A stretch of DNA of 64,000 nucleotides from Burkholderia pyrrocinia. Its GTDB lineage: Bacteria; Pseudomonadota; Gammaproteobacteria; Burkholderiales; Burkholderiaceae. Both the position numbers and the translations under genes were made by a program. Below, piece after piece: positions 1 to 64,000 of the stretch. Positions within the stretch are counted from its first letter, which is position 1, and each line of letters begins with the position of its first letter. The notes beneath the pieces were generated by a model. The model searched no databases and was not told the DNA's origin. It saw only the letters and a program-made list of their open reading frames with translations. The stretch is from NCBI RefSeq assembly GCF_003330765.1, contig NZ_CP024902.1, forward strand, positions 2,728,001-2,792,000, read 5' to 3'.

Positions 1-738
1 GGTCTCGTCGCCGTCGAGGTATTCGATCGGCCGGCCCGTGCCCGTGATCTCGACGATCTCCTTGTTCGACGGCGACGCCCAGAAGCCGATCTTCGCGTCG
101 GTCTGACAGAACAGACCCGCCGTGTACGTCGACGCCGGCAGCGAGATCTCGCCGTTCGTGGCGTTGTCCCATGCCTTCGCGCCGGGGTCGACCATGTACA
201 GGCGCTTGCTGCCGAAATTCTTCGCGTAGGCAATCGCTGCCTCGTCGTCGACGTTCGGGCCGTCGATCACGGCGATCGCTCGCAGCTTGCCGGCGAGCGA
301 GTCCGCCGCCGTCGCGACCGGTTGCTTGGACGTATGCCCAGGTGCGATCAGCAAGCGCGGTTGCGCATTGAAACGCGACTTCGCATCCAGCAGTGCCTGC
401 ATGCCGGTGCGTGCGCCGCCGGCCGACACACCCCCGATGATCGCCGACGTGAGCTGCGCAGCATCAGCCGCTGCCGGCACACCAACCGCGATCACCACCG
501 CGCTGCTCTGCGCATAGATCGCACGGGCAGCCCGAGCGATCGCGCTGTTCTCGCCGAACGCTCGGACCGCCTCGCCGGGGCTCGTCAGTTGCACCGGGAC
601 ATTCGGCTGCGCCAGATCGGGGCCGGGCGTGTAGGTGTCGGCCATGCCAACGACCGACGACGACGGCACCGCAATCGTGCGCGGGCCGCTGTCGACGATG
701 GTCGTCGTGATACCGTGAAAAAAGGAAGTCGCTGCCAT
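1..738 (-). CDS. Phage tail sheath protein (partial, C-terminus outside window)
   Basis: The reading frame is open from an ATG at 738 to the window edge, giving 246 residues of a longer protein. The start has a GGAG ribosome site six bases upstream. The N-terminus (MAATSFFHGI, then TIVDSGPRTI and GMADTYTPG) and the later VIDGPNVDDEAAIAYA stretch match the P2 gpFI / Mu gpL contractile sheath family. The sheath polymerises around the tail tube and contracts on infection. The gene lies downstream of the fibre and fibre-chaperone genes, as in P2-type tails. The C-terminal half cannot be assessed. Confidence 0.85.
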   Translation of the reverse strand, partial: MAATSFFHGITTTIVDSGPRTIAVPSSSVVGMADTYTPGPDLAQPNVPVQLTSPGEAVRAFGENSAIARAARAIYAQSSAVVIAVGVPAAADAAQLTSAIIGGVSAGGARTGMQALLDAKSRFNAQPRLLIAPGHTSKQPVATAADSLAGKLRAIAVIDGPNVDDEAAIAYAKNFGSKRLYMVDPGAKAWDNATNGEISLPASTYTAGLFCQTDAKIGFWASPSNKEIVEITGTGRPIEYLDGDET

Positions 739-750
739 GCGGATCTCCGG

Positions 751-779
751 AAATAAAAAGGCCGCTCATCGAGCGGCCT
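751..779 (-). terminator. Intrinsic terminator-like hairpin before the sheath gene
   Basis: A perfect 9-bp stem (759-767 with 771-779, loop ATC) is followed on the minus strand by TTTTTATTT. It lies between the fibre-chaperone and sheath genes, just upstream of the sheath ribosome site. It would end or attenuate leftward late transcription unless antiterminated. Confidence 0.7.
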
Positions 780-811
780 GAAACAAAACGACGCGAACCG
801 CGTCGGCAAAG

Positions 812-1591
812 TTACTTTTTGATGGGCACGGTGGACGCCTTCGGTTGCTCCGATGCCGTGTCCGCATCGGGCTTCGCCGCTTCATCGGTGCGCACCTGCA
901 TCGCGGCATCGGCCGCCGCGCGATCCTCTTCAGCTTGCTTCGCAGCGGCCTCACGCTGCGCAGCCTCCTCCGCTTCACGCGCCGCTCTCTCGGCACGCTC
1001 GGCCTCGACCTTCGCGAGAATCGCATCCGGATCGGGTTCGGCCGGCCACGCGATCTCCGCCGGGAAACTCGGCGACTCAACGACACGTACGAGCGCGACC
1101 TGATAGTCGGTCCACGCGTCGAACGTCGCTTCTTCGAGATCCGACAGTCGCCCCGTCACCCGCGCATCCGATTTGCCGAGATTCTGCTGACGCGCCTTCT
1201 CCAGCCGCGCGAAGAAATCATTCATCGCCAACTCGCGCGCCTTGTCTGCGACGATCTTCTCGTCGACAGTCCATGCCCCGTCGCGCCAGACATGCGTATC
1301 GGACGGACGCGGCACTTCGGTCAGCTCAGCGTCTTCCGGCGTCACGCCAGCGACGGTGATCTCGGCAGTCGCTCCGGACTCCGTGCGATAGAGGCGTACA
1401 CCGCGATAGTCGGGCAGCATCTCCCATTTTTCACCACGCCAGAACGGCCACGTGCGCGGCGGCCGCTCGGGCACCGGCTTAAGCGTACAGAACGCCGGGA
1501 CCAGATAGCGGCTGGAATTCATCGGATCAACATCGGCGAGAAAGCTGACGATGTATTGCCCTGTCAGGCTGTCGTACTGATTGCAAAGCAT
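812..1591 (-). CDS. Tail fibre assembly chaperone
   Basis: This 259-residue protein lies directly downstream of the tail fibre gene, 15 bp from its stop, the usual place for the Tfa chaperone that folds or trimerises the fibre tip. The middle (residues ~110-190) contains the chaperone-like core with DLEEATFDAWTDYQVALVRV. The last 80 residues are a charged Ala/Glu/Arg-rich helix (AERAEREA type) that is longer than in most Tfa proteins. The N-terminal ~90 residues mention a Pro-rich ERPPRTWPFW segment seen in Burkholderia phage homologues. The role is inferred from position and the core; the tail extension is unexplained. Confidence 0.7.
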   Translation of the reverse strand: MLCNQYDSLTGQYIVSFLADVDPMNSSRYLVPAFCTLKPVPERPPRTWPFWRGEKWEMLPDYRGVRLYRTESGATAEITVAGVTPEDAELTEVPRPSDTHVWRDGAWTVDEKIVADKARELAMNDFFARLEKARQQNLGKSDARVTGRLSDLEEATFDAWTDYQVALVRVVESPSFPAEIAWPAEPDPDAILAKVEAERAERAAREAEEAAQREAAAKQAEEDRAAADAAMQVRTDEAAKPDADTASEQPKASTVPIKK

Positions 1592-1606
1592 GCTCTACCT
1601 CACTAA

Positions 1607-3601
1607 TTAGAAAGCGCGAATCATGGCAAGCACGGCGACGTTACGCATACGCGCTTCCGCACCACCGTCTGCCGCGACGCTGATCGCATGCGAGTGGCCA
1701 CCGCCACCACCGATACCAACGCTGTGGCCGTGTGCTCCGTCACCGGCAATCCCGATGCCCGTGCCTGAAGCAGACGATCCAAAGTCATCGCCTTGACCCC
1801 AGTTATACGGGCCGGTGCCCTGCCCGTAGCTCGTACCAACGACCCCGACTCGACCAATTCGTGTCGCGTGCGCGTGGCCGGGATCGTTCACGCCGTGCCC
1901 GTGATATCCGTTCGCATCAGTCCAAGCGTTATGCGTGTGATCACCAACTGCGCCGGCCGATGCGCCGTGAGCATGCGAGCGGTTTTGACTGTCCTGCCAC
2001 GTGCCGACTCGCCGACCGGAATCGGCACCACGCCCCGCGTCCGCACATCGAATTCCCTCACCGCGAAACTCGGGAATTCGAAAGGTTGTCGCACCGTCAC
2101 CGGTCGAGAACGAACCCCAGTTGCCGTTCGTCCAGTCCTTTTCTTCGACCAGCGCACCGCTTCCCTGTGCGTATGCCCACAAAGCCGGATAGTCGACACG
2201 CTTCAACTCCGCGCCATTCAGCGCGAGACAACCGGCACGCGGCGCAGTACGTGCCTCGAAAATGATCTGCCCGATCGAGGCCGACGCAATTGCGTCAACG
2301 ACGAACGCCGTCGAAGCCGCGTTGCTCGACCGATCTCCAGACGCAGGAGTCGGAACCTGCACAGCGCGATCAAAGATCGTCCCTTTGTTGGCCGTGAACC
2401 GGACATTGACCAACCCGTTACACGTCACGCCGAAGTCGCCGTCACCGATGTGGTAGAAGCCGGTATCCGGTGCGCCATCCTTGTCGAATGCAAGTGACGG
2501 ATTCTGCGGCGTACCTTCAGACAGGAAAATTCGCGCACCTGCCGCGAGCCAAAGCGCCCCCTTCAGGGTTCCACCGAGGTTCAGATCGAGGGGCGTCAGA
2601 TTGCCCGAATGCCACACTGGCTGACCATCGATGCGAAATGTTCGATTGCCGAAGAAGTACTGAAACGCACCTTTCGATGCCGAATACCATCCGACGGTCT
2701 CTGCGTTCGCGTAGAAGTAACCGTCATTCTGGCCAGCGAAGATTCGCCCCTCTCCGCCTCGCTTGATCGCAATGTCGCCGACAACTTCAACGGCGCCACC
2801 CAATCGCGTCCCACGCCCCGAATCATCGAGCCTCACCAGCCCGGATTCGAGATCCCACGACAACGGCCGAAAGTCATTCCACGCCCCGTATGGATCTCCT
2901 TTGCTTGTCTGGAGCAGATAGAAAGTCCTGTCGTCGTTACGCAGCATCACGCCATAGTCGGCTCCTGCGGCCCGATACTGCCCACCCAACCCTCCCAGAT
3001 CCATCCCGGACGAACGCACGCCTTGCGAAAAAGACGCACGGTACGCTACCTGCATACCGTCCCGGCCATTGTCAGCCGTCGTGCCGATCAGCAGACGCCC
3101 CTCCGGAGTCAGACGCATCCGCTCGGCGCCGCCCGAAATCAGCGCGAGCCAACCACTCGAAACTGCTGGCCCGACGAAGCAGTTGTTGACCTGCACTTCG
3201 AAGTGCGAAACCCCCTGCGCACCGATCTGCAAGTACCCGTCTCGCGGCGAGAACATGCCCGTATCCGGATCGCTGTCAAAGCCGAAGCCGGCGTTATTGG
3301 CGTTATTTGGCGTGATTGCGCCCGCCTTCGCCTTCAGCACGCCCTTCAATGTGCCGCCCGTAAGCGGCAATTTGTCGGTGCCGAGCGTGTCGACCTGCTT
3401 GCCAAGCGCGTCGACACGTTTGTCGTTGGCGTCCGCCCTCTTGTCATTGGCGTCTGCACGGTCTTTGAGGTGCCGCGTCCGATTCGCAAGTTGCTTTGTC
3501 GGCACGTTGTCGACCCCATCAGGGCCGCCCTGTACGGGGTCCGACGTCTCGAACTGATAGACCCCGTCCTCCCACTTACTTTCTTCTTTCAGATTGGCCA
3601 T
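1607..3601 (-). CDS. Tail fibre protein with C-terminal collar domain
   Basis: This 664-residue protein is the receptor-binding fibre at the baseplate. Residues 1-40 form the virion-attachment end (WEDGVYQFETSDPVQGG). Residues ~48-75 are a heptad-like repeat (RADANDKRADANDKR, then VDALGKQVDTLG) that should form a trimeric coiled coil. The shaft repeats GGTLKG segments at two places. The C-terminal ~200 residues are the phage tail collar/tip fold: SIGQIIFEARTAPRAGCLALNG, IPEFRGEGIRCADAGRG, then many HxH pairs (HAHG, HTHN, HGHG, HAHA), and it ends NVAVLAMIRAF. His-pair-rich tips of this kind bind metal ions in related fibres. The start overlaps the end of the gpI gene by 13 bp. Confidence 0.88.
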   Translation of the reverse strand: MANLKEESKWEDGVYQFETSDPVQGGPDGVDNVPTKQLANRTRHLKDRADANDKRADANDKRVDALGKQVDTLGTDKLPLTGGTLKGVLKAKAGAITPNNANNAGFGFDSDPDTGMFSPRDGYLQIGAQGVSHFEVQVNNCFVGPAVSSGWLALISGGAERMRLTPEGRLLIGTTADNGRDGMQVAYRASFSQGVRSSGMDLGGLGGQYRAAGADYGVMLRNDDRTFYLLQTSKGDPYGAWNDFRPLSWDLESGLVRLDDSGRGTRLGGAVEVVGDIAIKRGGEGRIFAGQNDGYFYANAETVGWYSASKGAFQYFFGNRTFRIDGQPVWHSGNLTPLDLNLGGTLKGALWLAAGARIFLSEGTPQNPSLAFDKDGAPDTGFYHIGDGDFGVTCNGLVNVRFTANKGTIFDRAVQVPTPASGDRSSNAASTAFVVDAIASASIGQIIFEARTAPRAGCLALNGAELKRVDYPALWAYAQGSGALVEEKDWTNGNWGSFSTGDGATTFRIPEFRGEGIRCADAGRGADSGRRVGTWQDSQNRSHAHGASAGAVGDHTHNAWTDANGYHGHGVNDPGHAHATRIGRVGVVGTSYGQGTGPYNWGQGDDFGSSASGTGIGIAGDGAHGHSVGIGGGGGHSHAISVAADGGAEARMRNVAVLAMIRAF

Positions 3602-4167
3602 GTACCGATCACCCCTCGCGTAAATTGACCATTGCGCGTCGCGACACCGTTGTGTCGGATCGCGACCTCAGAAAAGTCGAGCCATGCGAGCCGGCTGCGA
3701 GCCGGCGCATAGCGCTCGATTGCCCGCTTCAGGTTCTCGCCCTGATCCCGCGTTACCGCCCGCTGCAGCTTCACGATGTACTCGGCCCACGCGGTCGAGC
3801 CACCGTGCAGATATCGACCGTCACGCGTCACCGAGCCGTCTCGGCGCTTGATCTGCCGCCCCTCTTGAATGGCGATCTCGCCGAACCCGAGCCGCCGAAC
3901 AATTTCGCGGATCGCCCACGGCGTACCCTTCTTCTGGTAGATCGCGAGAGACGACTTGATCAGTGCGCGTCGCGCGTCGTCCGACTCCGCCAGCTCCCAT
4001 CCGTCGACCGCGAGCGACCATGCGAGCCACGGCAGGAACGCCGCAGGACACCGATCCGCATCCCACAGCGTGCGGATCACATCCGGATCGACGCTCGGGC
4101 GCATCACCTGCGCGAGTGCGGCTTCGAGGCTCGTTTGATTCGTTGGCAGCAACGCTTCAGTCGTCAT
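3589..4167 (-). CDS. Tail protein I (baseplate wedge, P2 gpI family)
   Basis: The 192-residue product matches P2 gpI in size and order. It sits between gpJ and the fibre gene and overlaps both by 11-13 bp. The family signature is visible: DPDVIRTLWDADRCPAAFLP, then LAWSLAVDGWELA, then YQKKGTPWAIREIVRRLGFG. GpI is a baseplate periphery protein that links the wedge to the fibre. The C-terminal part (after residue ~100) carries the phage-specific fibre-docking region. Confidence 0.88.
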   Translation of the reverse strand: MTTEALLPTNQTSLEAALAQVMRPSVDPDVIRTLWDADRCPAAFLPWLAWSLAVDGWELAESDDARRALIKSSLAIYQKKGTPWAIREIVRRLGFGEIAIQEGRQIKRRDGSVTRDGRYLHGGSTAWAEYIVKLQRAVTRDQGENLKRAIERYAPARSRLAWLDFSEVAIRHNGVATRNGQFTRGVIGTWPI

Positions 4168-5053
4168 CGTTCACCTTCGGATTCAGCACGATCGATGTGC
4201 ACCGCGCGAACTGATCGATTGCGCAAACGACATCAGCAGCGGGTGACTTCAGATCGACTCTCACGACACCCGACGCCTTCGGATGCAACGCCCCCGTGAC
4301 GGCCGATTGCGGCATGCCGACGCGCAGCGCCTCGCCTGCAGCGACTGCAATATCGAGATCCTGCCGACGCGCGGCGAGCACGACACCCGGGTCCGGCCCG
4401 CGTCCGACGTACACGTCAGCAACGATCGCGTAATTGATCGGTCGAGCCGGCACGACCAGCAGCTCGTCGTTCAGTGGTCGGCGATCTTCTGGTGATAGCG
4501 CACGGCGCACCGTATCGAGCAATGCCGCACTCGCGATTCCATCGTTCGAATACGACTTCACGACCACACGCACCACACCCGGCTCGGGACGATCGACGCG
4601 CACGTCGGCGACGTCCGCCGACGCGTCCATCGCAAGCGACCGATACGAACCGAACGGCCCGGCCGTCGACGACCGCTCGATCCCCATCTGCGTGCGCAAT
4701 CGCAGCCGCTCGTCGCGCTCGTACGTCATCGGAATCGGCGGATGCGCTTCCGGATCGCCGGGATCGACGATCTCCCTCTTGATGTTCCAGAGCGCCGCGA
4801 GATGTTCCTGATCCGCGCCCGTGGCATAAGCCAGCAACACGGCGCGACCCACATCGTTCACGCGCGCACGAAACCGCAACTCGTCGTATGCGGCCAGCTC
4901 AATCAGCTTCACGACCGGGTCAGACTCAAGGGCAGCCGTCCAATCTGAATAGATGCGCTTGAAGTGCTCCAGCTTGCGCTGGTACACCTCCTCGAAGTCG
5001 AGCGTTTCGACGAGATCCGGCGGATCAAGCGCCGACAGATCGATTACTGTCAT
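4157..5053 (-). CDS. Baseplate assembly protein J (P2 gpJ family)
   Basis: The 298-residue length and the sequence match gpJ, the baseplate wedge component. Conserved pieces are LDPPDLVETLDFEEVYQRKL near the start, VKLIELAAYDELRFRARVND at ~47-66, then LLAYATGADQEHLAALWN, and the later PEPGVVRVVVKSYSNDG. It overlaps gpI by 11 bp and the W/gp25 gene by 4 bp, so the genes are translationally coupled. Nothing is missing relative to the family. Confidence 0.9.
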   Translation of the reverse strand: MTVIDLSALDPPDLVETLDFEEVYQRKLEHFKRIYSDWTAALESDPVVKLIELAAYDELRFRARVNDVGRAVLLAYATGADQEHLAALWNIKREIVDPGDPEAHPPIPMTYERDERLRLRTQMGIERSSTAGPFGSYRSLAMDASADVADVRVDRPEPGVVRVVVKSYSNDGIASAALLDTVRRALSPEDRRPLNDELLVVPARPINYAIVADVYVGRGPDPGVVLAARRQDLDIAVAAGEALRVGMPQSAVTGALHPKASGVVRVDLKSPAADVVCAIDQFARCTSIVLNPKVNDDD

Positions 5054-5385
5054 GTCGTCACCTCAAATACGACGTCATCGCCGTTGTAGCGCCCGGCGAT
5101 CCGAAAAGTTACTTTGCCGTCCACGACAGACAGCGCGTTCACACGATCGAGCGCGATGCGCGGCTCCCATCGACCGATCGCGCGTGCGGCTTCGGCCTGC
5201 GCGGCCGATATCCATCCGCGCGTGACGGGCAGGTCGACCATCGCAGGGAGATCCGAGCCGTAATCGGGGCGCTCGCGGCGGGTTCCCTTGCGCGTACTGA
5301 GAATGTCCGCGATGCTCTGCACCAGATGATCGAGTCCGCCGATCAGTCGGCCCGTACGGCGACACATACCGACCAGCGCGACCAT
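5050..5385 (-). CDS. Baseplate wedge protein W (gp25-like lysozyme family)
   Basis: This 111-residue protein has the gp25/gpW core: GMCRRTGRLIGGLDHLVQSI, ADILSTRKGTRRERPDYGSD, then EPRIALDRV. It joins the baseplate sheath initiator. The chosen ATG at 5385 overlaps the stop of the upstream small gene (TGATG), which argues for translational coupling. A longer frame from 5418 would add 11 residues not found in the family. The lysozyme name is historical; catalytic activity is not expected. Confidence 0.87.
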   Translation of the reverse strand: MVALVGMCRRTGRLIGGLDHLVQSIADILSTRKGTRRERPDYGSDLPAMVDLPVTRGWISAAQAEAARAIGRWEPRIALDRVNALSVVDGKVTFRIAGRYNGDDVVFEVTT

Positions 5386-5585
5386 CACTGCGCCTTTGTC
5401 GGAATACGCTTGAAGCACTCGCGCGATTCGAGATACGCGACATGCTCAGGCTCTGTCACCTCCGTTTTGCCAGCCAGCACGGCAACGTGCGAGCCGTCCG
5501 GGAACACGATCACGCGACTGCGGAACTCCGTATCGATGAACGTCACGGGAGCCGTCACCCCGCCTTGCTGTGCGTCTTTCGCCAT
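5385..5585 (-). CDS. Small phage protein between gpV and gpW genes, unknown
   Basis: This 66-residue protein starts MAKDAQQGGV and ends RIPTKAQ. The ATG at 5585 follows a GGGGGTGG ribosome site and a hairpin that ends the gpV transcript region; an upstream start at 5645 would run through that hairpin. The middle (FIDTEFRSRVIVFPDGSHVAVLAGKTEV) reads like a small beta-rich fold. I do not recognise the family. In P2-like clusters this slot sometimes holds small baseplate or spike-associated proteins, but that is only positional. Confidence 0.7.
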   Translation of the reverse strand: MAKDAQQGGVTAPVTFIDTEFRSRVIVFPDGSHVAVLAGKTEVTEPEHVAYLESRECFKRIPTKAQ

Positions 5586-5602
5586 AACCACCCCCACAAA
5601 CG

Positions 5603-5625
5603 AAAAACCCCGCACGGGGCGGGGT
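5603..5625 (-). terminator. Short hairpin with T-run after gpV
   Basis: A 6-bp GC stem (5607-5612 with 5620-5625, loop of seven) is followed on the minus strand by TTTTT. It lies between gpV and the small downstream gene. It is weaker than the other late-operon hairpins and may only attenuate. Confidence 0.5.
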
Positions 5626-5645
5626 CCAAAGTCACTTTGATACAT

Positions 5646-6326
5646 TCACACTGGCGGGCCAACCAGCTCGCCGTCGCCTTGCTCACGGTGCCTGTGCTTC
5701 GTGAGCGACTTACCGCCGGCCACGACGTCTTCGGTATATTCTGCACTGCCAGCGATCTTCATCGCGACACCACCGCCCTCGCCCGGCTTGCCCTGCATGC
5801 CGCCGTTGAACGTGAGCATTTGCTCGGTCGTCGTGTTACCCGTGAACGTCGAGTCCGGAATGTCCGCCAGCAGCTTCGCACTGCGCAACGTTGCGCCGTC
5901 CGCCTTCAGCTCGAACTCCGTCCCGCCGATGCGAAACACGATCCGACCACCCGCCGGCACCGACAGTACGTATTCATGGCTTGCATGGTTGTACTGCTCG
6001 AATGCGCCGTCCGGGTAATCCGTCGCCGTCTCGTCCGGGCTCGACCTGCCCGAGCCTCCATGCTGGTCTGTGTAGTAGCCCGGCGCGACGAACGCGCCCG
6101 CGAGATCCCCGGACGGTGCCCACAACGCAACCTCTTCGTCGACGGACGGCGGACGCCACTGCCTGACCTTGCCGGCCGCACCGGCTTGCCATTTCAGCCA
6201 GTCGCTCACCCAATCACCGACACGCACCTTCACGCGCGGCGGGTCGTACGTGACGGCCTCGACGATGGCCGATTGCGTCAGACACGCCATGCGGCGATCC
6301 ATCTCGCCAAGCTCGAAGTCGCTCAC
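5646..6326 (-). CDS. Baseplate spike/assembly protein V (P2 gpV family)
   Basis: The 226-residue protein has the gpV order: an N-terminal OB-like part (ARGIVEAVTYDPPRVKVRVGD region at ~20-45), then GDWVSDWLKWQAGAAGKVRQ and PPSVDEEVALWAPSGD, and a C-terminal repetitive spike (FTGNTTTEQMLTFNGG, GEGGGVAMKIAG) ending in a His/Glu-rich tip (SLTKHRHREQGDG). GpV is the membrane-piercing spike below the tail tube; the HxH tip is where gpV binds an iron ion. It begins the P2-type tail block. Confidence 0.9.
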   Translation of the reverse strand: MSDFELGEMDRRMACLTQSAIVEAVTYDPPRVKVRVGDWVSDWLKWQAGAAGKVRQWRPPSVDEEVALWAPSGDLAGAFVAPGYYTDQHGGSGRSSPDETATDYPDGAFEQYNHASHEYVLSVPAGGRIVFRIGGTEFELKADGATLRSAKLLADIPDSTFTGNTTTEQMLTFNGGMQGKPGEGGGVAMKIAGSAEYTEDVVAGGKSLTKHRHREQGDGELVGPPV

Positions 6327-6329
6327 ACG

Positions 6330-6854
6330 TCACCCCGCACCCTGATCCGCCGGATTCCAGTAACGGTCTTCGTGTCCCGGCCCGGTCTCCGGATCGACGC
6401 CCCACAGCACCGATCGACCCTTCGTCGGCGGCTCGAACACTTCACCCAGGTCAAATTCGTGCACCCATTCGACGAGCCAGACGAGATACGTATCCAGCTC
6501 GGGCCGGAACGGATCTTCACCTGCTGAGCCGATTTGCTTGCCGGGCGTAACCGGCAAGCCCCACGTTTCGCCGTGCACCGCCTGCAGCACGCGGGCGGAC
6601 AGCTCGCGCACCTGCAGCTCGGCGTCGTCCACCAGCGGGTCGACGATCACACGCGCCTGCATGCGCGCGATCAGCGGCACCCGGCCCGTTCCGTCATCGT
6701 GTCCCGGCTCCAACTCGGCCAGTTCGATCGCGACGAATGGTGTCTCGATCGACTTGCCGATCTTCGGATACGCATGGATACGTTCGAGATCCGGCAGGCG
6801 CGCACGCAGGCCGGCCTCGATGCCGTCATGAAATTGTTTCAAGTTATCGAGCAC
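6330..6854 (-). CDS. Phage tail/neck protein of unknown family (gp37- or U-like position)
   Basis: This 174-residue protein starts MLDNLKQFHDGIEAGL and carries an internal FVAIELAELEPGHDDGTG segment. It lies between the Z-like gene (11-bp overlap) and gpV, the slot that holds tail terminator or completion proteins (lambda U, Mu gp37). The alternating hydrophobic strands with RVIVDPLVDD and LVWLVEWVHEFD fit a small alpha/beta tail-terminator fold, but this is inference. The last 30 residues are Pro/Gly-rich. Confidence 0.6.
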   Translation of the reverse strand: MLDNLKQFHDGIEAGLRARLPDLERIHAYPKIGKSIETPFVAIELAELEPGHDDGTGRVPLIARMQARVIVDPLVDDAELQVRELSARVLQAVHGETWGLPVTPGKQIGSAGEDPFRPELDTYLVWLVEWVHEFDLGEVFEPPTKGRSVLWGVDPETGPGHEDRYWNPADQGAG

Positions 6855-7374
6855 GATTCGCCGCCTTCTGGATCTCGTAGTTCACTTCCTGCCGCAGCAC
6901 CGTCATCAGCCGCGCTTCGCACGCCCGCGCGGCCCGTCGAAATGCCGGATCGCCGGTCTGCGACCACTCGACCGTCACGACCTCGAACGGCGTTCGCGCC
7001 TTGCCAGTCCGCCGGTAGATCGGACCGTCCGGCTGTACCTTCGTCTTGCGCCACGCACTTTCGAACACCGATTTGCCGGCCCGGATGCCCTTCTTCGTGC
7101 GCCGGACCGAACCGAGTCGGTGCGCCTCGATCGGATTCAGCCCGAGCCACACCTTCCCGGTATCGGCCGACCGCATGAAGAAGTACATGCGTTGCCGCAA
7201 CAGCTTCTGCTGGATGCCCGTCGCGCTGCCGACCTCCTTCGCCGTCTGACTTCGAATCCACGCGCCCGTCTTGCGCAGCGTCCGACGCCATGCCGCCTGC
7301 ATCGCAGCAGGCGGCAGGCCCGCGAGCGCTTCGAGCGCCCCCTTCACATCGATCTCGACCTTCAGCAGATCCAT
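6844..7374 (-). CDS. Minor tail protein, lambda Z / HK97 gp10-like
   Basis: The 176-residue product starts at the ATG at 7374 (MDLLKVEIDVKGALEALAGL). Further upstream the frame is an unconserved Arg-rich read-through of the previous gene, so a longer start is rejected. Features typical of gpZ-like completion proteins are AWRRTLRKTGAWIRSQTAKEV, TGIQQKLLRQRMYFF and the basic, helical C-terminus ACEARLMTVLRQEVNYEIQK. It would help join or finish the tail tube after the head proteins, matching its place between the FII-like gene and the tail block. Confidence 0.7.
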   Translation of the reverse strand: MDLLKVEIDVKGALEALAGLPPAAMQAAWRRTLRKTGAWIRSQTAKEVGSATGIQQKLLRQRMYFFMRSADTGKVWLGLNPIEAHRLGSVRRTKKGIRAGKSVFESAWRKTKVQPDGPIYRRTGKARTPFEVVTVEWSQTGDPAFRRAARACEARLMTVLRQEVNYEIQKAANRAR

Positions 7375-7376
7375 CG

Positions 7377-7664
7377 TCACCTCAGAATCAGGACAGTCCA
7401 GCCCGTGCCGGTCGGGTGGATCTCGAAGACACGGAAGCGCTCGCCACCCGCGACGACGATGCTGCCCACGGACACACGGGCCGCGTCGTCGTCGGTGATG
7501 TCGAGGATCGGCGCAACGAGCTGCGTGCGTTGCGTCCCGAGATCCGGGCCGAGCCAAGGTGCCTTGAACATGCCCAGCAGCGGCTTGCCGTCGATCGTCA
7601 CTTCGTCTGACAGGTCTCGCTTCACGGCCGTGTCGACGTCGGCCATCAGATCCCGGAACGCCAT
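7377..7664 (-). CDS. Head-tail joining protein, lambda gpFII-like
   Basis: This 95-residue protein is beta-rich: a helical start (MAFRDLMADVDTAVKRDLSD), then VTIDGKPLLGMF, then SVGSIVVAGGERFRVFEIHP. Length and layout fit the gpFII / Gifsy-2 family that forms the tail attachment surface on the head. It follows the capsid gene by one base, as in lambda-type heads. Confidence 0.75.
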   Translation of the reverse strand: MAFRDLMADVDTAVKRDLSDEVTIDGKPLLGMFKAPWLGPDLGTQRTQLVAPILDITDDDAARVSVGSIVVAGGERFRVFEIHPTGTGWTVLILR

Positions 7665-7665
7665 G

Positions 7666-8661
7666 TCACGCCTTCAGCTTGATCAGCGCCTTCGGGCGCG
7701 TGCACAGGTGGATCGGATTCGACTGCGCTTCGATCTCAACGCCCTTGCCGAAGTCCATCAGCTCCTGCTTCGCGTAGTACGGCAGACCGGTCGTGTTGAC
7801 CGCCTCGACGTAGTCGGCCGGCGCGAAGCGCGTGATGAACAGATCCGGAACGCCTTCGGGAATCGCATGCGCCTCGTCGTCCGCCACATAGCCGATGTCA
7901 CCGACGCGGCCACGATATCGCTCGAACGTGCAACCGCCGAAGTCGAACGCATCACGTGCGTCGCCGCGCAGCGACGCCGCCATTGCAGTCGCCAGATACG
8001 TTTCCTTGACCGTCTTCGCGACGATCAGCTTGTTCCAGAACGCGCGACCACAGAGCACGCGCACGCCGGTGTACGTCGTCGCGCCAAGGGCATCCTCGAT
8101 CGCGTCCTGCACCTCGACGCACTTCACACGGATCTCCGTGTCGGCCTTGCCCAGCTCAAAGGAGATCACCGTCTGCTCGATGCCGAAGTACTGCAGCAGG
8201 TCGATCAGTACCGTCTTGCCGTCCGCGTCCAGCACCGCGCCCTTGATCGCACCGATGCGATGGAATTCGTGCGTGGCGTCGAGCTGGCGACGCATCTTCG
8301 CGAGCCGGCGATTCACGACAGTCTGCAGCGCCTCCAGCTCGGTTTCCGAACCGAACGCGCGCAGATTCTGGATCTCGTCAGCCTTGATGGTCGCGCGTTG
8401 CGGCAGGTGCACCGTATTGAACGGGATCATCTTGCGCTTGCTGCCGCCGACGACGGCGGCCGGCGACCCGCGCTCGCCAGCCGCAACGAGCGACAGCGTG
8501 TCGCCGTCGCGCTCGATCTGGATCGTCGTCGTCGTGATGCCGTCCTCTTCGAACAGCCCGAGCGTGCCGATCCGGCCAGGAACGTACGGCTGCTCGTTGA
8601 TCGCAGCACTCAGGGACGACAGCGAGAACGCATCGTCATTAAACAGGGCGATATCCGCCAT
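7666..8661 (-). CDS. Major capsid protein E (lambda gpE family)
   Basis: The 331-residue length is typical of gpE. The ATG at 8661 (MADIALFNDDAFSLSSLSAA) is chosen because upstream sequence in the frame includes the terminator hairpin. Family features include KRKMIPFNTVHLPQ near residue 75-90, LGKADTEIRVKC, RVLCGRAFWNKLI around 205-220, and the ending with QSNPIHLCTRPKALIKLKA. About 400-plus copies build the icosahedral shell. It sits directly after decoration protein D, as in lambda. Confidence 0.92.
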   Translation of the reverse strand: MADIALFNDDAFSLSSLSAAINEQPYVPGRIGTLGLFEEDGITTTTIQIERDGDTLSLVAAGERGSPAAVVGGSKRKMIPFNTVHLPQRATIKADEIQNLRAFGSETELEALQTVVNRRLAKMRRQLDATHEFHRIGAIKGAVLDADGKTVLIDLLQYFGIEQTVISFELGKADTEIRVKCVEVQDAIEDALGATTYTGVRVLCGRAFWNKLIVAKTVKETYLATAMAASLRGDARDAFDFGGCTFERYRGRVGDIGYVADDEAHAIPEGVPDLFITRFAPADYVEAVNTTGLPYYAKQELMDFGKGVEIEAQSNPIHLCTRPKALIKLKA

Positions 8662-8687
8662 ACAACCTCCGACATGAAAATGGATAC

Positions 8688-8716
8688 AAAAAAGGCCACG
8701 CGCTCTGCGTGGCCTT
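8688..8716 (-). terminator. Strong intrinsic terminator-like hairpin between D and E genes
   Basis: A perfect 10-bp stem (8692-8701 with 8707-8716, loop of five) is followed on the minus strand by TTTTTTG. It separates the decoration gene from the capsid gene, both needed in large amounts, so it may instead protect or shape the D transcript while antiterminated polymerase passes. Confidence 0.75.
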
Positions 8717-8734
8717 GAATGGCGCCTGCTACGT

Positions 8735-9079
8735 TCAGCGGACGATGACGTGCCGCTCGGCGAGATCACCACGACCGGCAGCATCCAGCCCGGCCAGCAG
8801 CCCGCCCGCGACCTCGGCGAGCCGGACGATCCCCGTCGCCGGGCGTGGCGACTCGGACGCCGCCAGCGGGGCGTAGAGAATTGCCGCAGCGACTTCCGAA
8901 CCGTCGTTCGCCGCGTTGTCGTACGGCGCATACTCGCCGGTACTCGTCACGCCGAGCACTTGCCCGGCTGGCAGCGCCGGACCGGCCTTGACGATGATGT
9001 GTTCGCGCGAGATCTGCCCGTTGCCTTCCGACACGAGAAATTCGGCCGGCAGAGTGGCCTGTACTTTCCAGTTCGACAT
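8735..9079 (-). CDS. Head decoration protein D (lambda gpD family)
   Basis: The 114-residue protein has the family hallmarks: FLVSEGNGQISREHIIVKAG, LPAGQVLGVTS, YDNAANDGSEVAAAILYA and a C-terminal GDLAERHVIVR. gpD trimers plug the threefold axes of the expanded head and stabilise it. Its place just upstream of the capsid gene matches lambda. Confidence 0.92.
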   Translation of the reverse strand: MSNWKVQATLPAEFLVSEGNGQISREHIIVKAGPALPAGQVLGVTSTGEYAPYDNAANDGSEVAAAILYAPLAASESPRPATGIVRLAEVAGGLLAGLDAAGRGDLAERHVIVR

Positions 9080-9109
9080 GAGTTTTCCCCTCCTCGGGTT
9101 ACGTCAAAG

Positions 9110-10198
9110 TTACTTGCCGCTCTTGCGAGCCGCGTAGATGGACGCCGCGCGCGGCGCATTCGCGACCACGGGCGCGTCTTGCGACGCAACCGGTGCAGCA
9201 CGATGGTTGATCGGCTTCTGCGAGGCCGTTACGCGCTCGAATAGCCGCGCCCGTACCTGATCGGGCGTCAGGCCGTCCGCGACGAAGCCGGCCGTCAGCT
9301 CGGTCAGGCTCGCAGCCAAACAGATACCCGCGATGTCCTGTGCACCGCGGATCGCCGCGTCGACCGTCGCGCGATCGCGCAGGCCGGTCGCGAGCACGAT
9401 GCCTTCGGCGCAGTGCTCGATCCGCGCGTCACGACATGCCGCGTACACGTGCGACGCCAGCGCCGTGACGTCCGGTGTTGCCGGCGGCTGCGGCTGCGGC
9501 TGCGGCGCAGGATCGGCCGGCGGATTGGGTTGGGGATCGGCCGGCGGCACCTCGCCGTCGCCCTCCAGCACCGCCCGGATCTCGGCAGGGACAGCCGAGA
9601 AGCGTGCAGCGAGCCGCGCTGCGCCCGCGTAAGCCGCGATGCGGATCGGATCGGCAATCGCGTCGCAAAAACCTTGCTCCTTCGCTTGTGCTGCCGTCAG
9701 CCAGGTCTCGGCGTCCATAATCGCGCGGACCTCATCGTCGGTCCGGCCGCTGCGCTCGACATACGCCGCCAGCATGTTGTCGGACGTGCTTTCGAGTAGA
9801 TCCGCGAGCTTGCGCAGATCTCCCGCCTCGCCGGCTGCGACCGTGTGCGGGTTGTGAATCATCAGCATCGCGTTCGACGGCATCTCGATCGTGTCGCATG
9901 CCATCAGAATCAGCGACGCAGCCGACGCGGCAACGCCGTCGACACGCCCCGTCACCTTGCCGGCATGCCGACGCAGCGCGTTATAGATCGTGAACGCGTC
10001 GAACACGTCACCGCCCATTGAGTTGATCGCGACGACGATCGAGGTCGCAGTCGACGCTACCTCATCGAGCTTCGCAGCGAACAGATCGGCGTCGGTGCCC
10101 CAGAATCCGATGTCACCGTAGATCTGGATCTCGACTGCCTTCCCGCCGTCCGCGTTCGCCTGTGCGCGGATGTCCCACCAGCGTTTCTTTCCTTTCAT
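9110..10198 (-). CDS. Head maturation protease, ClpP/S49-type, with C-terminal scaffold
   Basis: The 362-residue protein has a ClpP-like fold in residues ~20-190. The nucleophile lies in GVAASAASLILMA (Ser92) and the His in MIHNPH (His115), with INSMGGDVFDA as the oxyanion region. Residues ~215-245 are a Pro/Gln linker (PPADPQPNPP and PQPQPQPP). The remaining helical part is likely the scaffold that the protease cuts out of the procapsid, equivalent to lambda C/Nu3. It overlaps the portal gene by 4 bp. Confidence 0.9.
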   Translation of the reverse strand: MKGKKRWWDIRAQANADGGKAVEIQIYGDIGFWGTDADLFAAKLDEVASTATSIVVAINSMGGDVFDAFTIYNALRRHAGKVTGRVDGVAASAASLILMACDTIEMPSNAMLMIHNPHTVAAGEAGDLRKLADLLESTSDNMLAAYVERSGRTDDEVRAIMDAETWLTAAQAKEQGFCDAIADPIRIAAYAGAARLAARFSAVPAEIRAVLEGDGEVPPADPQPNPPADPAPQPQPQPPATPDVTALASHVYAACRDARIEHCAEGIVLATGLRDRATVDAAIRGAQDIAGICLAASLTELTAGFVADGLTPDQVRARLFERVTASQKPINHRAAPVASQDAPVVANAPRAASIYAARKSGK

Positions 10199-11685
10199 TC
10201 GCCATCCCCATTTGAAAGATCGCCCGCTCCGTCGACCGGATCGAGCGTGTCATATCGAATCCCGAGCCGGCGCTCGCGCGCGAGATCGTCCACGTTCTCC
10301 CGATCGACCTGCTCCGGGTCATCGCCGCGCGCAAGCACGGCACCCGACCGGCTCGCCAACCCGGACCGGATCTCCATCCGCTTTGCAGTAACGTCCTGCA
10401 CTGGATGGATGTACGGCCAGCCCTGCGGCACCCACCGCACGCGCAGATAGTCGCGCCGGTTGCGGTAGTAGTCCGGCATCGGCATCGCGCCCGACAACGC
10501 GCACGCATCGACCCACCATCGCCAAACCTTCCGGCAGAACTGGTGGATAAACACGTTCCACTGGATCTGTTCGACCGAGCGCCTGAACTCGTTCAGGATC
10601 ACGCGCAGCACGCGATCGCTCACGTCGCGCAGATCGCCTGTCATGACTTCGTACGGCATGCCGACCGATGCTGCCGCCGCCATCAATTGCTGCCGCATAA
10701 ACGGCCCGTAATCGGTCCCGGCGCCCGGCGGCTCCGCAAACGTGACGCTTTCACCCGGTGCCAGTTCCTGCATGCTCCCCGGTTCGAGCGACACGACCGG
10801 CGAGAAGCCGTCGACGTCGTATTCCATTGCGCCGCCCGTGATCGGATCGCCCGGCATTCCCGGTTCGGCAGGCGGCTTCGTGATGAAGCCCGCAAAGAGG
10901 TTGCTGACCTCCTGCCGGAACAGCACCGCGTCGTCAAAGTTGTCCAACGACTTGAGCCGCAGCAGCACTGTCGACAGCTCGGGGACGCCCCGCACCTGGC
11001 CGGGCCGAAGCGCGAGAAAAACGTGCGCGATCTCATCGGCCGGTACGCGAACCGTCTGCATGTTTGCGACCGACGCACGGCCGTACTCGCCGGGATGCCG
11101 CTGCAGGAGGTGGTACGCAACCCGCCGACCGTCCGAATCGAACTCAACGCCGTTGACGATCTCCCCGCCCGGTACGATCTCGTTCTTCTCCATCGGCAGC
11201 AGGTCGCCTTCGAGAAGCTGGATTTGCATCGGCACGGCCAAGCCGTCGCGCGGACTGCGCAGCCGTCGACGCACAAGCACCTCGCCGTCGCTGAAAAACG
11301 AACGCGCGGCGAGCGTCTGCACCCCGGCGATGTCGAACAGCTCGTCTGCGTCGATCTCCTGCCCGCTGTCCTCCCAAAGTTGCTTTTGCATCTTGCGAAC
11401 CGCATCGTTCGGATGCTGCGGATGCGCTTGGATGCCGTTGCCGATCGTGTTCGAGACGAGTCGCGCGATCGCCGTTTTTGCCCACGGGTCGTTACGGATC
11501 GCGTCGCGAGCGCGAGAACGCATCAGCGGCAGGTTTTGCACCGCCGCCGCATTCGGTCCGGCGCCCGATGCCCGCCACGACTTCGCACGCGCCCCGACCG
11601 TGCTCGCCGATTCGTAGGCCGCCGCCTTCAGCCGCGTCGGCACCACGAACCCACGCTGCGCGAGCGACGGATAACCGCGCTTCAT
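10195..11685 (-). CDS. Portal protein (lambda gpB family)
   Basis: The 496-residue product matches lambda-family portals, which form the 12-fold ring through which DNA enters the head. Conserved parts are RARDAIRNDPWAKTAIARLV, NTIGNGIQAHP, AARSFFSDGEVLVRRR, QLLEGDLLP, RASVANMQTVRVPADEIAHV and DVSDRVLRVILNEFRR. It overlaps the gpW gene upstream and the protease gene downstream by 4 bp each, so the block is translationally coupled. The final 40 residues are acidic (GDDPEQVDREN). Confidence 0.93.
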   Translation of the reverse strand: MKRGYPSLAQRGFVVPTRLKAAAYESASTVGARAKSWRASGAGPNAAAVQNLPLMRSRARDAIRNDPWAKTAIARLVSNTIGNGIQAHPQHPNDAVRKMQKQLWEDSGQEIDADELFDIAGVQTLAARSFFSDGEVLVRRRLRSPRDGLAVPMQIQLLEGDLLPMEKNEIVPGGEIVNGVEFDSDGRRVAYHLLQRHPGEYGRASVANMQTVRVPADEIAHVFLALRPGQVRGVPELSTVLLRLKSLDNFDDAVLFRQEVSNLFAGFITKPPAEPGMPGDPITGGAMEYDVDGFSPVVSLEPGSMQELAPGESVTFAEPPGAGTDYGPFMRQQLMAAAASVGMPYEVMTGDLRDVSDRVLRVILNEFRRSVEQIQWNVFIHQFCRKVWRWWVDACALSGAMPMPDYYRNRRDYLRVRWVPQGWPYIHPVQDVTAKRMEIRSGLASRSGAVLARGDDPEQVDRENVDDLARERRLGIRYDTLDPVDGAGDLSNGDGE

Positions 11686-11888
11686 CGCACCCCCTTGCCA
11701 GCGTGACGAATCCGGACGATCGACGAGCGTCCGGCAGCCCCGTTCAGGTCTCGAATGATCTCGGTGCGCGCCTCGCGCAGCTCGGCGATCGAGCGATACT
11801 TCACGCGCCGGTCGGCGTACTGCACCTCCAGTTCGCCCTTCGCGATCGCGGACTGGATGCGCTCCAGATCCTCTTTTTTGTATCCCAT
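11682..11888 (-). CDS. Head-tail joining protein W (lambda gpW family)
   Basis: This 68-residue protein reads MGYKKEDLERIQSAIAKGEL then YADRRVKYRSIAELREAR, the two-helix and hairpin pattern of gpW, which seals the portal before FII binds. The ATG at 11888 has AGGAGG five bases upstream; an in-frame GTG at 11894 overlaps that ribosome site and is rejected. It lies between large terminase and portal, exactly as in lambda. Confidence 0.88.
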   Translation of the reverse strand: MGYKKEDLERIQSAIAKGELEVQYADRRVKYRSIAELREARTEIIRDLNGAAGRSSIVRIRHAGKGVR

Positions 11889-11897
11889 GAACACCTC

Positions 11898-14009
11898 CTA
11901 GCGGCGCGTCAGATAGGTCGACCTTCCGACGCGACGCCCCTGAATGCGCGAAACCCCGCTCGGGGGCGGGGTTTCGGCGGGTTTTGCTACCGGCGGCGAC
12001 GGCCGCGGTGCCTCTACAACTTCCGGTTCACCGGGCGGATCGGGCAGTGCCTCGACAGGCAACGCCGAAGGCAGCACGTCCAGCACGGGAACCGCGTCGA
12101 ACAGCGAGACCTGCGAGACGCGATGCTGCTCGACCTGCCAGTGCGCCTCGGTCATCAGGTGCACCTTGACGCTGCGGGCCGCGTGAAGCGCGTACCCCTC
12201 GCAGTCGAGCGCCTCATTTCGCGGTCCGATCTTCTTCCACACGCGCTTACCACCTCGCGGACCCGGAACCTTCACCTCAGCGGTGAGCTGCGTCAGATAG
12301 TCACCGCGAACTTCGCGATACCAGTGCATGCGGCCCGGCCCGTCGCCCTCAAGCTTCAGCCGATTTTCGAGGATCAGATCCTTTGCCTTGCTCACCCCGA
12401 CCATGTAGGGGCGCAGACCGTACTTCGCCGCCTTGCTGTTGTTGCGCGTCGAATCTATCGACGCCTTTGGCACGCTGAAGATCTCGGCATCGGCGTTGCT
12501 GCTGCCCTTGACGGCCATCACGTGATGGCCGGCCTGCTGCGCCGCGCGCACATACTTGTATACGGCGTCCGACGTCGAGCCATCCGACGAGTCGATCGAC
12601 GTAGCACGCACGCGCAACAGCCCACCGTTCTCATGCCGGTACGCGTGCGTCAGGAGTGTCGTCAGCACACCCCATACCCCACCCGTCAACGCATCTTGCT
12701 GCTGTTCGAGCACGTTGCCGTGGATCTCGCCCCACACGACAAGCCAGCTCTCCTCACCCCGTCCCCATGCGCGCAGAATGATCGCGAGACGGTCGTGCTG
12801 CACGTCGACGCCCAGCGTCAACAGCAGACCGCCAGCCGGCACCATCAGCTCCGTGTACGGCAACGCACGTTCGGCGAGCACGTCCAGCTCCGGCAGTTCG
12901 CTCTTGTACTTGTACGGCCGTCCCTGCGAGTTGTTCACGAACGAACGCATCTTCGTATCGTCGCCTTCGCGCAGCGCCTTGTCGGCCGTCAGCCACTTCT
13001 TCACCAGCGCGACCATGTTTGAGCCTGGGAAAGGCGAAACCAGCTCGTTGATACGAAAGCCGGCCACACCGTGAAACGGCGCCGTCGCGACCCACCGCCC
13101 GCGACGGACAGCGCGAATGCGCATCGCGTCGTCCCACAATGTCCCGCAATGCGGACAGGTATAACGGGCCGACTCTGGTCGCGCTCGGCCGTAGACTTCA
13201 TGCGCGACCTCGGCGTCTTCACTCCAGGTCACGTTCTCCCACGCCAGCTCATGCTCCTCGTTGCAATCGGGGCACGGAACCAGATAGACGCGCTGATCAG
13301 AAGCCGCGTACGCCTGCTGGATACGCGACAGACCGTCGACGGTCGGCGTACCACCCAAGATCATCTTGCGCCGCCTGTCCGAATAGCTCTTGTTCCGCTC
13401 CTCCAGCAGCGTGATCGAGTCGCCCTGATCGCGCACGTTCGTGTTCGCGTCGTCCGGCTCTTCGACCGCAACGACCGGGGCCGGCGTCGACTTCACCTCA
13501 TCCGGTGCGTTCGACGTGATGAACTTCAGGAAGCCTCGCGCGAACGTCTTGTGATCCCACAAGTTGTTTTTGTCGCGGGCCGCGTGGACAGGTAATTTCG
13601 CCGACAGGCGTGGCGTCACCTCGACCATCGGCTCAAACTTTTCGAGGTTGAACTTCTTCGCCGTTTTCTCTTTCGGGAACATGACGATCATCGGGCACGG
13701 ATCGACGTCGATCCGCTTCGCGATGTAGTTCAGCAGTACGCCATCCGTCCACGCAACCTGCGCGGATTTCATGCACACCACCTTCTGCGCGGCCGGATCG
13801 TCCAGCGCATCGTGCATGCCGATCACCCACGGCGTAATGTTCACGTTGTAGCGGCCCGGACTCGCCGACGCCTTCGCGCTCAACCGCCGATGCTTAGTCG
13901 CCCACTCCGTCGTCCCGATCCGTTCCGGCGGTCGCAGCAGCGTCGCGATCCGTCGAATCACTGCGCGGACTGTCTGGGTCGTATTGAGAAAGCTGCTCAA
14001 GGGATCCAT
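11898..14009 (-). CDS. Terminase large subunit (lambda gpA family)
   Basis: The 703-residue protein is the packaging motor and nuclease. A deviant Walker A (KSAQVAWTDG, residues 81-90) and Walker B (VVAVEEPDD, 179-187) mark the ATPase. Two CxxC pairs (CPDC at 246-249 and CPHC at 285-288) match the zinc-binding site of GpA proteins. The C-terminal half carries the nuclease (TLGVDVQHDRLAIILRAWG and TSIDSSDGSTSDAVYKYV). The C-terminus is a Pro-rich tail that may contact the portal. Its start overlaps the small terminase gene by 116 bp. A 10-bp GC hairpin (11950-11975) lies inside its 3' coding end. Confidence 0.93.
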   Translation of the reverse strand: MDPLSSFLNTTQTVRAVIRRIATLLRPPERIGTTEWATKHRRLSAKASASPGRYNVNITPWVIGMHDALDDPAAQKVVCMKSAQVAWTDGVLLNYIAKRIDVDPCPMIVMFPKEKTAKKFNLEKFEPMVEVTPRLSAKLPVHAARDKNNLWDHKTFARGFLKFITSNAPDEVKSTPAPVVAVEEPDDANTNVRDQGDSITLLEERNKSYSDRRRKMILGGTPTVDGLSRIQQAYAASDQRVYLVPCPDCNEEHELAWENVTWSEDAEVAHEVYGRARPESARYTCPHCGTLWDDAMRIRAVRRGRWVATAPFHGVAGFRINELVSPFPGSNMVALVKKWLTADKALREGDDTKMRSFVNNSQGRPYKYKSELPELDVLAERALPYTELMVPAGGLLLTLGVDVQHDRLAIILRAWGRGEESWLVVWGEIHGNVLEQQQDALTGGVWGVLTTLLTHAYRHENGGLLRVRATSIDSSDGSTSDAVYKYVRAAQQAGHHVMAVKGSSNADAEIFSVPKASIDSTRNNSKAAKYGLRPYMVGVSKAKDLILENRLKLEGDGPGRMHWYREVRGDYLTQLTAEVKVPGPRGGKRVWKKIGPRNEALDCEGYALHAARSVKVHLMTEAHWQVEQHRVSQVSLFDAVPVLDVLPSALPVEALPDPPGEPEVVEAPRPSPPVAKPAETPPPSGVSRIQGRRVGRSTYLTRR

Positions 14010-14415
14010 AGATATGCTCGTTCAGCCATTCGACATCGACCTCGATGCCGTATAGCGCGTACAGCTCCGGCACTAGCTTGTCGGGCAGCGCCAGCAATTC
14101 CGTTTGAAATGCGCCGACCATGAGGCCATACGCCTGTTCGAGCTGCGCCGCATTGACGAGCTGCCCTCTCTTCTCGGCCAGCGTCAGCAGCTTGATCTCG
14201 CGATCGACACGTTCGGTCATAGCGCGTTCAGCGACGAGATCGATGCCGGTCTCGCTGGAGCGGCCAGCGGCCATCTCGCGAAGATGCCGGATATACGCGA
14301 CGCGGATCTCGTCGATCGACGCCACACGATAATCAAGCCGGACCTTGTCGACGAACCGCGAAACGGCTGACTGATCAAGGTCCAGGTGCTCGGCGATCTG
14401 CTGCTGAGTCGGCAT
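13894..14415 (-). CDS. Terminase small subunit (Nu1-like DNA-packaging protein)
   Basis: This 173-residue protein starts MPTQQQIAEHLDLDQSAVSR, a helix-turn-helix that would bind the cos/packaging site. The central helices (MTERVDREIKLLTLAEKRGQ, LVNAAQLEQAYGLMVGAF) resemble phage Nu1-type and DUF1441-like small terminases. It lies directly upstream of the large subunit with a long frame-shifted overlap. The C-terminus is acidic and low complexity (DRDAAATAGTDRDDGVGD). Confidence 0.8.
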   Translation of the reverse strand: MPTQQQIAEHLDLDQSAVSRFVDKVRLDYRVASIDEIRVAYIRHLREMAAGRSSETGIDLVAERAMTERVDREIKLLTLAEKRGQLVNAAQLEQAYGLMVGAFQTELLALPDKLVPELYALYGIEVDVEWLNEHIYGSLEQLSQYDPDSPRSDSTDRDAAATAGTDRDDGVGD

Positions 14416-14701
14416 GAATATGACCCCCTATGGAGACTCGCCAGTAGAGAAAAAGCGCGGGTCTGCAGCCCCGCGTGTCGGCGGCCTCATAGGGTCCCCG
14501 CCTGCTCAAAAAAATAGGCAGGCCCGCCCCGATCGCGAGATCCGCGATCGCGCGGTCGCCCGCCCGGTCCATCGCCCACACAATGCGGTCCATCGCATCG
14601 TCAAACGCGAAGCACCGCGCGGTCACGCGCCCCATGCTTCGATCTTCATCCCACGTCAACCAGACCTCACGCGGCCCGGCGCTCGTCGACTCGATTCGCA
14701 T
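14375..14701 (-). CDS. First gene of late operon, unknown 108-residue protein
   Basis: From the ATG at 14701 (MRIESTSAGPREVWLTWDED) the frame gives 108 residues and overlaps the small terminase by 41 bp. It contains RCFAFDDAMDRIVWAMDRAG and ends AADRRAPGP. I do not recognise it. It is the first frame after the terminator at 14718-14750. The ribosome site (GGGGCG) is poor, so it may be translated weakly or not at all. Only its placement and open length support it. Confidence 0.4.
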   Translation of the reverse strand: MRIESTSAGPREVWLTWDEDRSMGRVTARCFAFDDAMDRIVWAMDRAGDRAIADLAIGAGLPIFLSRRGPYEAADTRGCRPALFLYWRVSIGGHIHADSAADRRAPGP

Positions 14702-14717
14702 TTCAGCGCCCCAATGC

Positions 14718-14750
14718 AAAAAGCCCTGAGGGCTTTCGCACTCAGGGCTT
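14718..14750 (-). terminator. Intrinsic terminator at head of late operon (lambda tR'-like position)
   Basis: A perfect 10-bp stem (14721-14730 with 14741-14750, loop of ten) is followed on the minus strand by TTTTTGC. It sits between the Q-like gene and the first late gene. In lambda the late terminator that Q overrides occupies this position, so this is the natural target for the upstream zinc-finger protein. Confidence 0.75.
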
Positions 14751-14920
14751 CGGTATTCATTTCGTAGGGACGAACGCCCCCACACGACCTAACGGGCTCC
14801 ACTATGTGTTCTTATGTCCCGAGAGGTTTGCACGACTAACGCGCGGTGCCAGCGAATATCCAGTGACGCGGTAAAGGATGTACGAAGTTTACGCGATCTA
14901 CTCTTGGAATGAAAGATGTT
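14751..14920. other. Intergenic region between Q-like gene and late terminator
   Basis: 170 bp with no credible gene. The late promoter and the antitermination (qut-like) site are expected here. One weak minus-strand promoter match near 14880-14910 (TTCATT, 16 bp, TAAACT) is the best I see, and it is not convincing. Confidence 0.35.
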
Positions 14921-15508
14921 TCATTCTCGCAATTGGCGGCGCATTGTGTCGGACACCGATCCATTCACGTGATCGAGCAACGAATGCATGTCGTGAAAAC
15001 GACGCGACCAGTGCCGGCGGTATTCGTCGAGTGGGATACCGAGTGCATGCGCTCGTGCCGGTTCATCGATTGGACGCTTACCGGACCCCGAGCAATCCGG
15101 GCAGATATATCGACCGTCTCGACGCACAATGCCGCGTCCTTCGCACCGCACACATTGATCGTTGATCCATTCATCGAGCAGACGCAACGCGAAGCGCTCG
15201 ACGATATCAACCTTCGCACGCTCGACTTCGTGTCCTGCCCTCTGATCGCGGCGTTCGTCACGATTCAGGCCCGTAAACCGATTGCGCTTAAACCGACCCG
15301 ACAATCTGATCATCTGCGCAAATAGCAACGTGGCCTTGCGGATCGTCGCGGGCTTCGTCTCTTGCCCCGCCTTGATCCGGACCAGCAACCGACCGAGATC
15401 ATTCGCAAAGGCGAGTGCGCCCAAAGTAACTTTAGGATCGGCAATAGGATCAGTGAACTGACCACGAACACTCATTGCAACGCCTGCCCGCTCCATCAAA
15501 TCGATCAT
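14921..15508 (-). CDS. Zinc-finger protein in Q antiterminator position
   Basis: The 195-residue protein starts at ATG 15508 after an AGGAGAG site. Residues ~119-145 hold a CxxCxGxG-N9-CxxCxGxG finger (CVRCEGRG, then CPDCSGSG), like the DnaJ-type and lambda-Q-type fingers. N-terminal helices (LGALAFANDLGRLLVRIKAG) and a basic middle (RFKRNRFTGLNRDERRDQR) precede it. It is the last gene of the leftward early operon and is followed by a terminator and the late genes, which strongly suggests late-gene antitermination. The sequence alone does not prove membership of a specific Q family. Confidence 0.62.
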   Translation of the reverse strand: MIDLMERAGVAMSVRGQFTDPIADPKVTLGALAFANDLGRLLVRIKAGQETKPATIRKATLLFAQMIRLSGRFKRNRFTGLNRDERRDQRAGHEVERAKVDIVERFALRLLDEWINDQCVRCEGRGIVRRDGRYICPDCSGSGKRPIDEPARAHALGIPLDEYRRHWSRRFHDMHSLLDHVNGSVSDTMRRQLRE

Positions 15509-15536
15509 GACTCTCTCCTATTCGTCCTAATGTCTT

Positions 15537-15654
15537 AATGTCCCAAGGGAAAAGGCTTGCAGGGGTGCGCGCCTGCGACATGCGCGACATGCGCCGCTCA
15601 CGTCGCGCATGTCGCGCCCCTGCACCCGCGCCCGAGACCGCGCCTTGGGACATT
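15537..15654. repeat. Three-tier nested inverted repeat, candidate replication origin or regulatory structure
   Basis: Three perfect arm pairs are nested about one centre: AATGTCCCAAGG 15537-15548 with 15643-15654; TGCAGGGG 15558-15565 with 15617-15624; GCGACATGCGCGAC 15575-15588 with 15602-15615 (loop of 13). The rest of the 222-bp gene-free interval (15509-15730) also has short direct repeats of TAATGTC and GGGACAT. The region lies immediately downstream of the primase-helicase gene and upstream of the Q-like gene. Confidence 0.75.
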
Positions 15655-15730
15655 GGGACATGGGACGTCCACAGCGCGCCAAGGCGGGGCAAGTGGCGCG
15701 CTTACCGTGCAGGCACAGCGCGCCACGCCA

Positions 15731-18244
15731 TCACAGCGGACTGTCGTCATCGCCCGCCGCTACCAGTTCACGCTCGACTTCCAGTTCCTGCTCCGGCTCC
15801 TCGCGCACGTAGTACCATCCGCGCGAACCCGTCGACTCACGCTTGCGCACCCAACCGAGCGACTTCAGCGCCTTGCCAATCCGGCGCTGTTCCGGCAATG
15901 TCCATTTCGACGTGTCGAGCTTCAGGATGTCTGAGAGGATCTCTTCCATCGTCGTGCGCGCAACGTATTCCAGGGCCTTGGCGATCTTGTCCTCGTACAC
16001 GTCACCCTCGTAGCGCTCAGCCTGCTCGATCTCGAACAGCGGTCGCTCCTGCTCGGTCACGTGCCACACGACGCCCGAGCGGTATAGGTGCACGGCTTCG
16101 GCCCAAAGCTGATCACGCACAGCCACGATGCCGTCGATGTCGACGAGAGCACTGACACGCAGCGGCCAATAGCGCCGGTTGCCTGATTCGTCTTTCAGAT
16201 ACGTGTCAAAGTTGACGGAGCCCGCGAACACGCATTGGCGCGGTACGTCGGTCGCCCGCTTGCCGTAGAAGTTACGGAACCGGTCGACGGCCGTCGCGAA
16301 GAAGCTCTTCACCGCCGACGAATCGGCCTTGTTCAGCGAGTCCAGCTCGGCCAGCTCGATCACCCACTTGCCGGCCAGCACCGCGTATGTGTCCTTGTTA
16401 CCGATCTGGATCGGCGTATCGGTGAACCACGGCGCACCGGCCAGCACCTTCAGCGCCGTCGATTTGCGGTACCCCTGCTTGCCTTCGAGGATAAGCACGT
16501 TGTCGACCTTGCAGCCCGGCTCCATCACGCGAGCCACGGCCGCGATCATCCACTTCATGAACGCGAGCTGCACGTAGTCGCTATCGGCCACACGCAGGTA
16601 TGTCGACGGCATCGTGCGCACGCGCGGTACGCCGTCCCATTTCAGCCCTTCGAGATATTCGCTCACGTCATGAAAGTGGGTTGCGTCCGCGACAAGCAGG
16701 ACCGCGTTCATCACGATATCGGTGCGTACCGAGAGGCCGTACCGCTGCGACAACCAGAGCACGCAGCGTTGATCATCCATGTCGGTCCACTCACCTGTCG
16801 TACCTTGCGGGAACGGCGGCGCACGGCGCTTCATCACCCGGCCACCGAAATCGTCCTGCTCAATGACGCCCTGCCATGCCTTGTGGTTCGACAGGATCAG
16901 GTGCACGTTTCCAAGCGTCGGCAGCAGTGTGCCCTTGTCCGACCGCGCGAGATCCTGTTCCCACGTGTGTGCGCCGTTCTCTGCCTCGCGCCCGTCCCAT
17001 TCCGACAGGTTCGCGGCAGCGGACGTCGCGGCGGCTTTCGATTGCGCAGCGTCTGCGGCCGTCACGGCCATCACCGCCGGTCGGATGTCGTCATTCGCTG
17101 GCGCGATGACGCGCAGGATTGCGCCCTGTATCTGAGCCTCAACGGCTTCGAAGCCCTCTTCAACGTGCAGGTCATTGAAATCGGTCAGCTTGCGCTCGCC
17201 GCGATTGGCGAACGCCGGATAGATGACGCTGACGTCGTCGACCGACGCTGCCGCCTCGTACGCGCGCTTCAGACCGGTGTTCTCGAAGCGCTTGCGACGA
17301 AGCGGCATCACGTCGTTACCGTAACTCACCTCGACGTACGGCACGCCGTTGTCGTCACGACGACGCGACGCGGCGATCATGTACCACGTGTTCTTTGCCT
17401 CGATCCGCACCGGATCGGCACCAAACACCAGCTCGCCACGGAACGTGAACTCGTCGGCGAGCCAGTCGCGCATGCGTTGCTCGATCTTCCAGTCATCGTC
17501 GGCGCAGACCAGCACGTGCACATCAGGATACGTTGCACGCAGGTAGCGCACGGCCGGGAGGATGCCGCCCGCGTCAAAGCAGATATTGACTGCGAACGCG
17601 TCGTCGATCGCCATACGGATCGCACGCGCGGTTGCGTAGCCTTCGGCTACCAGCACGACCTGGTCGTCTGCGCAGACCTCGCCGAGCAGATACGAAGCCC
17701 CCTTCTTTTCCATGCCCTTGTTGAAGCGCTTCGCGCCGTCCTGCGTGATCTTCTGCAGGCCGACGAGACGAGCGTCGTCGCCGTACTGATACATCGGAAC
17801 GAATATCGTGCCGTCCGCATCGAAGCGCACGCCTTCAGCCGTGATGTGCTTGCGGTCCAGGTATGCGGACTCGCCATGCTCTGCCGCACGACTCCACTGA
17901 TCGCTCGCCCGGTTCGCGGCGAGCTTTGCCTGCCGAGCCTCCCGCTCGGCCTGCTCGCGCTCGGCCACCTCCTGCCGACGACGGGTTTCGGCGAGCGTTT
18001 CCTCGCTCAACGGTGCACCGCTCCATTCGAAACGTTCGGTGCCCGGATCGTCGCCCGAAAAATGGCCGAACGTGCCGCCATAGCCGATTACCGCGCCCTT
18101 GCTGACAACCTCTCGAAGCTGATACCAGTATTTCTTGCGCGGCCCGTACCGATGATGCTTACCGTCCGCGACCGGATGGCCGGTAGGCAGGTCGGGATGC
18201 CCCGCCGCGCGCAATTGCTGAATGATCTGGTCAAGTGTCGCCAT
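15731..18244 (-). CDS. Phage primase-helicase (Toprim plus VirE/VapE-type ATPase)
   Basis: The 837-residue protein is the replication protein. Residues ~1-60 are a DNA-binding start (MATLDQIIQQLRAAGHPDLP, YGPRKKYWYQL). A Toprim domain follows, with LVAEGYATARAI (Glu201) and VLVCADDD (249-251). The C-terminal half is a VirE/VapE-type P-loop ATPase: GKQGYRKST at 588-596, Walker B WVIELAELDSL at 628-638, then FAGSVNFDTYLKDESGNRRY. It ends in a winged-helix-like acidic tail. The ATG at 18244 follows GGGGAG; the frame upstream lacks family similarity. Gene position corresponds to lambda O/P. Confidence 0.9.
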   Translation of the reverse strand: MATLDQIIQQLRAAGHPDLPTGHPVADGKHHRYGPRKKYWYQLREVVSKGAVIGYGGTFGHFSGDDPGTERFEWSGAPLSEETLAETRRRQEVAEREQAEREARQAKLAANRASDQWSRAAEHGESAYLDRKHITAEGVRFDADGTIFVPMYQYGDDARLVGLQKITQDGAKRFNKGMEKKGASYLLGEVCADDQVVLVAEGYATARAIRMAIDDAFAVNICFDAGGILPAVRYLRATYPDVHVLVCADDDWKIEQRMRDWLADEFTFRGELVFGADPVRIEAKNTWYMIAASRRRDDNGVPYVEVSYGNDVMPLRRKRFENTGLKRAYEAAASVDDVSVIYPAFANRGERKLTDFNDLHVEEGFEAVEAQIQGAILRVIAPANDDIRPAVMAVTAADAAQSKAAATSAAANLSEWDGREAENGAHTWEQDLARSDKGTLLPTLGNVHLILSNHKAWQGVIEQDDFGGRVMKRRAPPFPQGTTGEWTDMDDQRCVLWLSQRYGLSVRTDIVMNAVLLVADATHFHDVSEYLEGLKWDGVPRVRTMPSTYLRVADSDYVQLAFMKWMIAAVARVMEPGCKVDNVLILEGKQGYRKSTALKVLAGAPWFTDTPIQIGNKDTYAVLAGKWVIELAELDSLNKADSSAVKSFFATAVDRFRNFYGKRATDVPRQCVFAGSVNFDTYLKDESGNRRYWPLRVSALVDIDGIVAVRDQLWAEAVHLYRSGVVWHVTEQERPLFEIEQAERYEGDVYEDKIAKALEYVARTTMEEILSDILKLDTSKWTLPEQRRIGKALKSLGWVRKRESTGSRGWYYVREEPEQELEVERELVAAGDDDSPL

Positions 18245-18338
18245 ACGAAAATCTCCCCTCAAAAAGTTGCTTTGGCCGCAACTCGCGGCCCGATCCTCAA
18301 ATTCCCTCAGCCGCGCCCGTGGCAGGCCCGGCGTCCCA

Positions 18339-18506
18339 TTAGCTCTTACCGCCCGCCAGCAAAGCGAACCGAATATCCCGCGCGAGCTTGTGGGAAAAAT
18401 TGCGCCAGATACCGCGCCCGGCCGCATAGCATTGCCGGCTCGTCGGCACGCGGGCGTAATGCGACGCGCCTCGCCGCAACGCACTACTGGTTCCGTTCAC
18501 GTTCAC
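18339..18506 (-). CDS. Possible 55-residue early phage protein
   Basis: A GTG at 18506 with GGAG six bases upstream opens a 55-codon frame (MNVNGTSSALRRGASHYARV then RQCYAAGRGIWRNF, ending FALLAGGKS). It begins 12 bp after the preceding gene and ends 94 bp before the primase start. The basic, one-helix composition resembles the small host-takeover or DNA-binding proteins common in phage early operons, but I know no family for it. Confidence 0.4.
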   Translation of the reverse strand: MNVNGTSSALRRGASHYARVPTSRQCYAAGRGIWRNFSHKLARDIRFALLAGGKS

Positions 18507-18518
18507 TTCGGTCTCCGG

Positions 18519-18902
18519 TTATTTGCCGCGCAGTCGACGCCACTCAGCGGTCATGCGTTCGTCGAATGCGGAAAGGTCGGCCGCGCAGAGCTGGCCGACG
18601 ATCTGATCGCGGAACGCGTGACGTTCCGCCTTGGTAGAAAGTGCCGCACACATGCGAGCGGCCGTGACGTTGAACGCGTCGACTCGACCGACGCGCTGCG
18701 CTTCCGCGAGGAACACGCCAATGCGATCTGGAAACGTCGCGATCAGGTCGGCGAGGAGCCGGCCGGACTGATCCGGAGCGACATCGAACCGTTCGGCGAG
18801 CGCGGCCGTTGCACATGCAAGCTGTTGCGCGTGTCCACAGCACAACTCGACCTGCTCGCGCGCTACGCGACAACACCCCATGCCAGGCTTGAATCGCTCC
18901 AT
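18519..18902 (-). CDS. Early phage protein, unknown, helical
   Basis: The 127-residue product starts one base after the stop of the CP76-like gene (TGAAATG), so it is probably translated by coupling. It is mostly helical (CGHAQQLACATAALAERFDV, GRLLADLIATFPDRIGVFLA) and ends in a basic EWRRLRGK. Six cysteines lie in the first 30 residues (GMGCCRVA, ELCCGHA, ACAT). No family is recognised. It lies between the CII-position regulator and the replication gene. Confidence 0.65.
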   Translation of the reverse strand: MERFKPGMGCCRVAREQVELCCGHAQQLACATAALAERFDVAPDQSGRLLADLIATFPDRIGVFLAEAQRVGRVDAFNVTAARMCAALSTKAERHAFRDQIVGQLCAADLSAFDERMTAEWRRLRGK

Positions 18903-18903
18903 T

Positions 18904-19461
18904 TCAGCGACGACGACGTTTAGCGAGGTTGCGGGCCGCGTGGATCAGCTTCTGGAACAAGCGCTGTCCCTTTCGCCCCGTCGCGATGATCTCCTCGGCC
19001 TTGCGGTCATCGATCCGCTGATCTTCAAGCGCGCGCGTCACGTCGTCGGCAACGCGACCGACATGCGCCTGCAGGTGCAGGGTTGTCGAGACAAGATGCA
19101 TCGTGCCCGGCTCAAGCGCTTCATCTACCCCGTGGTCGTCGACATGCTCGGCGACCAACCCAAAGCGAGCGTTCAGGGCGTGCAGCGCGTCGAGCGCATG
19201 CACGCTCGCCTCGGTCTTTTCCTGCATCCACTCGATCAACAGCTCGAACATTTCCATCGACAAGCGGCTGTCGCCAACACCACGAAGGCGCAGACGCAGC
19301 GACTCGGTCGTGACGTTCTTACCGCGTCGGATGGTCAGGTAGTTCGCCGCGTCGGCAACGCCGCCGGGCGTGTCGCGAACGGACGTATAGAGGACGTCCA
19401 GCCATTCGGTACTGTCGTATCGGCAGGTCATAGGGGGAGATTGGTAGACAGTGGCTTTCAT
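18904..19461 (-). CDS. Phage regulatory protein CII-position (CP76 family)
   Basis: The 185-residue frame contains the CP76/phage-CII motif series: DVLYTSVRDTPGGVADAANY, then NVTTESLRLRLRGVGDSRLS with a helix-turn-helix, then MFELLIEWMQEKTEASVHAL. Family members regulate the lysis-lysogeny decision and occupy the cII slot after cro. I use ATG 19461; ATG 19431 (MTCRYDSTEW) is possible and neither has a clear ribosome site. The C-terminus is basic (AARNLAKRRRR). Confidence 0.78.
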   Translation of the reverse strand: MKATVYQSPPMTCRYDSTEWLDVLYTSVRDTPGGVADAANYLTIRRGKNVTTESLRLRLRGVGDSRLSMEMFELLIEWMQEKTEASVHALDALHALNARFGLVAEHVDDHGVDEALEPGTMHLVSTTLHLQAHVGRVADDVTRALEDQRIDDRKAEEIIATGRKGQRLFQKLIHAARNLAKRRRR

Positions 19462-19540
19462 CCTGTCGCGCACTCGAAGCCACAACTAAGATTTGGCTCA
19501 TGAGGTGCGTAACGGCTGCGGTCACGCAACAGCGAGTGCT

Positions 19541-19750
19541 TCACAACGACTCGTCGTGTGAATCTAGAGAGGCAAACAGGTCGGGACGCGCGAGCTTCAA
19601 GAACAACAGACGCGCTCGCGGAATGCCGTTTCGACGCCATTCCGATACGGACGGCATCCGGACTTCGCAAAGTTGAGCGGTTGCAGCCGTACCGCCAAAT
19701 GCTTCGATCACGGCGCACGCGTACGGGTCTCGATTCAGGAGCGTATTCAT
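19541..19750 (-). CDS. Cro-like helix-turn-helix protein (YdaS type)
   Basis: The 69-residue product (MNTLLNRDPYACAVIEAFGG, then TAATAQLCEVRMPSVSEWRR, ending SLDSHDESL) has the single helix-turn-helix of YdaS/Cro-type proteins. It is divergent from the repressor across 70 bp of operator DNA. Its predicted promoter (-35 TTGCAT at 19780-19785, -10 TAACAT at 19757-19762) places the RNA start at or next to the ATG, and no ribosome site is visible, so it is probably leaderless. It would shut off repressor synthesis and start the leftward early operon. Confidence 0.8.
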   Translation of the reverse strand: MNTLLNRDPYACAVIEAFGGTAATAQLCEVRMPSVSEWRRNGIPRARLLFLKLARPDLFASLDSHDESL

Positions 19751-19756
19751 GCCGTC

Positions 19757-19785
19757 ATGTTAGGCGCTCCTTATACGAAATGCAA
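19757..19785 (-). promoter_or_regulatory. Leftward early promoter (PR equivalent)
   Basis: On the minus strand, TTGCAT and TAACAT are separated by 17 bp. Operators overlap both elements. The layout is nearly the same as that of the rightward promoter at 20635-20663. Confidence 0.7.
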
Positions 19786-19821
19786 GGCATTCCTAATGCC
19801 CATTCAGTTAGGCTTTCCTAA
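19760..19821. promoter_or_regulatory. Right operator cluster, three TTAGG-N4-CCTAA sites
   Basis: Three 14-bp sites lie between cro and the repressor: TTAGGCGCTCCTTA (19760-19773), CAAGGCATTCCTAA (19783-19796) and TTAGGCTTTCCTAA (19808-19821). The first covers the cro -10, the second lies against its -35, and the third ends on the A of the repressor ATG. This resembles the tripartite OR of lambda. Confidence 0.72.
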
Positions 19822-20249
19822 TGACGACACTAGCCGAACGCCTGGAACAGGCAATGAAGTTGCCGCCCGAGAAAAAGGCTGCGGATCTGGCGCGAGCGTG
19901 CCGAGTGCGAGCGCCCTCGGTCAGCGACTGGTTAAGCGGTAAGACGAAAAAAATGGAAGGCGCGAATTTGCTACTCGCGGCCGAATTCCTGAACGTCGAT
20001 CCCTGGTGGCTTGCCACCGGTGAAGGACAGATGGAGCGCCGAGCCAATGCACCCGCCCCACAGAGACAGGAGACGCTAGGCGCACATGCTCAAGCGCTGG
20101 TCGACGCGCTCGCCAAAGCAGATAAGGTCGGGTTGCCATCTGCAGCGTTTGTCGCGCTGCTTGAAACCCTCAAGGTGTTTGAAGACCTGCGCGGGCGGCA
20201 GTCTGGTGATCTTCTCGATCTGAATGCCCCTGACCCACAAGAGGGGTAA
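19821..20249 (+). CDS. Short CI-type prophage repressor lacking peptidase domain
   Basis: The 142-residue protein has an N-terminal XRE helix-turn-helix (MTTLAERLEQAMKLPPEKKA, DLARACRVRAPSVSDWLSGK, TKKMEGANLLLAAEFLNVD). This start is that of S24-type phage repressors, but the S24 self-cleavage domain is missing. In its place are ~65 residues forming two likely helices (LGAHAQALVDALAKADKVG, FVALLETLKVFEDL). The ATG overlaps an operator and has no leader, so it may be translated from a leaderless mRNA. It would hold lysogeny by binding the operators on both sides, but RecA-driven self-cleavage is not expected. Confidence 0.8.
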   Translation: MTTLAERLEQAMKLPPEKKAADLARACRVRAPSVSDWLSGKTKKMEGANLLLAAEFLNVDPWWLATGEGQMERRANAPAPQRQETLGAHAQALVDALAKADKVGLPSAAFVALLETLKVFEDLRGRQSGDLLDLNAPDPQEG

Positions 20250-20469
20250 GGTTCCAGTCGAATACTGCAGCTCTACGGTGCGTTCCGACCTGCCCGGAAC
20301 GTATTCCGCGACCTCTGATCGGGCCGCCAAGAAGCTCCACATCCCAATCGAAGTCTTCACTGCCATGCGGGCCGATGACCCGCACTAGCACACCGATACG
20401 CGATCGATTCCGGCATCGACTGACGATCGCCACATCGCCCGGTTTGCAGCGCAATTCCCCTGTTGACAT
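20170..20469 (-). CDS. LexA-controlled small protein convergent with the repressor, candidate antirepressor
   Basis: From ATG 20469 the frame gives 99 residues: STGELRCKPGDVAIVSRCRN, then IGVLVRVIGPHG, DWDVELLGGPIRGRG and DWNLTPLVGQGHSD. The CKPGD-(A/V)-I-V and DW-V-LGG-P pattern belongs to a family of small beta-rich phage proteins of unknown role. Its last 80 bp overlap the repressor 3' end on the other strand. A perfect LexA-type box sits in its predicted promoter. SOS-induced expression could inactivate the repressor by protein binding or by opposing transcription; both are inference. Confidence 0.68.
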   Translation of the reverse strand: MSTGELRCKPGDVAIVSRCRNRSRIGVLVRVIGPHGSEDFDWDVELLGGPIRGRGIRSGQVGTHRRAAVFDWNLTPLVGQGHSDREDHQTAARAGLQTP

Positions 20470-20512
20470 AGCCCCGCAACAACCTCCCCTCGGCAATATT
20501 TTCGCTTAATCA

Positions 20513-20541
20513 CTGTATAAACATACAGTATTTAATCGTAA
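20513..20541 (-). promoter_or_regulatory. LexA (SOS) box and minus-strand promoter
   Basis: CTGTATAAACATACAG (20513-20528) fits the beta/gamma-proteobacterial LexA consensus CTGT-N8-ACAG and is a near-perfect palindrome. On the minus strand it covers a -10 TATACA (20514-20519) with -35 TTACGA (20536-20541) and a 16-bp spacer. Bound LexA would block this promoter, which faces the 20170-20469 gene. Confidence 0.75.
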
Positions 20542-20621
20542 GAATACAACACCTTTCAAAGAGATTCGCTGTGTTCGCCTCATGCCGAACACGACGACGA
20601 ATCGCGATGCCATCGAAAGAG

Positions 20622-20660
20622 TTAGGAATTCCTATTGCAAATTGACAAAGGAATGCCTAA
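20622..20660. promoter_or_regulatory. Left operator cluster, two TTAGG-N4-CCTAA sites
   Basis: TTAGGAATTCCTAT (20622-20635) and AAAGGAATGCCTAA (20647-20660) share the core of the sites at 19760-19821. They flank and overlap the -35 and -10 of the rightward promoter, the OL position in a lambda-like layout. Confidence 0.72.
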
Positions 20661-20663
20661 CAT
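20635..20663 (+). promoter_or_regulatory. Rightward early promoter (PL equivalent)
   Basis: TTGCAA (20635-20640) and TAACAT (20658-20663) are separated by 17 bp. The -10 hexamer and spacer length are the same as at the leftward promoter, and operators lie in matching places. It reads toward the 20706-26034 gene series. Confidence 0.7.
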
Positions 20664-20705
20664 TCGACTCCAACGCTGCCGTTCGCGCAGTCATCGGAGA
20701 AGCCC

Positions 20706-20924
20706 ATGAAAATGTTCGACCATCAGTCCACCGATCGCCACGAATGGCTTCGTGACGAACACGCGCCCCGTATCACGCCATCCGAGCCGGCCCGTCAAAG
20801 CAACTTTGAGAAGTCGAAGATCTTCCGCTGGACGGTCGTCGCCGCTTTGCTGTTTGTCGTCGTGAACGTGTTCCAAGACGACCCGGTCGTCGCACCGACG
20901 ACCGCGTACCACGTCACCGTCTAA
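20706..20924 (+). CDS. Small single-pass membrane protein, first rightward early gene
   Basis: The 72-residue product has a charged cytoplasmic-looking start (MKMFDHQSTDRHEWLRDEHA), then one membrane helix at residues ~41-57 (FRWTVVAALLFVVVNVF), then a short tail. The ATG follows CGGAGAAG. It is the first gene after the operator-controlled promoter, the position of superinfection-exclusion or membrane-acting early proteins in other phages, but no family match is known to me. Confidence 0.72.
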   Translation: MKMFDHQSTDRHEWLRDEHAPRITPSEPARQSNFEKSKIFRWTVVAALLFVVVNVFQDDPVVAPTTAYHVTV

Positions 20925-20974
20925 ACCGCCCCGATCCTGCCGGGGCGAGCGCCTCCGGCGTCATGGAGACCACC

Positions 20975-21337
20975 ATGCCGCGTTTCAAAGTCAAACCCCT
21001 TCCCCTCGTCGACCTCGAACGTCGCGACACCCTGTCGCTTCGCACGATCGTCCACTACGACCCGAATGCACGACGCCCCTCGACGCCAATCCTCGTCGGC
21101 AAGTACGTTGTGGGCCGCCGCCCCTTGCCCGATAGCGTCCATACGCTTTACATGATCCTCGACGGGGCCGAGATCGCCCACTCGCAGATCTCGATTCCGA
21201 GCGAAGGCGACTGCGCGTCCGCTATCAAGCGCCTGCGCGATGCGAAGCGCGCAGCGGGCTTGGCAGCATCGAAGGCGATCAACAAGGCGAAGAAACCCTC
21301 CAAGGCTCGCAGCCAGACGGCCGAGGAGGTTGCGTAA
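20975..21337 (+). CDS. Early phage protein, unknown
   Basis: The start at ATG 20975 (MPRFKVKPLPLVDLERRDTL) has GGAG eight bases upstream; ATG 20963 overlaps that site and is less likely. The 120-residue protein has a beta-rich middle (GKYVVGRRPLPDSVHTLYMI, GAEIAHSQISIPSEG) and a basic, Ala/Lys-rich C-terminal helix (AASKAINKAKKPSKAR). Its stop overlaps the ParB-like gene start by one base. Confidence 0.7.
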   Translation: MPRFKVKPLPLVDLERRDTLSLRTIVHYDPNARRPSTPILVGKYVVGRRPLPDSVHTLYMILDGAEIAHSQISIPSEGDCASAIKRLRDAKRAAGLAASKAINKAKKPSKARSQTAEEVA

Positions 21338-22686
21338 TGGACGACCGCACGCAACAACTCGACCTGACCGCGCCGATCCCGACCGGGAACACGAAGACTG
21401 CCGCAGCCGCAGCGGGCGCAACGTCGGCAGACCTGTGGATGGTCCCCTACGGTCAACTTCACTATGATCCGGCCGACAACATCCGACCGGTTGACCCCGA
21501 GTGGGTGACGCACCTCACTGCATTGATCGTCGAGAACGGGTACGACAAGGGCTCGCCGCTGCATTGCTACGCGCGAAAGGTCGACGGGAAGGATCTGCTT
21601 TACGTGTACAAGGGGCAGCACCGCTACCTCGCGGCCGGCAAGGCAATCGAGGCCGGCAAGGACGTCGGCAAGATCCCCGTCGTCGTTCGTGATGCAAAGA
21701 CGGTTAACCGCGCCGACATGGTGATCGACGGCTACCTGAGCAACGACAGCAAGCGATCGTCGCCGCTCGATCTGGCGGCCGCTGTTGCCGAGCTTCGCGA
21801 CATTCACGGCATGACCCTCGCGGCGATCTGCAAGCGCCTGAATGTCACTGACCAATCAATCCGCGACGTCGGCCTGCTCGAACGCGCACCGGTCGAACTG
21901 CACCAGATGGTTCGCGACGGCGCGGTCGCCGGCACGCTCGCGATCGAACAGATCCGCGAACATGGGGCAGACAAGGCACTGGACCGGCTGCAGAAAGGCG
22001 CGGCGAAGGCCGCTGCGTCAGGCAAGGCCCGCGTAACGAAGAAACACCTCGACGCAGCGCCCCAGCCGTCGCCGGCCGCAGACGCGCCTGTCGAGGCACA
22101 GGCGCCAGCCCAAACGCCCGCACGCCCGACCGCGCCCACCAAGATCAGCGAGAAGCAATCAAAGCAGCTTTTGCAGGCACTGCAGGCCGTGCTGCATGAC
22201 CCGGTATTCGGCAAGCTTTCTCCGGGCACTATCGACGCCGTAGATATCGCGCTCAAGCCGCTCGCAGATATGCTCGATGCAACGTCGGTACGCAAAACCG
22301 CGTATGCAATTGCCACCGCGAACGAACACGGCGTCTATACGCCGACAGACGTCGTAACCGCGCCGAAGCAACAGCGCACCGGACGAAGCCCGGCAGAAAT
22401 TCGTGTCGCGCTGATTGCGGAAGGTGAGTGGATCTACGGCATGGATTACACGATCGGGATGGCCGGCGGCGCATCGCCGTGCTCATACCACGAGGGAATG
22501 CCGACCCATCCAACCCGCGTGCAGGCAATTCGCGGGGCCGTGCGCGACCTCACCCGCCGCATCGAGACGAGCCCCACCATGTCGAAAGCCAAGGAGACTG
22601 CCAGCGTGCGTAAGTGGCTCGACAAGCTGTATGCGATGCCCGACCCCGACTGGACGTCGGAAATGGCGCTGGAGACGCCCAAATGA
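21337..22686 (+). CDS. ParB/Srx-type domain protein, early phage gene
   Basis: The 449-residue protein has a ParB-type N-terminal domain with the nucleotide-binding signature YKGQHRYLAAGKAIE (GQHR at 93-96), followed by a ParB central helix-turn-helix (MTLAAICKRLNVTDQSIRDV). A Pro/Ala linker (residues ~240-270) leads to an unassigned C-terminal domain with GEWIYGMDYTIGMAGGASPC and two late helices. No ParA partner is present, so plasmid-type partitioning is unlikely. ParB-like phage proteins may regulate transcription or cut DNA. The ribosome site GAGGAGG is strong. Confidence 0.82.
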   Translation: MDDRTQQLDLTAPIPTGNTKTAAAAAGATSADLWMVPYGQLHYDPADNIRPVDPEWVTHLTALIVENGYDKGSPLHCYARKVDGKDLLYVYKGQHRYLAAGKAIEAGKDVGKIPVVVRDAKTVNRADMVIDGYLSNDSKRSSPLDLAAAVAELRDIHGMTLAAICKRLNVTDQSIRDVGLLERAPVELHQMVRDGAVAGTLAIEQIREHGADKALDRLQKGAAKAAASGKARVTKKHLDAAPQPSPAADAPVEAQAPAQTPARPTAPTKISEKQSKQLLQALQAVLHDPVFGKLSPGTIDAVDIALKPLADMLDATSVRKTAYAIATANEHGVYTPTDVVTAPKQQRTGRSPAEIRVALIAEGEWIYGMDYTIGMAGGASPCSYHEGMPTHPTRVQAIRGAVRDLTRRIETSPTMSKAKETASVRKWLDKLYAMPDPDWTSEMALETPK

Positions 22687-23132
22687 CCTCGCGCCCGGCC
22701 CTTTCTACCCTACGTCCGCTGCCGCGAAAGCGGGAACACGCGAAGAACCGCCCGGCTATCGCACTGGCGAGCGTCAACGGCACTTCGATGCAGTCGAACA
22801 GCGACGGGCTGACGCCCGCAAAAGCGATCCAGAAAGACGAAGCGCCGCTCGCGCGGCGCAAACCTATCCAGACGAACGAAGCCTTGGCGGATGCCCGCCA
22901 AGGCAGGCTCGCGCGACTCGACGCCCTTCGCATCGAGATCCGCGACCTAATCACCGAGATCTCGCACGCAGCCGACGTCGAGCTGCTGGACCTGATGGCC
23001 AACGAGATCGGATCGTTCGCTCGCCACAAGGCAGCGCAGGATGCGCGCGCCTGGGCCGCAACCGCCGGCATCACGCTGGAAACCGGTTTGATGCAGCTCG
23101 GCCGCGCACTGCCACAACACAAAGCAAAGTGA
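22683..23132 (+). CDS. Early phage protein, unknown, helical
   Basis: The ATG at 22683 overlaps the preceding stop (AAATGA), so translation is coupled. The 149-residue product has a basic disordered N-terminus (LSTLRPLPRKREHAKNRPA) and a helical C-terminal half (RLDALRIEIRDLITEISHAA, DVELLDLMANEIGSF). No recognised domain. Confidence 0.65.
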   Translation: MTSRPALSTLRPLPRKREHAKNRPAIALASVNGTSMQSNSDGLTPAKAIQKDEAPLARRKPIQTNEALADARQGRLARLDALRIEIRDLITEISHAADVELLDLMANEIGSFARHKAAQDARAWAATAGITLETGLMQLGRALPQHKAK

Positions 23133-23133
23133 A

Positions 23134-23592
23134 ATGACCCGACGCAACAGTCCTTTTGAAGTCTGCGGGCTCAAACCAATCAGGCAGGACAGCGAAGGTC
23201 CCCTCTTTAACCCTGCCGAAGCTGCCACGATGGTTGCGAATTACATCAATGCAGACACACACTACTTTCAGCGAAAAACAAAAGATATGAATACCGATTT
23301 TGCAAAAGCCGAATCCGCCACCCAAGATGCGATCGCACTCTTCGAGCGTTCACTGTCTCGCATGGTCGACGCCGAAAAGCAAGTTGCTGAGTCCACGAAA
23401 AAAGCAGCGGGGAGTGTTCGGAAGTCTGCAAACGAACTCGGCGATACGATGCAACGTCTCTTGAAAACGGCGGATATCGACCGCCTTGAACGGTACGCAA
23501 CCGTCCTCGAACGCATGGCAACCGCTATGCACGCATTGGCTACCTTGGAGATCGACGGCAAGCTCGATCGTATTGTCAGCGCCATTCGATAA
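23134..23592 (+). CDS. Coiled-coil early phage protein, unknown
   Basis: The 152-residue product starts one base after the previous stop. After a short variable start (GLKPIRQDSEGPLFN), residues ~45-150 are almost wholly helical with a heptad-like pattern (AESATQDAIALFERSLSRMV, AEKQVAESTKKAAGSVRKSA, DIDRLERYATVLERMATAM). Base composition is less GC-rich than the phage structural genes. Function unknown. Confidence 0.68.
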   Translation: MTRRNSPFEVCGLKPIRQDSEGPLFNPAEAATMVANYINADTHYFQRKTKDMNTDFAKAESATQDAIALFERSLSRMVDAEKQVAESTKKAAGSVRKSANELGDTMQRLLKTADIDRLERYATVLERMATAMHALATLEIDGKLDRIVSAIR

Positions 23593-23604
23593 CCGGGGAA
23601 AGTC

Positions 23605-24306
23605 ATGGAAAATTTCACCAGCAACTACGATGCCCTGCAAGCAGCCGCCGAACGCGCCACTAAGGGGAACTGGATCAATGTCGGCGCATGGGTAGAAAAC
23701 GAGCGCGACGACCTGAAGGATATTTGCGACTGCCGCCCAAACGGGAACGAAGACGACGAGCAGGCGCTGCTCGACGCCGCCTATATCGCCCTCGCGAACC
23801 CTGACACCATCCTTCGCCTTCTCCGTGAATGGCGTACCGCGCGAGAAGCCACCTCGCAGCATCCCACGCAAGCGAGCGTTGCAGCCAACCAACTTTGCCT
23901 CTGCGGCACCGTGCTCGCCCATACGCACCACCACTGCGCCACGCCCGTGATGTGGCGTATGTACGAGGAATCCAATGCGTTCCGGAACACGACCGCAGCA
24001 GCACGCGACATACTGACGGAACGCCACCGACAGATTCAGCATGAAGGTCTGACGCCTGATCGCGACGACGGCTATACCGAGGCGGAATTACCCCGTGCAG
24101 CCGCCGCGTACGTTCTCAGCGCCTGCGGGTTCAGCAACGCCGTTACGCTGGATTTCTGGCCGTGGATCACGGACTGGTGGAAGCCGACAACTCCTCGACG
24201 GAATCTCGTGAAAGCCGCCGCATTGATCCTCGCCGAGATCGAACGCATCGACCGAGATCCGGGCGATGAATCCCACCATGACCACCTGAACGGGGGATCA
24301 CTGTGA
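23605..24306 (+). CDS. Ead/Ea22-like early phage protein
   Basis: The 233-residue product has an N-terminal region of the Ead/Ea22 kind (ALLDAAYIALANPDTILRLL following DALQAAAERATKGNWI), a Cys/His cluster (LCLCGTVLAHTHHHC), and a conserved C-terminal part (AARDILTERHRQIQHEGLTP, ELPRAAAAYVLSACG, WKPTTPRRNLVKAAALILAE) seen in many phage accessory proteins. The biochemical role is unknown. It overlaps the next gene start by 4 bp. Confidence 0.7.
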   Translation: MENFTSNYDALQAAAERATKGNWINVGAWVENERDDLKDICDCRPNGNEDDEQALLDAAYIALANPDTILRLLREWRTAREATSQHPTQASVAANQLCLCGTVLAHTHHHCATPVMWRMYEESNAFRNTTAAARDILTERHRQIQHEGLTPDRDDGYTEAELPRAAAAYVLSACGFSNAVTLDFWPWITDWWKPTTPRRNLVKAAALILAEIERIDRDPGDESHHDHLNGGSL

Positions 24307-24533
24307 GCCTGTTGACCCGCGCATACATCCTTGAGAAGTACGGCCCGCGCATGACACTGGCGCAGCTCGCGCGGCTACTTCTCATGTCGGAGGGAACCAT
24401 CCGCAATCAGATCAGCGCCGAAACGTTCCCGATCCCGACTTACAAGGAAGGTGGCGGCCGCTTTGCTGCATACGACGCCGTCGCAGAGTACCTCGACGAT
24501 ATGTCCCGTCGCGCCCGCGCCGAAGCCGCATAG
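24303..24533 (+). CDS. Small helix-turn-helix protein, PrtN- or excisionase-like
   Basis: The 76-residue product starts at GTG 24303, overlapping the previous stop. It reads LLTRAYILEKYGPRMTLAQL, then LLLMSEGTIRNQISAETFPI and YDAVAEYLDDMSRRARAEA. The YG...L...T...I...FP pattern resembles PrtN-type activators and MerR-like excisionases. As the last small gene before the methylase module and integrase, it may direct excision or activate transcription. I cannot choose between the two. Confidence 0.62.
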   Translation: MSLLTRAYILEKYGPRMTLAQLARLLLMSEGTIRNQISAETFPIPTYKEGGGRFAAYDAVAEYLDDMSRRARAEAA

Positions 24534-24612
24534 TCCACTTGTGAGCGACTGGTGGCGCGCCGCGTTAAAATCATGTATATCCTCACCAACTTAATAACAT
24601 CCGGGGCGAAAG

Positions 24613-26034
24613 ATGGCAGTTAGCGAGCCGTGGTCGACCGCAGAACTCGATCCCAAGAAGATTCAACTGGACCTACGCAATCCTCGTATCGAAATTGAAC
24701 CGAACGCCAAGCCGGCCGAGATTCGCGCGAAACTTCTGAAATTCGAGGACGTGCTTGACCTCGCACGAGGAATCATTCGGAACGAGGGCCTCTTTCACGG
24801 CGAGCGCATCATCACCGTTGTTGAGGGAGGGAAGCACATCGTCCTCGAAGGAAATCGCCGCGTCGCCGCTTGCCAAATGCTTCTAGACCCATCGCTCATT
24901 CCTGAGGAGTTTGTCGGCCGATTCCCTGCCGCCCCGCCCGCTGTCAAAGCTACTCTGCGCAAGCTGAGCGCCGACGTAGCGCCGAACAGAGAAGCAGCCG
25001 ATCCGGTGTTGACGAAACGCCACACAGAGCGCAGCGCAAAACCTTGGTCGCCGGTAGCGAAGATGCGCCGAGCGGTGCGCATGCTCGAGCACGCCCCAAT
25101 CGACAAAGTCGCTGAAGCACTCGGCACAACGCCGGGCGCAATTCGAAAACTTGTGAAGCCATACCGACTCCTCAAGTACGCACTCGATCTGGATACGTGG
25201 ACCGATGACGAACGCGCGGTACTCGAGAACGAAAAACTTGTCACCAACCCCTATACACGCTTCTTCACGTTGGCAGACACCCAGCGTATCTTGCAGTTAT
25301 CGTTCGACGCCGATCAGAACCCCGTCAGCGCACTGCCTCCGAAAGTTTTCAAAGAGCAGATGATCGCAATAGCACGCGACTTTCTGCTCCCCGACCCCGA
25401 GAAAGGCAAGCCACGTTGCGATACCCGTACGGAACCGATGAAGTATTTTGAACGGTTTCTCGAATCGCCCGAAGGCAAGAAACACATCAAGCCAGCGGAG
25501 CCACGTCAGCAACCCAAGGGTGATGGCAAAGACCCCAAAGCGCCGGGCCAGCCCGCAGGTGGCCCCAATGCCGGCGCACCGCGTCCAAAAACGCAAAAGA
25601 TATCTATTTTCTTCGAAAAACTTGAGTGCCACGTAACTGAAGACAATCTGATTGCATTGACTCGGGAAATCCGCGGAATCAACCACAAGACCACACCGAT
25701 TTCGGCTTCTTTAGTTCTACGAGCGCTATTCGAATGCGCCTTGGGTTATCAAATAAGGAAGGCCAAAAAATGGGGTGAACTCATGAAGCTCGAAAAGCAA
25801 CCGGGCCGTGACCCTGCGCTCGCCAGCATGATCAACTTTTGCTCGAACTTCAATAACGGGGTGTTTTCGGAGAATAAGATTTGCCGAGTTCTCTCTGCCG
25901 GCACCACGAAGCAAGCCAAAGATTATCTCGACTCAATGACGCACCTCAAGTATCAACAGGCCGACGCACCGACACTGGAAACGATTGCAAACAATATTCG
26001 CGGCGTCATTCAGTATATTTTGGAAGGAAACTGA
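24613..26034 (+). CDS. ParB/Srx-like protein paired with DNA methylase
   Basis: The 473-residue protein has a ParB-type N-terminus (ELDPKKIQLDLRNPRIEI; ligand motif VLEGNRRVAACQ with EGNRR at 79-83), a helix-turn-helix (DKVAEALGTTPGAIRKLVK, ~158-176), a charged Gly/Pro/Lys linker (~310-345) and a C-terminal helical domain (IFFEKLECHVTEDNLIALTR, TTPISASLVLRALFECALGY) that I cannot assign. It lies 2 bp upstream of an adenine methylase gene. Composition is more AT-rich than the phage core, a sign of a transferred module. A defence or modification role is plausible but unproven. Confidence 0.75.
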   Translation: MAVSEPWSTAELDPKKIQLDLRNPRIEIEPNAKPAEIRAKLLKFEDVLDLARGIIRNEGLFHGERIITVVEGGKHIVLEGNRRVAACQMLLDPSLIPEEFVGRFPAAPPAVKATLRKLSADVAPNREAADPVLTKRHTERSAKPWSPVAKMRRAVRMLEHAPIDKVAEALGTTPGAIRKLVKPYRLLKYALDLDTWTDDERAVLENEKLVTNPYTRFFTLADTQRILQLSFDADQNPVSALPPKVFKEQMIAIARDFLLPDPEKGKPRCDTRTEPMKYFERFLESPEGKKHIKPAEPRQQPKGDGKDPKAPGQPAGGPNAGAPRPKTQKISIFFEKLECHVTEDNLIALTREIRGINHKTTPISASLVLRALFECALGYQIRKAKKWGELMKLEKQPGRDPALASMINFCSNFNNGVFSENKICRVLSAGTTKQAKDYLDSMTHLKYQQADAPTLETIANNIRGVIQYILEGN

Positions 26035-26036
26035 AC

Positions 26037-26948
26037 ATGCCAAAGAAACTCCTCCCTCGCAACGAACCTCTTAGCCCACTGCGATACCCAGGTGGGAAGG
26101 CGCGGCTAGCCGCCTATATCAGCGGTGTCATTGAAGAAAATTATCTGAATGGCTGCACCTTTTACGAACCCTTTGCGGGTGGCGCCTCGGTTTCGCTGGA
26201 ACTGCTTCGTCTGGGCTTTATCTCTAGTGCAGTACTGATCGAGCGTGATCCATTGGTATATGCGTTCTGGTGGTGCGTCTTCAATATCACCGATGACCTC
26301 TGCGCAGCCGTCGAAGCATGCCCCGTCACGATGGAAACATGGACTCAGTTGCAACCCACAAGAGAGGTAGCCTATCCCGCGGACGGGCGTTTTACGATAC
26401 TGCAGCTCGGTGTAGCTGGACTATTCTACAATCGAACAAATTTTTCCGGCATTCTCGGCGCAGGACCAATTGGCGGGGAAGCTCAAACTTCTCGCTACAA
26501 GATCGACTGTCGCTTTAACAAAGAAAAGATCGTTCGACAAATTCGCTCAGTGGCTCGCTTTGCAGACCGAGTTAGAATTTATTGTGATGACGCAATTTCC
26601 TTCATGCGCACCAACGCAGAAGAGATCGCAACAGGATTTGCGTTTGTATACGTCGATCCGCCATATTATCAACAAGGTCCGAAGCTGTATCGACACCACT
26701 ATACCGACGCGGATCACGTTGCGCTCGCTCAATTTCTGCAAACTCAAGGCTATCCGTGGCTGCTGAGCTATGATGACCACCCTCGTATTCGCGAACTGTA
26801 CGACGGAAATACTGTTCAGCCGATCTATCTCGACTATAACGTCAAATCAAGTCGCACCGCTCGCGAACTTGCCATTTCGAACCTGATGATTCCGGTTCCA
26901 GTATATGAAGGTATGCCGGAATTGCTGGGTATAGAGGTAGAAGCGTAA
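26037..26948 (+). CDS. N6-adenine DNA methyltransferase, D12/Dam class
   Basis: The 303-residue protein starts at ATG 26037 after GGAAGG; the upstream in-frame extension lies inside the ParB-like gene. The SAM site is RYPGGKARLA (PGGK 18-21) with YEPFAGGASVSLELL, and the catalytic motif is YVDPPYY (DPPY 207-210). Order and length fit Dam/DpnM-type MTases. No restriction enzyme is recognised next to it; the partner is the ParB-like protein upstream. It converges on the integrase gene with 6 bp between stops. It may protect the phage from host restriction or modify host DNA. Confidence 0.85.
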   Translation: MPKKLLPRNEPLSPLRYPGGKARLAAYISGVIEENYLNGCTFYEPFAGGASVSLELLRLGFISSAVLIERDPLVYAFWWCVFNITDDLCAAVEACPVTMETWTQLQPTREVAYPADGRFTILQLGVAGLFYNRTNFSGILGAGPIGGEAQTSRYKIDCRFNKEKIVRQIRSVARFADRVRIYCDDAISFMRTNAEEIATGFAFVYVDPPYYQQGPKLYRHHYTDADHVALAQFLQTQGYPWLLSYDDHPRIRELYDGNTVQPIYLDYNVKSSRTARELAISNLMIPVPVYEGMPELLGIEVEA

Positions 26949-26954
26949 CGCGCT

Positions 26955-28049
26955 CTACTCGTTCACCAACTTCAATTGCCCCTTCTTCGCAACCTGATCC
27001 GGCCGCAAATTCGTGTAGCGTTTCAGGTTGCGCCAATCCTTGTGGCCGGTCACGGCCGCGACCTCGGGAATATCCCACCCGTCCTCGAAAAGTGCGCTTG
27101 TCGCTTCGTGCCGAAGGTCGTGTAGCCGCAGGTCGACGATCCCCTTGTCGACACACGCCAGCTTGAAATACTTGCTGGCCGTGCTCTTGTCGAACCGGAA
27201 GATGTACTCGTTCGGATGCGGCTCGATTGTCGGGTCCGCCTTGCGTTTTGCCTCGTACGCTGGCGGCACCGGATATCGGGCCTGACGCAGCAACACTTCG
27301 AGCGAATCGCCGATCAGCGGCACCCACTCGTCGTTGCCCTTCTTCTGTCGCGGATGCTTGCGATCACGGACGAGCGCGAGACGGCGCTCGACGTCGAGGT
27401 CCGACCACGTCAAGCGAAACAGTTCGCCACGCCGGAATGCGCTTTTCATCGCAACTCGGATCACATCCGGCACCGCTTGTTCGCGCTCCGGATGCTCCGC
27501 AAACCACTGGAAGATTTTTACGATCTCGTCGCGAGTCGGCCGGCGATCCCGATGCTTGCCGGGGCCAATGAGCTGCAGGTGATCAAGTGTCGGACGCGCA
27601 ATGCTCGGGGCATGTGGCAATCGCAGATCCAGTAGCGACGCCATGTGTTTGTACACGGTCCCGAGCTTCGAGATATCCATGTCGATCGTGTACTGCCCGG
27701 CCCCCTCTTTCTTACGCTCCTGCGCGAACTTGACCAGCCGCTTAGTCGACAGCTTCGCCGCCACTTCATCATCAAAGTGACTTTCCAGCCGCTTGAGCAT
27801 GTAGGCTTCATTCGACTTCTCGGCGACCGGTCGACCAGAGTCATTCCGCGCGCTTCGATACAAGCGCACCAGCTCGCCGACCGTGATCGTCTGTTCGTCG
27901 ACGGCACCCTGCCCCTTGTCGATTCCGCCTTCGATCTCACGCGCCCATGCTTCAGCCGCGCCCTTGGTTCGAAATGTCTTTGCTATACTCTGTCCCCGTC
28001 GGCGGATTTGAGCCCGCCAACGGTCGCCGATCTTGAGGATCGAAGCCAT
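26955..28049 (-). CDS. int: Tyrosine-type phage integrase
   Basis: The 364-residue protein starts at ATG 28049 (MASILKIGDRWRAQIRRRGQ, an arm-type DNA-binding start). Residues ~55-145 are the SAM-like core-binding domain. The catalytic domain has Arg207 in AFRRGELFRLTW, His310/Arg313 in LRLHDLRHEA, His336 in GHKDW and Tyr345 in LKRYTNL, so all key residues are present. It catalyses insertion and excision of the prophage. It converges with the methylase gene, and its promoter side faces a run of repeated TGTAGCA sites and the host tRNA. Confidence 0.92.
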   Translation of the reverse strand: MASILKIGDRWRAQIRRRGQSIAKTFRTKGAAEAWAREIEGGIDKGQGAVDEQTITVGELVRLYRSARNDSGRPVAEKSNEAYMLKRLESHFDDEVAAKLSTKRLVKFAQERKKEGAGQYTIDMDISKLGTVYKHMASLLDLRLPHAPSIARPTLDHLQLIGPGKHRDRRPTRDEIVKIFQWFAEHPEREQAVPDVIRVAMKSAFRRGELFRLTWSDLDVERRLALVRDRKHPRQKKGNDEWVPLIGDSLEVLLRQARYPVPPAYEAKRKADPTIEPHPNEYIFRFDKSTASKYFKLACVDKGIVDLRLHDLRHEATSALFEDGWDIPEVAAVTGHKDWRNLKRYTNLRPDQVAKKGQLKLVNE

Positions 28050-28068
28050 GGAATACCCCGTTTGTGGA

Positions 28069-28130
28069 CTGTAGCAATGCGTCATCCACATACACTGCTA
28101 CAGGGTCGATTTGTAGCAGAATTGTAGCAG
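28069..28130. promoter_or_regulatory. Repeated TGTAGCA sites upstream of int, likely integrase arm sites
   Basis: Four copies of TGTAGCA(G) occur in 62 bp: 28069-28076, 28096-28103 (inverted), 28111-28119 and 28122-28130. Clustered short repeats between an integrase start and the phage end are typical arm-binding sites. The attachment core itself was not identified. Confidence 0.5.
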
Positions 28131-28265
28131 GCGGGGCGTTAAACTATGCTTCACAGCCCGTCATTTCGCGTCATGCGCGGATAGACGGGAATCCCGGAAA
28201 GGCAAGCGGGACAAGGCTAAGAGCCTGATTCATAAGGGTTCGATCCTCCCCGCTCAAACTATCCG
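28131..28265. other. Probable prophage right boundary
   Basis: 135 bp between the integrase repeats and tRNA-Arg, without a gene. The segment near 28225-28256 contains a GGTTCGATCC element like a tRNA T-arm, but it does not fold into a tRNA. It could be an att remnant. The left end would be needed to define the core. Confidence 0.35.
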
Positions 28266-28340
28266 CTCCCCGTAGTTCAATGGATAGAACAAGCGCCTCC
28301 TAAGCGCTAGATACAGGTTCGATTCCTGTCGGGGGGACCA
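28266..28340 (+). tRNA. tRNA-Arg (CCT anticodon)
   Basis: A 75-base gene with encoded CCA. The acceptor arms CTCCCCG and CGGGGGG pair with one wobble, the D-arm is GTTC/GAAC, the anticodon loop in GCGCCTCCTAAGCGC holds CCT, and the T-arm is ACAGG-TTCGATT-CCTGT. It is the first host gene beyond the prophage; tRNA genes of this kind are common integration targets, although the prophage lies on its 5' side here. Confidence 0.9.
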
Positions 28341-28602
28341 GACATCCTCCATGGTTCGCCCCACTTCCCCACGAAAACCGCATCACGCCTGACGGCTTGT
28401 TACGGGCGTTCCGCAAAGCGCCATGACGATCGTGGCCTCCTGTTATTGAATCCGCCTGCAGCAGGTAAACGCTCGACGCTCAAGTACCGCGCCAACGGCC
28501 AGGGGAAGTGCCTGGCCTCGAAGCAGATCGGGGAACGGAAGCATTCAACGCACACGCCAATCGCCGAACCGCAAACTCCGTTCTACGCCGATCACGAATC
28601 GT

Positions 28603-28631
28603 TTGACTCACCGCAGCTGTGCAAGTACACT
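28603..28631 (+). promoter_or_regulatory. Promoter of initiator tRNA
   Basis: TTGACT (28603-28608) and TACACT (28626-28631) with a 17-bp spacer end seven bases before the mature tRNA start. The 28341-28602 stretch before it holds no credible gene. Confidence 0.65.
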
Positions 28632-28637
28632 ACGCGC

Positions 28638-28714
<77 letters not shown>

Positions 28715-28721
28715 ACACCGA

Positions 28722-28755
28722 AGCCCGCTCTGCGAAAGCAAGCGGGCTTTTTGCT
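28722..28755 (+). terminator. Terminator after tRNA-fMet
   Basis: AAGCCCGC (28722-28729) and GCGGGCTT (28741-28748) form an 8-bp stem followed by TTTT. It closes the tRNA transcript. Confidence 0.75.
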
Positions 28756-28916
28756 GTCCGGGTGCACTGCTCGCGTGCAGCGTCGCACACGAATGGCGGG
28801 GCATTCCAGCCACCACCGTGACATGCGACACACGATCGCACCTTGTCCGATCCTCACGGACACGCGCCGAACATTGCGTAGAATTCCGAACCTTCGTCAG
28901 CATACGGACTCCGTCA

Positions 28917-29261
28917 ATGATTCGAGCGATCGCGGCACTGGCCGCGCTTTCAGCGATGACAGGCACCGCAAACGCCGCCGATACCGGCACCGCATCCGGC
29001 ACGGCGCCGGCAAAACAGCGCTACGTCAGCCCGGGCATCGCCAACGTCACCGGCGCAGCAACACCGCGCCCGGAAAACGCGTCCTCCGACGCACGCTGCA
29101 GGGAACTGGCCGCCGGCATCGACGCAGTAACGCACGCACCCGACCGCGGCCAGAAGGTCGTGCGCGGGATCGGCCCGGACGGCAAGCCGCGCAACGAACT
29201 GCGCGCTTACGACAAACGGGCCGACCTCGAAGCCGAGCATCAACAACTCGGCTGCCGATAA
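28917..29261 (+). CDS. Exported protein of unknown function
   Basis: The 114-residue product from ATG 28917 has a signal peptide (MIRAIAALAALSAMTGTANA, cut likely after ANA). The mature part is short and polar with two cysteines (ARCRELAAGIDAV and QQLGCR) that may form a disulfide, and a conserved-looking RGIGPDGKPRNELRAYDKRA. It would lie in the periplasm. A longer frame from 28818 has no signal-peptide logic. Function unknown. Confidence 0.75.
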   Translation: MIRAIAALAALSAMTGTANAADTGTASGTAPAKQRYVSPGIANVTGAATPRPENASSDARCRELAAGIDAVTHAPDRGQKVVRGIGPDGKPRNELRAYDKRADLEAEHQQLGCR

Positions 29262-29304
29262 CGAACGTCACGCCGCCCGATCGAATCACGCCGGGCATCG
29301 GCGT

Positions 29305-30045
29305 TTACGCATTCGCACCGCCATCGATCGTCAACCCGGCCCCGTTGACCGACCGCCCTTCCGGCCCGACGACGAACGCAACGAGCGCCGCGACATCGTC
29401 GGCCTTGCCGTACTGCGGAATCGCCATCCGCGAGCGCTGCGCACCCGCATGTTCGCCGTCGGCCGGATTCATGTCGGTATCCGTCGAGCCCGGATGCACG
29501 ATATTGACCGTGATGCCGCGCGAGCCGAGATCGCGCGCGAGCCCTTGCGTCCATCCGATCAGCGCGGCCTTGCTCGCCGCATAGAGGCTCATCCCCGCAT
29601 CGGGCACGCGTGTCGCGAGGCAACTGCCGGTCGACACGATGCGCCCGCCCTCCCCGAGATGCCGCGCCGCCGCCTGCGACGCGACGATCACCGCGCGCAC
29701 GTTCACGTTCAGCGTCGCGTCGATATCGTCGAGCGTGAGGTCGTCCAGCGCACCGGCCCGGAAAATCCCCGCGTTGTTGACGAGGATATCGAGTCCGCCG
29801 AACGCCTCCGCGGCACGATCGACTGCGTTGCGCACGGCAACCGGATCGGCGCTGTCGGCCTGGATCGCAACGGCGCGACGGCCCAGCGCCTCGATGCCGG
29901 CGACGACGGCCTGCGCCCGCTCGGCCGATTTTTCGTAGGTAATCGCGACGTCCGCACCATCGGCCGCCAACCGTTTCGCGATAGCGGCGCCGATGCCGCG
30001 ACTGCCGCCCGTGATAAGTGCACGCTTGCCCTGAAGTCGGTCCAT
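29305..30045 (-). CDS. Short-chain dehydrogenase/reductase (SDR)
   Basis: The 246-residue protein from ATG 30045 has a classical SDR layout: TGGSRGIGAAIAKRL (NAD(P) binding), DILVNNAGIF, catalytic Ser in RIVSTGSCLA and YAASK (Tyr-x-x-x-Lys), and GGAN at the end. It oxidises or reduces an alcohol/carbonyl substrate that cannot be told from sequence. It is divergent from a TetR-family gene with a palindrome between them, so it is probably that regulator's target. Confidence 0.88.
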   Translation of the reverse strand: MDRLQGKRALITGGSRGIGAAIAKRLAADGADVAITYEKSAERAQAVVAGIEALGRRAVAIQADSADPVAVRNAVDRAAEAFGGLDILVNNAGIFRAGALDDLTLDDIDATLNVNVRAVIVASQAAARHLGEGGRIVSTGSCLATRVPDAGMSLYAASKAALIGWTQGLARDLGSRGITVNIVHPGSTDTDMNPADGEHAGAQRSRMAIPQYGKADDVAALVAFVVGPEGRSVNGAGLTIDGGANA

Positions 30046-30122
30046 GTCCGTTCCTTTCCTCATTTATGTAATGACCGACACAGAATGTGGCAGGTTGCGC
30101 GGCACAGTCAATTGATTTATTT

Positions 30123-30134
30123 TATCGATCGATA
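30123..30134. promoter_or_regulatory. Palindrome between SDR and TetR genes, candidate operator
   Basis: TATCGATCGATA is a perfect 12-bp palindrome in the AT-rich gap between the divergent genes. It is a plausible TetR-family operator that would control both. Confidence 0.5.
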
Positions 30135-30160
30135 CAGATATCGACGAAGGAACGGACGCA

Positions 30161-30775
30161 ATGGCTGAACGAGGCCGACCGAGAAGCTTCGACAAGGAAG
30201 CGGCGCTGGATCGCGCGATGGAGGTGTTCTGGCGCCTCGGCTACGAGGGTGCGTCGATGGCGGACCTGACGGCCGCGATGGGCATTGCGTCGCCGAGCCT
30301 GTATGCGGCGTTCGGCAGCAAGGAAGCGTTGTTCCGGCAAGCGCTCGAGCACTACGGCGCAACGGAGGGACGGGAAATCTGGGATGGGGTCGAACAGGCC
30401 GGCAGCGCGCACGACGCCGTGCGGAACTACCTGATGGATACCGCACGCGTGTTCACACGGCGGTCGAAACCGGCCGGCTGCCTGATCGTGCTGTCGGCGC
30501 TGCATCCGGCCGAGCGTTCCGACACCGTCCGGCAAACGCTGATTACGATGCGCGAGCGCACGGTCAAGGATCTGCGGGAGCGCCTCAGGCGAGGCGTCGC
30601 AACCGGCGAGATCTCGGCGCACGCGAACCTCGACGCGATCGCGCGGTACTACGTGACGGTTCAACAAGGGATGTCGATCCAGGCGCGCGACGGCGCAAGC
30701 CGTCGCGATCTGGAAGCCGTCGCGCAAGCCGCGCTGGCCGCGTGGCCGGCGCTCGTCGGCGCGAGCGGCGCCTAG
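30161..30775 (+). CDS. TetR-family transcriptional regulator
   Basis: The 204-residue protein has the TetR helix-turn-helix at ~10-58 (FDKEAALDRAMEVFWRLGYE, SMADLTAAMGIASPSLYAAF, GSKEALFRQALEHY) and a ligand domain of the AcrR-like YcdC/C-11 type with GCLIVLSALHPA and YYVTVQQGMSIQARDG. The ribosome site AAGGA precedes the ATG. It likely represses itself and the divergent SDR gene in answer to an unknown small molecule. Confidence 0.9.
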   Translation: MAERGRPRSFDKEAALDRAMEVFWRLGYEGASMADLTAAMGIASPSLYAAFGSKEALFRQALEHYGATEGREIWDGVEQAGSAHDAVRNYLMDTARVFTRRSKPAGCLIVLSALHPAERSDTVRQTLITMRERTVKDLRERLRRGVATGEISAHANLDAIARYYVTVQQGMSIQARDGASRRDLEAVAQAALAAWPALVGASGA

Positions 30776-30814
30776 CGACAGGATGCCGCAGCCGCACGCG
30801 GCCGCGCCGGCGCG

Positions 30815-31315
30815 TTACTGCTTCGCCGCGTGCTGCACGTCCTTCGACGCATGCCACACGCGATAGCGCACCTCGAAGCCGTCCGGCACATAGACGACCA
30901 ACGGCAGGCGGCTGTTGTAACGCAGTAGCTGGCCGTCGCCGCGCACCTGCACGAACCGTTGCTGCGGCGCCTGGCCCGGGCAGGCCATCAGCGTCGACGC
31001 CGGCCCCTTCACATCGGTGAGCTGGTAGTACGTATAGCCCCAGCCCTTCACGTCCTCGGCGGTCAGTTCGCCACCGAACCACTGCTGGTTGCAGTCGGTC
31101 TGCAGCGTCTTGCCGATCATCAGTTCGACGCGCGCATCGCCCTCGTTCTCGAGCGCGGGCAGCGCGATCGCGACGCGCTGCTGGCCGGCCGCTGCCTGCG
31201 GAAACATCTTGATCGACTCGGCCGGCACGGCGGGCGCGGATGCCGGCCCGGCCGCGCACGCGGCGGCAGTCGTCACGCAGAAGGCGGCCAGCGCGGCCCG
31301 GATCGCGAATTTCAT
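30815..31315 (-). CDS. eco: Ecotin-family serine protease inhibitor
   Basis: The 166-residue protein from ATG 31315 has a signal peptide (MKFAIRAALAAFCVTTAAA) and a near-complete ecotin fold: MFPQAAAGQQRVAIALPALE, then GKTLQTDCNQQWFGG, EGWGY-like KGWGYTYYQL, ASTLMACPG, and LRYNSRLPLVVYVPDGFEVR. Cys75 and Cys112 match the loop disulfide. In E. coli ecotin the reactive residue P1 is Met84 in STMMACP; here the aligned residue is Leu109. It acts in the periplasm against trypsin-fold proteases such as neutrophil elastase. Confidence 0.93.
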   Translation of the reverse strand: MKFAIRAALAAFCVTTAAACAAGPASAPAVPAESIKMFPQAAAGQQRVAIALPALENEGDARVELMIGKTLQTDCNQQWFGGELTAEDVKGWGYTYYQLTDVKGPASTLMACPGQAPQQRFVQVRGDGQLLRYNSRLPLVVYVPDGFEVRYRVWHASKDVQHAAKQ

Positions 31316-31458
31316 CGATGTGCTCCTGAAAAACAAATGAGCCGAGGATGCTAACACTTTCGTCGCAAGACCTTACGACGCTGTAATTTGACGACACAAT
31401 TGCAAACAGCCAGCAATTCCCTTGCGCGGTATTTATAGGGGAATCAATGGAGAACATC

Positions 31459-31782
31459 ATGCTGAAGCTCATTGCTGCCGCCGGCGTCGCGACCTTGCTG
31501 GCCGGCTGCGTCGTCGCCCCGGACGCCGGATACGGATACGGCTACGGGCAGCCCTACTATTCCGATCCCGGCTACGCGTACGGCCCGTCCCCCGTGTACG
31601 GCACGGTCAACATCTGGGGCGGTGGCGGCGGACGCGACTGGGATCGCGGCCGGCGCGACGGCCACCGCTGGGACGGTGATCGCGGCAACCGCGGCGGCGG
31701 CTGGGGGCGCGGCGGCGGACACCGCGGTGACTGGAACGATGGCGGCGGCGGGCACGGTAACGGTGGTGGCCATCGTCACTGA
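31459..31782 (+). CDS. Gly/Tyr-rich lipoprotein
   Basis: The 107-residue product from ATG 31459 has a lipobox LLAGC (MLKLIAAAGVATLLAGCVV). The mature part is low complexity: Tyr/Gly/Pro-rich, then Gly/Arg/Asp-rich and a C-terminal GGGHRH. GGAG eight bases upstream supports this start; ATG 31447 is possible. Such surface or envelope lipoproteins are of unknown role. Confidence 0.78.
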   Translation: MLKLIAAAGVATLLAGCVVAPDAGYGYGYGQPYYSDPGYAYGPSPVYGTVNIWGGGGGRDWDRGRRDGHRWDGDRGNRGGGWGRGGGHRGDWNDGGGGHGNGGGHRH

Positions 31783-31866
31783 CGTGCAATTGCAACCGTT
31801 TGTATCCGTGCACGGCCCGCCGACGGCCGGCGCGTCACGCAGACGAACGGACGGCCGCGGAAAAAC

Positions 31867-31903
31867 AAAGGCCCTCGCATGAATGAAGCGAGGGCCTTTC
31901 CTT
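31867..31903 (+). terminator. Bidirectional intrinsic terminator
   Basis: A perfect 12-bp stem AAAGGCCCTCGC (31867-31878) with GCGAGGGCCTTT (31888-31899) has T- or A-rich flanks on both sides. It lies between converging genes and can end both. Confidence 0.85.
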
Positions 31904-31987
31904 TTGTCGTCAGGTCCGGCGATGCAAACACCGGTTGATGCCGGCCCGTCCGGCACCAACCCGTTCACGCGTCGCGCGCCCGCCCGC

Positions 31988-32350
31988 TTACCAGCCGGCC
32001 GGTTGCGCGTAGCCGCCCGACACGGGCGCGCCGCACACATACGCGCGCTGGTAGCGGTCGTAGCAATAGTTCGGGCCATCGTCCTGGTACTGCGCCTGCT
32101 GATAGGTCGGATAGGCAGGCTGCTGGTACGCGGGCGCCTGATAGTACGTCGGCGGCTGATAGGCCGGTGCCTGGTACGCGGGCGCCTGATACACGACGGG
32201 CGGATTCATCGCGGACGTCACGATCGCGCCCAGCACCGCGCCGCCGATCAATGCGCCGATGACGGCGCCGCCGTCGCGGCCATGCGCGGACGCCGGGCCC
32301 GCCACGGCGAGCGAACCGGCGAGGACACACACTGCGGCAATCTTTTTCAT
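31988..32350 (-). CDS. Exported glycine-zipper protein with Tyr/Gln/Pro repeats
   Basis: The 120-residue product has a signal peptide (MKKIAAVCVLAGSLAVAGPASA), a glycine zipper (GAVIGALIGGAVLGAIV at ~28-44) that may insert in the outer membrane, a repeat region of YQAPAYQ-like units, and a C-terminal part with two cysteines (NYCYDRY and YVCGAPV). GGGAG precedes the ATG. Function unknown. Confidence 0.8.
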   Translation of the reverse strand: MKKIAAVCVLAGSLAVAGPASAHGRDGGAVIGALIGGAVLGAIVTSAMNPPVVYQAPAYQAPAYQPPTYYQAPAYQQPAYPTYQQAQYQDDGPNYCYDRYQRAYVCGAPVSGGYAQPAGW

Positions 32351-32506
32351 GATGGACTCCCACGCGAAGTGGTACTGGATGCGATGCATTGTGGCGGCAC
32401 GCGGCCGTAATAGATGCAGCAAGTGGTAACGCGCCATTACGGGTCTCACGCACGCCGAAACGCATTGCCGCCGTGCTACGATTTTCGGCACACAGGAGAC
32501 GCCTTC

Positions 32507-32887
32507 ATGCAGCCCGAAACCGCCCGCCGTTTCGATACCGAATTCGCACCGCGCATCGCGCAGGCGATCGCCGCCTTCTTCGCCGATCACGTGCTGACCG
32601 ACGTCGTCCCGTACGGCGGGCACGGGCACCCGACGCGCGTGCAGATCCACAGCGCGCCGCACGAGCACGTGAGCGGCTTCGTGCATCCGCTGAACCTCGA
32701 GCTGACCTGGGACACCGACGAAATCGAGCGGCTGATGGAGCCGGACGGCCCGCAGCGCTTCGAGCACTACCTGGCCGCGCTGCCGAAAAAGCTGGGCGCG
32801 TGGCAGGGCGCGCGCGACATCGATCTCGCGTCGCGCACGCAGGCCGCCCCGCTCGTGCGGCTCGGCGGCCTCGACTTCGAAGGCTGA
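32507..32887 (+). CDS. Conserved protein of unknown function
   Basis: The 126-residue product (MQPETARRFDTEFAPRIAQA, then DVVPYGGHGHPTRVQIHSAP and FEHYLAALPKKLGAWQG) has no signal peptide or membrane segment. The His-rich middle (GGHGHP, HSAPHEH) could bind a metal. It appears specific to Burkholderia and relatives; I do not recognise a family. CAGGAG lies upstream of the ATG. Confidence 0.75.
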   Translation: MQPETARRFDTEFAPRIAQAIAAFFADHVLTDVVPYGGHGHPTRVQIHSAPHEHVSGFVHPLNLELTWDTDEIERLMEPDGPQRFEHYLAALPKKLGAWQGARDIDLASRTQAAPLVRLGGLDFEG

Positions 32888-33046
32888 GTGCCGGCGTCGC
32901 GCAATGGGGCCCGGTGATACACTCGACCGGCCCCGGTCCGGTGCAGCCGCGCCGGCCGGGCCGTTCCTCGCCGCCTCCACCCTTCCGCATGGTTGCGCAC
33001 GCAACCGGCAACCGGGCGCGCGGACAACCACGCTCTCGCTCCCGCC

Positions 33047-34414
33047 ATGAACGCCGATACCGGCCTGCCGCTTCCGCAACGCTACTGGGCGATCGTCTGC
33101 GTCGCACTGGGCATCACGCTCGCCGTGCTCGACGGCGCCATCGCGAACGTCGCGCTGCCGACGATCGCGCGCGACCTGCACGCGTCCGACGCCGCGTCGA
33201 TCTGGATCGTCAACGCCTACCAGCTCGCGGTTACGATCACGCTGCTGCCGCTCGCGTCGCTCGGCGAGCGCATCGGCTATCGCCGCATCTACATCGCCGG
33301 GCTCGCGCTGTTCACCGCGGCGTCGCTCGGCTGCGCGCTCGCCGGCTCGCTGCCGACGCTGGCCGTGATGCGCGTGATCCAGGGTTTCGGCGCGGCAGGC
33401 ATCATGAGCGTCAACGCGGCACTCGTGCGGATGATCTACCCGTCGTCGATGCTCGGGCGCGGGCTGTCGATCAACGCGATGGTGGTGGCGCTGTCGTCGG
33501 CGATCGGGCCGACGGTCGCGTCCGCGATCCTGTCGTTCGCGTCGTGGCCGTGGCTCTTCGCGGTCAACGTGCCGATCGGCATCGCCGCGGTATTCGGCAG
33601 CCTGCGCGCGCTGCCGGCCAACCCGCTGCACGACGCGCCGTACGATTTCCTGAGCGCGCTGATGAACGCGTGCGTGTTCGGCCTGCTGATCACGGCCGTC
33701 GACGGGCTCGGCCACGGCGAAGGCCATGCGACCGTCGCGGCCGAGTTGGCCGTCGCGTGCGTCGTCGGCTACTTCTTCGTGAAGCGCCAGTTGTCTCAAC
33801 CGGCGCCGCTGCTGCCCGTCGACCTGATGCGCATCCCGATGTTCGCGTTGTCGATCTATACGTCGACGGCGTCGTTCACGTCGCAGATGCTGGCGTTTGT
33901 CGCGCTGCCGTTCTGGCTGCAGAACTCGCTCGGCTTCTCGCAGGTCGAGACGGGCCTCTACATGACGCCGTGGCCGCTCGTGATCGTGTTTGCCGCGCCG
34001 CTCGCGGGCGTACTGTCGGACCGCTATTCGGCCGGCATCCTCGGCGGGATCGGGCTCGCGCTGTTCGCGGCCGGGCTGCTGTCGCTCGCGACGATCGGCG
34101 CGCATCCGGGCACCGTCGACATCGTGTGGCGCATGGCGCTGTGCGGCGCGGGCTTCGGGCTGTTCCAGTCGCCGAACAACCGTGCGATGCTGTCGTCGGC
34201 GCCGCGCGAACGCAGCGGCGGCGCAGGCGGCATGCTGAGTACCGCACGGCTGACCGGGCAGACACTCGGCGCCGCGCTCGTCGCGCTGATTTTCGGGCTC
34301 GCGCCCGATCGCGGGCCGACGATTGCGCTCTATGTCGCCACGGCATTCGCGGCGGTGGCCGCGGTCGTGAGCATGCTGCGCATCGCTGCGCCGCGGCCGG
34401 ACGCAGCGACCTGA
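33047..34414 (+). CDS. MFS drug/metabolite exporter, DHA2 type
   Basis: The 455-residue membrane protein has the DHA2 features LDGAIANVALPTIARDL (motif D1), LASLGERIGYRRIYIAGLAL (motif A) and RVIQGFGAAGIMSVNAALVR (motif B), and about 12-14 membrane helices. ATG 33047 is used; an earlier start at 32993 lacks a membrane-protein-like start. It would export compounds by proton antiport. No adjacent regulator is evident. Confidence 0.88.
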   Translation: MNADTGLPLPQRYWAIVCVALGITLAVLDGAIANVALPTIARDLHASDAASIWIVNAYQLAVTITLLPLASLGERIGYRRIYIAGLALFTAASLGCALAGSLPTLAVMRVIQGFGAAGIMSVNAALVRMIYPSSMLGRGLSINAMVVALSSAIGPTVASAILSFASWPWLFAVNVPIGIAAVFGSLRALPANPLHDAPYDFLSALMNACVFGLLITAVDGLGHGEGHATVAAELAVACVVGYFFVKRQLSQPAPLLPVDLMRIPMFALSIYTSTASFTSQMLAFVALPFWLQNSLGFSQVETGLYMTPWPLVIVFAAPLAGVLSDRYSAGILGGIGLALFAAGLLSLATIGAHPGTVDIVWRMALCGAGFGLFQSPNNRAMLSSAPRERSGGAGGMLSTARLTGQTLGAALVALIFGLAPDRGPTIALYVATAFAAVAAVVSMLRIAAPRPDAAT

Positions 34415-34445
34415 CACCGCCGCACGCCGCATGCGCGTACGCGCG

Positions 34446-35039
34446 TCATGCGGCGTCGAGCGCGTCCATCACGAAGCGCACGCGTGCCTTCACGCTCACG
34501 CGCGGCAACTCGATCAGCCGGTAGCCATACGACGTGTAGCAATCGACCATCGCGTCGTAGGTGCGCATGGCTTCCGCGAAATCCTGCCGGCGCTCGGTGT
34601 CCTGCGCATAGATGTCGGGCCACGGCGGCGCGATGAACACGCGCCGGTGATAGCGGAAACGGCGGGCCGCGGCTTCCGCGTGCGCGGGCACCGCCAGCCC
34701 CGTCAACCGCAGGTAGCCGATCACGTCCGGCACGCCGCGGTCGAAGAACACGGGCCCGCGCGCGTGCCGCGCGAGATGGTACGAGCGCATCTCCCAGCTC
34801 AGCATCAACTCGGCGAACGCGGCCGGATCGCGCCACGGCAACGCGTGGCCGTCGACGGCCATCTGGTCGCGGATCACGCCTCGCCCAGCCTCCTGCGAGC
34901 GCGCGAAACCGGCGCGCTCGAGCGCGTCCAGCAACGTGCTCTTGCCCGAGCCCGGGCCGCCCGTCACGACGAAGAAGCGGCCGGTTGCGTCGTCGGCCGC
35001 GCCGTCCTCGGCACCGGCCCGCCGCGCGGACTCACACAT
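34446..35039 (-). CDS. AAA-family ATPase/kinase-like protein after otsA
   Basis: The 197-residue protein from ATG 35039 has a P-loop GGPGSGKSTLLDALERAGF (Walker A), FFDRGVPDVIGYL (Walker B-like) and an RRQDFAEAMRTYDAMVDCYTS region, matching the AAA_28 family of small nucleotide kinases/NTPases. Its start overlaps the end of otsA by 8 bp, so it is translated with it. A direct link to trehalose synthesis is only suggested by context. Confidence 0.75.
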   Translation of the reverse strand: MCESARRAGAEDGAADDATGRFFVVTGGPGSGKSTLLDALERAGFARSQEAGRGVIRDQMAVDGHALPWRDPAAFAELMLSWEMRSYHLARHARGPVFFDRGVPDVIGYLRLTGLAVPAHAEAAARRFRYHRRVFIAPPWPDIYAQDTERRQDFAEAMRTYDAMVDCYTSYGYRLIELPRVSVKARVRFVMDALDAA

Positions 35040-36453
35040 GCGCAACCCGCCGGCCCGCACGCTGCGTGACCGACGCGGCCGCCGCGACACTGCGCAAATC
35101 GGCGACGAACGTATCGCGCCACACCGACAGGTCGTTCTCGCGGAGCCGCGCGAGGTTCTCCTCGTGACGCGCCTGCCGCTCCGCGAGCGGCATCGACAGC
35201 GCGCGCTCGAGCGCCTCGGCCATCTGCGACAGGTCGTACGGATTGACGAGGAGCGCGCCGGTCAGCTCGGCCGCCGCGCCCGCGAACTCCGACAGCACAA
35301 GCACGCCCGGATCGGCCGGATCCTGCGACGCGACGTATTCCTTCGCGACGAGATTCATCCCATCGCGCAACGGCGTCACATAGCCCACCTGCGACATCCG
35401 GAAGAACGCCATCAGCAGGTTGCGCTCGTACTTGCGGTTCAGGTACTGGATCGGCGTCCAGTCGAGCTGCGAGAAGCGTCCGTTGATGCGGCCGGCCTCG
35501 CCTTCGAGCGTTTCGCGAATGTGCTGGTAGGTCTGCACGTCGGAGCGGGTCGGCGGCGCGATCTGCACGAGCGACACGCGGCCCTGCCAGCCCGGCGCGT
35601 TCGCGAGCATCCGCTCGAACGACTGGAAGCGCTCGACGAGCCCCTTCGAATAGTCGAGCCGGTCGACGCTCATCACGAGCTTGCGGTCGCCAAGCGCTTC
35701 GCGCAGCATCTTCACGGGCTTGCGCGCGCCGTACTGGACGGCCGCCTGCGCGATCGCGTCGGGATGCACGCCGATCGGATAGGCGGCGACTTTCACGACG
35801 CGGCCGTGCGCATGCAGCATCCCGTCGTCGCTTGCCGCGCCGATCCCGCGCCGCTCGATATAGTCGGTGAACGCCTGCTTGTCGGCATCGGTCTGGAAGC
35901 CCGCGACGTCGTACGCGCACATGAACTTCACGAGTTCCTCGTGCGGCGGCACGAGGCGCAGCATGTCGGGCGACGGAAACGGGATGTGCAGGAAGAAGCC
36001 GATCGGGTTCTTCACGCCGAGCTCGCGCAGGTAATGCGCGAACGGCAGCAGATGATAGTCGTGTACCCAGATCAGGTCGTCGGGCCGCAGCAGCGCGGCG
36101 AGTTGCTTCGCGAGCATCGCGTTCACGCGCAGGTAGCCCGCGTACTCCTGCCGGTCGAAGCGGGCGAGATCGCCGCGGTAATGGAACACCGGCCACAGTG
36201 TCGCGTTCGAGAAGCCGCGGTAGTACTGGTCGTAGTCGCGCCGGGTCAGCCCGACCGTCGCGTACGTGACGTTGCCGTCCCGCTGGATCGCGGGTTCGGC
36301 GTCGGGCGCACCGACGATCTCGCCGTTCCAGCCGAACCAGACGCCGCCGGTTTCCTTCAGCGCGTCCATCACGCCGACCGCAAGGCCACCCGCGCTCGGG
36401 CGCGTGTCCTCGCCGGCGGCGACACGGTTCGATACCACGATCAATCTGCTCAT
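35032..36453 (-). CDS. otsA: Trehalose-6-phosphate synthase
   Basis: The 473-residue protein joins UDP-glucose and glucose-6-phosphate (GT20). Diagnostic parts are VSNRVA at the start, PSAGGLAVGVMDAL, IWVHDYHLLPFAHYLRE, GFFLHIPFPS, SVDRLDYSKGLVERF, TPLRDGMNLVAKEYVA and LSEFAGAAAEL. The ATG at 36453 (MSRLIVVSNRVAAG) is the family start. No otsB phosphatase is adjacent; the partner gene is the AAA ATPase. Trehalose made here would protect against osmotic and desiccation stress. Confidence 0.95.
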   Translation of the reverse strand: MSRLIVVSNRVAAGEDTRPSAGGLAVGVMDALKETGGVWFGWNGEIVGAPDAEPAIQRDGNVTYATVGLTRRDYDQYYRGFSNATLWPVFHYRGDLARFDRQEYAGYLRVNAMLAKQLAALLRPDDLIWVHDYHLLPFAHYLRELGVKNPIGFFLHIPFPSPDMLRLVPPHEELVKFMCAYDVAGFQTDADKQAFTDYIERRGIGAASDDGMLHAHGRVVKVAAYPIGVHPDAIAQAAVQYGARKPVKMLREALGDRKLVMSVDRLDYSKGLVERFQSFERMLANAPGWQGRVSLVQIAPPTRSDVQTYQHIRETLEGEAGRINGRFSQLDWTPIQYLNRKYERNLLMAFFRMSQVGYVTPLRDGMNLVAKEYVASQDPADPGVLVLSEFAGAAAELTGALLVNPYDLSQMAEALERALSMPLAERQARHEENLARLRENDLSVWRDTFVADLRSVAAAASVTQRAGRRVAHV

Positions 36454-36594
36454 GCGGCTTCCCCTCCTCGATTCGATAGGCTGGCGGCGCGCGGCGCGCG
36501 CCAAGGCGGACGCGGCTGCCCGAAGGCGGCCGCGCGGCGATTCAGATCCGAGAAATGCAATGAAATACGGCAGCGGAATGCGGTGACGACGAGA

Positions 36595-36807
36595 TCAAGC
36601 GTCCTGCTCCTGGCCGAGGTCGCGTTGATAGTCGAGCCCTTCCGGGCGGGCGCCGCCCTGGTTGTGATCGCCGTCGGATGGCGTCTCGTCGGGCGCGCCG
36701 GCAGGCGGTACGGACGGCGCGTCGGTCTGCGGACGCGGGCGGTCTGCCTCCGCGTCGGGCGGCCGGTGTGAAGATCGTTTCGAACGGCGCATGGTTGGGT
36801 GTCTCAT
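36595..36807 (-). CDS. Possible small basic protein, uncertain
   Basis: A 70-codon frame (MRHPTMRRSKRSSHRPPDAE, ending LDYQRDLGQEQDA) lies in the gap upstream of otsA. It is polar, disordered and lacks a clear ribosome site. It may be a real short protein or chance coding in GC-rich DNA. The wider gap 36454-37078 otherwise holds only an AT-rich stretch (36840-36920) likely to carry promoters. Confidence 0.3.
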   Translation of the reverse strand: MRHPTMRRSKRSSHRPPDAEADRPRPQTDAPSVPPAGAPDETPSDGDHNQGGARPEGLDYQRDLGQEQDA

Positions 36808-37078
36808 ATGCGGCGCGGCTCGAGGCCGTCGTAGAAACATTCCATAACAAAACAGTCTAGGTCGGTTCCTCGCACATCAAGGTAACAATTACCTTCAATT
36901 TGTAACGTTTCGACCCCTCGCCAGCCATCTATCCGACAATAGCGCCGCGCGTACGCGCGCCATGCCGTCCGGCGATTTGTCAAAGCTTTGCAGTTTTCCT
37001 GTGACAATTGCGAAACAATGACGCGGCATGAGGGCGTGCATGCGTCGCCGCTCCCCCAGACAGGACTTGCACTCAGGG

Positions 37079-37630
37079 ATGAACATTCGTTTCGAATCGC
37101 CGCGCCGGGCCATGCCGACGCGCGTCGTGCTGGCCGCGATCGCCACGGCTGCACTGCTGTCCGGCTGCAACTCGCTATACAGCGAAGGCGCGACCGCCGG
37201 CGCGGGTATCGCGGGCGCCGCGATCGCTTCCAAGGTCACCAACAATGCCGCCGTCGCGACGGGCATCGGCCTCGGCGCCGTCGCCGGTGCGCGGGCGGGC
37301 GTCCAGTACTCGCAGCGCGTCGCGCATCGCTACTCGCAGGATCAGATCGCGAAGGCAGCCGGCCCTCTCGACGTGGGCGGCGTCGCGCCGTGGTCGACGC
37401 ACCACTCGTTCCCGATCGAAGACGACGAGCAGGGCCGCGTGACGGTCAGCCGGATGATCAGCGTCGGTCCGCTCGACTGCAAGGAAATCGTGTTCGCGGT
37501 CGACACGCCCGCGAAACCCGACAAGCCCGCGCAATCGGCGTTCTACGTCGCCACGATCTGCCGCGACGGCCCCGTATGGAAATGGGCATCGGCCGAACCC
37601 GCGACCGAACGCTGGGGCGCGCTGCAATGA
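37079..37630 (+). CDS. Lipoprotein, first of a tandem pair
   Basis: The 183-residue product has the lipobox LLSGC (VLAAIATAALLSGCNSLYSE) and a glycine-zipper-like AGAGIAGAAIASKV and GIGLGAVAGARAGV. The C-terminal half has two cysteines (PLDCKEIVFAV, ATICRDGP) and ends WKWASAEPATERWGALQ. ATG 37079 gives a short basic leader; ATG 37112 (MPTRVV) could be the true start of the signal peptide. It overlaps the next gene by 4 bp and shares its C-terminal pattern. Confidence 0.8.
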   Translation: MNIRFESPRRAMPTRVVLAAIATAALLSGCNSLYSEGATAGAGIAGAAIASKVTNNAAVATGIGLGAVAGARAGVQYSQRVAHRYSQDQIAKAAGPLDVGGVAPWSTHHSFPIEDDEQGRVTVSRMISVGPLDCKEIVFAVDTPAKPDKPAQSAFYVATICRDGPVWKWASAEPATERWGALQ

Positions 37631-38121
37631 GCGTCGCGATCCGTATCGCGGCAATCGGCGCGCTTTGCGCGGCGGCAGCCGCGCTGTCGGGCTGCGGGTC
37701 GGTCGGCGCGGCGAGCGGCGCGCTCGCCGGCGCGGCAACGGGCCTCGTCACCGCGAACCCGGCGGTCGGCGTCGGCGTCGGGATCGCCGTGCAGGCCGCG
37801 ACCGACGAGGCCGTCAACCGCACGATGAAGCAGCTCCATCAGAACCAGCAGGACGCGATCGCGAAGGCGGCCGGCAGCCTGGCCGTCGGCGAAGTGAAAC
37901 CGTGGAAGGTGAAGAACACGCTGCCGCTGGAAAACGGCGAAGGCGAAGTGCGCGTCACGCGCGCGTACGCGTCGGCGCTCGCGCTGTGCAAGGAATTCGC
38001 GTTCTCGGTGAAGGACGGTGACAAGGCCGACTGGTATTTCGCGAATGCATGCCAGCAAGGCACGCACTGGAAGTGGGCGTCGGCCGAACCGGCCGTCGAC
38101 CGCTGGGGCAGCCTGCAGTAA
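37627..38121 (+). CDS. Lipoprotein, second of a tandem pair
   Basis: The 164-residue product starts on ATGA overlapping the previous stop. It has the lipobox ALSGC, a glycine-zipper-like region (GALAGAATGLVTANPAVGVG), and a C-terminal half with the same pattern as its neighbour: IAKAAGSLAVGEVKPW, ALALCKEFAFSV, WYFANACQQG and WKWASAEPAVDRWGSLQ. The two are paralogues from a duplication. Likely envelope proteins; function unknown. Confidence 0.85.
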   Translation: MSVAIRIAAIGALCAAAAALSGCGSVGAASGALAGAATGLVTANPAVGVGVGIAVQAATDEAVNRTMKQLHQNQQDAIAKAAGSLAVGEVKPWKVKNTLPLENGEGEVRVTRAYASALALCKEFAFSVKDGDKADWYFANACQQGTHWKWASAEPAVDRWGSLQ

Positions 38122-38190
38122 CGGCGCGATGCCCCGCTCATCGGCCACACATCGCGCGCGGATGCCGGGCCGTACGGCCCGGCGTGTCGA

Positions 38191-39528
38191 TCAGGACTCG
38201 ACGTCCTCGAGGCTGAAGATCTCGGTCTGGTCGTTGTACGAGAAGATCTCGCCGTAACGGCCCCAGTCGATCACCGCGTCGAGCGTCTCCTCGGCCGCGC
38301 CGTCCGACAGGGAATCCTCCAGCTCCTGCTCGAAGCGCACGCGCGGCGCGCGATGTCCCGGGCGCTCGTTCAGCACCTTCTTGATCCGCGCGGCGAGCGG
38401 CACATGCTTCAGCAGGTGATCCGCGAACATCAGCTTGCGCTCCTGCGTGCCGAATTCCGCGAACACGCGCCCTGGCGGCGTCAGGAACACGTCGCCTTCC
38501 CGCACGTCCGCGAAACCGAGGTACTGCAGCACTTCGGCAATCGGGAACAGGTCGTCGACTTCCAGATGCAGCGTGCGCGCGATTTCCGGCATGTCGGCGC
38601 GGCCGTGGTACGGCGCCATCGCGAGCGTTTCGATCAGACCGGCCATCAGGTTGGTCGACACCTGCGGCAGCCAGCTGCCGAGTTCGAGCCCCTTCTTCGT
38701 CGCCTCGCCGGTCTGGCGGGCCGTCATCTTCGCGTAGATGTCGTCGACCAGCTTGCGAAACGCCGGGTCGAGACGGTTGCGCGGATGCTTGAACGGCACC
38801 TTGATTTCGGCGATCACGCGGCCCGGGTTCGACGACAGCACAAGGATCCGGTCGCACATGAACACGGCTTCCTCGATGTTGTGCGTGACGATCAGCACCG
38901 ACTTGATCGGCATCCGCCCTTGCGTCCACAGGTCGAGCAGGTCGGTACGCAGCGTCTCGGCCGTCAGCACGTCGAGCGCGGAGAACGGCTCGTCCATCAG
39001 CAGGATCGTCGGATCGACGACGAGCGCGCGCGCAAAGCCCACGCGCTGCCGCATGCCGCCCGACAGCTCGCGCGGGTACGCGTTTTCGAAACCGTCGAGA
39101 CCGATCAGGTCGATTGCGGCGAGCGCACGCTCGCGCCGCTCGCGCGCGCCGACGCCGAGCGCTTCGAGGCCGGCCTCCACGTTCTGCAGCACGGTCAGCC
39201 ACGGAAACAGCGCAAAGGTCTGGAACACCATCGCGACGCCTTCGGCCGGGCCGCGCAGCGGCTGGCCGAGGTAGGTCACTTCACCGCCGGTCGGTTCGAT
39301 CAGGCCGGCGATGATCCGCAGCAGCGTCGACTTGCCCGAGCCGGAACGGCCGAGCAGCCCGACGATCTCGCCTTCGCGCAACGCCAGGTTCGCGTCGTCG
39401 AGCACGAGCAGTTCGCCCTGCGTCTTGTTGAAGCCGCGGCAGACGTGATCGACGCGCAGGATTTCCTCACCGAGGCGCGGTGGCTGGGACGTCTGGACGG
39501 GGGCGTGTACAGCATTCGGATTGTGCAT
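38191..39528 (-). CDS. ABC importer ATPase (NitT/TauT type) with C-terminal AAA-associated domain
   Basis: The 445-residue protein has Walker A GRSGSGKST, Q-loop VFQTFALFPW, signature LSGGMRQRVGFARAL, Walker B ILLMDEPFSALD and H-loop VTHNIEEA in its first ~240 residues. The last ~190 residues are an added domain found in a subset of nitrate/sulfonate/bicarbonate-type ATPases (TNLMAGLIETLAMAPYHGRA, LHLEVDDLFPIAEVLQYLGF). It pairs with the permease gene 22 bp upstream. No substrate-binding protein is adjacent. Confidence 0.9.
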   Translation of the reverse strand: MHNPNAVHAPVQTSQPPRLGEEILRVDHVCRGFNKTQGELLVLDDANLALREGEIVGLLGRSGSGKSTLLRIIAGLIEPTGGEVTYLGQPLRGPAEGVAMVFQTFALFPWLTVLQNVEAGLEALGVGARERRERALAAIDLIGLDGFENAYPRELSGGMRQRVGFARALVVDPTILLMDEPFSALDVLTAETLRTDLLDLWTQGRMPIKSVLIVTHNIEEAVFMCDRILVLSSNPGRVIAEIKVPFKHPRNRLDPAFRKLVDDIYAKMTARQTGEATKKGLELGSWLPQVSTNLMAGLIETLAMAPYHGRADMPEIARTLHLEVDDLFPIAEVLQYLGFADVREGDVFLTPPGRVFAEFGTQERKLMFADHLLKHVPLAARIKKVLNERPGHRAPRVRFEQELEDSLSDGAAEETLDAVIDWGRYGEIFSYNDQTEIFSLEDVES

Positions 39529-39550
39529 CGCGTTTCGCTCTCAATCGGTC

Positions 39551-41308
39551 TCAGTCGAGCCGCAGCTTCGCTTCGGCGAAGGCATACAGCGGGCGCCACA
39601 GCAGGCGGTTGAACAGGGTGACGAACAGGGACATCACGGCGATGCCCAGGATGATCTTCGGGAAGTCGCCGGCGGCGGTGGTCTGCGCGATGTATGCGCC
39701 GAGGCCGTGTGCCTCGATCTTGGTCGTGCCCCACTGCACGGCTTCCGACACGATGCTCGCGTTCCACGCGCCGCCCGATGCGGTGATCGCACCCGTGATG
39801 TAGTACGGGAAGATGCCCGGCAGGATCGCCTGCCGCCACCATTGCCAGCCACGGATGCGGAAATTCGTCGCTGCCTCGCGGTAGTCGTTCGGATAGGACG
39901 TTGCGCCGGCGATCACGTTGAACAGGATATACCACTGCGTGCCGAGCACGATCAGCGGCGACAGCCAGATGTCGGGGTTCAGGTGGAAGCGCGCGATCAC
40001 GATCACGAACACCGGGAACAGCAGGTTCGCCGGAAACGCGGCCAGAAACTGCGCGAGCGGCTGCAGCTTCTCGGCCAGCCTGGGGCGCAGCCCGACCCAC
40101 ACGCCGATCGGCACCCAGATCACCGACGCGATCGCGATCAGCACGACCACGCGCAGCAGCGTGATGAGCCCGAGCATGAGCACGTGGCCGACCTCGGCCA
40201 TCGTCACGCCGGTCGAAACGAAACTGACGACGCGCCACACGATATAGGCCGTGCCGATCAGCACGAGGGCCGCCCACACGATGTCGACCGTACGCGACGC
40301 CTTCTTCTCGACGCGCGGCAGCGTGAAGCGCATCGCGCCGGACAGCGGCAGGCGCAACGGAATCCGCGCCGCCTTGGCGAAGAACCAGCCGGCCGGCACG
40401 AGCAACTGATGGATCAGGCGCGTGCGGCGCACGAGGTCGAGCAGCCACGACTCCGGCGCGTTGCCCGAGCTCGTGTTCTCCATCCGGAACTTGTCGGCCC
40501 ACGCGACGAGCGGGCGGAACAGGAACTGGTCGTACGCGAGGATCACGACCGTCATCGTGAGGATCACCCAGCCGATCGCGCCGAGGTTCTTGTCCGAGAT
40601 CGCCTGCGCGAGATACGAGCCGACCCCCGGCAGCGTGATCGTCTGGTTGCCGACCGTGATCGCTTCCGACGCGACGACGAAGAACCAGCCGCCCGACATC
40701 GACATCATCATGTTCCAGATCAGGCCCGGCATCGAGAACGGCACCTCGAGCTTCCAGAAGCGCTGCCAGGACGTCAGGTGGAAGCTCCGCGACACTTCGT
40801 CGAGATCGCGCGGCACCGTGCGCAGCGACTGGTAGAAGCTGAACGTCATGTTCCACGCCTGGCTCGTGAAGATCGCGAAAATCGCCGCGAGCTCCGCGCC
40901 GAGCACGCGGCTCGGGAACAGCGCGAGGAAGAACGTGACCGTAAACGAGATAAAGCCGAGCACCGGCACCGACTGCAGGATGTCGAGGATCGGGATCAGC
41001 ACCATGCCCGCGCGCCGGCTTTTCGCGGCCAGCGTGCCGTAGACGAGCGTAAACGCGAGCGACGCGACCATCGCGGCGAGCATCCGCAACGTGGTGCGCA
41101 ACGCGTATTCGGGCAGGTTCGACGGATCGAGCGAGATCTTCTGCGTCTGCAGGGTCCCGATCGGCGCCATCGTTTCGTGGAAACCGACGATCGCCATCGC
41201 AAGCAGGCAGATGATCAGCGGGAACGCGATGAAATCCCACCGGTTCGGCAGAACGCGCCACGCGGACGCGTTGGCGGTCCGGTTCGGATTGAAGAATCCG
41301 ACGTCCAT
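39551..41308 (-). CDS. ABC transporter permease, two fused inner-membrane units
   Basis: The 585-residue protein contains two BPD-transporter units of about 290 residues. The first has FSFYQSLRTVPRDLDEVSRS followed by WQRFWKLEVPFSMPGL (EAA-like loop), the second has YPNDYREAATNFRIRG followed by WWRQAILPGIFPYYITG. About 12 membrane helices are visible. Such two-unit permeases belong to the NitT/TauT-like importers. It works with the downstream ATPase; the substrate is not deducible. Confidence 0.88.
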   Translation of the reverse strand: MDVGFFNPNRTANASAWRVLPNRWDFIAFPLIICLLAMAIVGFHETMAPIGTLQTQKISLDPSNLPEYALRTTLRMLAAMVASLAFTLVYGTLAAKSRRAGMVLIPILDILQSVPVLGFISFTVTFFLALFPSRVLGAELAAIFAIFTSQAWNMTFSFYQSLRTVPRDLDEVSRSFHLTSWQRFWKLEVPFSMPGLIWNMMMSMSGGWFFVVASEAITVGNQTITLPGVGSYLAQAISDKNLGAIGWVILTMTVVILAYDQFLFRPLVAWADKFRMENTSSGNAPESWLLDLVRRTRLIHQLLVPAGWFFAKAARIPLRLPLSGAMRFTLPRVEKKASRTVDIVWAALVLIGTAYIVWRVVSFVSTGVTMAEVGHVLMLGLITLLRVVVLIAIASVIWVPIGVWVGLRPRLAEKLQPLAQFLAAFPANLLFPVFVIVIARFHLNPDIWLSPLIVLGTQWYILFNVIAGATSYPNDYREAATNFRIRGWQWWRQAILPGIFPYYITGAITASGGAWNASIVSEAVQWGTTKIEAHGLGAYIAQTTAAGDFPKIILGIAVMSLFVTLFNRLLWRPLYAFAEAKLRLD

Positions 41309-41771
41309 CAGGCGCTCTCCCCGGTAAGGCCGAACGAAGCCGGCAGTCGATGTTGATTCATGGCAAAGCGCACGGGCGCGGTAATTCGATTGACTGACGG
41401 TCTCACGCAGGCGCGATCCGCCGTGCGTGCATGCGCTGCCGCGCGAGTCCCGGTCGAGTCGGCCCGCGACGGCACGACACTACACCAACCTGTATTTCAG
41501 GTACAACCGTCCGGGGGCGGTGCAACCACCGTGCCGCGCGAGCGCGCACGGGGCGTGCCCGACGCGGCCGGGCGGCAGGCGCGCGGTAAGGCGCAGCCCG
41601 GCCGCAGTCTTCCGGCCGGCATGCAGGCCCGAATTATGCCGTGATCCGGGCCGGCCGTGAACCCGCCCGCCGCACACGGACACAAACCGGGCCGGGCATC
41701 CGGAGACGAACACGGCGAAGCGGGTATGATCGGGGCTGGCCCTCAGGGGATCGACGAGCGGGAGGAAGGGA
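41309..41771. other. Intergenic region, no gene seen
   Basis: 463 bp separate the divergent permease and the 41772 gene. Only unlikely Arg/Ala/Gly-rich frames are open. Promoters for both directions are expected; I could not identify convincing hexamers. Confidence 0.5.
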
Positions 41772-42038
41772 ATGGCAGGAAACTTGGTGATCGTCTGTCG
41801 CGATCAGGATGCCGACGCATTCTACGAACTGATGCAGGAGTACGGGTCATTCCAGACGCGGCTGTCGTCGACGGCGTGGTACCTGAACATGAACGTCGTG
41901 CCGGAATCGCTGCAGGAGGAAATCCTGGAGCGCCTCGGCCGGTATACGACCGTCTACATCTTCGAGGCCACCAGCGTGACCTACAACACCGTCGACAGCA
42001 ACGCGGCCGAGACGCTCGGCACGCTGTTCGGCGAATGA
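41772..42038 (+). CDS. Small conserved protein, unknown
   Basis: The 88-residue product (MAGNLVIVCRDQDADAFYEL, then FQTRLSSTAWYLNMNVVPES, EEILERLGRYTTVYIFEATS) has an alternating strand-helix pattern like a ferredoxin-like fold. A strong GGAGGAAGG site precedes the ATG. I do not recognise a named family. Confidence 0.75.
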   Translation: MAGNLVIVCRDQDADAFYELMQEYGSFQTRLSSTAWYLNMNVVPESLQEEILERLGRYTTVYIFEATSVTYNTVDSNAAETLGTLFGE

Positions 42039-42095
42039 TGCCGCGCGGCGGCGGCCGGGCCGGGCAGGCGGCCCGGCAAGCGCCGCATGCGCCGC

Positions 42096-43412
42096 TTACG
42101 CAGCCTGTGCGTGGGGTTCGTCCTTCGGCACGACCTCGAACGGGAACGTCATCGCGACGCGCAGCCCGCCTTCGGGGCGATTGCCGATGTCACACGCCCC
42201 GCCCAGCCTGAGCACGAGCCGTTCGACGATCGCGAGCCCGAGCCCACTGTGGCCGTTCCCGCCGCGTGCGGGATCGAGCCGCACGAACGGCCGCGTGGCG
42301 GCCGCCAGGTCGCGCGGCGCGATCCCGCCGCCACTGTCGCTGACCGACAACACGTAGCCGGCCGGCGTGCGCGCCGTCTCGACGAGCACGGGCGGTGCGC
42401 CATACGCATGCGCGTTGTCCAGCAGGTTCGACAGGATCCGGTCGAGCGTCGCCGTCGGCAGGCGGAAGCCCGGATCGGCGTCGAGCCGCGTCTGGACCGT
42501 CGGTGCATTCGGCGCGACCGCGCGATAGCTGCGTGCGATCCGCTCGCACGCGTGATCGACCGGCACGGGCTCGCTGCGGTCGGACCCGCCGTGCGCAAAC
42601 ACCAGAAACTGGTCGACGATGTGCGACATCGAGTCGACATCGCGCACGACGCCGTCGCGCAAGCGCACGTCGTCCATCATTTCCGCGCGCAGGCGCATCC
42701 GCGCCAGCGGCGTGCGCAGGTCGTGCGCGACGCCCGCCAGCATCACCGCGCGGTCGCTGTCGGCCTGCGACACCTGTTCCACCATCTGGTTGAAGCCGTG
42801 CGTGAGCTGGCGCAGCTCGCGCGGGCCGCGCTCGCGCAGCGGCGGTACCGGCTGCCCGCGGCCGAAGCGCGCGACCGCGCGTGCGAGCGAGCGCAGCGGC
42901 TGCTGCAGCTGCCAGGCCGCGAATAGCGCGGCGATCACGCCGGCCGAGAAGATCGTGCCGAGCCACAGCAGCATCCGGTCGAGCGAGCGCGGCGGCCGCA
43001 GCGGCTGCACGGGCACCACGATCCAGTTGCGGTCGGTCGGCTCCTTCACCCACAGCACGGGCGGATGGCCGGGTGCGCCGATCTCGACGCGCGTGCCACG
43101 CGGCATCCGCTCGCTCACGTCGTCACGGAACCGCTTGAGCGGCGCCGGCAGGCTCGACGGGTCGCCCTTCGGCACGTCGGCGCTGTCGGGCGTCACGAGC
43201 CGCACACGCGACGGCAAAGGCTGGTCGGGCGTGCGCTCGACGTGCTGGCGCACCGCGTCGACCAGGAACGCGGCCTCTTCGACCGCATAGCGCGTCTGCA
43301 TCTGGTTGCGCTCGAGCCGCATCGCGAAAAACCACGCGAAGTGCGACAGGAGCAGGACACCGACGACGAGCAGCGCCAGCCGCCCGAACAGTGAATCAAT
43401 GGGTTTGCGCAT
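42096..43412 (-). CDS. Two-component sensor histidine kinase, EnvZ-like
   Basis: The 438-residue protein has a first membrane helix (LALLVVGVLLLSHFAWFFAM), a periplasmic domain (~40-155), a second helix (LLWLGTIFSAGVIAALFAAW), a HAMP linker (PLRSLARAVARFGRG), the H-box VAHDLRTPLARMRLRAEMM, N-box ILSNLLDNAHAYG, G1 SDSGGGI and G2 HSGLGLAIVERLV. The ATG at 43412 overlaps the response regulator gene by 17 bp, so they form a coupled pair. It senses an envelope signal and phosphorylates the regulator. Confidence 0.92.
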   Translation of the reverse strand: MRKPIDSLFGRLALLVVGVLLLSHFAWFFAMRLERNQMQTRYAVEEAAFLVDAVRQHVERTPDQPLPSRVRLVTPDSADVPKGDPSSLPAPLKRFRDDVSERMPRGTRVEIGAPGHPPVLWVKEPTDRNWIVVPVQPLRPPRSLDRMLLWLGTIFSAGVIAALFAAWQLQQPLRSLARAVARFGRGQPVPPLRERGPRELRQLTHGFNQMVEQVSQADSDRAVMLAGVAHDLRTPLARMRLRAEMMDDVRLRDGVVRDVDSMSHIVDQFLVFAHGGSDRSEPVPVDHACERIARSYRAVAPNAPTVQTRLDADPGFRLPTATLDRILSNLLDNAHAYGAPPVLVETARTPAGYVLSVSDSGGGIAPRDLAAATRPFVRLDPARGGNGHSGLGLAIVERLVLRLGGACDIGNRPEGGLRVAMTFPFEVVPKDEPHAQAA

Positions 43413-44121
43413 GGGCCTCGCCGTCGGGCACGAACACGTAGCCGCGCCCGCGCACCGTCTGGATGAAGCGCGGCGTCGACGGATCCGTTTCGAGGATGCG
43501 GCGCAGGCGCCACACCTGGACGTCGATGCCGCGGTCGGTGCCGTCGTACTCGGGCCCGTGCAGCAGCTCGAGCAGCCGCTCGCGCGTGAGCGTGCGCAGC
43601 GCATGGTTCACGAAGATCTTCAGCAGCGCGAATTCGCTGCTCGACAACGTGGCCGGCTTGCCGTCGACCGACAGCGTGCGCGCCTGGAAGTCGAGCATGA
43701 AGCGTCCGAACGCGAACGGCTCGCGCTGTTCGGGCGCGGCCGCCGACGGCGTCGCGCGGCGGCGGCGCAGCACGGCCTGCACGCGCGCGAGCAGCTCGCG
43801 CGGGTTGAACGGCTTGCCGAGGTAGTCGTCCGCGCCGAGCTCGAGCCCGACGATGCGATCGACGTCGTCCGCACGCGCGGTCAGCATGATCACGGGGATG
43901 TCGTCGCCGGCCGCGCGCAACTGGCGCAACGCGGTCAGGCCGTCCACGCCCGGCATCATCAGGTCCAGCACGATCAGGTCGGGGCGCTCGCGCTCGAGAC
44001 GCTTCTCGAGCGTCGCCGCGTCGTGCAGCACGGACACTTCCATCCCCTGGCGCACGAGATAGTCGCGCAGCAGGTCTCGGAGTTCTTGGTCGTCGTCGAC
44101 GATGAGGATCTGGGTAGTCAT
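43396..44121 (-). CDS. OmpR-type response regulator
   Basis: The 241-residue protein has a receiver domain (ILIVDDDQELRDLLRDYLVR, phospho-Asp in LIVLDLMMPGVDG, Thr in VIMLTARADD, Lys in DYLGKPFNPREL) and a C-terminal winged helix (REPFAFGRFMLDFQARTLSV to DVQVWRLRRILE). The MTTQILIV start at 44121 is the family start. It is divergent from a Spy-like periplasmic protein 224 bp away, which may be a target. Confidence 0.93.
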   Translation of the reverse strand: MTTQILIVDDDQELRDLLRDYLVRQGMEVSVLHDAATLEKRLERERPDLIVLDLMMPGVDGLTALRQLRAAGDDIPVIMLTARADDVDRIVGLELGADDYLGKPFNPRELLARVQAVLRRRRATPSAAAPEQREPFAFGRFMLDFQARTLSVDGKPATLSSSEFALLKIFVNHALRTLTRERLLELLHGPEYDGTDRGIDVQVWRLRRILETDPSTPRFIQTVRGRGYVFVPDGEAHAQTH

Positions 44122-44345
44122 GGCTCGAAGTTTACCGCGCGAGGGCGGAGTCGAAGAACGAAACAAAGGGACGAAAGGGTTACTGCGGGTTACCGCGCAA
44201 GGGAACTGTAATGCACCGTAACCGGACCACCACCCCGCGTAACACCGGCCGGGGCCTGCATCGCTAACCTGCGTCTTACCGGATGCGGTACACGGCTTTC
44301 CCCGTACCGCATCGCCGGACCCTTTGGATACAAGGAGTTTCTGAA

Positions 44346-44894
44346 ATGTATAAGAAGACTTCCCGCGTGGCCATCGCGGCCGCCACTGTGCTCGCTCTCG
44401 CATTCGGCACCGCGCATGCCGCGCAGCCCAACGACATGCCGCCGCCGGGCGGCCCCGGCATGCACCAGATGCACGGGCACGACGGCGGCCCGTTCGGCGT
44501 AGTCATGAAACTGCACGACCAGTTGAAGCTCAACGCGTCGCAGGAACAGCAATGGCAGACGGCCATCAACACGATGAAGCAGAACCATGATGCGATGCGC
44601 AAGAGCCACGAGCAGATGCGCGAGCAGTTCAAGGCGCAGCAGAACCAGCCGATCCTCGACCTGAGCGCGATGCACACCGCGCGCCAGCAGGCCGAGCAGC
44701 AGAACGCACAACTGCGCGAGCAGACGTCCGCCGCGTGGCTCACGTTCTACAACGGGCTGAACGACCAGCAGAAGACCACGGTCAGCACGGCGCTCAAGCA
44801 GCAGTTTGCAAAGATGGAGCAGCGCCACGAGAAGATGAAGGAACGCTGGCAGCAGCATCGCGCGGCCAAGGCTGCGTCGGCGCCGGCGCAGTAA
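44346..44894 (+). CDS. Periplasmic Spy/CpxP-like protein
   Basis: The 182-residue product has a signal peptide (MYKKTSRVAIAAATVLALAF, cut after AHA), a His/Met/Gly-rich start (PGMHQMHGHDGGP) and then long helices rich in Gln/Glu/Lys (LKLNASQEQQWQTAINTMKQ, KQQFAKMEQRHEKMKERW) typical of LTxxQ/Spy-family chaperones. AAGGAG precedes the ATG. Next to an OmpR/EnvZ-like pair, it resembles the Cpx-CpxP layout; the His/Met-rich start may bind metal. Confidence 0.8.
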   Translation: MYKKTSRVAIAAATVLALAFGTAHAAQPNDMPPPGGPGMHQMHGHDGGPFGVVMKLHDQLKLNASQEQQWQTAINTMKQNHDAMRKSHEQMREQFKAQQNQPILDLSAMHTARQQAEQQNAQLREQTSAAWLTFYNGLNDQQKTTVSTALKQQFAKMEQRHEKMKERWQQHRAAKAASAPAQ

Positions 44895-44924
44895 GCCGGC
44901 GGGCCGCTCCCCGGAGCGGCGCCG

Positions 44925-44960
44925 AAGGGGACGCGGGCACCGGCCTGCGTCCCCTTTTTT
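44925..44960 (+). terminator. Intrinsic terminator
   Basis: A 10-bp stem AAGGGGACGC (44925-44934) with GCGTCCCCTT (44947-44956) is followed by TTTT. It ends the Spy-like gene. Confidence 0.85.
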
Positions 44961-44964
44961 AATT

Positions 44965-45663
44965 TCAGGCGACGTCGAACAGCAGCACCTCGGCCGCACG
45001 GCCGCGCGCGAACGCCACCGCGTCCACGCCGCCGATCCGCGCGCCGTCGCCGGCGGCCAGCGCGCGGCCGTTGACCTCGATGTCGCCGCGCACCACGTGC
45101 ACGTAGGTGCTGCGCCCGGCCGGCACGTCGAACGCCGCCGCCTCGTCGCCATCGATCAGCCCCGCGAAAATGCGTGCATCCGCACGCATCGACAGCGCGC
45201 CGTCATCGCCATCCGGCGACGCGACGAGCCGCAGCCTCCCGCGTTTCTCGTCGTCCGTGAAGCGCCGTTCCTCGTAGCCGGGCCGCCCGCCCCGCTCGGC
45301 CGGCTGTAGCCAGATCTGCAGCAGATGCAGCGGCCGGTCGCGCGACGCGTTGGTTTCGCTGTGCACGAGCCCCGTGCCGGCACTCATCCGCTGGATGCCG
45401 CCAGCCCGGACGATCGCGCCGCTGCCGAGGCTGTCGCGGTGCGCGAGCGCACCGCCCAGCACATAGGTGACGATCTCCACGTCGCGGCGCGGCTGCATCC
45501 CGAAGCCGCGCGTCGGCGCGATCAGGTCCTCGCTCAGCACACGCAGCGCGCCGACGGGCGAATGCGCGTTCGCGGCGCGGCCGGCGGGCGGAAAGCTGTG
45601 ACTCGATTCGAGCCAGCCGTGATGCGTGTGGCAGCGGTCTTCGGCACGGCGGATCTGGAACAT
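44965..45663 (-). CDS. Pirin-family protein with altered metal site
   Basis: The 232-residue protein from ATG 45663 has the pirin N-terminal cupin (FGMQPRRDVEIVTYVLGGAL, HRDSLGSGAIVRAGGIQRMS, AGTGLVHSETN) and a degenerate C-terminal cupin. In metal-binding pirins the first ligands are His-x-His (MHPHRD); here they are Gln57 and Arg59, while His101 and Glu103 remain. The insert SFPPAGRAANAHSP also differs from the usual. Redox-linked quercetinase-type activity is therefore doubtful. It converges with the Spy-like gene. Confidence 0.85.
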   Translation of the reverse strand: MFQIRRAEDRCHTHHGWLESSHSFPPAGRAANAHSPVGALRVLSEDLIAPTRGFGMQPRRDVEIVTYVLGGALAHRDSLGSGAIVRAGGIQRMSAGTGLVHSETNASRDRPLHLLQIWLQPAERGGRPGYEERRFTDDEKRGRLRLVASPDGDDGALSMRADARIFAGLIDGDEAAAFDVPAGRSTYVHVVRGDIEVNGRALAAGDGARIGGVDAVAFARGRAAEVLLFDVA

Positions 45664-46035
45664 GGGGCGGACACTCCGGGAGGCGGGTTCTCTTATCGGG
45701 TTTACCTCCACTGTAGGGGGGGCAGATGGCGCCACAATCCACCGCCCACGCACTGCATCGTTGCACCCGCACGCCCAATTGTCGTAATACTCGTTGCGAA
45801 TGCCACGATTGCCGCAACAACCGGATCAAAGAATCGAGGAATCGATCGGTCGCGCCGGATTGCCGTTTTCCGGGTATCGCGTTCGGGTAAAATACCGCCC
45901 TTTTGGCGTTCGCCGTTCCGGCGGCTGCCATCGCCAGAGCGCCGATCGGCGAATTTTGGCCGTCTAGAATACGCCGCGGCGCCCGGTCCGACCGGCCGCA
46001 AGCGCCCGCGGAAAGTCAGCAACAGAAGGATGCAA
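45664..46035. other. Intergenic region upstream of the amino-acid importer
   Basis: 372 bp between the divergent pirin-like gene and the substrate-binding protein gene. No gene is visible. It should carry the importer promoter; no clear operator was found. Confidence 0.5.
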
Positions 46036-46812
46036 ATGAAGAAGGCCGCCCTGTGCGCCGCCCTCGCCCTCGTGGCGGGCAGCGCCTTCGCGAAGGAGTG
46101 GAAGACCGTGCGGATCGGCGTCGATGCCAGCTACCCGCCGTTCGAGTCGACCGCGCCGAGCGGCGAGATCGTCGGTTTCGACGTCGATCTCACCAAGGAA
46201 ATCTGCAAGCGGATCAACGTGAAATGCGTGTGGGTGGCGCAGGATCTCGACGGGGTCATCCCGGCGCTGAAGGCGAAGAAGTACGACGTCATCGTGTCGT
46301 CGCTGACCGTCACGGACAAGCGCCGCGAGCAGATCGACTTTTCCGACAAGGTATACGACGCGCCGGCGCGGATGATCGCGAAAACCGGCTCGCCGCTGCT
46401 GCCGACGGTCGCGTCGCTCAAGGGCAAGCACGTCGGCGTCGAGCAGGGCTCGACGCAGGAAACCTACGCGAAGGCGTACTGGGAACCGCAGGGCGTGACG
46501 ATCGTTCCTTACCAGAACCAGGACCAGGTCTATGCCGATCTCGGCTCGGGCCGCCTCGACGCGACGCTGCAGGACGAGCTGCAGGCCGACTACGGCTTCC
46601 TGCGCACGCCGCGCGGCAAGGGCTTCGCGTTCGCCGGGCCGGAAGTGAAGGATCCGAAGACGATCGGCGACGGCACCGCGATCGGCCTGCGCAAGGAAGA
46701 TACGGACCTGAAGCTCAAGATCAACAAGGCGCTGGCCGACATGCACAAGGACGGCACGTACGACCGGCTGTCGCACAAGTATTTCTCGTTCAGCGTCTAT
46801 TCGACCCGCTGA
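46036..46812 (+). CDS. Lys/Arg/Orn/His ABC importer substrate-binding protein
   Basis: The 258-residue product has a signal peptide (MKKAALCAALALVAGSAFA) and the family-3 binding fold: VRIGVDASYPPFESTAPSGE, GFDVDLTKEICKRINVKCVW, DLDGVIPALKAKKYDVIVSS, LTVTDKRREQIDFSDKVYD and GVEQGSTQETYAKAYW. The Asp/Arg residues at VTDKRR and DVD match HisJ/ArgT. ATG 46036 has AAGGA seven bases upstream; ATG 46030 overlaps that site. First gene of the import operon. Confidence 0.92.
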   Translation: MKKAALCAALALVAGSAFAKEWKTVRIGVDASYPPFESTAPSGEIVGFDVDLTKEICKRINVKCVWVAQDLDGVIPALKAKKYDVIVSSLTVTDKRREQIDFSDKVYDAPARMIAKTGSPLLPTVASLKGKHVGVEQGSTQETYAKAYWEPQGVTIVPYQNQDQVYADLGSGRLDATLQDELQADYGFLRTPRGKGFAFAGPEVKDPKTIGDGTAIGLRKEDTDLKLKINKALADMHKDGTYDRLSHKYFSFSVYSTR

Positions 46813-47028
46813 GCGCCGACAAGAGGAAGCAACGGATGCGGGGCGGCCCCGCGTCCGGGCAGTACAGGCAGTCAACCACGCGCCGCCCGCCCCCTTGCCC
46901 GTCGCTCGCGCGCCGGGCCGGCCCGGCACCGTTGCCGGGGCGGGAGGTCATGATACGCACGGGGCGTTCCGCGCAGCTTGGCGGGCGCGTCTTTCGCGGC
47001 GCACAACGTGAGCCGTCAAGGACCACAT

Positions 47029-47718
47029 ATGTTTCTACAAGGTTACGGCCCGCTGATCCTCGCAGGCACCTGGCAAACCGTCAAACTGGCGGTGCTTTCG
47101 CTTGCGCTGTCGTTCCTGCTGGGTCTGCTCGGCGCAGGCGCGAAGCTGTCGCGCAACCGCTTCACGCACGGCGCCGGCACCGTCTACACGACGCTGATCC
47201 GCGGCGTGCCCGACCTCGTGCTGATGCTGCTGCTGTTCTACAGCCTGCAGATCTGGCTGAACATGGCGACCGACGCCATCGGCTGGGACCAGATCGACAT
47301 CGACCCGTTCCTCGCCGGCGTGCTCGTGCTCGGCTTCATCTACGGCGCGTACTTCACCGAGACGTTCCGCGGCGCGTTCCTGTCGGTGCCGCGCGGCCAG
47401 CTCGAGGCCGGCAGCGCATACGGGATGACGAACTGGCAGGTGTTCACGCGGATCATGTTCCCGCAGATGATGCGCTTCGCGCTGCCGGGCATCGGCAACA
47501 ACTGGCAGGTGCTCGTGAAGTCGACCGCGCTCGTGTCGATCATCGGCCTGGCCGACGTCGTGAAGGCGTCGCAGGACGCCGGCAAGGGCACGCTGCGGTT
47601 CTTCTTCTTCACGCTGATCGCGGGAGCGGTCTACCTCGCCATCACGACGATCTCGAACTTCGTGCTGATGTGGCTCGAAAAGCGCTACTCGACCGGTGTC
47701 CGCAAGGCTGACCTATGA
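47029..47718 (+). CDS. hisQ: Basic amino-acid importer permease, HisQ type
   Basis: The 229-residue inner-membrane protein (MFLQGYGPLILAGTWQTVKL, five membrane helices) has the EAA loop region GQLEAGSAYGMTNWQVFTRI and MFPQMMRFALPGIGNNWQ. It overlaps the next permease by 4 bp. AAGGA precedes the ATG. It pairs with HisM to form the channel. Confidence 0.9.
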   Translation: MFLQGYGPLILAGTWQTVKLAVLSLALSFLLGLLGAGAKLSRNRFTHGAGTVYTTLIRGVPDLVLMLLLFYSLQIWLNMATDAIGWDQIDIDPFLAGVLVLGFIYGAYFTETFRGAFLSVPRGQLEAGSAYGMTNWQVFTRIMFPQMMRFALPGIGNNWQVLVKSTALVSIIGLADVVKASQDAGKGTLRFFFFTLIAGAVYLAITTISNFVLMWLEKRYSTGVRKADL

Positions 47719-48428
47719 TCGAACTCATCCAAGAATACTGGCGCAACTATCTCTACACGGACGGTTACCGCATCACCGGCGTCGCGATCACGCTGTGGCT
47801 GCTAGTCGTGTCGATCGGCCTCGGCTTCTGCCTGTCGGTGCCGCTCGCGGTCGCGCGCGTATCGAAGCGGAAGTGGCTGTCGAGCGCCGTGTGGCTGTAC
47901 ACGTACGTGTTCCGCGGCACGCCGCTCTACGTGCAGCTGCTGCTCTGCTACACGGGCCTCTACAGCCTGCAGGCCGTGCGCGGCACGCCGATGCTCGACG
48001 CGTTCTTCCGCGACGGGATGCACTGCACGCTGCTCGCGTTCACGCTGAACACCTGCGCGTACACCACCGAGATCTTCGCGGGCGCGATCAAGGCGACGTC
48101 GTACGGCGAGATCGAAGCCGCGCGTGCGTACGGGATGACGCCGTTCACGATGTATCGCCGCGTGATCCTGCCGTCGGCGCTGCGCCGCGCGCTGCCGCTG
48201 TACAGCAACGAAGTGATCCTGATGCTGCACGCGACGACGGTGGCCTTCACCGCGACCGTGCCGGACATCCTGAAGATCGCCCGCGACGTGAACTCGGCGA
48301 CCTACATGTCGTTCCACGCGTTCGGCATTGCCGCGCTGCTCTATCTCGTGATCTCGTTCACGCTCGTGTGGTTGTTCCGTCAGGCCGAGCGTCGCTGGCT
48401 CGCGTATTTGCGCCCGCAAGGCAAGTAA
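47715..48428 (+). CDS. hisM: Basic amino-acid importer permease, HisM type
   Basis: The 237-residue inner-membrane protein (MIELIQEYWRNYLYTDGYRI, GVAITLWLLVVSIGLGFCLS) has the EAA loop ATSYGEIEAARAYGMTPFTM and YRRVILPSALRRALPLYSNE. Its start overlaps hisQ by 4 bp and the ATPase gene starts 18 bp after its stop. Confidence 0.9.
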   Translation: MIELIQEYWRNYLYTDGYRITGVAITLWLLVVSIGLGFCLSVPLAVARVSKRKWLSSAVWLYTYVFRGTPLYVQLLLCYTGLYSLQAVRGTPMLDAFFRDGMHCTLLAFTLNTCAYTTEIFAGAIKATSYGEIEAARAYGMTPFTMYRRVILPSALRRALPLYSNEVILMLHATTVAFTATVPDILKIARDVNSATYMSFHAFGIAALLYLVISFTLVWLFRQAERRWLAYLRPQGK

Positions 48429-48446
48429 GTTTTCGCAGGACTATTG

Positions 48447-49226
48447 ATGAATTCCCAGACTCAGAAGCTTTTCGTCGACGATCTGCACAAGCGGTACGGC
48501 GACAACGAGGTGCTCAAGGGCGTATCGCTGAAGGCGAACTCGGGCGACGTGATCAGCGTGATCGGCTCGTCCGGCTCCGGCAAGAGCACGATGCTGCGCT
48601 GTATCAACTTCCTCGAGCAGCCGAATGCGGGCCGCATCGTGGTCGACGGCGAGGAAGTGCGCACGACGGCCGACAAGTCGGGTGCGCTGCGCGCGTCCGA
48701 TCCGAAACAGCTTCAGCGCGTGCGCACCAAGCTGTCGATGGTGTTCCAGCACTTCAACCTCTGGTCGCACATGAACGTGATCGAGAACGTGATGGAAGCG
48801 CCGGTGAACGTGCTCGGCATCCCGAAGAAGGAAGCCGAGGAGCGTGCACGCGAGTATCTGGAGAAGGTCGGCCTCGCGCCGCGCGTCGAGAAGCAGTATC
48901 CGTCGCACCTGTCGGGCGGCCAGCAGCAGCGCGTTGCCATTGCGCGCGCGCTCGCGATGCATCCGGACGTGATGCTGTTCGACGAGCCGACGTCGGCGCT
49001 CGACCCGGAGCTGGTGGGCGAAGTGCTGAAGGTGATGCAGAAGCTCGCCGAGGAAGGCCGCACGATGATCGTCGTCACGCACGAGATGGGCTTTGCGCGC
49101 AACGTGTCGAACCACGTGATGTTCCTGCACCAGGGCCGCGTCGAGGAAGAAGGCGTGCCGGCCGAGGTGTTTGCCAACCCGAAGAGCGAACGCCTGCGCG
49201 GGTTCCTGTCGGGCAGCCTCAAGTAA
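48447..49226 (+). CDS. hisP: Basic amino-acid importer ATPase, HisP type
   Basis: The 259-residue protein has Walker [22 protein letters not shown]-loop [20 protein letters not shown], signature [19 protein letters not shown], Walker [21 protein letters not shown] and H-loop [14 protein letters not shown]. It is the polar amino-acid ATPase type and completes the binding protein-Q-M-P operon. ATG 48447 is preferred over an adjacent TTG at 48444. Confidence 0.93.
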
Positions 49227-49240
49227 CGCACGACACGCGA

Positions 49241-49278
49241 ACGGGCGCCCCGCGGTTCGCCGCGCGGCGCCCGTTTTG
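49241..49278 (+). terminator. Intrinsic terminator after hisP
   Basis: ACGGGCGCC (49241-49249) and GGCGCCCGT (49266-49274) form a 9-bp GC stem followed by TTT. It closes the importer operon and faces the converging GNAT gene. Confidence 0.8.
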
Positions 49279-49292
49279 CGTTTACATCCTGA

Positions 49293-49790
49293 TCAAGCGG
49301 CGCTTACCGGCTCGCTGCCGGCGAACGCGCGCAGCGCGTCGCCCGCGAGCCGGTAACGCACCCATTCGCTCTGCGGCGCCGCACCGACGCGCTCGTAGAA
49401 GCGGATCGCCGGTTCGTTCCAGTCGAGCACGCTCCATTCGAAACGCCCGCAGCCCGACTCGACCGCGATCCGCGCGAGCGTCTTCAGCAGCCGCAGCCCG
49501 GCGCCGGCGCCGCGAAAACGCGGCGACACGTACAGATCCTCGAGATACAGCCCCTGCCGGGCGAGCCACGTCGAATACGAGAAGAAATACACGGCGAAGC
49601 CGGCCGGCTCGCCGTCGACCTCGCACACCAGCGCGCGCGCCGGCGACCCTTCGCCGAACAGGCTGCGCTCGAGCGACGCGGGCGTCGCGACCACTTCGTG
49701 CTCCGCTTTCTCGTAGACAGCCAGCTCGGTAATGAAACGCAGGATCTGCGGCACGTCGGCGACGGTGGCGGAACGGATCTCGATTTGCAC
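49293..49790 (-). CDS. GNAT-family N-acetyltransferase
   Basis: The 165-residue protein is a single GNAT domain: IEIRSATVADVPQILRFITE, GFAVYFFSYSTWLARQGLYL, EDLYVSPRFRGAGAGLRLLK (acetyl-CoA pyrophosphate loop R-x-x-G-x-G/A) and WNEPAIRFYERVGA. This subfamily resembles spermidine/diamine acetyltransferases. It transfers acetyl from acetyl-CoA to an amine; the substrate is uncertain. It is divergent from a LysR gene, its possible regulator. Confidence 0.88.
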   Translation of the reverse strand: MQIEIRSATVADVPQILRFITELAVYEKAEHEVVATPASLERSLFGEGSPARALVCEVDGEPAGFAVYFFSYSTWLARQGLYLEDLYVSPRFRGAGAGLRLLKTLARIAVESGCGRFEWSVLDWNEPAIRFYERVGAAPQSEWVRYRLAGDALRAFAGSEPVSAA

Positions 49791-49923
49791 GGATTGGGCC
49801 CTCCTCCGGCCCGGATTTGAAACGGTAAGCGGCGCCGCGCAACCGCGCTGGCGTCGAGCAAACCATCATGCTACGTTCATGCTCCGCCTGCAGGAAGTGC
49901 AGTTTCTTCATTCCGACCTGAAC

Positions 49924-50850
49924 ATGATGCATCCCGACCTGCGCCGTCTCGACCTGAACCTGCTGCTCGCATTCGACGCTCTGTACCGCCACCGATCGGT
50001 CGCCGCGGCCGCGCACGAGCTCGCGATGAGCCCGTCCGCGCTGAGCCACGCGCTCGCGCGGCTGCGCGACGCGATCGGCGACGCGCTGTTCGTGCGCCTC
50101 GGTAACGAGATGCAGCCGACCGTGCGCGCCGACGACATCGCCACATGGGCCGGCGACGCGCTCGACGCGATGTCGAAGGGGCTCGCCCGCGCGCGCCGCT
50201 TCGATCCCGCGCAAAGCGATCGCACGTTCGTGTTCGCCGCGACCGACTACACGGCGTTCGCGGTGCTGCCGGCGTTCCTCGCGCGCATCCAGCACGTCGC
50301 GCCGCGGCTGCGGATCCGCGTCGTCCATTCCGACCGGAAGATTTCCGTCGACGAACTCGCGGCCGGCCGCATCGATTTCGCGCTCGGCTACCACGAGGAA
50401 TCGGCGGCCGACGCGGCGGGCATCGAGGATTTCGACTGGTTCTCCGACGACTACGTCGTGATCGCGAGCGCCGCCCATCCGGACATCCGCCGGCGGCTGA
50501 CGCTCGAGCAGTACCTTGCGGCACGCCACGTGGTCGTCACGCCGTGGAACGAATCGCGCGGCGTCGTCGACTACGTGCTCGATCGCCTCGGCCTCGCGCG
50601 GCAGGTCGCCGTGCAATTGCCGACCGTGCTGGCCGCGCCGTTCGTGATCGCGGAATCCGCACTCCTGATGACCGTGCCGAACCGCGCCGCGCAGGCGCTG
50701 CGGCACGCGGCGCCGATCCGCATCTTCCCGGCGCCGTTCGAGATCCCGCGCTACACGGTGAAGGTCTACTCGCACGCGAAGCATGCGCGCACCGATGCGC
50801 ACCGGTGGATTCGCGCGCAGCTGCTCGACGCACGGCCGGGCCCCGGCTGA
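49924..50850 (+). CDS. LysR-family transcriptional regulator
   Basis: The 308-residue protein starts MMHPDLRRLDLNLLLAFDAL with the LysR winged helix (HRSVAAAAHELAMSPSALSH, LARLRDAIGDALFVRLGNEM), then the effector domain (FVFAATDYTAFAVLPAFLAR, LAAGRIDFALGYHEESAADA). It resembles the PcpR/NodD-like subgroup. The frame could extend upstream to 49732, but that part overlaps the GNAT gene and is not LysR-like. It may control the divergent GNAT gene. Confidence 0.9.
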   Translation: MMHPDLRRLDLNLLLAFDALYRHRSVAAAAHELAMSPSALSHALARLRDAIGDALFVRLGNEMQPTVRADDIATWAGDALDAMSKGLARARRFDPAQSDRTFVFAATDYTAFAVLPAFLARIQHVAPRLRIRVVHSDRKISVDELAAGRIDFALGYHEESAADAAGIEDFDWFSDDYVVIASAAHPDIRRRLTLEQYLAARHVVVTPWNESRGVVDYVLDRLGLARQVAVQLPTVLAAPFVIAESALLMTVPNRAAQALRHAAPIRIFPAPFEIPRYTVKVYSHAKHARTDAHRWIRAQLLDARPGPG

Positions 50851-51411
50851 GCGAAGCGCGCCAGTGCGGCGCGCCTTGCGCGACACGTGTTGCAGGCACC
50901 AGCCAGCGGCCGCCGACGGCCGCCAATTCATTACGAAATACTTACCAATTTCTCGTCTTGGGCGCTTACGCTCGCGCCCCGACAACGTCAATAGTGGCAA
51001 TCCTTGACCCCTGTTCGCGGAATTCGTGTCTCCCTTGCGGGACAAGGGTTTTCCGGTAATTGCGAACCCTTAGGGCACCTGATGCGCACTGTGTTGCATG
51101 GCAATTTGGCGACACGTGTTAGTCAAACAACGATTTCCATCGCCACAAAATTGTATTTTTGCTAAATTAGTAACCAAAGTAGCAAAACGAAGTTCGTGAA
51201 ATGTAGTTTAGCTTCACGACACTACAAGGAGACCCCGCAGGCCGACCCGGCTGCGCGGGACCGCTCAACGGTTTTCCGTCTGCTTGCCCGCGTGCTGCGC
51301 TTACCGGCCCTGCACGAGGTCTCCCTGGTTATCCCGCTTTTGCCCGGCGCTCGTTGCTCCGGGCATCTCGTGCAGTATGGGTTGACTTTTTGACAGGGTA
51401 TGGAGGAGATG
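50851..51411. other. Porin upstream region
   Basis: About 560 bp without a gene. The stretch 51110-51195 is clearly AT-rich against the rest and most likely holds the porin promoter and regulator sites, but I could not settle the hexamers. A long leader (51200-51400) is GC-rich and could fold, as in regulated porin mRNAs. Confidence 0.45.
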
Positions 51412-52488
51412 ATGAAGAAAGCTTTGGTCGCGGCCGCGCTGATGGCTGCTGGGGTGGTGACGGCGCACGCGCAGAGCAGCGTCACGCTGTATGGCCGCCT
51501 GGATGCAGGCATCGAGTACATGAACGGCCTGCAAAACGGCCACCAAGTGCGCGCGGAAAGCGGCGACTGGGGCACGAGCCTGTGGGGCTTGAAGGGCAGC
51601 GAGGACATCGGCAGCGGCAACAAGATCCTGTTCCACCTCGAAGGCGCGTTCAACACGATGACCGGCGGCTTCAGCGGCTCGATCTGGGATCGTTTTGCGA
51701 CGGTCGGCATCTCGAACGACCACTACGGTACGCTGCTGTTGGGTCGTGAACTCGCGATCGCCAACGGCGTGTGGGACTTCGACCCGTTCGGTCAGTCGGC
51801 CTGGTCGACCGCATCGCTCGTCCGCGGCCGCAACTGGAACAAGACCAGCAACAACGTTTCGTACCAGTCGCCGCAGTTCTACGGCCTCGACTTCTACGGT
51901 CAGTTCTCGTTCTCGAACTCGACCAGCTTCAACGGCAACACGACGGCCGGCCAACCGGGCCGTGCAATGGGCGGTCAGGTCACCTATACGAACTCGCTGT
52001 TCCAGTTGCGCGGCATCTACGACGAAACGCGCGACAGCAACGGCCGCTTCTCGGACGTGTTCAACTACTCGCGAGAATACTTCGCGGGCGTGAACGTGTT
52101 CCTCGGCCAGTTCAAGGTGCAGGCGGCGTACCAGGCATCGCGCGCGGACGGCAGCGGCGGCCCGGCAGTGAACGCCGGCGTGACCGGCACCCAGCAGGTC
52201 TGGGGCGGCGTGACGTGGCAAGCGACGCCGGCGGCGGCGCTGATCGCGGCCGCGTATCACGTGAACGCGAACCACGGCGGCGGCAACGCGAACATCTACA
52301 CGGTCGGCGGCTCGTACAACATCTCGAAGCGCACGCTGTTCGATCTGCAGGTCGCGACGGTGCGCAACAGCAAGAACGCGAACTTCGGCCTGAACGCCAA
52401 CGGTGCAGGTACGGCCGTATCGACCGGCAACCCGAACCCGGGCGGCAGCCAGACCGGCGTCTACGCCGGCATCCAGCACCTGTTCTGA
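51412..52488 (+). CDS. Gram-negative general porin (Burkholderia OpcP/OmpC type)
   Basis: The 358-residue product has a signal peptide (MKKALVAAALMAAGVVTAHA) and the porin start QSSVTLYGRLDAGIEY. It continues with alternating beta strands, SWGTSLWGLKGSEDIGSGNK-like DWGTSLWGLKGSEDIGSG, and loop 3 with WSTASLVRGRNWNKTSNNVS. It ends in VYAGIQHLF, with the C-terminal Phe needed for Bam assembly. It forms a trimeric 16-strand channel. GGAGGAG lies just upstream. ATG 51409 is an equal alternative. Confidence 0.95.
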   Translation: MKKALVAAALMAAGVVTAHAQSSVTLYGRLDAGIEYMNGLQNGHQVRAESGDWGTSLWGLKGSEDIGSGNKILFHLEGAFNTMTGGFSGSIWDRFATVGISNDHYGTLLLGRELAIANGVWDFDPFGQSAWSTASLVRGRNWNKTSNNVSYQSPQFYGLDFYGQFSFSNSTSFNGNTTAGQPGRAMGGQVTYTNSLFQLRGIYDETRDSNGRFSDVFNYSREYFAGVNVFLGQFKVQAAYQASRADGSGGPAVNAGVTGTQQVWGGVTWQATPAAALIAAAYHVNANHGGGNANIYTVGGSYNISKRTLFDLQVATVRNSKNANFGLNANGAGTAVSTGNPNPGGSQTGVYAGIQHLF

Positions 52489-52548
52489 TCAGGCGCTGCC
52501 GAAGAACGAATCGACAACACTTTCCACGCTGCTGCGAGAGGCGCGTAT

Positions 52549-52584
52549 CGGTGCGGTACCCTACCGGGTATCGCACCGTTTTTT
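52549..52584 (+). terminator. Intrinsic terminator after the porin
   Basis: A 13-bp stem with one wobble (52549-52561 with 52566-52578) and a TACC loop is followed by TTTTTT. It closes the porin transcript. Confidence 0.88.
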
Positions 52585-52630
52585 ATTGGCGTGAACAGGC
52601 CCTAACGCGGCCCGCTGCCGACTGCGGCGC

Positions 52631-54764
<2,134 letters not shown>

Positions 54765-54873
54765 GGCGGGATCGGCGCAGCCCGGCGGCGCGCCCTGAAC
54801 GGCTGACGAAATTGTCCCGGGCGCGGGCCACGGCGGCACGCGTCCGGCAACCTCCAACGGTACGGATTCACGC

Positions 54874-56052
54874 TTGAAACACGAACGCATCGATTATCGC
54901 ACGGGCATCCTGTCGTCCCCCGCCGAGGTGCCGGCCGACGAATGGAACGCGCTGCTCGCGCGCGACGCGCAGCCGACGCCATTCCTGCGCCACGAATTCC
55001 TCGACGCGCTGCACGTCGCGCGCTGCGCAGTCGACGATACAGGCTGGTCGCCGCACTTCGTCACGCTGACCGACGCGCGCACCGGCCGCCTCGCGGCCGC
55101 CGCGCCCGTCTACGCGAAGCAGCATTCGTACGGCGAATACGTGTTCGACTGGGCATGGGCCGACGCGTACCAGCGCAACAACCTGCCCTACTACCCGAAG
55201 CTGCTGTGCGCGGTGCCGTTCACGCCCGTGCAGGGCACGCGCCTGCTCGCGGCCGACGACGGCGCGCGCCGCCAGCTCGCGGCCACGCTGCTCGCATTCG
55301 CCGAGCAGAGCGACGTGTCGTCGCTGCACGTGCTGTTTCCGACCGGCGACGAAGCGCGGCTCCTCGAATCGATGGGGATGATGCTGCGCGAAGGCGTGCA
55401 GTTCCACTGGCTCAACGACGGCTACCGCCACTTCGATGACTTCCTCGGCACGCTCGAGCAGAAGAAGCGCAAGAACATCCGCGCGGAGCGCCGCAAGGTG
55501 CACGATGCGGGCGTGACATTCCGGCGCCTCACCGGCGACCGGATCACCGACGCCGACTGGCGCTTCTTTGCGCGCTGCTACCGGCAGACCTACCGCGAAC
55601 ACTTTTCCAGCCCGTACCTGAACCTCGACTTCTTCCGCACGATCGGCGCGACGATGCCCGAGAACCTGCTGCTCGTGATCGCGGAAGCCGACGGCCAGCC
55701 GATCGCGAGCGCGCTCGCGGTGTACCGGCGTGGCGAGCACGGCGGCGGCACGCTGTACGGCCGCTACTGGGGCGCGCTCGAGCACGTGCCCTGCCTGCAT
55801 TTCGAAGCGGCCTACTACCAGTTGCTCGAATTCTGCATCGAGGCCGGGCTCGACACGTTCGAAGGCGGCGCGCAAGGCGAGCACAAGCTCGCGCGCGGGT
55901 TCCTGCCGACCGTCACGCACTCCGCGCACTGGCTCGCGCACCCGGCGTTCTCGGACGCGGTCGCGCGCTTTCTCGAACGCGAGACCGAGCATATCCACGC
56001 GTACGTCGACGAACTGCGCGAGCACGACCCGTTCCGGCGCGGCACGGCGTAG
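54874..56052 (+). CDS. FemAB-like / peptidoglycan-type GNAT acyltransferase
   Basis: The 392-residue protein belongs to the 'peptidogalycan biosynthesis' (COG3146-like) GNAT family: PTPFLRHEFLDALHVARCAV, GRLAAAAPVYAKQHSYGEYV, FDWAWADAYQRNNLPYYPKL, LEQKKRKNIRAERRKVHDAG and FEGGAQGEHKLARGFLPTVT. Real substrates are unknown. The start is a TTG at 54874; no ATG or GTG occurs before the conserved region, and the ribosome site is unclear. It is divergent from nadE. Confidence 0.85.
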   Translation: MKHERIDYRTGILSSPAEVPADEWNALLARDAQPTPFLRHEFLDALHVARCAVDDTGWSPHFVTLTDARTGRLAAAAPVYAKQHSYGEYVFDWAWADAYQRNNLPYYPKLLCAVPFTPVQGTRLLAADDGARRQLAATLLAFAEQSDVSSLHVLFPTGDEARLLESMGMMLREGVQFHWLNDGYRHFDDFLGTLEQKKRKNIRAERRKVHDAGVTFRRLTGDRITDADWRFFARCYRQTYREHFSSPYLNLDFFRTIGATMPENLLLVIAEADGQPIASALAVYRRGEHGGGTLYGRYWGALEHVPCLHFEAAYYQLLEFCIEAGLDTFEGGAQGEHKLARGFLPTVTHSAHWLAHPAFSDAVARFLERETEHIHAYVDELREHDPFRRGTA

Positions 56053-56147
56053 CGGCCCGCGCCGCTTCCGCGACGGGCACGGCGATCGGTGGCGTTGACG
56101 CGCGTGTTTTCTGAGACACTGGCGACTTCGTATCCCGCCGCCCTGCC

Positions 56148-56993
56148 ATGTCCTGGTTTCTGTATCTGATCGAATGCGCCGACGACAGCGTCTACACCGG
56201 CATCACGACCGACGTTGCCGCGCGCTTCGACGAGCACGCGGCCGGCAAGGGCGCGCGCTACACGCGCTCGCGCAAACCGCGCGCCGTGCTCGCGTCGTTT
56301 CCGCTGCCCGACCGGTCGAGCGCGTCGCGCGCCGAATATTGGGTGAAGCAGCTCACGGCTGCGCAGAAGCGTGAGCTGGCGGCCGGCTTGCGTACGCTGG
56401 AATCGGTGCTGCCGGCCGTGGTGTCGCTCGACGAAAACGGCGACGCGGCCGGTTTGCAGGCGGGCACGCGCGGGCGGGAAAAGACGAAAGCAAAGGTGGA
56501 GAACGTCGACAACGCAACGAAGACGGCTGAAATGGAAAAGGTTGGCGGGAAGAGCGCGAAGACCGGGAAAGCCGGGAAAGCCGAGAAAGCCGTTAAGTCT
56601 GCAAAGACCGCGAAGACCCGACAAGCGACCAAGGCGCCAAAGGCAGCACAGGCCGCGCCGGTCGCAAAACGCGCGAAGACCGACGGCGATGCGGTCGAGA
56701 AAAAAGCCTCGGCGCGCGGCACACCGGCAAAAAAGGACAAGTCGGCAGCCGCCCCTTCGTCGAAACGGAAAGCGCCCGCCGCCAAGCCCGTCACAAACCG
56801 ACGCGACGACGCGGCTTCCGCACCGGCCCACCGCCGTCCGTCGGCCACGAAAGCCGCCAAAGCCACCGCGGCCTCCGCTGCCCCTCGCCGCGCAAAACGC
56901 GCGAAGGACGCGCCGGACACCACCGCCCCGCCCGCCCCCGCTTCCGCGCGCAAGAAAACCGCACGCGCAAAACAAAACCGCGCGGCCTCCTGA
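56148..56993 (+). CDS. GIY-YIG nuclease domain with long Lys/Ala-rich tail
   Basis: Residues 1-82 form a complete GIY-YIG domain: WFLYLIECADDSVYTGITTD, HAAGKGARYTRSRKPRAVLA and RAEYWVKQLTAAQKRELAAG. The Glu in RAEYWVK matches the metal ligand. Residues ~105-281 are a Lys/Ala/Arg/Pro low-complexity tail (KSAKTGKAGKAEKAVKSAKT style) like the C-terminus of histone H1, which should bind DNA non-specifically. Stand-alone YhbQ-like proteins end near residue 100. Confidence 0.85.
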   Translation: MSWFLYLIECADDSVYTGITTDVAARFDEHAAGKGARYTRSRKPRAVLASFPLPDRSSASRAEYWVKQLTAAQKRELAAGLRTLESVLPAVVSLDENGDAAGLQAGTRGREKTKAKVENVDNATKTAEMEKVGGKSAKTGKAGKAEKAVKSAKTAKTRQATKAPKAAQAAPVAKRAKTDGDAVEKKASARGTPAKKDKSAAAPSSKRKAPAAKPVTNRRDDAASAPAHRRPSATKAAKATAASAAPRRAKRAKDAPDTTAPPAPASARKKTARAKQNRAAS

Positions 56994-57047
56994 AGAGACA
57001 CGCGCGGTCTGCGTTTCGCACGAACCGGCCGTCGGCCGGCGCGCCGC

Positions 57048-57575
57048 TTACTTCTTGTAGTTCGCGGCGCCGTCGGTGATTTCCTTATGCGCGGCTTCGA
57101 TGCCGGCCCAGCCTTCGACCTTCACCCACTTGCCCTTCTCGAGCGCCTTGTATTGCTCGAAGAAGTGCTTGATCTGGTCCTTCAGGTACTCGGGCACGTC
57201 GTCGATCGACTTCAGGTTCGCCGTCATCGGGCAGACCTTGTCGTGCGGCACCGCGACCAGCTTCGCGTCGACGCCCGACTCGTCGGTCATCTGCAGCATG
57301 CCGAGCACGCGCGAACGCACGATCGAGCCGGCCAGCAGCGGGAACGGCGTGATCACCAGCACGTCGACCGGATCGCCGTCGCCCGACAGCGTCTGCGGAA
57401 TGTAGCCGTAGTTCACCGGATAGCGCATGCCCGTGCCGATGAAGCGGTCGACGACGAGGAGGCCCAGCTCCTTGTCCGCCTCATACTTCACCGGATCGCT
57501 TTGCGCGGGAATCTCGATGATCACGTTGAAATCTTGCGGCAGGTCCTTGCCGGCCGGAACATGATTGAAGCTCAT
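57048..57575 (-). CDS. ppa: Inorganic pyrophosphatase
   Basis: The 175-residue protein is a family I soluble pyrophosphatase: [40 protein letters not shown] (metal-binding Asp cluster DGDPVD) and [18 protein letters not shown], with [20 protein letters not shown]. It hydrolyses PPi to drive biosynthesis. ATG 57575 (MSFNHVPAG) is the family start; the upstream frame is intergenic. Confidence 0.95.
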
Positions 57576-57946
57576 GAGCGCTCTCTGTAGGTCGATGGGA
57601 ATTCGGGACAGGGCGCCGCGGCCGATGCAACGCCGCGGGCGCCCCCAAGGGATTGCGCCATTATAGCCAATCGACCGGTGGCGTCCGGATGACGATCGGC
57701 GCGATAATCGTTCCGGATGTCCGGCCGTCGAACGACCGGCGGCGTTGCATGGGATCGGCGTCGGCGCTAAAGCACCGGCGCCGGTCGACCGCGAAGCATG
57801 GGACCCGATGCAAAGCATGGGGTCCGAGTAAGTGCTAAAGCACTAACTCGGTCCGACATAACCGCTGAAGCGCTAACTCGGGTCGACCGCGAAGCATGGG
57901 ACCCGAGTAACCGCTGAAGCGCTAACTCGGGTCGACAGGAGCAGGC
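57576..57946. other. Intergenic region holding a tandem repeat
   Basis: 371 bp between divergent ppa and the aldehyde dehydrogenase gene. No gene is visible; the half next to the dehydrogenase is filled by the repeats annotated separately. Confidence 0.6.
57783..57936. repeat. Tandem palindromic repeat array
   Basis: Two interleaved units repeat. Unit A, 26 bp starting GGTCGACCGCGAAGCATGGG, is at 57783-57808 and 57881-57906. Unit B, 28 bp starting AACCGCTGAAGCGCTAACTC, is at 57860-57887 and 57909-57936, with a variant containing GTGCTAAAGCAC at about 57829-57857. Units contain short palindromes (AGTGCTAAAGCACT, GCGCTAACTCGG), so each can form a hairpin. It ends ten bases before the dehydrogenase ATG, where it could affect that gene's mRNA leader. 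Confidence 0.75.
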
Positions 57947-59386
57947 ATGGAAGAGGCGAAGCACTTCATCGCAGGCGAATGGACGTTGCCCGCGCAACTG
58001 GAAACGATCGCGGTCGTCGATCCGTCCGACGGCCAGCCGTTCGCGACGATCGCGCGCGGCACGGCACCCGACATCGAGCGCGCGGTCGCCGCGGCCCGCG
58101 ACGCATTCGCGGGCGCATGGGGCGCCGCGAGCGCCGCCGAGCGCGGCCGCGTGCTGATGCGGCTGTCGGCGCGCGTCACCGACTCCCTCGAGGAACTCGC
58201 CGCGATCGAGGCGCGCGACACCGGCAAGCCGCTGAAGCAGGCGCGCGCCGACGCGGCCGCGCTCGCGCGCTACTTCGAGTTCTACGCGGGCGCCGCCGAC
58301 AAGCTGCACGGCGAAACCCTCCCCTATCAGGCCGGCTACACGGTGCTGACGGTGCGCGAGCCGCACGGCGTCACCGGCCACATCGTGCCGTGGAACTACC
58401 CGATGCAGATCTTCGGGCGCAGCGTCGGCGCGGCGCTCGCGGCCGGCAATGCATGCGTCGTCAAGCCGGCCGAGGATGCGTGCCTGTCCGTGCTGCGCGT
58501 CGCCGAACTGGCCGCCGAGGCCGGGCTGCCGGCCGGCGCGCTCAACATCGTCACCGGCTACGGCCATGAAGCCGGCGCCGCGCTCGCGCGCCATCCGGGC
58601 ATCGACCACATCTCCTTTACGGGTTCGCCGGCAACCGGCACGCTGGTCACGCAGATGGCGGCCGAGAACCACGTGCCCGTCACGCTCGAACTCGGCGGCA
58701 AGTCGCCGCAGATCGTATTCGCCGATGCCGATCTCGACGCGGCGCTGCCCGTGCTCGTATCGGCGATCGTGCAGAACGGCGGGCAGACCTGCTCGGCCGG
58801 CAGCCGCGTGCTGATCGAGCGCGCGGTGTACGAGCCGCTCGTCGAACGGCTCGCCACCGCGTTCAACGGGCTGCGGGTCGGCCCGAGCCGCGCCGACCTC
58901 GACTGCGGCCCGCTGATCAACGCGAAGCAACAGCAGCGCGTGTGGGATTTCCTGTCCGACGCGCAGCACGACGGCATTCCGATGGCCGCGCACGGGCAGG
59001 TCGTTGCCGACGCGCCCGAAAGCGGCTTCTACCAGGCGCCCGCGCTGTTGCGCGACGTGCCGCCGTCGCACCGGCTCGCGCAGGAGGAAGTGTTCGGCCC
59101 CGTGCTCGCCGCGATGCGTTTCATCGACGAAGACGAAGCCGTCGCGCTCGCGAACGGCACGCCGTACGGCCTCGTCGCGGGCATCTGGACGCGCGACGGC
59201 GCGCGCCAGATGCGTCTCGCACGGCGCCTTCGCGCGGGCCAGGTGTTCATCAACAACTATGGCGCGGGCGGTGGCGTCGAACTGCCGTTCGGCGGCGTCG
59301 GCCACTCGGGCCATGGCCGCGAGAAAGGCTTCGAGGCGCTGTACGGCTTCACCGCGCTAAAGACGATCGCGATCCGGCACGGCTGA
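57947..59386 (+). CDS. NAD(P)-dependent aldehyde dehydrogenase
   Basis: The 479-residue protein has the ALDH fold: GHIVPWNYPMQIFGRSVGAA (cofactor), FTGSPATGTLVTQ, catalytic Glu in VTLELGGKSPQIVF, catalytic Cys in NGGQTCSAGSRVLIER, and EEVFGPVLAAMRF. It oxidises an aldehyde to the acid. The next gene is an SDR and then an MFS transporter, a catabolic group. Specific substrate unknown. Confidence 0.93.
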   Translation: MEEAKHFIAGEWTLPAQLETIAVVDPSDGQPFATIARGTAPDIERAVAAARDAFAGAWGAASAAERGRVLMRLSARVTDSLEELAAIEARDTGKPLKQARADAAALARYFEFYAGAADKLHGETLPYQAGYTVLTVREPHGVTGHIVPWNYPMQIFGRSVGAALAAGNACVVKPAEDACLSVLRVAELAAEAGLPAGALNIVTGYGHEAGAALARHPGIDHISFTGSPATGTLVTQMAAENHVPVTLELGGKSPQIVFADADLDAALPVLVSAIVQNGGQTCSAGSRVLIERAVYEPLVERLATAFNGLRVGPSRADLDCGPLINAKQQQRVWDFLSDAQHDGIPMAAHGQVVADAPESGFYQAPALLRDVPPSHRLAQEEVFGPVLAAMRFIDEDEAVALANGTPYGLVAGIWTRDGARQMRLARRLRAGQVFINNYGAGGGVELPFGGVGHSGHGREKGFEALYGFTALKTIAIRHG

Positions 59387-59471
59387 ACGCGCGGCACGCG
59401 AAACGCGGCCGGCAGCGGCCGGCCGCCGGTCGACACACGACGACTCTCATCACCAGCACAGGAGACACACC

Positions 59472-60230
59472 ATGCGGTTGAGCGGCAAGACGGCAATCGT
59501 CACGGGCGGCGGCTCGGGTTTCGGCGAAGGCATCGCGAAGACCTACGCGCGCGAAGGCGCGAACGTCGTCGTCAACGACCTGAACGGCGCGGCGGCCGAG
59601 CGCGTCGCAAGCGAGATCGCGCTCGCGGGCGGCAAGGCAATCGCGGTGGCCGGCGACGTGTCGAAGCAGGACGACTGGCGCGCGCTGCTGCAGGCCGCGC
59701 TCGACGATTTCCATTCGGTGCAGATCGTCGTGAACAACGCGGGCACCACGCACCGCAACAAGCCCGTGCTCGACGTGACGGAAGCCGAATTCGACCGCGT
59801 GTACGCCGTCAACATGAAGAGCCTGTTCTGGTGCGTGCAGACCTTCGTTCCGTACTTCCGCGAACAGGGCGGCGGCGTGTTCGTGAACGTCGCGTCGACG
59901 GCCGGCGTGCGCCCGCGCCCGGGGCTCGTCTGGTACAACAGCACGAAGGGCGCGATGATCACCGCGAGCAAGTCGCTCGCGGCCGAGCTCGGCGCCGACC
60001 GCATCCGCGTGAACTGCATCAATCCCGTGCTCGGCGAGACAGCCCTGATGACCGAGTTCATGGGCTGCGAGGACACGCCCGAGAACCGCCGCCGCTTCCT
60101 CGCGACGATCCCGCTCGGCCGCTTCTCGACGCCGCAGGACATCGCGAACGCGGCGCTTTACCTTGCGTCCGACGAAGCCGAATTCATCACGGGTGTCTGC
60201 CTCGAAGTCGACGGCGGGCGCTGCATCTAG
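59472..60230 (+). CDS. Short-chain dehydrogenase/reductase (SDR)
   Basis: The 252-residue protein has TGGGSGFGEGIAKTYAREGA, VVNDLNGAAAERVASEIALA (acidic pocket favours NAD), VNNAGTTHRNKPVLDVTEAE, the Ser/Tyr/Lys set (VASTAGVRPR, YNSTKGAMI) and a C-terminal GVCLEVDGGRCI. It resembles 3-oxoacyl or sugar-alcohol SDRs. It is 85 bp downstream of the aldehyde dehydrogenase, likely one operon. Confidence 0.92.
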   Translation: MRLSGKTAIVTGGGSGFGEGIAKTYAREGANVVVNDLNGAAAERVASEIALAGGKAIAVAGDVSKQDDWRALLQAALDDFHSVQIVVNNAGTTHRNKPVLDVTEAEFDRVYAVNMKSLFWCVQTFVPYFREQGGGVFVNVASTAGVRPRPGLVWYNSTKGAMITASKSLAAELGADRIRVNCINPVLGETALMTEFMGCEDTPENRRRFLATIPLGRFSTPQDIANAALYLASDEAEFITGVCLEVDGGRCI

Positions 60231-60358
60231 ACTCACCCGGCTAGTCGCGCGCCGCGTCGAGAGTCGCTGGCCGGCACGCCATCCACGCACTGCTTCGCAC
60301 GAAACCGGATCGGGCACCGATGCGCCGACTCCGGCCAACTATAAGGACAGGAGACAAC

Positions 60359-61663
60359 ATGGCAACATCGACGCAGTCGCTGCCGGGCTCGTCCGGCGCA
60401 TTCGAGGAAGCAACCTATCGCAAGGTGTCGTGGCGGCTCACGCCGCTCCTGCTGCTGTGCTACGTGGTCGCGTATCTCGACCGCGTGAACGTCGGCTTCG
60501 CGAAGCTGCAGATGGCGAGCGACCTGAACCTCAGCGATACCGTCTACGGGCTCGGCGCCGGGATCTTCTTCTTCGGCTATTTCCTGTTCGAGGTGCCGAG
60601 CAACATCATCCTGCACAAGGTCGGCGCGCGCGTGTGGATCGCTCGGATCATGGCGACCTGGGGCGTGATCTCGATCCTGACGATGTTCGTCACGACGCCC
60701 GCGATGTTCTACGTGATGCGCTTCCTGCTCGGCGTCGCCGAAGCGGGCTTCTTCCCCGGCGTGATCCTCTACCTCACCTACTGGTATCCCGCGCACCGGC
60801 GCGGTCGGATGACGACCTTCTTCATGACGGCGGTCGCGTTGTCCGGCGTGATCGGTGGCCCGATCTCGGGCTTCATCCTGAAGGCGTTCAACGGCGTGAG
60901 CGGATGGCACGGCTGGCAATGGCTGTTCCTGCTCGAAGGCATCCCGTCGGTGCTGGCCGGCGTACTCGTGTTTCTCAAGCTCGACGACCGGATCGCGAGC
61001 GCGACCTGGCTCACCGACGACGAAAAAGCGCTGCTCGCGCGCAACGTCGACGCGGAGGAAGCGACGAAGGAAGACCTGCCGCTCGGCACCGTGCTGGCAA
61101 GCCCGCGCGTATTCCTGATGGCGCTGATCTACTTCTCGTTCGTGATGGGGCTCTACGGCGTCGGCTTCTGGCTGCCGACGATCATCAAGGCGACGGGCGT
61201 CACCGACACGTTCATGATTGGCCTGCTGTCGGCGATTCCGTATGCGGCCGCGGTGGTCGCGATGATCCTGATCGCGCGCAGCGCGGACAAGCGCCGCGAG
61301 CGCCGCTGGCACCTCGCGATTCCGGCCGCGATCGGCGCGCTCGGGCTCGTGCTGTCGGTGATCTGGGCACACCAGACCGCGCTCGCGATGCTCGGCCTCA
61401 CGCTCGCGACGATCGGCATCCTGACGACGCTGCCGCTGTTCTGGAGCCTGCCGACCGCGTTCCTCGGCGGTGCGGCGGCCGCGGCCGGCATCGCGATGAT
61501 CAACTCGATCGGCAACCTCGCGGGCTTCCTGAGCCCGTACCTGATGGGCTGGCTCAAGCAGGCGACGGGCGCCAACGATGCGGGCATGTACATGCTCGCG
61601 GGGTTCCTCGTGCTCGGCGGGCTGCTCGCGCTGTCGGTGCCGAAGCAACTGGTCGACAAGTGA
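60359..61663 (+). CDS. MFS transporter, anion:cation symporter family
   Basis: The 434-residue protein (ATG 60359, after GGACAGGAG) has 12 membrane helices and ACS-family marks: RLTPLLLLCYVVAYLDRVNV at the start, GYFLFEVPSNIILHKVGARV, MRFLLGVAEAGFFPGVILYL and AWNYP-like GWHGWQWLFLLEGIPS. ACS members import carboxylates such as tartrate or phthalate. With the adjacent dehydrogenases it may import the substrate of the pathway. Confidence 0.9.
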   Translation: MATSTQSLPGSSGAFEEATYRKVSWRLTPLLLLCYVVAYLDRVNVGFAKLQMASDLNLSDTVYGLGAGIFFFGYFLFEVPSNIILHKVGARVWIARIMATWGVISILTMFVTTPAMFYVMRFLLGVAEAGFFPGVILYLTYWYPAHRRGRMTTFFMTAVALSGVIGGPISGFILKAFNGVSGWHGWQWLFLLEGIPSVLAGVLVFLKLDDRIASATWLTDDEKALLARNVDAEEATKEDLPLGTVLASPRVFLMALIYFSFVMGLYGVGFWLPTIIKATGVTDTFMIGLLSAIPYAAAVVAMILIARSADKRRERRWHLAIPAAIGALGLVLSVIWAHQTALAMLGLTLATIGILTTLPLFWSLPTAFLGGAAAAAGIAMINSIGNLAGFLSPYLMGWLKQATGANDAGMYMLAGFLVLGGLLALSVPKQLVDK

Positions 61664-61755
61664 CGCAGCGCGCGCTCGTGCGCGAGGCCAATCGCGGCAA
61701 ATCGGCGTGGTTCGTCACGAGCGAGGACGACCTGCTGCGCAGGCTCGGCGCATAG
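61660..61755 (+). CDS. Possible 31-residue coupled peptide
   Basis: A GTG overlapping the transporter stop opens a 31-codon frame (MTQRALVREANRGKSAWFVT, ending SEDDLLRRLGA). The coupling and the mixed, non-repetitive composition are suggestive. It is short, without a known family, and may be the remnant of a longer frame. Confidence 0.25.
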   Translation: MTQRALVREANRGKSAWFVTSEDDLLRRLGA

Positions 61756-61781
61756 CGCAGCCGGGCCGGCTCGCAACAGCC

Positions 61782-61819
61782 AAAAAAATGCCCCGAAAGC
61801 CGATTGGCGTTCGGGGCAT
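61782..61819 (-). terminator. Intrinsic terminator after hemY
   Basis: ATGCCCCGAA (61788-61797) and TTCGGGGCAT (61810-61819) form a 10-bp stem followed on the minus strand by TTTTTTT. It ends the hemX-hemY transcript and can also halt rightward readthrough. Confidence 0.9.
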
Positions 61820-61866
61820 GTTGCGCAGTGCTGCGGGCCGCCTGCGGCAGGCGGCCTCGGCCCGCG

Positions 61867-63054
61867 TCAGACCACGGTGATCGCGAGCGCGCTTTCGCGG
61901 TAGTGCTTCGCGGCCTTGTCGGTTTCGCCGAGATGCTCGAACAGGCGCGCGAGCGCGCGATGCGCACGCACCTTCAGCGCCTCGTTGTCGGCCAGCTTCA
62001 GTGCCGATTCAAGGAACGACTGCGCCTTGCCCCACAGCTGCTGCTGCTGGCAGAGGCGGCCGAGCGCGAACAGCAGGTCGGCATCTTCCGGGTGATCCTT
62101 CTTCCACCCTTCCGCCTTCTGGATCAGCGGCAGCGCATCGGCGCCGGCCGTGTCCGGGTAACGGCGCAGCAGGCGCGCGTCCCAGTTGTGCGCGAGCGCG
62201 TCCTCGACGATGCGGCGCGCTTCGTTGCGGCGCTCGAGCGACACGAGCAGATCGGCCGCGAGATCGGCAAGACGCGGCGACTGGCGCTCGATCGGCGACA
62301 GCGACTGCCACACCTCGAGCAGCGCGTCCGGGTCGTGCCGGCGTTCGCGCAGCAGGTTTTCCGCGGCCTGCTGGCGCAGCCGCACGGCCGCGGCCGGATG
62401 CAGCGCCTCGCGCTTCTCGAGCGCCTTCGTGAGCTTCAGCACCTCGGTCCAGTTCTTTAACTGCTGCTGCGCACGCAGTGCGACCTGCTGCGCATGGATG
62501 CGCTTGCCGCCCGCCTGCAAGTCGGCCAGCGCGGCGAGCGCACCGTCGGCATCGCGTGCGTCCGCGCGCATGTCGGCCGCGGCGAGCAAACGTGCGTCCT
62601 GCCATTCGGGCGCGTCGACCTTCGACAGCCAGTCGTCGCGGCGCGTGTACTCGTGCATCCGGTGCGCGGCGGTGGCCGCGACCAGACTCGCCGCGCCCTG
62701 GTTCGCGTCGACCGACAGCGCTTCACGCGCGGCCTTCTCCGCGCGCGAGAAGCGGCCCGCGTACAGGTTCGCGATCGCGTCGCGCAGCGACGCCTGCGCC
62801 TTCTGGTTGCGCGAACGCGCGCGATACGCGGCGACCCGCTGCGGCATGCGCCAGATGTTGCGCACGATGCGCAGCAGCGCGTACATGACGATAAACAGCA
62901 CGACGACGGCGATCACGAACAGGTTCAGCGACACGTCGATCCGGTACGGCGGATAGACGAGCAGCACCTGCCCCGCGTCGAAACGGCCGACGGTGGCGAG
63001 CGCCGCGGCGATCGCGAACAGGACCGCGAGCCAGACGATTCCTCGAAGCGTCAT
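61867..63054 (-). CDS. hemY: HemY-type inner-membrane TPR protein of haem pathway
   Basis: The 395-residue protein has two N-terminal membrane helices (GIVWLAVLFAIAAALATVG and LFVIAVVVLFIVMYALLRIV) and a TPR-rich cytoplasmic part (GRFSRAEKAAREALSVDANQ, LLFALGRLCQQQQLWGKAQS). It matches proteobacterial HemY, found with hemX in the hemCDXY cluster. It is not the protoporphyrinogen oxidase of the same name. It lies 2 bp after the end of hemX. Confidence 0.9.
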   Translation of the reverse strand: MTLRGIVWLAVLFAIAAALATVGRFDAGQVLLVYPPYRIDVSLNLFVIAVVVLFIVMYALLRIVRNIWRMPQRVAAYRARSRNQKAQASLRDAIANLYAGRFSRAEKAAREALSVDANQGAASLVAATAAHRMHEYTRRDDWLSKVDAPEWQDARLLAAADMRADARDADGALAALADLQAGGKRIHAQQVALRAQQQLKNWTEVLKLTKALEKREALHPAAAVRLRQQAAENLLRERRHDPDALLEVWQSLSPIERQSPRLADLAADLLVSLERRNEARRIVEDALAHNWDARLLRRYPDTAGADALPLIQKAEGWKKDHPEDADLLFALGRLCQQQQLWGKAQSFLESALKLADNEALKVRAHRALARLFEHLGETDKAAKHYRESALAITVV

Positions 63055-63056
63055 CG

Positions 63057-64000
63057 TTACCCCCGGCTCTTGAACTGCTGAACGGCGTTCAGGCTCGTGT
63101 TCAGGTTCGGCACCGCGACCGTCAGCGATGCGCCGTCAACCTGCTTGAGCAGATCCTCGACGGTCTGCGTGTCCTTCGACGCCTGATCGAAATACTTCCC
63201 GAGCGACGCCTGCGCGGCGTGCAGGTCGGCCTTCATCGCACTGTCGTTGCGCGCGAGCAGCGACAGCCGCGCGGTGAGCAGGCGCAGTTTCACGTTCTCG
63301 CGCACGAAGTATCCCTGGTCGGGCGACGCGAGCATCGCGTCCGCGTTGTCGATCCGGCGCACCTGCACGAGACCCTTCAGCTGCTGGCCGAGACCGGCCG
63401 AGAAGTCGTGCCACCACACCTTCCAGCGCGGCTCGCCGGCCACGGCCGACGACGCGGCGTCGACCGGCGCGGCCTTCGGCGCCGCGTGCGGCACGATCGC
63501 TTCGCCGGAGAGCGGCAGTGCGTCGATCTTGCCGATCGCGTCGTCGAGCTTGATCGCGAGGCCCGTGAGATCGGCCGCCGGCGCGGCCTTCAGCTTCTCG
63601 ATGTCCAGCGCGAGCGCCTTGCGCACCGTGACGGCCTGTGCGCTCTGCGATGTCGCGAGACGCGCGTCGGCATTCTGCAGCGCGATCAGCGCGAGCTGCG
63701 TGTTACCCGTCAGCTGAAGCTGCTGGCTCGCGCTCGACAGCATCTGGTCGACTTCCTCGAGCATCCACGCATCGCGGTTGCGCGACAGGTCCTGGTATTG
63801 CTGCTGCAGCGCCTGCTGCGCGCTCTGCGCGTCGGCGAGCTTGCCGTCGAGCTGCGCGAGCTGCGTGTCGACCTGGTGCGTGCTCGCGAGCGCCTGTTCG
63901 GTCTTCAGGCGCGTCTCGGCCGTCTGCGCGTCGAGCGCCTTCTGGCGCGTGACGAACGTGCCGTCGAGCCGGTCGATCTTGCGGTTCAGCGCATAGCCAC
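63057..64000 (-). CDS. hemX: HemX-type protein (partial, N-terminus outside window)
   Basis: The frame is open to the window edge, giving 314 residues of the C-terminal part. The sequence begins in a coiled-coil region rich in Gln/Ala (LAQLDGKLADAQSAQQALQQ) and continues MLEEVDQMLSSASQQLQLTG and LTARLSLLARNDSAMKADLH, which matches the HemX family (uroporphyrinogen-III methyltransferase-like, but without the catalytic domain). It is linked to hemY. The N-terminal membrane segment is off the window. Confidence 0.88.
   Translation of the reverse strand, partial: GYALNRKIDRLDGTFVTRQKALDAQTAETRLKTEQALASTHQVDTQLAQLDGKLADAQSAQQALQQQYQDLSRNRDAWMLEEVDQMLSSASQQLQLTGNTQLALIALQNADARLATSQSAQAVTVRKALALDIEKLKAAPAADLTGLAIKLDDAIGKIDALPLSGEAIVPHAAPKAAPVDAASSAVAGEPRWKVWWHDFSAGLGQQLKGLVQVRRIDNADAMLASPDQGYFVRENVKLRLLTARLSLLARNDSAMKADLHAAQASLGKYFDQASKDTQTVEDLLKQVDGASLTVAVPNLNTSLNAVQQFKSRG

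Follow-up and report, generated by a model that had tools for sequence, protein, structure and literature searches.

A predicted LexA-controlled antirepressor gene convergent with a repressor lacking an S24 peptidase domain in a Burkholderia pyrrocinia prophage

The stretch of Burkholderia pyrrocinia DNA analysed here (64,000 nucleotides, referred to below as the window) contains a small gene that probably encodes a LexA-controlled antirepressor acting on the C-terminal part of the phage repressor encoded opposite it. The 99-residue product of this gene (ORF 20170-20469) was given the working name sos99. Comparison with homologous loci established sos99 as a conserved protein-coding gene, with a conserved predicted LexA box in its promoter, paired with a repressor without an S24 peptidase domain. 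This pairing recurs in many related viruses, suggesting that the unit probably serves to induce viruses with a repressor incapable of self-cleavage.

The immunity region and its LexA box

The window is part of the first contig (3.6 Mb) of a three-contig, 8.0-Mb genome, and the immunity region of a prophage is located around position 20 kb of the window. The right side of this prophage carries an integrase gene and a tRNA, and its left side carries terminase, portal, head-protease, baseplate and tail-fibre genes. The tRNA (28266-28337) was the only known RNA element found by an RNA-element scan of positions 15000-28500, and a comparison of positions 27900-28600 with the rest of the window revealed no exact direct repeats of at least 16 bases. 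The ORFs confirmed the arrangement given in the first-pass annotation, with the small gene at 20170-20469 on the reverse strand facing the repressor gene at 19821-20249 on the forward strand, and an overlap of 80 bp. The features of the region are as follows:

15731-18484, reverse strand: replication primase/helicase of the leftward operon, leftward of the CII-like gene
18904-19485, reverse strand: CII-like regulator (Phage_CP76, phrog_101), leftward of the Cro-like gene
19541-19750, reverse strand: Cro-like gene, divergent from the repressor gene (P22_Cro, E 4e-4, under the curated cut-off; phrog_8008)
19760-19821, no strand: three operator-like palindromes TTAGGNNNNCCTAA (19760, 19783 and 19808) between the repressor and Cro-like genes; putative binding sites
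19821-20249, forward strand: HTH repressor of 142 aa without an S24 domain, with an HTH, a linker and a C-terminal helical hairpin (about residues 88-126)
20170-20249, no strand: 80 bp shared by the two coding ends, under constraint in the repressor frame only
20170-20469, reverse strand: sos99, 99 aa, predicted LexA-controlled antirepressor (from ORF, selection, model and homologues)
20513-20528, no strand: LexA-type box CTGTATAAACATACAG, from a sequence scan, conserved upstream of homologues
20530-20559, reverse strand: probable sigma-70-type promoter, TTGAAA (20554-20559), 18 bp, TTAAAT (20530-20535), from conservation only
20622-20660, no strand: two operator-like palindromes (20622 and 20647) before the rightward operon; putative binding sites

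The repressor is predicted to bind the operator-like palindromes. With up to one mismatch, the TTAGGNNNNCCTAA form occurs three times in the window, versus 0.18 times expected, and no shuffled sequence reached three. With up to two mismatches, six copies were found, five of them in the two groups listed above, but the number of such palindromes in the window is not unusual as such (3.72 expected, with 20 of 100 shuffles reaching six). Relative to the start of sos99, sites at +648/651, +696/699 and about -166 are retained in all 32 close sequences, including the window; a site near -191 is kept in 31 of them, and the middle site, with up to two mismatches, in just 12. The sos99 gene lies between the two groups of palindromes and there is none at its promoter in the window, which places it inside the immunity region without an operator of its own. 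Further to the right, adjacent ORFs at 24613-26948 on the forward strand matched PD-Lambda-5_A (best E 4e-24) and PD-Lambda-5_B (best E 3e-91) in PADLOC. The second of these matches is a methyltransferase and the pair, which adjoins the integrase gene, is likely, from its sequence, to be an anti-phage defence pair carried by the prophage. Neither sos99 nor the repressor had a match in PADLOC, on which basis sos99 was ruled out as a defence gene.

The first-pass annotation described the sequence in front of sos99 as a perfect LexA box. This description holds for the inverted repeat, CTGTAT-N4-ATACAG, which is perfect in CTGTATAAACATACAG, but not for the full consensus, CTGTATATNNATACAG, from which the box differs at one position. 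The box is nevertheless the only site in the window with no more than two mismatches to CTGTATATNNATACAG. Up to three mismatches, the window contains three matches (20513-20528 on both strands and a three-mismatch site at 10401), versus 0.36 expected, a number reached by none of 100 shuffled controls. In the 8.0-Mb genome, 12 places, including the sos99 box, lie within one mismatch of the consensus; within two mismatches, there are 14 forward and 16 reverse matches, as against two and one for a control pattern read backward. The genome has a single match to the LexA DNA-binding domain, and two LexA boxes directly precede lexA. One box with no more than one mismatch precedes an ORF that we take, from reading it by eye, to be imuA-like, and a two-mismatch box lies 22 bp upstream of an ORF read in the same way as recA-like. 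The candidate TTGAAA/TTAAAT promoter stands directly before the sos99 box; a generic sigma-70 scan reported no promoter in positions 19400-20720.

Two other boxes were observed in this genome. An ORF of 112 aa, of unknown function, has a perfect LexA box 18 bp upstream, at G000:C2:1433886 (L005, L190). Another perfect box, at G000:C1:2711887 (L003, L188), is located about 16.1 kb to the left of the window and, by arithmetic, inside the span of a 46-kb viral contig matching the prophage of the window. The 234-aa ORF close to it is presumably SRAP/YedK-like. As this box falls near an ORF within the prophage-matching span, a second gene of the element may be under LexA control.

Distribution and conservation of the unit

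Homologues of sos99 were detected at E 1e-3 in 57 of 398 genomes of the family. The loci studied comprised 50 of the 72 places found in these genomes (30 loci and 20 further ones, with 22 left out), 66 loci from a viral collection, 13 from a genome collection (GTDB) and four from named phages. The nine closest of the 13 named genome loci are from Burkholderia and the remaining four, all weak, are from metagenome-assembled beta-proteobacteria. A box with no more than two mismatches was present near the start of the homologue, in a stretch of 125 bp, in 64 of 66 viral loci, 18 of 30 and 12 of 20 family-genome loci, 8 of 13 GTDB loci and all four named phages. Elsewhere in the same loci, there was one box in 821,782 bp of the viral set and none in the other four sets. 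Scanning of the neighbouring ORFs with a profile of partner repressors identified a box together with a convergent repressor in 106 of the 133 loci, a box alone in none, a repressor alone in three (L157, and L032 and L092, which are probably one place) and neither in 24; these counts are not independent, because the sets overlap and some of these repressors had also gone into the profile.

After redundancy filtering, 38 of 99 boxed pairs remained distinct. In these 38 members, the columns of the box average 1.51 bits, versus 0.55 bits for the flanking columns, and the upstream consensus is TTGAAA-N18-TAAACT. The conservation of this arrangement in distant relatives provides strong support, at the sequence level, for the earlier proposal that the small gene is under LexA control and tied to a repressor without an S24 domain. 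In one of the close copies, on a viral contig (IMGVR_UViG_2930988306_000002, L044), the sos99 frame is broken near its start and the box is intact; intact copies are common.

The same genome contains a second unit (L187, 2283-3302; G000:C1 near 1770782), in which a 100-aa homologue, with a perfect LexA box 29 bp before it, is convergent with a 131-aa repressor-like ORF, from which a small ORF then diverges. By eye, the 131-aa ORF looks like gp41 of phage KS9. Among deposited phages, no relative was found at the DNA level, and tblastn yielded none for the window sos99 or for the protein of the box-less clade described below. With two distant relatives as queries, four named Burkholderia phages were found, each query matching seven records. 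In these phages (KS9, Bcep176, BgManors32 and Magia), the only site with no more than two mismatches in the stretch examined is at the promoter of the homologue.

The homologues without a box include ten loci of a single clade (L020-L029); those of this clade and of L185 (about 7990-8290) are 48-52% identical and have a repeated setting. One box-less homologue lies near ORFs that we read as AlpA-like and primase-like, as in P4-like elements. The 24 of 133 loci with neither box nor repressor indicate that the protein family has other uses, and the box-less homologues in P4-like elements might be the same protein releasing resident prophages.

The sos99 protein, its partner repressors and alternative explanations

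The structural model of sos99 is a confident small beta barrel followed by a disordered tail (residues 81-99, pLDDT <50). In a fold search, the barrel appeared to resemble the KOW, PsaE and YorP folds, of the SH3-like small-barrel kind; none of the matches names an antirepressor, an absence that is not evidence. A search by sequence for solved structures gave nothing convincing for sos99. No Pfam match was obtained at E 0.1 for the window protein or any of the 13 members of the alignment, and membership of the DinI/Tum family was rejected on this basis. The window sos99 matched phrog_2529, a family of unknown function, weakly (E 0.0063); 10 of 13 family members match it, with a best E value of 9e-6.

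The absence of an S24 peptidase domain from the repressor, as claimed in the first-pass annotation, was found both by a domain search and in the structural model, which consists of an HTH, a linker and a helical hairpin. None of 21 partner repressors had an S24 match, and in the whole 8.0-Mb genome only LexA itself matched Peptidase_S24. The partner repressors have many types of HTH, and most share a C-terminal motif, approximately A.ALI.AI..AD..G.....F......LR; partners of the KS9, Magia and L178 types have a shorter variant of it. The HTH of the window repressor shares 49-75% identity with the N-terminal part of eight S24-bearing proteins (210-243 aa; e.g. P0143 and P0145) and 63.5% with that of the annotated S24 repressor of Acinetobacter phage vB_AbaSI_1; the long repressor of Alcaligenes phage Piluca is 41.7% identical over its N-terminus. 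No solved structure was found for the window repressor at E 0.01. The profile of the 21 repressors matched PDB chains, nearly all across the HTH, and the model of the window repressor matched HTH proteins, with a best E value of 0.0017.

The divergence of the sos99 core was correlated with that of the last 60 residues of the repressor (r 0.611) and less so with that of the HTH part (0.28; 38 distinct pairs). The partial correlations were 0.57 for the C-terminus with the HTH fixed and -0.12 for the HTH with the C-terminus fixed. In eight pairs that had similar C-termini and dissimilar HTHs, mean similarity of the sos99 core was 0.60, versus 0.35 overall, but in two of the eight it was just 0.21 and 0.24; in the one pair with a similar HTH and a dissimilar C-terminus, it was 0.14. 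This co-divergence fits contact between sos99 and the C-terminal part of the repressor, and also fits plain linkage, which could yield the correlation because the coding sequence for the C-terminal part lies between those of the HTH and sos99.

In the mechanism proposed, DNA damage would lead RecA to make LexA cleave itself, and sos99 would be transcribed. The barrel would then bind the C-terminal hairpin of the repressor, breaking repressor dimers or cooperative binding, so that the operators at 19760-19821 and 20622-20660 would be freed and the early operons would fire. The unit would do the job of the S24 domain in repressors with the same HTH. Burkholderiaceae prophages may, as we tentatively suggest, share a self-contained SOS cassette, consisting of a LexA box, a barrel antirepressor and a matching repressor hairpin encoded on opposite strands, a module plugged onto many HTHs in place of S24, with immunity specificity and damage sensing inherited separately.

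Alternatively, sos99 could be an SOS-induced prophage protein with another target, such as a host factor or an RNA- or DNA-binding factor, its adjacency to the repressor being a matter of gene order only. The loci lacking both box and repressor, in other settings, and the apparent likeness of the barrel to the KOW, PsaE and YorP folds are consistent with this explanation, which is nonetheless unlikely: the box and a convergent repressor of this type go together while the HTH types change.

The first-pass annotation left open whether antirepression was exerted by the protein, by antisense transcription or by both. The leftward SOS transcript itself might act, either as an antisense transcript of the repressor gene (through collision or antisense RNA) or by continuing into the Cro-CII-primase operon, which is on the same strand, with a secondary role for the protein. 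Consistent with such an effect, a convergent overlap of 30-110 bp, in two reading phases, was found in all 99 boxed loci (among 111), and no conserved terminator was clearly above the level in shuffled sequences (10 of 38 versus 7.0 after sos99, and 4 versus 3.6 after the repressor). However, codons 2-73 of sos99 had a pN/pS of 0.178, versus 1.9 and 2.4 in two other frames, in 23 distinct close sequences (30 considered, including the window, and 25 usable, five with indels having been dropped; the broken copy L044 was left out, as was L015, a more distant sequence). In the 80-bp overlap, pN/pS was 2.05 in the sos99 frame, versus 0.13 in the repressor frame. This pattern indicates that the body of sos99, which is also conserved across distant relatives, is a protein under selection, and that the overlapped tail is carried along. 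The protein route is thus favoured, and action mainly through the transcript appears quite improbable. Since the overlap is kept in every boxed locus, a transcript antisense to the repressor gene may add to the action of the predicted antirepressor, but this is probably not the main effect.

A chance box next to a spurious ORF, for which the one mismatch to the consensus, the absence of Pfam families for the window protein and 12 relatives and the weak PHROG match could be cited, has a negligible probability, being refuted by codon-level selection and by the conservation of box, spacing and reading frame across distant relatives.

Comparison with known systems

In the open-access literature, surveyed by titles and the starts of abstracts, with most subscription papers outside its scope, the sos99 family was not described as LexA-controlled or as an antirepressor. 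As far as this search goes, three things appear to be new: the candidacy of the sos99 family for SOS antirepression, the position of the gene within the immunity region, opposite the repressor gene and overlapping it, and the modular link to a shared repressor C-terminus. The novelty claimed in the first-pass annotation extends to the protein family and layout and not to the logic, as that annotation also said: LexA-controlled antirepression is already known from Tum, GfoA and AntC. The way in which prophages with short non-cleavable repressors sense damage is known for a few enterobacterial phages. For a large group of prophages of the Burkholderiaceae, among them KS9 with its already identified repressor, the unit provides an explanation that is concrete and can be tested. 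Proteins that carry the label hypothetical, if they are named at all, also gain a likely role. These patterns suggest that SOS-responsive prophages would be predictable from sequence, and that damage sensing resides in an interchangeable module.

Inactivation of gp41 reportedly identified the repressor of KS9. A knockout of the KS9 repressor is mentioned in PMC3091744. In this phage (NC_013055), gp40 is a sos99 homologue (69.5% identical to one relative of sos99) with a LexA box at its promoter, convergent with gp41 with an overlap of 33 bp. The gp41 protein has another HTH and the shorter C-terminal variant, and is annotated as a repressor, whereas gp40 is annotated only as hypothetical. Phage vB_AbaSI_1 differs from the window in having an S24 peptidase instead of the short hairpin, and in both this phage and Piluca the gene after the repressor runs in the same direction as the repressor.

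The hypA and hypB genes of beta-proteobacteria are presented in PMC3323433 as predicted LexA-regulated hypothetical genes, and the account of prophage induction in B. cenocepacia in PMC10710452 appears, from the portion considered, to have no bearing on the mechanism. The general point of short non-cleavable repressors with LexA-controlled antirepressors is made in PMC10432266. Tum of coliphage 186, which binds its repressor, and AntC of N15 are LexA-controlled antirepressors (PMC3121763). Tum, as described there, has 146 aa and a DinI-like half, whereas sos99 has 99 aa, a barrel in its model and no Pfam match. Also described in that source are the GfoR/GtgR repressors of the Gifsy prophages, with their LexA-controlled antirepressors GfoA/GftA (Lemire 2011, PMC3121763). 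Like the window unit, these systems combine a small non-cleavable repressor (136 aa in Gifsy-1/-2) with a small LexA-controlled antirepressor (PMC3121763). They are set apart by the layout described in PMC3121763, in which the Gifsy antirepressor gene shares an operon with a dinI homologue and is situated outside the immunity region, whereas sos99 lies inside it, convergent with and overlapping the repressor gene.
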